DNA from: Thiobacillus sp.
GTDB taxonomy: Bacteria; Pseudomonadota; Gammaproteobacteria; Burkholderiales; Thiobacillaceae
Length of the DNA stretch: 18,822 nucleotides
Assembly: GCF_024708915.1 (NCBI RefSeq)
Contig: NZ_JANJXQ010000203.1
Location: 1-18,822 of the forward strand
Reading direction: 5' to 3'
Shown: positions 1 to 18,822 of the stretch, piece by piece
Numbering within the stretch: the stretch's first letter is position 1
How the letters are laid out: each line of letters begins with the position of its first letter
The notes under the pieces: generated by a model
Databases searched by the model: none
What the model was told of the DNA's origin: nothing
What the model saw: the letters and a program-made list of their open reading frames with translations, nothing else
Position numbers and translations under genes: made by a program

Positions 1-38
1 GGCACCAGGCCACCCACCGCCAGCCGTGACTCAGGCAT
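1..38 (-). CDS. nrdG: Anaerobic RNR-activating protein NrdG, N-terminal fragment (runs off the window)
   Basis: Only the first 12 codons and two bases are in the window (start MPESRLAVGGLV). The 'GGLVP'-type opening is what I know from radical SAM activases that install the glycyl radical on class III ribonucleotide reductase. The CxxxCxxC cluster that would prove it lies beyond the edge. The ATG overlaps the stop of the upstream 59-residue ORF by 8 bases (ATGCCTGA), indicating translational coupling, and the position after nrdD is the usual one for nrdG. The identity rests on context and a very short sequence. Confidence 0.65.
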   Translation of the reverse strand, partial: MPESRLAVGGLV

Positions 39-210
39 GGGCCGTGCGTCCGCCATCGGGTTCGATGAAGTGGCGCCGCTCGGCGTGCTCGCCCTGCTTG
101 CCGGCGTTGAACTCGGACACCGGGCGGTGGTAGCCCATAACGCGCGTCCAGACTTCGCAGCGCTGGCGTTCGTGGTCCTGCAAAGGGATGTGTTCGGTGG
201 TCGGGGACAT
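31..210 (-). CDS. Small separate glycyl-radical segment of the class III ribonucleotide reductase
   Basis: A 59-residue ORF opening at ATG 208-210, with AAGGAG 7 bases upstream. Its core WTRVMGYHRPVSEFNAGK resembles the C-terminal glycyl-radical segment of NrdD proteins (pattern R-V/T-x-G-Y), which makes Gly26 the likely radical site. The large NrdD encoded just upstream stops after its cysteine/zinc-type motif and lacks this segment, so this ORF probably supplies it in trans. It sits 29 bases after the nrdD stop and overlaps the nrdG start by 8 bases. It has its own start codon and ribosome-binding site, which argues against a simple frameshift. Alternative: a sequencing error that splits one gene. 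Function is inferred from the motif and position. Confidence 0.75.
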   Translation of the reverse strand: MSPTTEHIPLQDHERQRCEVWTRVMGYHRPVSEFNAGKQGEHAERRHFIEPDGGRTAHA

Positions 211-239
211 GGTCGCTCCTTAGGTTGTGGGTAAAAGAA

Positions 240-2252
240 TCAGTGGGCCTGCCCGCGGCGAGCGAGGAGTTCTTCGTCGCACTTGGGGCAGAACTCGTGC
301 TCGCCTGCGAGATAGCCGTGCTTCGGGCAGATCGAGAAGGTGGGTGTGACCGTGATGTAGGGCAGGCGGAAGCGGGTCAGCGCGGTGCGCACGAGCTGCC
401 GGCAGGCCTCTGACGTGGAGATGCGCTCGCGCATGTACAGGTGCAGCACGGTGCCGCCGGTGTAGCGGGTCTGCAGGTCGTCCTGGCGCAGCAGGGCCTC
501 GAAGGGGTCGTCGGTGAAGCCCACCGGCAGTTGCGAGGAGTTGGTGTAGTAGGGCTGCTCCGCCGTGCCGGCCTGCAGGATGCCGGGCCAGCGCTTGCGG
601 TCTTCCCTGGCGAAGCGGTAGGTCGTGCCCTCGGCCGGGGTGGCCTCCAGGTTGTAGAGGTTGCCGGTCGCTTCCTGGTAGTCGCGCATCTTGTCGCGCA
701 GCCGATCGAGCAGGCGCAGCGCCAGGGCGTGGCCTTCCGAGTGAGTAATGTCATGGGCACCACCGCTGTAGTTGCGCACCATCTCGTTGATGCCGTTCAC
801 GCCGATGGTCGAGAAGTGGTTGCGCAGCGTGCCGAGGTAGCGCTTGGTGTAGGGGAACAGGCCGTTGTCCATCAGGCGCTGGATTTCCTTGCGCTTGATT
901 TCCAGCCCGTTCCTCGCCATGTCGAGCAGCGCGTCGAGGCGGCGCAGCAATCCGGCTTCGTCGCCCTTGTACTCGTAGCCCAGGCGCGCGCAGTTGACCG
1001 TCACCACGCCGACCGAGCCGGTCTGCTCGGCCGAGCCGAACAGGCCGTTGCCGCGCTTCAGGAGTTCGCGCAGGTCGAGCTGCAGGCGGCAGCACATCGA
1101 ACGGATGTGGTTCGGCTTCATCTCCGAATTGATGAAGTTCTGGAAGTAGGGCAGGCCGTAGCGCGCGGTCATGGCGAACAGGCGTTCGGCGTTTTCCGAC
1201 TCCCAGGGGAAGTCCGGCGTCATGTTGTAGGTCGGGATCGGGAAGGTGAACACGCGGCCTTTGGCGTCGCCGGTAGTCATCACCTCGATGTAGGCACGGT
1301 TGATCATGTCCATCTCGACCTGCAGCTCGCCGTAGGTGAAGGACATTTCCTTGCCGCCGATCACCGGCACCTGCTCGCGCAGGTCCTCGGGGCAGGTCCA
1401 GTCGAAGGTGAGGTTGGTGAACGGCGTCTGGGTGCCCCAACGCGACGGCACGTTGAGGTTGTAGATCAGCTCCTGGATGCACTGGCGCACCTGGTCGTAG
1501 CTCATGCCGTCGTTGCGGATGAACGGCGCCATGTAGGTGTCGAACGACGAGAACGCCTGCGCGCCGGCCCATTCGTTCTGCAGCGTGCCGAGGAAGTTGA
1601 CGATCTGGCCGACCGCGGAGGACATGTGCTTGGGCGGCCCCGCCTCGACCTTGCCCGGCACGCCGTTCAAGCCCTCGTGCAAGAGCGTGCGCAGCGACCA
1701 GCCGGCGCAGTAGCCGGCCAGCATGTCGAGGTCGTGGACGTGGATCGAGCCGTCGCGGTGCGCTTCGCCGAGCTCGGGCGGGTAGACGTGGTTGAGCCAG
1801 TAGTTGGCCACCACCTTGCCCGAGACGTTGAGGATCAGGCCGCCCAGGCTGTAGCCCTGGTTGGCGTTGGCGTTGACCCGCCAGTCCTGGCGCGACAGGT
1901 ATTCGTTGATCGAGGATTCGACGTCGACCAGTGTCTTGCGGTCCTCGCGCAGCTTTTTGTGCGTTTCGCGATAGACGATGTAGGCACGCGCGGTAGCCAG
2001 GTGGTTGGCGGCAATCAGGCTCTGCTCGACCACATCCTGGATGCGCTCGATGCTCGGCGGGGCGTTGCGGAATTTGTGGATCAGCACCTTCACCACCTGG
2101 GCAGTGAGCAAGTCGGCTTCGGCTTCGCCGAATTCGCCGCTGGCCTGCCCGGCACGCAAAATGGCCGAACGTATCTTTGTGGCATCGAATATGGCCTGAT
2201 GCCCGTCGCGCTTGATGACTTCGCGGGGCAGCGCTGCTATCACTGAATTCAT
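240..2252 (-). CDS. nrdD: Anaerobic (class III) ribonucleoside-triphosphate reductase, large catalytic part
   Basis: Reduces ribonucleoside triphosphates to dNTPs under anoxia by glycyl-radical chemistry in the cytoplasm. The 670-residue product opens with an ATP-cone regulatory domain (about residues 9-100, REVIKRDGHQAIFDATKI). The barrel follows, with the family stretch HIRSMCCRLQLDLREL (C387/C388, one presumably the thiyl cysteine) and then GSVGVVTVNCARLGY. It ends with a probable metal site C642-x2-H645 / C655-x2-C658 and stops 12 residues later, without the glycyl-radical tail found on one-piece NrdDs; that tail appears to be the next ORF. I chose ATG 2252 because AGGAGG lies 8 bases upstream. 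A longer frame back to TTG 2318 would begin inside the likely promoter. ATG 2258 is only 2 bases from the same AGGAGG and so is less likely. Confidence 0.93.
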   Translation of the reverse strand: MNSVIAALPREVIKRDGHQAIFDATKIRSAILRAGQASGEFGEAEADLLTAQVVKVLIHKFRNAPPSIERIQDVVEQSLIAANHLATARAYIVYRETHKKLREDRKTLVDVESSINEYLSRQDWRVNANANQGYSLGGLILNVSGKVVANYWLNHVYPPELGEAHRDGSIHVHDLDMLAGYCAGWSLRTLLHEGLNGVPGKVEAGPPKHMSSAVGQIVNFLGTLQNEWAGAQAFSSFDTYMAPFIRNDGMSYDQVRQCIQELIYNLNVPSRWGTQTPFTNLTFDWTCPEDLREQVPVIGGKEMSFTYGELQVEMDMINRAYIEVMTTGDAKGRVFTFPIPTYNMTPDFPWESENAERLFAMTARYGLPYFQNFINSEMKPNHIRSMCCRLQLDLRELLKRGNGLFGSAEQTGSVGVVTVNCARLGYEYKGDEAGLLRRLDALLDMARNGLEIKRKEIQRLMDNGLFPYTKRYLGTLRNHFSTIGVNGINEMVRNYSGGAHDITHSEGHALALRLLDRLRDKMRDYQEATGNLYNLEATPAEGTTYRFAREDRKRWPGILQAGTAEQPYYTNSSQLPVGFTDDPFEALLRQDDLQTRYTGGTVLHLYMRERISTSEACRQLVRTALTRFRLPYITVTPTFSICPKHGYLAGEHEFCPKCDEELLARRGQAH

Positions 2253-2295
2253 TCCCATCGCCTCCTGATCAACATTTTGTGCATTGCCGACGTCA

Positions 2296-2323
2296 AACAT
2301 ACGACATCTTGTGTTCAAGTCAA
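2296..2323 (-). promoter_or_regulatory. Candidate sigma70-type promoter of nrdD
   Basis: Read on the minus strand, TTGACT (2323-2318) is followed after 16 bases by TATGTT (2301-2296), matching 5/6 and 4/6 of the -35 and -10 consensus. It would start transcription near 2289, leaving a leader of about 37 bases before ATG 2252. I see no convincing FNR/Anr box (TTGAT-N4-ATCAA) here, although nrd genes of this class are commonly oxygen-regulated. Confidence 0.45.
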
Positions 2324-2358
2324 GGAGAAATTAAGGTTGGCATATCCTGATAAACTTA

Positions 2359-2381
2359 AATATGTATTTTTTCATCGACTT
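2359..2381 (+). promoter_or_regulatory. Possible NsrR half-site upstream of the hemerythrin gene
   Basis: AATATGTATTT at 2359-2369 matches 9-10 of 11 bases of the NsrR half-site I know (AAGATGYATTT). Its first ten bases are identical to the left half of the stronger site at 4924-4946. A mirrored right half at the expected 11-1-11 spacing is poor. TTAAAT (2356-2361) overlaps it in the same way that TATAAT overlaps the 4924 site, so the layout is similar. No good -35 is visible at matching distance. GGAGG at 2384-2388 is the hemerythrin ribosome-binding site. Confidence 0.35.
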
Positions 2382-2394
2382 ATGGAGGCATAGC

Positions 2395-2835
2395 ATGGGT
2401 ATGATTCTGGAGTATCTGGGAGGCGACCACCGCGCCTGCGACGATTTGTTTGCATCCGCCGAAGCCGCCGTGGCGCAGAAGAACTGGGACAACGCGCGCA
2501 GCCTGTTCGACCGCTTTCAGGCAGCGATGGTGCATCATCTGAGGATGGAGGAAGAGGTGCTGTTCCCCGCGTTCGAAGCCCGTACCGGCAACACGATGGG
2601 GCCGACCTACGTCATGCGCACCGAGCACGAGCAGATGCGCGCCCTGCTGCAGGACATGGCGCGCGCGGCGCTGGCGGCCGACCACAACGGCTATCTCGGC
2701 CTGTCGGAAACGCTCAACATGCTGCTGCAGCAGCACAATCTGAAGGAGGAAAACATGCTCTACCCGATGTCCGATCAGGTGCTTGCGGCCGATAGCGAGG
2801 CACTGATCCGCAGCATGGATGCGGTGGCGAAGTGA
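2395..2835 (+). CDS. Hemerythrin-domain (HHE) protein
   Basis: A 146-residue cytoplasmic four-helix-bundle protein, probably with a diiron site. The ligand pattern is readable: H12 (GDHRACD), H48-x3-E52 (HHLRMEEEVLFP), H78 (TEHEQM), and H114-x3-E118 (QQHNLKEENMLYP). This is the two-module HHE arrangement of bacterial hemerythrin-like proteins, which bind O2 or NO or take part in repair of nitrosative damage (YtfE/DnrN-like roles are known for relatives). ATG 2395 has GGAGG 6 bases upstream; the 11-codon upstream extension has no comparable support. It leads a probable three-gene operon with a DUF2249 protein and a membrane protein, next to an NsrR-like regulator, so an NO-related role is the best inference. 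Substrate is unknown. Confidence 0.9.
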   Translation: MGMILEYLGGDHRACDDLFASAEAAVAQKNWDNARSLFDRFQAAMVHHLRMEEEVLFPAFEARTGNTMGPTYVMRTEHEQMRALLQDMARAALAADHNGYLGLSETLNMLLQQHNLKEENMLYPMSDQVLAADSEALIRSMDAVAK

Positions 2836-2850
2836 CCGCACGCAGTGTTG

Positions 2851-3114
2851 ATGGCCGCGCCGGCTGACGAAATCCTCGTCGACGCCCGCTGGCTGGAACC
2901 GCCGCAGCCGATGGAACAGGTGCTGCACACGCTGGCCCTGCTGCAGCCCGGCCAGCACATCCGGCTGCTGCTGCATCGCCAACCTTTTCCGCTGTATGCC
3001 ATCCTCGATAGCCGCGGCTACCGCCACGACACCGCGGCGCAGGCGGATGGAAGCTATGTAATCCTGATCCGGCCGGCGCAGGGCAATACGCTGCAGGAGC
3101 CCCCCACCGCATAG
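2851..3114 (+). CDS. DUF2249 domain protein (first copy)
   Basis: An 87-residue protein with the DUF2249 signature: LEPPQPMEQVLHTLALLQPG, then LLLHRQPFPLYAIL, then a YVILI strand near the end. DUF2249 proteins are small TusA-like-fold proteins of unknown biochemical role, often found beside hemerythrin, NO-related and denitrification genes. The frame opens immediately after the hemerythrin stop, with GTG (2845), TTG (2848) and ATG (2851) in a row. I chose ATG, but the ribosome-binding site is weak and translation may be coupled to the hemerythrin gene. Compared with the second copy (4960-5214), this one keeps the LHRQPFPLY stretch where the other has FVNDHDPLPL. Confidence 0.85.
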   Translation: MAAPADEILVDARWLEPPQPMEQVLHTLALLQPGQHIRLLLHRQPFPLYAILDSRGYRHDTAAQADGSYVILIRPAQGNTLQEPPTA

Positions 3115-3139
3115 CGGCACAGGCAATGCCCGCCCAACC

Positions 3140-4429
3140 ATGAGTATGCAAACCGGACTTTCCTTCGAACAGGCACCGCCATTCGCGCAGCCGCTGCGGT
3201 TCTTTCTCACCGCGCCGCTGTTCCTGCTGGCCGCCGCGGTCCTGATCATGCTGGCCCCCACTGCGCTGGCCTCGCGCTGGACGCTGCCGGCGCTCGCGCT
3301 CACTCACGCGCTGACGCTGGGTTTCCTCGCCATGGCGATGCTGGGTGCGCTGCTGCAGATGCTGCCGGTGGTGGCAGGGGCGGCATTGCCCGCGTCCCGC
3401 GGCGTGGCCGCGTCCACCCATTTTCTGCTTGCGGCCGGAACCGTGGCCCTGATGGCGGGCTTCCTCGGCGCAGACGCGCGTGCGCTCGCCGCCGCAATGC
3501 TCCTGCTGGGCTGCGGTTTTGCAGTTTTCCTCGCCGCAACGGCGATCGGCCTGCGGCGCGCGGTTGCCAGCGCCACGGTGACCGGCATGCGGCTCGCCGC
3601 GATCAGCCTCGGCCTGACCCTTCTCCTCGGCATGGCGCTCGCCAGCATGCGGGCCGGTGGATGGACACCAGCCAAAGACGAAATCTTCGTCGCCGCGCAT
3701 GTCGGCTTCGGCCTGCTCGGCTGGATATTGCTGCTGGTGATCGGCGTCGCCTACCAGGTCGTGCCGATGTTCCAGATCACGCCGCCCTACCCTCCCCGGC
3801 TCATGCGCTGGCTGGCCGGCGCCATCCTTGCCTTGCTGCTGCTGCATGCGATTGCCCCGCTGCTGCCCGCGGCAACGGAAATCACCCTGCTCGCCGAAAG
3901 CGGTCTCGCCGCGGGGGTTCTGGTCTTCGCGCTGGCCACCTTGCGCCTGCAATCGCGGCGCCGCAGAAAGCTGCCCGACGTCACCCTGGATTTCTGGCGC
4001 GTCGGCATGGCCAGCCTGATCGCCGGCACGGCCGTCTGGCTGCTGGCCCGGCTCTGGCCGGCCTGGGCGGGCAGCGATGCCTATCCGCTATTGCTGGGCG
4101 TGCTGTTCGTCGCCGGCTTCGCCGTGAGCGTGGTCTGCGGCATGCTCTACAAGATCGTGCCCTTCCTCGCCTGGTTTCACCTGCAAGCCCAGTTGCAGGC
4201 GCGCGCGGGCAGCATCCCCACCATGAAGGACATGATTGCGGAACGCGCAAAGCGCTGGCAATTTCGTCTCCACCTCGGCGCCTGCATGCTGCTCATCGCC
4301 GCTCCGTTCTGGCCAAAGCTGCTGGCCGTCCCGGCGGGTATCGGACTGGCGCTCTCGGCGGTGCTGCTGGAGCTCAACCTGCTGTCAGCCGTGCGGCGTT
4401 TTTCCCGGCACGGCGGGCGCTTTTCCTAG
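3140..4429 (+). CDS. Polytopic membrane protein with three G-x6-P repeats (heme-copper-oxidase/NnrS-like, function unknown)
   Basis: A 429-residue, very hydrophobic protein with roughly 12 predicted transmembrane helices and no signal peptide. Three segments share a pattern: H56...GALLQMLP (P76), H187...GVAYQVVP (P209), and GMLYKIVP (P341) followed by H347. Membrane histidines ahead of such motifs recall heme-binding helices of the heme-copper oxidase or NnrS type, but I cannot place it firmly in either family. It follows DUF2249 by 25 bases and has only a weak ribosome-binding site. Its last 45 bases overlap the 3' end of the convergent nsrR-like gene. A related protein lies at 5226-6368. 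A role in NO or nitrogen-oxide tolerance is inferred from neighbours only. Confidence 0.75.
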   Translation: MSMQTGLSFEQAPPFAQPLRFFLTAPLFLLAAAVLIMLAPTALASRWTLPALALTHALTLGFLAMAMLGALLQMLPVVAGAALPASRGVAASTHFLLAAGTVALMAGFLGADARALAAAMLLLGCGFAVFLAATAIGLRRAVASATVTGMRLAAISLGLTLLLGMALASMRAGGWTPAKDEIFVAAHVGFGLLGWILLLVIGVAYQVVPMFQITPPYPPRLMRWLAGAILALLLLHAIAPLLPAATEITLLAESGLAAGVLVFALATLRLQSRRRRKLPDVTLDFWRVGMASLIAGTAVWLLARLWPAWAGSDAYPLLLGVLFVAGFAVSVVCGMLYKIVPFLAWFHLQAQLQARAGSIPTMKDMIAERAKRWQFRLHLGACMLLIAAPFWPKLLAVPAGIGLALSAVLLELNLLSAVRRFSRHGGRFS

Positions 4430-4861
4430 TTTCGCGTCGGCGGCCCAGGCGGGGACGGCAAAGGCGGGCAACAAATCCGCCAGGGTGTAGGCGTCCAGAC
4501 TGGCCAGAAAGGCGCGTCCCGCATCGAGCAGAACGGATTTGAGCGCACAGCCTGGCAACAGGCGGCATGCCGTGTCGCCTGGCCGGAAGCACTCGGCCAG
4601 TTCGAACCCGGTTTCCATGTCGCGCACCACATCGCCAATCCGGATCTGCTCGGGGGGACGCGCCAGCCGGAAGCCGCCCCCCTTGCCGCGCACCGTTTCG
4701 ATGTAGCCCTTGACGCCCAACTGGTGTACCACGCGCGTCAGGTGGTGGCGGGAAATGCCGTGCTCGCTGGCGATCTCGGCTACCGTGACCCGGTCATCGG
4801 GATGCGCGCCCAGGTAAATCAGCACCCTCAGGGAAAAATCGGTAAAGCGGGTGAGTTGCAT
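4385..4861 (-). CDS. nsrR: Rrf2-family NO-sensing regulator, NsrR-like
   Basis: A 158-residue Rrf2 regulator with an N-terminal winged helix-turn-helix (MQLTRFTDFSLRVLIYLG; VTVAEIASEHGISRHHLTRVV; beta-wing GKGGGFRLA). The Fe-S cluster cysteines are C91, C99 and C105 (ECF...ACRLLPGC, spacing C-x7-C-x5-C), as in NsrR proteins, where a [4Fe-4S] or [2Fe-2S] cluster reacts with NO and relieves repression. I chose ATG 4861, which gives the canonical MQLTRFTDFSLR start; the frame extends 6 codons to a TTG. The gene is divergent from the second DUF2249 gene across a dyad-symmetric promoter, and its own -10 lies in one arm, so autoregulation is plausible. IscR is the main alternative, but the cysteine spacing and the hemerythrin neighbour favour NsrR. 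Confidence 0.88.
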   Translation of the reverse strand: MQLTRFTDFSLRVLIYLGAHPDDRVTVAEIASEHGISRHHLTRVVHQLGVKGYIETVRGKGGGFRLARPPEQIRIGDVVRDMETGFELAECFRPGDTACRLLPGCALKSVLLDAGRAFLASLDAYTLADLLPAFAVPAWAADAKLGKAPAVPGKTPHG

Positions 4862-4885
4862 GGTGGCCAAACACGTCAAACAAAA

Positions 4886-4930
4886 ACATATTATAAGCGC
4901 AGAAAATACGATCCCGTGCTTATAATATGT
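4886..4930. promoter_or_regulatory. Inverted repeat with outward-facing TATAAT boxes (divergent promoters)
   Basis: ACATATTATAAGC (4886-4898) and its exact reverse complement GCTTATAATATGT (4918-4930) flank 19 bases. Each 13-bp arm holds a perfect TATAAT: 4921-4926 on the plus strand, towards the DUF2249 gene, and 4895-4890 on the minus strand, towards nsrR. No good -35 hexamer is visible for either, which suggests dependence on an activator or weak basal promoters. The mirrored arrangement would let one regulator control both directions. Confidence 0.7.
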
Positions 4931-4946
4931 ATTCCATTTACATCTA
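4924..4946 (+). promoter_or_regulatory. Candidate NsrR operator
   Basis: AATATGTATTC-C-ATTTACATCTA fits the 11-1-11 NsrR palindrome. The left half matches 9/11 and the right half (read in reverse complement) about 8/11 of AAGATGYATTT. ATGTA...TACAT forms the visible dyad. It begins inside the -10 box and covers the expected transcription start, the classic place for a repressor, and lies in the promoter region beside the nsrR-like gene. Confidence 0.6.
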
Positions 4947-4959
4947 TAGGACGACGTCC

Positions 4960-5214
4960 ATGAGCACTCATCTGCATCTTCGCCAGGATCAGGTCTATCC
5001 GTTCGACGCGCGCGGAATCGCCAAGCGCTTCCGCCACGCCGCCATTTTCGGTGCGCTGGACGCGCTGAACTCGGGCGAGCGCATGCGTTTCGTCAACGAC
5101 CACGATCCGCTGCCGCTGCTCGACCAGCTGCGCGCCCGCTATGGCGACGCCGTTGCGATCCAGTACCTGCAGCGCAACCCGGGGGAAATCGTGATCGACT
5201 TCGTCCGCACCTGA
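4960..5214 (+). CDS. DUF2249 domain protein (second copy)
   Basis: An 84-residue protein with the DUF2249 pattern: FDARGIAKRFRHAAIFGALDAL, then GERMRFVNDHDPLPLLDQL, then GEIVIDF at the end. Start ATG 4960 has AGGA 8 bases upstream; the reading frame extends further but the extra residues lie in the promoter. It is the first gene of the divergent unit controlled by the TATAAT/NsrR-box region and is followed after 11 bases by a membrane protein gene, repeating the DUF2249 then membrane-protein order seen at 2851-4429. Its biochemical role is unknown. The conserved FxNDHDPxPL stretch is typical of this family and may bind a ligand or metal (inference). Confidence 0.87.
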   Translation: MSTHLHLRQDQVYPFDARGIAKRFRHAAIFGALDALNSGERMRFVNDHDPLPLLDQLRARYGDAVAIQYLQRNPGEIVIDFVRT

Positions 5215-5225
5215 ACGGCCCGGCG

Positions 5226-6368
5226 GTGTTGCCGGCGCTGGTGTTCCTCGCTCTGACCGCGTTTGCCGCGGCCTTGCTGTGGTCGCCCCACGCCGGCCGT
5301 GCCGCCGCCCTGCACCTGATTCTGGCGGTAGGCGCCATGCCGCTGATCTTCGGTGCCATGAGCCATTTCATCCCGGTGCTCACCCGCACCCGCAGCGCAC
5401 CCGGCGCACTGGCTACCGTCCCCGTTCTGGCGCTGGCCGGCGGTGCGCTGGTGGTGGCCGCGCTCGGTTTTCCCGGCATGCTCTGGGGACAACAGGCAGG
5501 CGCGCTGCTGGCCGTAACCGCTGCCAGCGCGCTGTTCGTCTGGAGCCGCCGCCGGCGCGCCGGCATGCTGGGCCGTCCCCACCCCGGCCTGGACTGGTAC
5601 GAAGCGGCGCTGGCCTGCCTCGTGGCGGCCCTGCTCGCGATTCTCGCCAGCACGGTCTGGCCGCAACAGGCGCCTGCCCTGCGCCGTCTCCACCTCCATC
5701 TCAACACGCTCGGCTTCGTCGGGCTGACCGCCATGGGTACCCTCGCCGTGCTGCTGCCGACCGTTGCCGGCAGGCCCGACCCGCAAACCAGCCCACGGCT
5801 GCGCCGCGATCTGCCCTGGGCCGTCGCCGGCACGCTGCTGGTCGCCGTCGGCGCGGCCTGGTTCGGCCCGCTCGCCTGGATCGGCGGCGCGCTATGGGCG
5901 GCCCCGCCGGCGCGGCTGGGAACCCGCTGGCTGCGGCTCTATCGCGCTGAAATCGTCGCGCTGCACGGTGCGGCGCCGCTGCTCGCCGCCGCGCTGGCGG
6001 GGCTCGTCGTCAGCGCGATGCTCGGCGCCGCGAACGCCATCCCCGCAGCGGCCACGTTGCATTCCGTCCAGCCGGCATGGGCCTTCGTCGCCGGATTCAT
6101 CCTGCCCCTGGTATCCGGGGCGGCCAGCCAGTTGTTGCCGGTATGGCTGCGTCCTGGCATGCAGGGCGGCTGGCACGCCAGGCTGCGCGGCAATCTGGGG
6201 CGCTACGGCGGCGCCCGTGCCATCCTGTTCGCCATCGCCGGCGGCGCGGCCGGAACCGGTCAGGAATGGGGGCTGCTGCTGGGCGCCGTTACGCTGATCC
6301 TGTTTCTGCTGCAGGCCGGCGTCGCGCTGGCGCAGGCCTTGATCATCCAGCCAAGGAGTCCGTCATGA
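5226..6368 (+). CDS. Second polytopic membrane protein with three G-x6-P repeats
   Basis: A 380-residue protein with about 10-11 hydrophobic segments. Three segments echo those of the 3140-4429 product: H30...GAMSHFIP (P50), H158...GTLAVLLP (P178), and H279...GAASQLLP (P305). In the first two, the glycines fall at H+5/6 and H+13 and the proline at H+20. The product is likely a heme- or metal-binding membrane protein, or a NnrS-like factor; the family is not firmly recognised. The start is GTG 5226 or TTG 5229, both without a clear ribosome-binding site, so coupling to the DUF2249 gene is likely. Its stop overlaps the start of the FmdE-like gene by 4 bases (ATGA). Confidence 0.75.
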   Translation: MLPALVFLALTAFAAALLWSPHAGRAAALHLILAVGAMPLIFGAMSHFIPVLTRTRSAPGALATVPVLALAGGALVVAALGFPGMLWGQQAGALLAVTAASALFVWSRRRRAGMLGRPHPGLDWYEAALACLVAALLAILASTVWPQQAPALRRLHLHLNTLGFVGLTAMGTLAVLLPTVAGRPDPQTSPRLRRDLPWAVAGTLLVAVGAAWFGPLAWIGGALWAAPPARLGTRWLRLYRAEIVALHGAAPLLAAALAGLVVSAMLGAANAIPAAATLHSVQPAWAFVAGFILPLVSGAASQLLPVWLRPGMQGGWHARLRGNLGRYGGARAILFAIAGGAAGTGQEWGLLLGAVTLILFLLQAGVALAQALIIQPRSPS

Positions 6369-6991
6369 GCTACCCCGCCTTTTTCGATGCCGTCGCCCGC
6401 ATCACGCTGTACGACCCGCTGGCCGAATTCCTCGGCACCACCGACAGCGGGCGGATCGAATACGGCTACCTCGATGCGGTCAAGCTCGCCGGGCATTCCT
6501 GCCCCACGGTGGCGGGCGCCTACCTGATGACCCGGCAGGCGCTCGGCAGGCTCTATCCGGACAGCCTGCCGGAGCGCGGCGGCATCCGCGTCGAATTCGG
6601 CGCGGCACAGACCGACGGCGTCACCGGCGTCATCGCTGCCGTGGCCGGCCTGTTGACCGGTGCGGCGGGCGAAGGCGGCTTCAAGGGCCTGGCGGGGCGG
6701 TTCAGCCGCCGCAATCTGCTGGCCTTTGCGGCCGGAAACGCCGCCGAAGCCCGTTTCAGCCGTCTCGACACCGGCGCGCGCGTGGCCGTCGCCTACCATC
6801 CCGAAGCCGTCCCCGCGCCGCCGGAACTGCAGGCGCTGATGCCGAGAATGCTGGCGGGAGCGGCGAGTGGCGCGGAACGGGCAGAATTCGGCCGGCTCTG
6901 GCAATTGCGGGTCAAGCGCATCCTGATCGACCATTGCGACGATCCGGCGCTGCTCGCATGCCGGGACGATCCGATGTCTGGCAGCGTCTAG
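6365..6991 (+). CDS. FmdE-family protein (formylmethanofuran dehydrogenase subunit E-like)
   Basis: A 208-residue protein with the FmdE hallmark GHSCPTVAGAYLMTRQAL near residues 45-62, where His and Cys probably bind a metal. ATG 6365 has AAGGAG 6 bases upstream and overlaps the previous stop as ATGA, so it is the third gene of the nsrR-divergent operon. FmdE domains outside methanogens are widespread and mostly uncharacterised; no methanofuran pathway genes are in this window, so formylmethanofuran chemistry should not be assumed. It lacks an obvious C-terminal zinc ribbon. Two late cysteines (DHCDDPALLAC) may matter. Operon position suggests a redox or NO-related task together with the membrane protein. 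Confidence 0.8.
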   Translation: MSYPAFFDAVARITLYDPLAEFLGTTDSGRIEYGYLDAVKLAGHSCPTVAGAYLMTRQALGRLYPDSLPERGGIRVEFGAAQTDGVTGVIAAVAGLLTGAAGEGGFKGLAGRFSRRNLLAFAAGNAAEARFSRLDTGARVAVAYHPEAVPAPPELQALMPRMLAGAASGAERAEFGRLWQLRVKRILIDHCDDPALLACRDDPMSGSV

Positions 6992-7014
6992 ACGAGGGGA
7001 CGTTCGCCCCGGCT

Positions 7015-7620
7015 TCAGACCCTTGGCGCCCAGCCTTCGATCAGGGTGATGATGACGGCGTCGGCCTGCTCCGTCAGCACGAAACGCTGGTCCGAGAGAA
7101 CCCAGCGGAAAGCCAGCCCCTGCACTGCGGCAATCAGGATGCAGGCATTCTGCTGGGGCACGATATCGGGGCGGATTTCGCCCTGCGCCTGCGCGGCGCT
7201 GATCAGGCCGGCGATGAAGTTCAGGAAGAACTGCACCAGTTCGTTCATGCGGTCGCGGAAAACGGGATCGCCGCTTTGCAGTTCTTCCGAGAACAGCAGG
7301 CGAGGGATACCGGGCTGCTGCTGGATGAAATTCAGATGGGCGCGGATGACCGCCTTCAGGCGTTCCAGTGGGGTCAGCTCCGCCAGGCCGAGGCCGGCCA
7401 TTTCTTGCTGCAGCCGTTCCTGAATGGTGTCCACCAGGGCAAGCAGGACGTGGCTCTTGTTGCCGAAGTGGAGGAACAGGGTGGGCTGCGCGATGCCGAC
7501 CGCCCTGGAAAGCGAACGGGTGGTAAGCCTGGCCACCCCTTCGTGGCGAATGATTTCCATCGCCGCCTCGATGATGTCATGGCGGCGGACTTCTGCGGAT
7601 TTCCTTTTCTTGACGGTCAC
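7015..7620 (-). CDS. TetR/AcrR-family transcriptional regulator
   Basis: A 201-residue one-component regulator. The N-terminal helix-turn-helix reads ILEAA-like 'IIEAAMEIIRHEGVARLT', then 'RSLSRAVGIAQPTLFLHF', 'GNKSHVLLALVD', the standard TetR DNA-binding domain. The C-terminal part (about residues 70-201) is all-helical and should bind an unknown ligand. The start used is GTG 7620 with a poor ribosome-binding site. It is convergent with the FmdE gene (23-base gap) and lies on the same strand downstream of DUF2892, FadL and cytochrome genes, so it may control them. The palindrome at 9838-9873 is a candidate target, but TetR operators are usually shorter, so this link is tentative. Confidence 0.9.
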   Translation of the reverse strand: MTVKKRKSAEVRRHDIIEAAMEIIRHEGVARLTTRSLSRAVGIAQPTLFLHFGNKSHVLLALVDTIQERLQQEMAGLGLAELTPLERLKAVIRAHLNFIQQQPGIPRLLFSEELQSGDPVFRDRMNELVQFFLNFIAGLISAAQAQGEIRPDIVPQQNACILIAAVQGLAFRWVLSDQRFVLTEQADAVIITLIEGWAPRV

Positions 7621-7710
7621 GGTGTTCGGCTGCCTGGCGCAATTGCAACATAAGGAATATAAGCGCCTGGCGGCTGTTGCGGAAATTTGCCGCGCCCGGG
7701 CGAAAGCGAT

Positions 7711-7767
7711 CGGCAGCGGCGCGCGCCGCTGCCGAAAGCCGCCGCATCAGAGCTGTTCAGGAACAGC
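7711..7767. terminator. Two hairpin-forming palindromes after the DUF2892 gene
   Basis: A perfect 24-bp palindrome, CGGCAGCGGCGC mirrored at 7711-7734, and a second, GCTGTTC-AG-GAACAGC at 7752-7767, which spans the stop codon of the DUF2892 gene. Both would fold in the minus-strand transcript. Neither has a long U-tract, so they may attenuate or stabilise the 3' end rather than act as a classical terminator. The remainder of 7621-7756 shows no gene. Confidence 0.4.
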
Positions 7768-7960
7768 AGCTGCCTTCCTTGACGCCCGCTTTCTTGAGCA
7801 TGAAAGCCAGCGGGCAGAAGCCGGTCACGCCGCTTTGCGCCAGATTGGCGCCGACAAAAGCGGTGAGCCAGAGCCAGGCCGGGTTGAAGAAATGGGCCAG
7901 GGCGATGCTGAGCAGCACCATCAGGCCTGCCATCAGATGTACGGTACGGTCTACGTTCAT
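7757..7960 (-). CDS. DUF2892 small inner-membrane protein (YgaP-type membrane domain)
   Basis: A 67-residue protein with two hydrophobic helices and the family ending GFCPLAFMLKKAGVK. It resembles the DUF2892 membrane module that elsewhere is fused to rhodanese domains or stands beside sulfur and redox genes. The Cys in TGFCP is the conserved one; two further cysteines end the protein (SCCS), possibly a metal or thiol site. ATG 7960 has GGAG 7 bases upstream, better than the 4-codon-longer frame. It lies 66 bases after the fadL-like stop on the same strand. Role unknown. Confidence 0.85.
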   Translation of the reverse strand: MNVDRTVHLMAGLMVLLSIALAHFFNPAWLWLTAFVGANLAQSGVTGFCPLAFMLKKAGVKEGSCCS

Positions 7961-8026
7961 GAGAATCTCCATTCCAAAATTGTTGCAAGCACTAACGAAA
8001 CAGCCGCGACCGCGTCGCGGCCCCGA

Positions 8027-9184
8027 TCAGAACGCGTACGCAATGTTGACGTTGTACTGGTTCTGGTTGATCTTGATCGTGTTGGCCGGCCCAACACTGG
8101 AGGTCATATCGTTTTCAAAGGCATGGGTGTAGGCGAAGCTGCCGCTCACCTTGTCGCTGAACTTGCGTGTGAGCCCGAACGACAGGTGGTGCTCGACGAT
8201 CGCGGTCGAACCGAGGTTGGAGTTGACGTCCTCACGGCCGATAGGCGACTTGCCGTAGTTGTAGCCGACGCTCACCGCCATCGGTCCCATGTCCTTTTTC
8301 ACGCCGATCGCATAGACCGTCTGGTCGTCCCAGCCGAAGGCGAGGGCCGGGGGAATTCCGGCCGTTCCACCGGGATTGCTGACGCTGATGCGATTCATGA
8401 CGTCGCTGAAGTAGATGCGCTTGACATCGAACTCGACCTGCAGCCCCGGCATCGGCTTGAAGGACAGACCCAGCGCCAGCGATGCGGGCATGTCCATGTC
8501 GAAGCTGACCGGCCCGTTGAGCGTGTTGTACTCCATCTTGGCGATATCCGTCTTGCTCGCGTAACTCAGGCCGGCCTGCAGCTTGGGATTGATCTTGTAG
8601 ATCGCACCGAGTGTCGCGCCGAAGCCGAACTGCTGGTTTTGCGGGAGGCTGAACGCGGGCATCGTGAGCGCCATGCTTTGGTTGGCGATGTTGAGCGACG
8701 CGCCGAGCGTCAAGGCGTCGTTGACCTTGTACGCCGCCGCCGGCGAGAAGCGGAACACGGCCTTGGTCGTTGCGATCACCTGGTTGTTGGCCATCCCGAC
8801 GAGATGGTCGGGCACGTTCACGCCCATCCCCGACACACCGCCCAGCCCCATGCCGAGGAACAGCCGGTCGTTGACGTTGAACACCGCCGCGCCGGTCGGC
8901 ATCATGTACCAGTTCGAGTCGCTCTCCTGGCCGTTGACCTCGCGCGGCGGATTCAACAGGCCGAAGCCGAGATCCATGCGCACGTCCTTGATGCCGAGGT
9001 CGGCCATCCCGGCCGGGTTGACCAGCACGGTCGCGGCGTCCTGGGCCTGCGCGACGGTGGCGCCGCCCATCCCGGCCTGGGCGGCCGACATGGCGAACAT
9101 CTGGTCGCCGTTGGTGGCGTGGGCGTTGTGCGCCCATGCAAAGAGGGCGGTCGATACGGCAGTTGCAACTAATTTTTTATTCAT
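8027..9184 (-). CDS. OmpP1/FadL-family outer-membrane channel
   Basis: A 385-residue outer-membrane beta-barrel precursor. Residues 1-23 form a signal peptide (cleavage near AHA-TNG). The FadL hallmarks follow: an N-terminal plug with GGATVAQAQDAATVLVNPAG (the NPAG motif), alternating amphipathic strands, and a C-terminal aromatic end (NIAYAF) as required for barrel assembly. Family members take up hydrophobic compounds such as long-chain fatty acids, toluene or alkanes; the substrate here cannot be told. ATG 9184 has GGAG about 9 bases upstream. It follows the cytochrome gene by 30 bases, so the two are probably one transcript. Pairing a periplasmic cytochrome with a hydrophobic-substrate porin hints at oxidation of a lipophilic compound or a membrane-stress function (inference). 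Confidence 0.93.
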   Translation of the reverse strand: MNKKLVATAVSTALFAWAHNAHATNGDQMFAMSAAQAGMGGATVAQAQDAATVLVNPAGMADLGIKDVRMDLGFGLLNPPREVNGQESDSNWYMMPTGAAVFNVNDRLFLGMGLGGVSGMGVNVPDHLVGMANNQVIATTKAVFRFSPAAAYKVNDALTLGASLNIANQSMALTMPAFSLPQNQQFGFGATLGAIYKINPKLQAGLSYASKTDIAKMEYNTLNGPVSFDMDMPASLALGLSFKPMPGLQVEFDVKRIYFSDVMNRISVSNPGGTAGIPPALAFGWDDQTVYAIGVKKDMGPMAVSVGYNYGKSPIGREDVNSNLGSTAIVEHHLSFGLTRKFSDKVSGSFAYTHAFENDMTSSVGPANTIKINQNQYNVNIAYAF

Positions 9185-9214
9185 ATTCTGATCTCCACAA
9201 TTTGAGGGCGGGCG

Positions 9215-9811
9215 TTACTTGGAAAGGGGGGTCATCAGGTTGGCCGAAATGCCGGGCACGCCACGGAATTTCTGATGGCAGGCGACGCATCCCGTCATGA
9301 TGTCGCTCATGTAGGAGGCCGCTTTCGGCATATCCCCCGCATCCGCCGCGTCCGCCAGCTTGAGCGCACTGCCTTCGACGATGTCGTTCATGGCCGGCAG
9401 CACCCCGAGGTCGTTGTCGGTCACCTGGTTCAGCGCAAAATAGGGCAGCAACCCGCCCTTGGGGATGCGATGGTTGGCCAGCCGCCGAGCCGCCTCGGAC
9501 GCCTGTTCGGCGTTGTCGGTCGCCAGCGCCGAGGCGATGCTCTGGTATTCGGAGAGGATTTCATGCATGACCTGGCGCAGGGTCGTCTCCTTGGCGCGCC
9601 GCACATGGCCCGCATGCAGCTGCTGGATGGTGCCTTTGAGTTCGGGCGACAGCGCCATCACCTTCTGGCGCAGTTCCGGCTTGTACGTCTTCACCATCTG
9701 CTGCATCTCGGCCGGCATGGGAGCGGCGCCTTTGGGCGGTTCAGCGGCAGAGAGCCCGGACGATGCAAGACTGGCGGCCAATATCAGCGGGGTTAACAGG
9801 ATTTTTTTCAT
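9215..9811 (-). CDS. Periplasmic c-type cytochrome with C-terminal heme site (class II-like)
   Basis: A 198-residue precursor: signal peptide in residues 1-22 (MKKILLTPLILAASLASS..., cleavage near LSAAEPP), a mostly helical body, and a single CVACH heme motif followed by QKFR about 20 residues from the end. A heme site close to the C-terminus followed by K-F-R is the arrangement of class II cytochromes (cytochrome c' and relatives). The mature part, about 175 residues, is longer than the usual 125-130, so this is a divergent member or a different helical cytochrome. ATG 9811 has GGAG about 6 bases upstream; the frame continues upstream through the palindrome but without supported starts. It is the first gene of the fadL operon. 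Cytochrome c' relatives bind NO, which fits the neighbourhood but is not shown. Confidence 0.85.
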   Translation of the reverse strand: MKKILLTPLILAASLASSGLSAAEPPKGAAPMPAEMQQMVKTYKPELRQKVMALSPELKGTIQQLHAGHVRRAKETTLRQVMHEILSEYQSIASALATDNAEQASEAARRLANHRIPKGGLLPYFALNQVTDNDLGVLPAMNDIVEGSALKLADAADAGDMPKAASYMSDIMTGCVACHQKFRGVPGISANLMTPLSK

Positions 9812-9837
9812 GGGATCTCCAGGGTTGTGATGGCACA

Positions 9838-9873
9838 GGTCGAACACATGATCAATAGATCATGTGTTCGACC
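9838..9873. promoter_or_regulatory. Perfect 16-bp-arm palindrome overlapping the cytochrome promoter
   Basis: GGTCGAACACATGATC (9838-9853), a 4-base loop AATA, then the exact reverse complement (9858-9873). It lies 27 bases upstream of the cytochrome ATG. On the minus strand a perfect TATAAT occupies 9880-9875, so transcription should begin inside the palindrome: either a repressor operator at the start site or a strong hairpin in the 5' leader. The sequence on the gene-distal side is AT-rich. No second copy was noticed in the window. Confidence 0.7.
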
Positions 9874-10146
9874 GATTATATAAATGAACTTTTTAAATAA
9901 TGCAAGAAGATATTTAAGTCTGCATAAAAAAACGGATTGCGGCGTGCCCGGAATCATTCCGGTGCCATTCGTGCGGCATACGGATACAATTTCATCCTTC
10001 AGGCAGTGAATCAAAGCGCCGACAAGGCGCTGAACGAACTCGCCGCAGCCTTTTTCAGCGGTATTCCGCCGGCCAGAATCAATACGGGGCACGGTGCCGG
10101 GCGCAAGCTCCGGTCGGGCCTGTCAACGGTATTTATAAGGATCAGA
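9874..10146. other. Intergenic region between cytochrome and NMO-like genes
   Basis: No gene is supported here. The first 60 bases are AT-rich, with a minus-strand TATAAT at 9880-9875. A short palindrome CCGGAAT-C-ATTCCGG lies at 9948-9962. The rest is GC-rich with no recognisable coding signal; the in-frame extension of the downstream NMO gene through this region lacks a supported start. AAGGA at 10137-10141 is the ribosome-binding site for the NMO-like gene. Together with the palindrome at 9838-9873 this makes a gene-free stretch of about 335 bases. Confidence 0.5.
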
Positions 10147-11391
10147 ATGAAACGCGTGGATGATTTCCGCCTGCGCTTTGGCAAACAGGAGCTGGTGCCG
10201 ATCGTCATCGGCGGCATGGGGGTGGACATTTCGACCGTCGAACTGGCGCTCGAAGTGGCGCGCCTCGGCGGTATCGGCCATATTTCCGACGCCATGGTGC
10301 AGACCGTGTCCGACCGCCGCTTCGACACCAATTACGTCAGCCAGAAGCTGAAGAAGTACAAGGCCAACGTCGCCAGCAGCGACAAGTCTGCGGTCCATTT
10401 CAACCTCGCGGAACTCGAAGAGGCGACGCGCAGCCACGTCCTCCATGCCATGGAAGCCAAGCGCGGCGACGGCATGATCTTCATCAACTGCATGGAGAAG
10501 CTGACCATGAACGCGCCGCGCGAGACGCTGCGCATGCGCCTTTCCGCCGCGCTCGACGCCGGCATCGACGGCATCACGCTGTCGGCCGGCCTGCACCTCG
10601 GCTCGTTCGCGCTGATCGAGGACCACCCGCGCTTTCGCGACGCCAAACTCGGCATCATCGTCTCCTCGCCGCGCGCGCTGGCGATGTTCCTGCGCAAGAA
10701 CGCGCGGCTGCAGCGGCTGCCGGACTACGTCGTGGTGGAAGGCCCGCTCGCCGGCGGCCATCTCGGCTTCGGCCCGGACTGGGCGCAATACGACTTGCGC
10801 ACCATCGTCGACGAAGTGCTGGCTTTCCTCAAAGCCGAGCACCTCGACATTCCGGTGATCGCTGCCGGCGGCATTTTCACCGGCAGCGATGCCGCGGCCT
10901 TTCTCGAACAGGGCGCGGCGGCGGTGCAGGTGGCGACCCGCTTCACCGTCACCCGCGAGTGCGGCCTGCCGGACAAGGTCAAACAGGAATATTTCAGGGC
11001 CAGCGAGGACGACATCGAGGTCAACACCATTTCGCCGACCGGCTACCCGATGCGCATGCTCAAGGGCAGCCCCGGCATCGGCGCCGGCATCCGCCCCAAC
11101 TGCGAAGCCTACGGCTACCTGCTCGACGCCAGCGGCCGCTGCGCCTACATCGACGCCTACAACAGTCAGGTGGAACGGCACCCGGGCGCGAAGAAGGTGA
11201 AAGTCTTCGACAAGACCTGCCTGTGCACCCACATGCGCAACTTCGACATCTGGACCTGCGGCCAGACCGCCTGGCGCCTGAAGGACACCACCCGCCGCGC
11301 GCCGGACGGCAGCTATCAGGTGCTCAGCGCCGAACAGGTGTTCCACGACTATCAGTTCAGCGTCGACCACAAAATCGCGCTGCCGGCCTGA
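10147..11391 (+). CDS. Nitronate monooxygenase-like FMN flavoprotein with cysteine-rich C-terminus
   Basis: A 414-residue TIM-barrel flavoprotein of the NMO/2-nitropropane dioxygenase family. Visible motifs are VPIVIGGMGVDIS at the N-terminus, EGPLAGGHLGF (H205, the family's catalytic-type His), and PVIAAGGIFTGSDAAAFLEQGAAAVQVATRF for FMN phosphate binding. The last 95 residues are unusual: C319, C332, C358, C360 and C371, the last three in KTCLCTHMRNFDIWTCG, which could hold a metal or Fe-S cluster. ATG 10147 has AAGGA 5 bases upstream; a 70-codon upstream extension is rejected. True NMO activity is not assured, since the family also includes enoyl reductases and unknown oxidoreductases. It is convergent with the ubi operon. 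Confidence 0.85.
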   Translation: MKRVDDFRLRFGKQELVPIVIGGMGVDISTVELALEVARLGGIGHISDAMVQTVSDRRFDTNYVSQKLKKYKANVASSDKSAVHFNLAELEEATRSHVLHAMEAKRGDGMIFINCMEKLTMNAPRETLRMRLSAALDAGIDGITLSAGLHLGSFALIEDHPRFRDAKLGIIVSSPRALAMFLRKNARLQRLPDYVVVEGPLAGGHLGFGPDWAQYDLRTIVDEVLAFLKAEHLDIPVIAAGGIFTGSDAAAFLEQGAAAVQVATRFTVTRECGLPDKVKQEYFRASEDDIEVNTISPTGYPMRMLKGSPGIGAGIRPNCEAYGYLLDASGRCAYIDAYNSQVERHPGAKKVKVFDKTCLCTHMRNFDIWTCGQTAWRLKDTTRRAPDGSYQVLSAEQVFHDYQFSVDHKIALPA

Positions 11392-11410
11392 AGCGCACGC
11401 GCTGCCGCTC

Positions 11411-11431
11411 GCCGGAAAGATCTTTTCCGGC
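11411..11431. terminator. Hairpin between convergent genes (bidirectional terminator candidate)
   Basis: GCCGGAAA (11411-11418), a 5-base loop GATCT, then TTTCCGGC (11424-11431). It lies in the 55-base gap between the convergent NMO-like gene and ubiT, where both transcripts should end. There is no strong T-run on either side, so efficiency is uncertain. Confidence 0.55.
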
Positions 11432-11446
11432 AGCCTGGAAAGCCGG

Positions 11447-11899
11447 TTATGCCGCCATCAGGCGCCGCGCCATGCCGGCCAGCGGCGCGGGCAGGCGCTG
11501 CAACACCGCCTCGGGGTCGAGGGCGTCGAGCAGATTCTTGACGGTGAGGCCAAGCTCGGTGTCGCCTTCGCTCACCAGGCGGCGGCTGAAAAAGAGGGTG
11601 TCGGGGTCTTCGCGCCGGCCCAGCAGCAGCAGGAAATCGCGGGCGGTGGCGCTGATGGTGAGCTCGGGCGCGCCGCTGTCCGGCGCGAATCCGCGCGCCG
11701 TGACGGTAAAGCGCAGGCTGAGCCCGAGATCCTTGACGCGGATGGCGTAGCGCCGGCCGGCCAGCGGCTGCCAGTCGAGCGTTTTCAGTGCCGGCCACAA
11801 CAGCCGGTTGGCCGCCAGCGAAAACGTCAGACTGGGCGGCGCGGCGGGAAGCCGGGCGACCGCGTTGGCAAGCTGCGGGGGCAAGGCGAGATTCAGCAT
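11447..11899 (-). CDS. ubiT: UbiT, SCP2-domain factor for O2-independent ubiquinone synthesis
   Basis: A 150-residue protein made almost entirely of a sterol-carrier-protein-2-like domain (PSLTFSLAANRLLWPALKTL; ISATARDFLLLLGRREDPDTLFFSRRLVSEGDTELGLTVKNLLDAL). The RREDPDTLFFSRRL and EGDTELGL stretches are typical of UbiT (YhbT), a lipid-binding accessory factor that works with UbiU and UbiV in anaerobic ubiquinone synthesis. ubiU and ubiV lie upstream in the same gene string, which makes the call strong. ATG 11899 has AGGAG 5 bases upstream; the long upstream extension runs through queD and is not real. It is the last gene of the probable operon. Confidence 0.92.
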   Translation of the reverse strand: MLNLALPPQLANAVARLPAAPPSLTFSLAANRLLWPALKTLDWQPLAGRRYAIRVKDLGLSLRFTVTARGFAPDSGAPELTISATARDFLLLLGRREDPDTLFFSRRLVSEGDTELGLTVKNLLDALDPEAVLQRLPAPLAGMARRLMAA

Positions 11900-11936
11900 G
11901 ATGGCTCCTGTGCTCAATGGATCGGTGGTCTGCTTT

Positions 11937-12377
11937 CTAGCGCACGGCGTCGGCCCAGTTGTTGGGGGTTTCGTACAGCCGCACCCGCTGCAGCCGCAGC
12001 TGGTTGCCGTAGCCGTCGAGGTAGGCCGCGTCGAGGATGCGGAACGCCTCGTTCGCAAGATTTTCCGCCGTGGGCACGACCGGCAGCACCACGGTCTTGT
12101 GTCCAGCCAGCGTCGCCAGGAAGTCGACCACTTCGCGATCGCCCTGGTAGACCAGGAAGGCATGATCCCAGCGGTCGACCAGCGCGGCATTGGCGATGTT
12201 TTTCACTTCGGAGAAGTCCATCACCATGCCCTGCATCGCCGCACCTTCGGTATCAATGATCTCGCCGGAAAGGCTGATCTCGATGGCGTAGCGATGGCCG
12301 TGCAGGTGCCGGCACTGGCTGGCGTGATGGGGAATGCGGTGGCCGGCGTCGAATTCCAGTCTGCGTGTAATCAGCAT
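11937..12377 (-). CDS. queD: 6-carboxy-tetrahydropterin synthase (QueD/PTPS family)
   Basis: A 146-residue pterin enzyme of queuosine precursor synthesis, converting dihydroneopterin triphosphate to 6-carboxy-tetrahydropterin. The zinc histidines are H13 (FDAGHRI), H26 and H28 (CRHLHGH), with the catalytic-type Cys C22 just before them. DRWDHAFLV and VPTAENLANEAFRIL follow, and LYETPNNWADAV ends the protein with the conserved Glu. The ATG overlaps the ubiV stop by 7 bases (ATGCTGA), so it is translated within the ubi operon although no other queuosine gene is nearby. Either it is incidentally co-transcribed, or a member of the family with another role; queD is the simplest reading. Confidence 0.88.
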   Translation of the reverse strand: MLITRRLEFDAGHRIPHHASQCRHLHGHRYAIEISLSGEIIDTEGAAMQGMVMDFSEVKNIANAALVDRWDHAFLVYQGDREVVDFLATLAGHKTVVLPVVPTAENLANEAFRILDAAYLDGYGNQLRLQRVRLYETPNNWADAVR

Positions 12378-13264
12378 GCTTGCTGCGTCCCGTATTCCAG
12401 TCCCGCCCGGCCATGCCAGTAGCCGTCGACCGACGGCCCGGGCATGATGCGCGCCAGCGCATCGGCGGCGTTGCTCTCGCCCGCCAGCGCCGCCCGGAAA
12501 GCTTCGACCACGCGCCCCATGTGACGCGACTGCGGCGACAGGCGCAGGCTGGCGATGCCGAGCTGGCGCAGGGCCGGCAGCTCGCCAATCAGGTTGTAGA
12601 CCCCGGCGGACTGCGTCTGGATGCCGTTGAGCGTGAGGAAGGGCGCACCCTCGCGGGTGGCCAGCGGCAGCCCATCCGGATGGTCGAGGCAGCGGAACTG
12701 GCAGTCGTCCTTGGGCAGGTTGTAGTGGCGCGCGGTGAAGCAGCGCGCCGAATACGCCAGCGGCAGGCGGCCGTAGACGAACAGTTCCGTTTCCATGCCG
12801 GCCGGCGCGCGTTCGAGCAGCGACGCCAGCGCGGCGCGCGAGGTTTCCACCGGCGGCAGCCAGCGCCGCGCGCCGAGACCGGCGAGCACCTCCAGCGTTT
12901 CCGGGTTGTAGACATTCAGCGTCGGGCCGGCGACGAAGGGCACGCCCGCTTCGGACAGCAGCCGCACCGCGCCCCATTCGTTGGCTTCGACCAGGAAACG
13001 GCCGTCGCCCACGATCCGGCGCAGCGTCTTCAGATCGGATTCCGACTCGATCAGCGTCTGGGTGGAGAGCGCCACTTCCTTGCCGGCTGCGGCAAGCTGT
13101 TCCGCCACGGCAAGCCAGTCCGGCAAGCGCAGCAGATGACGGCGCGAGCACACGCTTTCACCCAGGTACACGCGCGTCACCGGCCAGTGTTTTGCCTCAT
13201 CGTAGAAAGCGAGGACGTCGTCGCGCGACCAGTAATACAGGAGGGGACCGAGAATCAGGTTCAT
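12371..13264 (-). CDS. ubiV: UbiV, Fe-S U32-family protein for anaerobic ubiquinone hydroxylation
   Basis: A 297-residue member of the peptidase-U32-like family. With UbiU, UbiV forms the O2-independent hydroxylase complex of ubiquinone synthesis. Cysteines C39, C175, C188 and C192 (SVC; ARCFTARHYNLPKDDCQFRC) have the C-x12-C-x3-C spacing of the [4Fe-4S] ligands I recall for E. coli UbiV (C39, C180, C193, C197). It starts at ATG 13264 (MNLILGPLLYYW) with no strong ribosome-binding site, behind an unusual heptamer-repeat gap after ubiU. The stop overlaps queD. A generic U32 protease or RNA-modifying paralogue is less likely, given UbiU and UbiT alongside. Confidence 0.94.
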   Translation of the reverse strand: MNLILGPLLYYWSRDDVLAFYDEAKHWPVTRVYLGESVCSRRHLLRLPDWLAVAEQLAAAGKEVALSTQTLIESESDLKTLRRIVGDGRFLVEANEWGAVRLLSEAGVPFVAGPTLNVYNPETLEVLAGLGARRWLPPVETSRAALASLLERAPAGMETELFVYGRLPLAYSARCFTARHYNLPKDDCQFRCLDHPDGLPLATREGAPFLTLNGIQTQSAGVYNLIGELPALRQLGIASLRLSPQSRHMGRVVEAFRAALAGESNAADALARIMPGPSVDGYWHGRAGLEYGTQQAC

Positions 13265-13267
13265 GAT

Positions 13268-13347
13268 GCGTTAGGCGTTAGGCGTAAAGGGTTAGGCGGG
13301 GACAGGCACGGGCCGAGGCTTTGCGCCTCGCGCCTGACGCCTCGCGC
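13268..13347. repeat. Heptamer repeats forming an imperfect hairpin between ubiU and ubiV
   Basis: GTTAGGC occurs at 13270-13276, 13277-13283 and 13291-13297, in phase with a degenerate copy GTAAAGG at 13284-13290. On the right, CGCCTCG (13324-13330), CGCCTGA (13331-13337) and CGCCTCG (13338-13344) follow the same 7-base step. The arms 13268-13284 and 13331-13347 pair at 14 of 17 positions, giving an imperfect stem-loop inside the operon. It could stabilise or attenuate the ubiU-ubiV transcript, or be a mobile repeat; neither is demonstrated. Confidence 0.7.
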
Positions 13348-13354
13348 AGGGCGC

Positions 13355-14356
13355 TCACTTCCACGGCCGGTGGTAGGCGCCGAGCGTATGGCTCTGCCCT
13401 TCCGACAGCTTGTTGAGTTCGGCCTGCCAGGCCGGCGCGGGCTTGAAGCCGGCGGCGTCTTTCTTCACCGCATCGATGGCGGCGCGCCACACCTTCGTCA
13501 CCTGCGCCACGTAGGCCGGACTGCGCTGGCGGCCTTCGATCTTGATCGCGGCGATGCCGATCTTCAACATCTCGGGCAAGAGGTCGAGGGTGTTGAGGCT
13601 GGTGGGTTCCTCGATGGCGTAGTAGGTTTCGCCGCCGACGTCGAAGCGGCCCTTGCACAGCGTCGGGTAGCCGGCCTTTTCGTCCTTGCCGTAGCGGTCG
13701 AGCAGCACGCCGTTCAGGCGCGATTCCAGACCGGCCGGCGTGTCCGTCCACTGCACCGCCTTCGCCGGCGAGCACACGCCCGCCGAGTTGGGCGATTCGC
13801 CGGTGCAGTACGACGACAGCAGGCAGCGCCCCTCCACCATCACGCACAGGCCACCGAAGCCGAACAGTTCGATCTCGACGTCGGTGTGCCTCACCACGTT
13901 TTCCACCTGCGGCAGCGACAGCACGCGCGGCAGCACGGCGCGCTGGATGCCGAAATGCTCGCGGTAGAAATTCACCGCCTCGTAGCTGGTGGCCGAACCC
14001 TGCACCGACAGATGCAGGCGAAGCTGCGGATGGTTCTTCACCGCATAGCGCATCAGCCCGGGGTCGGCGAGGATCACCGCGTCCATGCCGAGTTTCGCGG
14101 CGCGGTCGACCGCGCCGGTCCAGCGCGCCCAGGTATCGGACTGCGGATAGGTGTTGAGCGCGAGCAGCACCTTGCGGCCGCGCTCGTGTGCGTAGCGCAG
14201 GCCTTCCGCCGCCTGCGCCTCGTCGAAGTTGAGGCCGGGGAAGGCGCGCGCGTTGGTGTTGTCGCGGAACCCCATGTAGACCGCATCGGCGCCGTTGTCG
14301 ATGGCGGCCTTGAGCGAAACCAGGCTGCCCGCCGGGCAGATCAGATCAAGCGGCAT
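13355..14356 (-). CDS. ubiU: UbiU, Fe-S U32-family protein for anaerobic ubiquinone hydroxylation
   Basis: A 333-residue U32-family protein, partner of UbiV in O2-independent hydroxylation of ubiquinone precursors. Cysteines C171, C178, C195 and C234 (GGLC, EGRC, AGVC, PTLCKG) have the +7, +17, +39 spacing of the [4Fe-4S] ligands I recall for E. coli UbiU (C169, C176, C193, C232). The N-terminus MPLDLICPAGSL and the GADAVYMGF stretch are typical. ATG 14356 has AAGGAG 7 bases upstream; a 12-codon longer frame is less likely. The start overlaps the end of the radical SAM gene by 11 bases. Confidence 0.95.
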   Translation of the reverse strand: MPLDLICPAGSLVSLKAAIDNGADAVYMGFRDNTNARAFPGLNFDEAQAAEGLRYAHERGRKVLLALNTYPQSDTWARWTGAVDRAAKLGMDAVILADPGLMRYAVKNHPQLRLHLSVQGSATSYEAVNFYREHFGIQRAVLPRVLSLPQVENVVRHTDVEIELFGFGGLCVMVEGRCLLSSYCTGESPNSAGVCSPAKAVQWTDTPAGLESRLNGVLLDRYGKDEKAGYPTLCKGRFDVGGETYYAIEEPTSLNTLDLLPEMLKIGIAAIKIEGRQRSPAYVAQVTKVWRAAIDAVKKDAAGFKPAPAWQAELNKLSEGQSHTLGAYHRPWK

Positions 14357-15296
14357 GACTATTCTCCTTCCATATCTGGCCTGCACGGGCACCCTGGCGG
14401 CTATCGCGCCGCGCCAGTTCGTCGGCGATGCCGTTCAGTACGTCCCATTTCTTCGCGCACCACGCGGGCGCCAGCAGCATGTCGGGCGCGGCGGTGCCGG
14501 TGACGCGGTGGTACACCACCTGCCACGGCGTGCGCTCGATCAGGTCGGCGGCGATGCGCAGGTAATCCGTCTCGGCCAGCGGGGTGTACTCGCCGCGCTT
14601 CCATTCGATCGCCAGCCGGGTGTGCTTCACCACGTGCAGCGGGTGCAGCTTGAGGCCGTCGACGCCGACCTCGAGCACGCGGTCGAGGCTCGCATGGCTG
14701 TGCGATGCGTCCTCGCCGGGCAGGCCGACGATGAGATGGCAGCACACCGGGATGCCGCGCGCCCGCGCCGCCCGCGTCGCCGCCTCGTATTCGGCGAAGC
14801 CGTGGCCGCGGTTGACGCGCACCAGGGTGGCGTCGAAGGACGACTGCAGGCCGAGTTCCAGCCACACCTCGTGGCCGCGGTCGCGGTACTCCGCCAGCAG
14901 ATCCAGCACCGGAACCGGCACGCAGTCGGGCCGCGTACCGATCGACAGCCCCATCACGTCGGGCGCCGCCAGCGCGGCGTCGTACAGCGCGCGCAGCTCG
15001 TCCACATGCGCATAGGTATTGGTGTAGGCCTGGAAATAGGCGATGAAGCGGCGCGCGCCGGTGCCCCGCGCAATGCGGCCGCGCGCACGCTCGAACTGCG
15101 CGGCCAGCGGCGCCGGATCGCGCGCCCCCGGGGCGAAGGACTTGTTGTTGCAGAAAGTGCAGCCGCCGATGCCCTTGCTGCCGTCGCGATTGGGGCAGGT
15201 GAAGCCGGCATCGAGCGCGACCTTGTGCACCCGCTCGCCGTGCCGCTCCAGCATGGCGCGGCCGAAGCTGTGGATGCGGTCGGTGAAGCTGCTCAC
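14346..15296 (-). CDS. yhcC: YhcC-type radical SAM protein (TIGR01212 family)
   Basis: A 316-residue radical SAM protein with the cluster motif C34-x11-C46-x2-C49 (GFTCPNRDGSKGIGGCTFCNN), the wide spacing characteristic of the YhcC family rather than CxxxCxxC. IGTRPDCV and GLPGE(D) stretches follow as expected in the radical SAM barrel. The reaction of the family is, as far as I know, not established. The start is GTG 15296, overlapping the NMO-like stop by 4 bases (GTGA); the frame extends upstream only into the NMO gene. Its 3' end overlaps ubiU by 11 bases, so it is translationally linked to the ubi genes. An anaerobic function would suit its oxygen-sensitive cluster. Confidence 0.9.
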   Translation of the reverse strand: MSSFTDRIHSFGRAMLERHGERVHKVALDAGFTCPNRDGSKGIGGCTFCNNKSFAPGARDPAPLAAQFERARGRIARGTGARRFIAYFQAYTNTYAHVDELRALYDAALAAPDVMGLSIGTRPDCVPVPVLDLLAEYRDRGHEVWLELGLQSSFDATLVRVNRGHGFAEYEAATRAARARGIPVCCHLIVGLPGEDASHSHASLDRVLEVGVDGLKLHPLHVVKHTRLAIEWKRGEYTPLAETDYLRIAADLIERTPWQVVYHRVTGTAAPDMLLAPAWCAKKWDVLNGIADELARRDSRQGARAGQIWKENSHAA

Positions 15297-16456
15297 GCCG
15301 CGGTGGCCGCCGGCTTGCCGCCGGTGAGCAGGTAGTCGATCAGCGCCTGCACCGGCCGGATCGCCCGGCCGAACGGCAGGCTTTCGCTGCCGCGGAAGAA
15401 CAGGCCTTTGTTGACGTCGCCCTTGAGCGCGGCCACCAGCTGCGAATCGATGCAGAACTGTCCGGCTTTCTTGAGGCCGTCGCGCAAGCCGCATTGCGCC
15501 AGACAATGCAGGCCGATGGCGCAGCGTCCGGGGTCGGCCTTCGCCACCGCCTGCAGCCTGGATTCGCGCTTGAGGTAGTTGGCGAGCCATGGCGTTTTCA
15601 CCGCGCGCGCGGGCAGCCCCGCCACGCTCATGAACGTGACGATGTCTTCAGGCTGCGCATCGAGCAGCACACGCTTGAAGTTGGGATGGGCATCGCCTTC
15701 CTCGGTCACGGCAAACGGCGTGCCGACCTGCGCTGCGCTCGCCCCCAGCGCCAGCGCAGCCAGCACTTTCTCGTGGCTGTTGAAGCCGCCGCCGACGATG
15801 ACCGGAATCTGCCCGCGCGCGATGCCCTGCTCGTCGAAAACCTTGAAAATGCCGGGCAATACCGTGGCGAAATCGAAACGCGCATTCGCCAGTTCGGCCG
15901 GGTCAGGCGCGCCGAGATGGCCGCCTGCGTAGCGCGGGTGCTCGATCACGATGGCATCCGGCAGCCGCCCCTTGCGCGCCCACTTCTTCAGCACGACGGC
16001 GACGCCGCGCGCATCCGACAGGATCGGAATCAGCGCAACGCCGGGATGGTCGGCGGCGAGCTCCGGCAGATCGAGCGGCAGCCCCGCGCCCATCACGATC
16101 GCCTGCGCGCCCGAGGCGCACGCCTGCCGCACGTAGTCCGGATACGCCTCCACGGCCTTCATCACGTTGACCGCGACCAGGCCATGGCCGGCCGCGATGG
16201 CGAGCGCAGCCTTGATTTCCCGGTCGAGCGCGATGAAATTGAGGCGGTTGAGCTCGTCCTTGTCGCGGCAGCGCTGCGACCGTTCCAACAGATCAGGGTG
16301 ATGATGCCGCAGGTCGATACTCGCTATCGTTCCCATCGCGCCGGCACGCGCCACCGCCCCGGCCAGCCGGTGGGCCGACACGCCCACGCCCATCCCTCCC
16401 TGCACGATGGGCAGCAGGGTATGGCCGCGAATGGCAAACGATGTGGGCGCAGGCAT
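15293..16456 (-). CDS. Second nitronate monooxygenase-like flavoprotein, leading the ubi operon
   Basis: A 387-residue NMO-family TIM barrel. Visible motifs are LLPIVQGGMGVGVSAHRLAG, EHPRYAGGHLG (H180) and PVIVGGGFNSHEKVLAALAL, then GASAAQVGTPFAVTEEG for FMN. The C-terminal 80 residues carry C312, C318, C322 and C335 (C-x5-C-x3-C-x12-C in GRCAIGLHCLAQCG...QFC), which could bind an Fe-S cluster, unusual for a nitronate monooxygenase. ATG 16456 is used; the ribosome-binding site is weak. It is the first gene of the minus-strand string, and its stop overlaps the yhcC start. Its position suggests a flavin redox role connected with anaerobic quinone synthesis, but that is only inference. Confidence 0.86.
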   Translation of the reverse strand: MPAPTSFAIRGHTLLPIVQGGMGVGVSAHRLAGAVARAGAMGTIASIDLRHHHPDLLERSQRCRDKDELNRLNFIALDREIKAALAIAAGHGLVAVNVMKAVEAYPDYVRQACASGAQAIVMGAGLPLDLPELAADHPGVALIPILSDARGVAVVLKKWARKGRLPDAIVIEHPRYAGGHLGAPDPAELANARFDFATVLPGIFKVFDEQGIARGQIPVIVGGGFNSHEKVLAALALGASAAQVGTPFAVTEEGDAHPNFKRVLLDAQPEDIVTFMSVAGLPARAVKTPWLANYLKRESRLQAVAKADPGRCAIGLHCLAQCGLRDGLKKAGQFCIDSQLVAALKGDVNKGLFFRGSESLPFGRAIRPVQALIDYLLTGGKPAATAA

Positions 16457-16490
16457 GCCGGTCTTTCCATCCTCTACAAAATTGCCGTCT

Positions 16491-16496
16491 ATTATA
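16491..16496 (-). promoter_or_regulatory. Candidate -10 box for the NMO-yhcC-ubi operon
   Basis: A perfect TATAAT on the minus strand, about 35 bases upstream of ATG 16456. No good -35 hexamer is visible 16-18 bases further upstream, and no FNR-type box was found in 16457-16619. On the plus strand TATATAAA (16520-16527) could serve the riboflavin operon, with TTGAAG at 16502-16507 too close to be a normal -35. Confidence 0.4.
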
Positions 16497-16619
16497 GCAA
16501 CTTGAAGACCCGCTTATCTTATATAAACATCGGTCCGTTTCCGCGAGCGCAAGGCCGGGGTTCACCCACCCAGCCTAAACGCCTACAATGCGGGGTCTGA
16601 CTGGCTGGCCTCTTACCGC

Positions 16620-17225
16620 ATGTTCACCGGCATCATCCAGGCCATTGGCCGCATCCACGAATACGAAGCGCGCGGCGCCGACGCGCGCATGCTCATCCAC
16701 GGCGGCGGTCTCGACCTTTCCGACGTCGGCCTGGGCGACAGCATCGCGGTCAACGGCGTGTGCCTGACCGCGGTGGCGCTGACGCCCGACAGCTTCAGCG
16801 TCGACGTCTCCGCCGAGACCCTGCGCGTCACGGCGGGTTTCACGCCGGGTGCCGAGGTCAACCTGGAGAAGGCGCTGCGGCTGGCCGACCGGCTCGGCGG
16901 GCATCTGGTGTCGGGACACGTCGACGGGGTCGGCACGGTGCACCGCTTCGCCCCGGCGGGCGAGTCGCACCTGCTGGAAATCGACGCGCCGCGCGAGCTT
17001 GCGCGCTACATCATCCGCAAGGGCTCGATCGCGGTGAACGGCGTGTCGCTCACGGTCAACCGCGTGGACGGCGCACGCTTCGCGCTCAACCTCATCCCGC
17101 ATACGCTGGAAATGACCACGCTCAAGCACCTGCAGGCGGATAGCCGCGTCAACCTGGAAGTCGACATGATCGCGCGCTATGTCGAGCGCATGATGCCATT
17201 CACCAACGTCACGGATAAAGATTAA
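16620..17225 (+). CDS. ribE: Riboflavin synthase (alpha subunit)
   Basis: A 201-residue enzyme that dismutates two 6,7-dimethyl-8-ribityllumazine molecules to riboflavin. It begins with the family start MFTGIIQAIG and is built of two similar lumazine-binding barrels (about residues 1-97 and 98-190), seen in the repeat of SIAVNGVCLTAV and SIAVNGVSLTVN, with GGHLVSGHVDGVG between. IPHTLEMTTL is also typical. It is the first gene here of the ribE-ribBA-ribH block; ribBA begins 17 bases after its stop. No FMN riboswitch (RFN element) is recognisable upstream, so expression is probably constitutive. The same enzyme is called ribC in some organisms. Confidence 0.96.
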   Translation: MFTGIIQAIGRIHEYEARGADARMLIHGGGLDLSDVGLGDSIAVNGVCLTAVALTPDSFSVDVSAETLRVTAGFTPGAEVNLEKALRLADRLGGHLVSGHVDGVGTVHRFAPAGESHLLEIDAPRELARYIIRKGSIAVNGVSLTVNRVDGARFALNLIPHTLEMTTLKHLQADSRVNLEVDMIARYVERMMPFTNVTDKD

Positions 17226-17242
17226 GTCAGGAACAACAACCG

Positions 17243-18328
17243 ATGAGCCTCGCCTCCACCCTGGAAATTATCGAAGAACTCAAGGCCGGCCGCATGGTCG
17301 TGCTGGTCGACGAGGAAGATCGCGAAAACGAGGGCGACCTGGTGATGGCCGCCGAGCACGTCACCCCCGACGCGATCAATTTCATGGCCCGATACGGGCG
17401 CGGACTGATCTGCCTGACGCTGACCGACGCGCGCTGCCGCCAGCTCGGCCTGAAGCAGATGGTCTCCGACAACCAGACCCCGCACGGCACCGCGTTCACG
17501 GTGTCGATCGAGGCGGCCACAGGCGTGACCACCGGCATTTCCGCGGCCGACCGCGCAATCACCATCCAGGCCGCGGTGAAACGGGCCGCCCAGCCTGCCG
17601 ACATCATCCAGCCCGGCCACATCTTCCCGCTGCGCGCGCAGCCCGGCGGCGTGCTGGTGCGCGCCGGCCACACCGAGGCCGGCTGCGACCTCGCTGGGCT
17701 GGCAGGACTGGAGCCCGCGTCGGTGATCTGCGAAATCCTCAAGGACGACGGCACCATGGCGCGGCTGCCCGACCTGATCCCGTTCGCCCAGGAGCACGGC
17801 CTGAAAATCGGCGCCATCGCCGACCTGATCCATTACCGCAACCAGACCGAAAGCCTGGTCGAGCGCGCTGCCGACCGCCTGATCCAGACGGTGTACGGCG
17901 CGTTCCGCCTGATCGCCTACCGCGACAAATGTGCCAAGGAAACCCACCTTGCGCTGGTCAAGGGCGAAATCCACGCCGACCGCGAAACCCTGGTGCGCGT
18001 GCACGAGCCGCTCTCGGTGATGGATTTCCTCGACGTCACCGGCGGCGGCCATTCGTGGCCGATCATGGGCGCGATGGAACGCATCGCCGAATCGCAGTCC
18101 GGCGTGCTGGTTTTACTGCATCGGCCGGAAACCGCCGATGCGCTGCTGCACCGCATCAACCCGGCGCCGGTCGACAGCCGCAAATACGACCTGCGCGACT
18201 ACGGCATCGGGGCGCAGATCCTGCGCGACCTCGGCGTCGTCAAAATGAAGCTGCTGGCCAGCCCGCGCAAGATGCCCGCGATGGACGGGTTCGGGCTGGA
18301 AGTCACCGGCTATTCCGAAAAAGCATGA
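17243..18328 (+). CDS. ribBA: 3,4-dihydroxy-2-butanone 4-phosphate synthase with a degenerate GTP cyclohydrolase II-like domain (RibBX type)
   Basis: A 361-residue two-domain protein. Residues 1-about 200 are a full RibB domain making dihydroxybutanone phosphate from ribulose 5-phosphate: [39 protein letters not shown], and [17 protein letters not shown]. The C-terminal part aligns with GTP cyclohydrolase II in position ([14 protein letters not shown]...) but lacks the three zinc cysteines expected in the ECLTGDVFGSLRCDC region, so cyclohydrolase activity is unlikely. Such RibBX variants are known in proteobacteria and need a separate ribA elsewhere. ATG 17243 is preceded by AGGA 10 bases upstream. 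It is flanked by ribE and ribH. Confidence 0.93.
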
Positions 18329-18351
18329 TCCACTGAAGACAAGGACGCACC

Positions 18352-18822
18352 ATGGGAAGCAAGAAGGACTATTTCTCCGAACTCGACCCGGCCTACCAGG
18401 GCAAGGGACTGAAATTCGGCATCGTTATGAGCCGTTTCAACCGGGACATCTGCGAAGGCCTGCTGTCGGCCTGCGAAGCCGAACTGCTGCGGCTTGGCGT
18501 GTCCCGTGACGACGTGCTGCTGGTCAACGTTCCGGGCGCACTGGAACATCCGCTGGCCTTGCAGGAACTGGCGCTGTCCGAGAAATACGATGCGCTCATC
18601 GCTCTCGGCGCAGTGGTGCGTGGCGACACCTACCATTTCGAAGTCGTCTCGAACGAATCCGCACGCGGTATTCTCGACGTCCAGTTGAAAACCGGCGTGC
18701 CGATCGCCAATGCCATCATCACCGTCGACACCGAAGAGCAGGGCCACGCACGCATGGCCGAAAAAGGCCGCGACGCCGCCCGCACTGCGATCGAAATGGC
18801 CAACCTGCTGAAACGCCTCTGA
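18352..18822 (+). CDS. ribH: 6,7-dimethyl-8-ribityllumazine synthase
   Basis: A 156-residue enzyme condensing dihydroxybutanone phosphate with the ribitylamino-pyrimidine to give lumazine, the substrate of the neighbouring riboflavin synthase. Motifs are [10 protein letters not shown] (substrate loop with the conserved Phe), [12 protein letters not shown], and [22 protein letters not shown] with the catalytic-type H95. ATG 18352 has AAGGA 6 bases upstream. It follows ribBA by 23 bases. The stop TGA is the last three bases of the window, so the gene is complete, but what follows (often nusB in related genomes) is not visible. Confidence 0.96.

Follow-up and report, generated by a model that had tools for sequence, protein, structure and literature searches.

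Two gene sets joined around an NsrR-type regulator in Thiobacillus sp. probably help bacteria cope with their own nitric oxide

Background

What joint task might be served by seven neighbouring genes of a Thiobacillus sp., one of which encodes a regulator of the nitric oxide (NO) type? Within the window (the whole stretch of DNA analysed, 18,822 nucleotides), the list of open reading frames places the genes H, D1, A, regulator, D2, B and F between 2395 and 6991 (Table 1). An initial annotation had described seven genes surrounding one regulator, a count that holds but a placement that does not, as the seven include the regulator itself. It had further proposed an NsrR-centred cluster forming an uncharacterised system. 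The analysis reported here leads to two gene sets that commonly adjoin genes for the respiration of NO and nitrite and are here joined around an NO-type switch, and which, judging from sequences and predicted structures, probably help bacteria cope with their own NO.

The description of the system as uncharacterised is supported, but some earlier work touches on its parts. A link between COG4309 and norB dates from 2005 (PMC1274295), the DUF2249 proteins DrpA and DrpB of Thermus have been put forward as sensors of nitrate (PMC6282519), and PMC11218638 cites Pei et al. 2014 for DUF2249 adjoining relatives of heme-copper oxidases (HCO). In the DUF2249 passages of these three papers, COG4309/DUF2249 with norB, DrpA/DrpB and haloarchaeal DUF2249 adjoin, and are co-regulated with, genes of nitrogen-oxide respiration, and H-A or B partners are not mentioned there. 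The relevant passages also place NnrS, a membrane protein of heme type, in NsrR/DNR regulons (PMC1274295); it is said to shield the pool of iron against the formation of dinitrosyl complexes (PMC11526790, citing Stern 2013).

Methods

The locus set comprised the best 80 of 563 confirmed loci, two of which (L031 and L032) are near twins. Calling genes by ORF length yielded mostly antisense ORFs in GC-rich DNA and gave way to codon-scored calling; because the latter fails in low-GC loci, a profile scan of the loci was used. The start of H was set at 2395, the position where relatives align (a longer start at 2362 is also listed).

Co-occurrence was counted in a sample of 184 genomes. Cytochrome d1 was counted only at E<1e-100, which kept 35 of 73 matching genomes, cNorB only at scores of at least 790 bits (34 of 45 among the matches listed) and NirK only over its cut-off (13 of 26).

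Results and discussion

Two modules and their conservation

The tight spacings and the 4-base overlap noted earlier are seen in the ORF coordinates: H and D1 are separated by 9 bases, D1 and A by 25 and D2 and B by 11, while B and F overlap by 4 bases. The 3' ends of A and the regulator gene overlap tail to tail by 45 bases. No Rfam family exceeded its threshold in the window.

Table 1. Genes and candidate promoter elements of the locus, with positions in the window.
Feature	Position	Strand	Description	Evidence
H	2395..2835	+	single-domain hemerythrin-like diiron protein, 146 aa	PF01814 E 1.4e-22 (Pfam)
D1	2845..3114	+	DUF2249 protein, TusA-like without the TusA cysteine	PF10006 E 1.1e-16
A	3140..4429	+	12-helix membrane protein of predicted heme-copper-oxidase fold, without CuB ligands	
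regulator	4385..4861	-	NsrR-type Rrf2 regulator	Rrf2 PF02082 E 5.1e-36 (Pfam)
D2	4960..5214	+	DUF2249 protein with conserved His, TusA position without cysteine	PF10006 E 1.8e-27
B	5226..6368	+	12-helix membrane protein of predicted heme-copper-oxidase fold, with HxH on helix 6	
F	6365..6991	+	FmdE-like protein, invariant GHSCPTVAGAY stretch	PF02663 22.8 bits, cut-off 22.9
putative NsrR-type site before H	2359..2381	+		2 mismatches
putative NsrR-type site before regulator gene	4870..4892	.		1 mismatch
putative NsrR-type site before D2	4924..4946	+	overlaps TATAAT at 4921-4926	1 mismatch
inverted repeat, divergent regulator/D2 promoter region	4883..4933	.	16-base arms 4883-4898, 4918-4933	

A lack of conservation in relatives, named beforehand as grounds for refutation, was not what was seen. 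Of the best 80 of 563 loci, 72 carry H and a DUF2249 gene on the upstream side of A, including loci whose A is only about 35% identical. A DUF2249 gene directly precedes B in 12 of 16 cases, whereas F is present in only 8 of the same best 80. The proposed co-location is real, but H-D1-A and D2-B also lie apart in several relatives (L037, L041, L048); there are two modules, only one of which is widespread.

The soluble proteins

The labels hemerythrin and DUF2249 (twice) agree with the Pfam matches of H, D1 and D2; against PF10006 (cut-off 29.5 bits) D1 scores 60.8 and D2 95.4, and D1 stays below the TusA family cut-off (25.2 against 28.6 bits). At the TusA cysteine position, which we place from the TusA motif, homologues of D1 carry Pro (72/74) or Ala (2/74) and never Cys (0/74), with a Cys one position later in 7/74. 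None of 20 D2 homologues has Cys there, and across these 20 the stretches DARGxAKRFRH and NDHxP are near invariant, with invariant His. No solved relative of D1 or D2 was found by sequence. Both would serve as docking or sensing subunits, not as sulfur carriers.

In H, the positions H, HxxxE, H, HxxxE, presumably the diiron ligands, are shared by roughly 99% or more of the 81 homologues aligned and fit the diiron ligand pattern of RIC/YtfE, a ligand set in keeping with the earlier suggestion of diiron/redox repair. H has this hemerythrin pattern and putative NsrR-type control in common with the diiron repair proteins YtfE/RIC and DnrN. It differs from YtfE/RIC in its curated NCBIfam scores (35.9 bits against the RIC cut-off of 204.7, and 37.8 against 254) and, we assume, in missing their N-terminal domain.

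Membrane proteins of oxidase fold

The two polytopic membrane proteins, A and B, each have 12 helices in predicted structures and match no Pfam or NCBIfam family at E<=0.01. The predicted fold is that of the catalytic subunit of heme-copper oxidases and NO reductases, which fits the membrane heme chemistry suggested earlier, and structural alignments cover the whole length of the NorB/CcoN fold at 8-15% identity. Profile searches with the sequences linked neither A nor B with NorB, with NnrS or with a solved structure, and the comparison of A with B gave a short match only (P 9.7e-5 over 65 columns). The models share whole-length fold and heme-ligand spacing with cNOR NorB and cbb3 CcoN, but lack the FeB/CuB histidines: neither A nor B has a conserved HH in helix 7 or HxH in helix 10, and the six-His set for two hemes and CuB/FeB is absent. 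The binuclear centre is lost in both proteins.

Other histidines are retained, namely H56 and H187 of A in all rows of two alignments (13/13 and 32/32) and H30, H156 and H158 of B in 20/20 rows. Through the paired His of helices 2 and 6, A, and likewise B, would bind a low-spin b-type heme, as suggested by models built without cofactors. The two invariant His of A lie in repeat units 1 and 2, in registers Pro +20 and +22. In helix 10 of cNorB these registers serve two different heme pockets, and canonical oxidases are not known to carry heme in the pore between units 1 and 2. A bolder and unlikely extension starts from this match of registers: by pseudo-symmetry the heme of A would lie in the unit-1/unit-2 pore, moved by 120 degrees, and A and B would form a class of pseudo-oxidase. 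In this unlikely scheme A and the diiron protein H would make up a complex in the membrane that reduces NO or clears dinitrosyl iron and differs from NorB, NnrS and Hmp, and B may hold a second heme via HxH on helix 6.

Likeness to NnrS is not borne out. Neither A nor B matches PF05940 at E<=0.01 (Pfam), hhalign against NnrS of relatives gave probabilities of 1.8 and 0.5 with shallow profiles, the histidine pattern differs, and 44/60 relatives carry a separate true NnrS gene elsewhere in the genome. The HCOH families of Pei et al. 2014 are reportedly HCO homologues built of three units, which have one heme and two conserved His and occur in a denitrification context, and on this account A and B would have the (predicted) HCO fold and two conserved His in common with them. 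No copy of A was found in PLSDB plasmids at E<=1e-5.

Regulator and promoter sites

The best solved match of the regulator is S. coelicolor NsrR (3.7e-19). Residues C91, C99, C105 and D8 of the regulator have counterparts in 5n07, while Ala replaces all three Cys in 5n08; they are taken here to be cluster ligands as in the S. coelicolor protein; each of the Cys is present in 83% of 12 homologues. We use the label NsrR-type because the score of 133.1 bits, still the best NCBIfam match, lies under the NCBIfam NsrR cut-off of 182.

The promoter motif reported as shared is indeed found, as AATATGTATT, before both H and D2. A fuller NsrR-type pattern, AANATG-N11-CATNTT, has 9 matches at up to 2 mismatches in the window, 3 of them in the H, D2 and regulator promoters; 200 shuffled windows gave 2.53 on average and 6 at most. 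Before D2, TTATAATATGTATTCCATTTACATC occurs once in the window and is more than chance, because most Thiobacillus-type relatives keep it with hardly a change. An NsrR-type site is clear before D2, where all 10 upstreams of the Thiobacillus type (window included) hold a site within 1 mismatch, but not before H, where only 6/18 Thiobacillus-type relatives have one at 0-1 mismatches and 11/19 upstreams have the pattern only at 3 or more. The NsrR-type sites are a Thiobacillus arrangement, and FNR/DNR-type boxes prevail in other relatives. FNR boxes also respond to anoxia alone.

The inverted repeat between the divergent genes, judged by eye, is intact in L048 and degenerate in L031.

A role in denitrification and its alternatives

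Many relatives show linkage to nor (norCBQ included) and nirS/heme-d1-type genes, where the cytochrome-d1 and radical-SAM labels come from custom profiles that may also pick up unrelated beta-propellers or NrdG. No nor/nir-type gene was present in 54 of the best 80 of 563 loci, many of which are short. Oxidase-like membrane proteins without a reaction centre, sited beside genes of NO and nitrite respiration, probably point to coping with NO, and the cluster ligands of the regulator, the conserved sites and this linkage favour the NO or nitrogen-oxide handling proposed at the outset. We give about an even chance to H-D1-A and D2-B(-F) being a two-module, NO-responsive accessory system of denitrification, each module pairing a DUF2249 protein with a 12-helix protein of oxidase fold. 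NsrR would repress both units as long as its iron-sulfur cluster is undamaged by NO; A and B might pass on quinone-pool electrons, or bind NO, at the membrane beside H, and together they may lower free NO and NO-damaged iron while nitrite and NO reductases run, by analogy with the supposed roles of NnrS and YtfE/RIC.

The same linkage to norCBQ and cytochrome-d1/heme-d1-type genes, with the predicted NorB/CcoN fold, would suit assembly or maturation of NorB/NirS, A and B delivering or storing heme b or scaffolding the reductases and H supplying iron. This is improbable: among the 34 genomes with cNorB in the 184-genome sample, A occurs in 13 and B in 4, so neither is generally required for NorB, and four A-bearing genomes (G070, G090, G136, G163) miss both cNorB and cytochrome d1 at the set thresholds. 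NirK, found in G070, does not co-occur with A (1/22 A-bearing genomes). Part of the co-occurrence of A reflects lifestyle, as RuBisCO, an unrelated control, co-occurs too (19/22 against 76/162, p 5e-4).

A distinctly improbable reading is an oxygen module in which H is an O2-binding hemerythrin and A is a redox-linked protein that shields anaerobic enzymes, for example NrdD, encoded next door. In Thiobacillus types H and nrdD are transcribed divergently, nrdD lies in 22 of the best 80 of 563 loci, and FNR-type boxes are consistent with anaerobic control; against it stand the NsrR-type sites and, outside the Thiobacillus types (L049-L110 of that set), nrdD in 5/62 loci compared with a nor/nir-type gene in 25/62. 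It is more doubtful still that DUF2249 senses NO, nitrite or nitrate and the membrane protein relays the signal, as the sensor proposal for DrpA/DrpB (PMC6282519, in the passage concerned) and the invariant His of D2 might suggest, given that an NO-type regulator is already at the locus and that in none of the seven proteins does Pfam match a signalling domain at E<=0.01. A chance neighbourhood of unrelated genes, to which the rarity of F and the separation of the modules lend something, is scarcely credible and was rejected, for H-D1-A and D2-B only, on their kept gene order.

If true, the NO-responsive accessory system would name a widespread denitrifier component whose membrane proteins lack Pfam and NCBIfam models, with a heme protein of oxidase fold but no oxidase centre encoded with a diiron partner, another part being TusA-like yet devoid of the TusA cysteine. 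It would add to how denitrifiers restrain NO, hence N2O, and to the account of how the heme-copper oxidase fold has been reused.

For F, no solved relative was found by sequence; its PF02663 (FmdE) score falls just below the cut-off, some close relatives carry PF02663, and the invariance of its motif was seen in an alignment of 18 sequences.

Proposed function of the cluster

It is probable that the cluster encodes an accessory system for NO handling or denitrification with heme proteins of the heme-copper oxidase (HCO) fold. More tentatively, these may be heme-bearing partners for a diiron protein whose task is to clear NO or to repair iron, a specific chemistry that we hold to be possible but doubtful; for the statement combining both, the balance is even. 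COG4309 is presumably the DUF2249 family. Rodionov et al. 2005 (PMC1274295) assign COG4309 to the regulons of NsrR and NnrR, together with norB or nor genes, and suggest relevance to NO reductase. In denitrifying Haloferax mediterranei, DUF2249 genes show induction (PMC11218638), and for Thermus, DUF2249 proteins have been put forward as nitrate sensors (PMC6282519). A search limited to open-licence papers, covering their listing entries and passages of PMC1274295, PMC11218638, PMC6282519 and PMC11526790, returned no description of the modules discussed below.

Gene content and modular organization

ORF and Pfam analysis recovered in the window all seven genes described in the initial annotation, with their spacings: a hemerythrin-like protein gene (H), two DUF2249 genes (D1 and D2), genes for two 12-helix membrane proteins (A and B), an Rrf2 regulator gene and an FmdE-like gene (F). 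At E ≤ 0.01 no model of Pfam or NCBIfam matched A or B, and the matches listed from sequence databases include at least 2788 relatives for A and at least 1033 for B.

Loci were collected by a profile search of genome contigs with the alignment of A, and the best 80 of 563 confirmed loci were used. Among these 80, the nearest by A (89-90% identity) are Thiobacillus MAGs; judged from its sequence, the window source is a Thiobacillus-like betaproteobacterium, with which the organism names of the sequence-database matches are consistent. H was present in 79/80 loci, and in 72/80 both H and a DUF2249 gene lay immediately 5' of A on the same strand; seven of the remaining eight were without a recognised D1 and one (L095) was interrupted by a contig end. 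The 80 loci also contained B in 16, with a DUF2249 gene directly 5' in 12 of them, and F in eight. In three loci (L037, L041, L048) the regulator and D2 are separated from A by about 4-8 kb, and the compact cluster of the window is therefore read as two juxtaposed units, H-D1-A and D2-B(-F). In remoter A relatives (27-32% identity; L027-L029) a DUF2249 gene adjoined A in 3/3 and H was also found in 2/3.

Association with denitrification genes

Co-occurrence was assessed in 184 genomes drawn evenly across the class, with thresholds of E < 1e-100 for cytochrome d1 proteins, at least 790 bits for the NO reductase catalytic subunit (cNorB) and the cut-off for NirK. A was detected in 22 genomes, B in 4, cytochrome d1 proteins in 35, cNorB in 34, NirK in 13 and RuBisCO in 95. 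A occurred with cytochrome d1 in 14/22 genomes (p 8e-7), with cNorB in 13/22 (p 5e-6) and with either in 18/22 (p 2.6e-9), these and the following p values being guides because genomes are not independent; with NirK there was no co-occurrence (1/22 A-bearing genomes). RuBisCO, chosen as an unrelated control, likewise co-occurred with A (19/22, p 5e-4), so that lifestyle accounts for part of the signal. Within the 95 RuBisCO-bearing genomes A was still linked to cytochrome d1 or cNorB (17/19, p 1.8e-6). A accompanied B in three of the four B-bearing genomes (G001, G072, G133), and G131 has B without A.

Physical linkage is a more specific signal than genome co-occurrence. A lay within 3 kb of a cNorB or cytochrome-d1-domain gene in 10 of the 22 A-bearing genomes (G072, G084, G115, G119, G120, G147, G180, G190, G214, G243), and 26 of the best 80 loci contained one or more genes of nor or heme-d1 type within the locus sequence examined, 25 of these 26 being among the 62 outside the Thiobacillus types. 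Neighbours of A, named by Pfam on representative sequences, include a NorB-type COX1 protein, a NorC-like cytochrome c, NorQ, cytochrome d1 proteins, Crp/FNR regulators, HemN, and SCP2 and U32-peptidase families, of which the last two are similar to UbiT and to UbiU/UbiV, proteins that serve O2-independent ubiquinone synthesis.

Regulation

The regulator retains three cysteines and Asp8 in a 138-residue alignment with Streptomyces NsrR; as it falls below the NCBIfam NsrR cut-off, it is named NsrR-type. The operator pattern used, AANATG-N11-CATNTT, is our own reduction of the NsrR consensus. It occurred with at most one mismatch before D2 in 10/10 Thiobacillus-type upstreams, window included, against 4/192 other upstreams of the same loci, which may share the intergenic region with H. 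Before H in these types, 6/19 had at most one mismatch and 11/19 at least three. PMC1274295 gives the consensus as gATGyAT-N5-ATrCATc.

Outside Thiobacillus, TTGAY-N4-RTCAA was found at the H promoter in 29/59 cases exactly and in 40/59 with at most one mismatch, compared with 33/495 and 52/495 for other genes of the same loci, a control that includes divergent neighbours and other denitrification genes; before D2 the counts were 2/9 and 6/9. These boxes are of FNR-family type, and either FNR or DNR may act on them.

Conserved residues

The HCO-type fold has three-fold pseudo-symmetry. HCO homologues built of three units, with two His and a single heme, were reportedly proposed by Pei et al. 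in 2014 for denitrification and NO detoxification. At heme-ligand spacing A has conserved H56 (Pro +20, helix 2) and H187 (Pro +22, helix 6), and B has H30 (Pro +20), H156 (Pro +22) and H158 (Pro +20), the His of cNorB at such spacing, from a 6-row alignment, being H58 (+21), H345 (+22) and H347 (+20). The His that cNorB has in helices 7 and 10 are all missing from both A and B. Assuming pseudo-symmetry, the His pair of A would point to the unit-1/unit-2 pore, one unit rotated from the cNorB low-spin heme. Further conserved His are A H94 and H378 and B H47, H119, H247 and H317; A H347 is invariant in a 32-row alignment but not in a more diverse 13-row one.

Among the soluble partners, about 99% or more of 81 H sequences preserve the ligand pattern of hemerythrin. 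An invariant His of D2 lies within DARGxAKRFRH, and the GHSCPTVAGAY stretch of F is invariant among aligned relatives. D1 and D2 belong to the DUF2249 family, with a weak additional TusA match for D1. At the site of the TusA cysteine, as placed by the TusA motif, D1 has Pro in 72/74 and Ala in 2/74 sequences, with Cys one position further in 7/74, and D2 has Cys in 0/20; a TusA-like persulfide transfer is unlikely because this cysteine is missing from both.

Neighbouring genes

Other features of the window and their positions
Feature	Coordinates	Strand	Basis	Remark
nrdD	240-2318	-		transcribed away from H in Thiobacillus types
TetR regulator, YgaP-like membrane segment, FadL/TodX-type outer membrane protein	7015-9184	-	Pfam	
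Predicted 210-aa protein	9215-9847	-	ORF	CVACH heme-c motif near C terminus; no Pfam match at 1e-10
Nitronate-monooxygenase-family gene 1	9937-11391	+	Pfam	
Two U32-peptidase-family genes	12371-14392	-	Pfam	similar to UbiV/UbiU of O2-independent ubiquinone synthesis
Nitronate-monooxygenase-family gene 2	15293-16456	-	Pfam	
Riboflavin synthase, ribBA-type, lumazine synthase, consecutive	16620-18822	+	Pfam	neither an FMN riboswitch nor any other Rfam family over its threshold in the window

In Thiobacillus types the nrdD/H intergenic region has conserved CATACGACATCTTGTGT-like blocks (in the window listed at 2298-2314), which are reminiscent of NrdR boxes. Among 81 clustered sequences, window included, the U32 family was found in 18 and the SCP2 (UbiT-like) family in 13. 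The TetR, YgaP-like, FadL/TodX-type order is repeated in L031, L032, L037, L040 and L048. ODP domains are known from diiron NO reductases; a metallo-beta-lactamase (ODP) gene and an MCP-signal-match gene lie upstream of H in L096, L100, L106 and L109, three of which carry the label Rhodocyclaceae.
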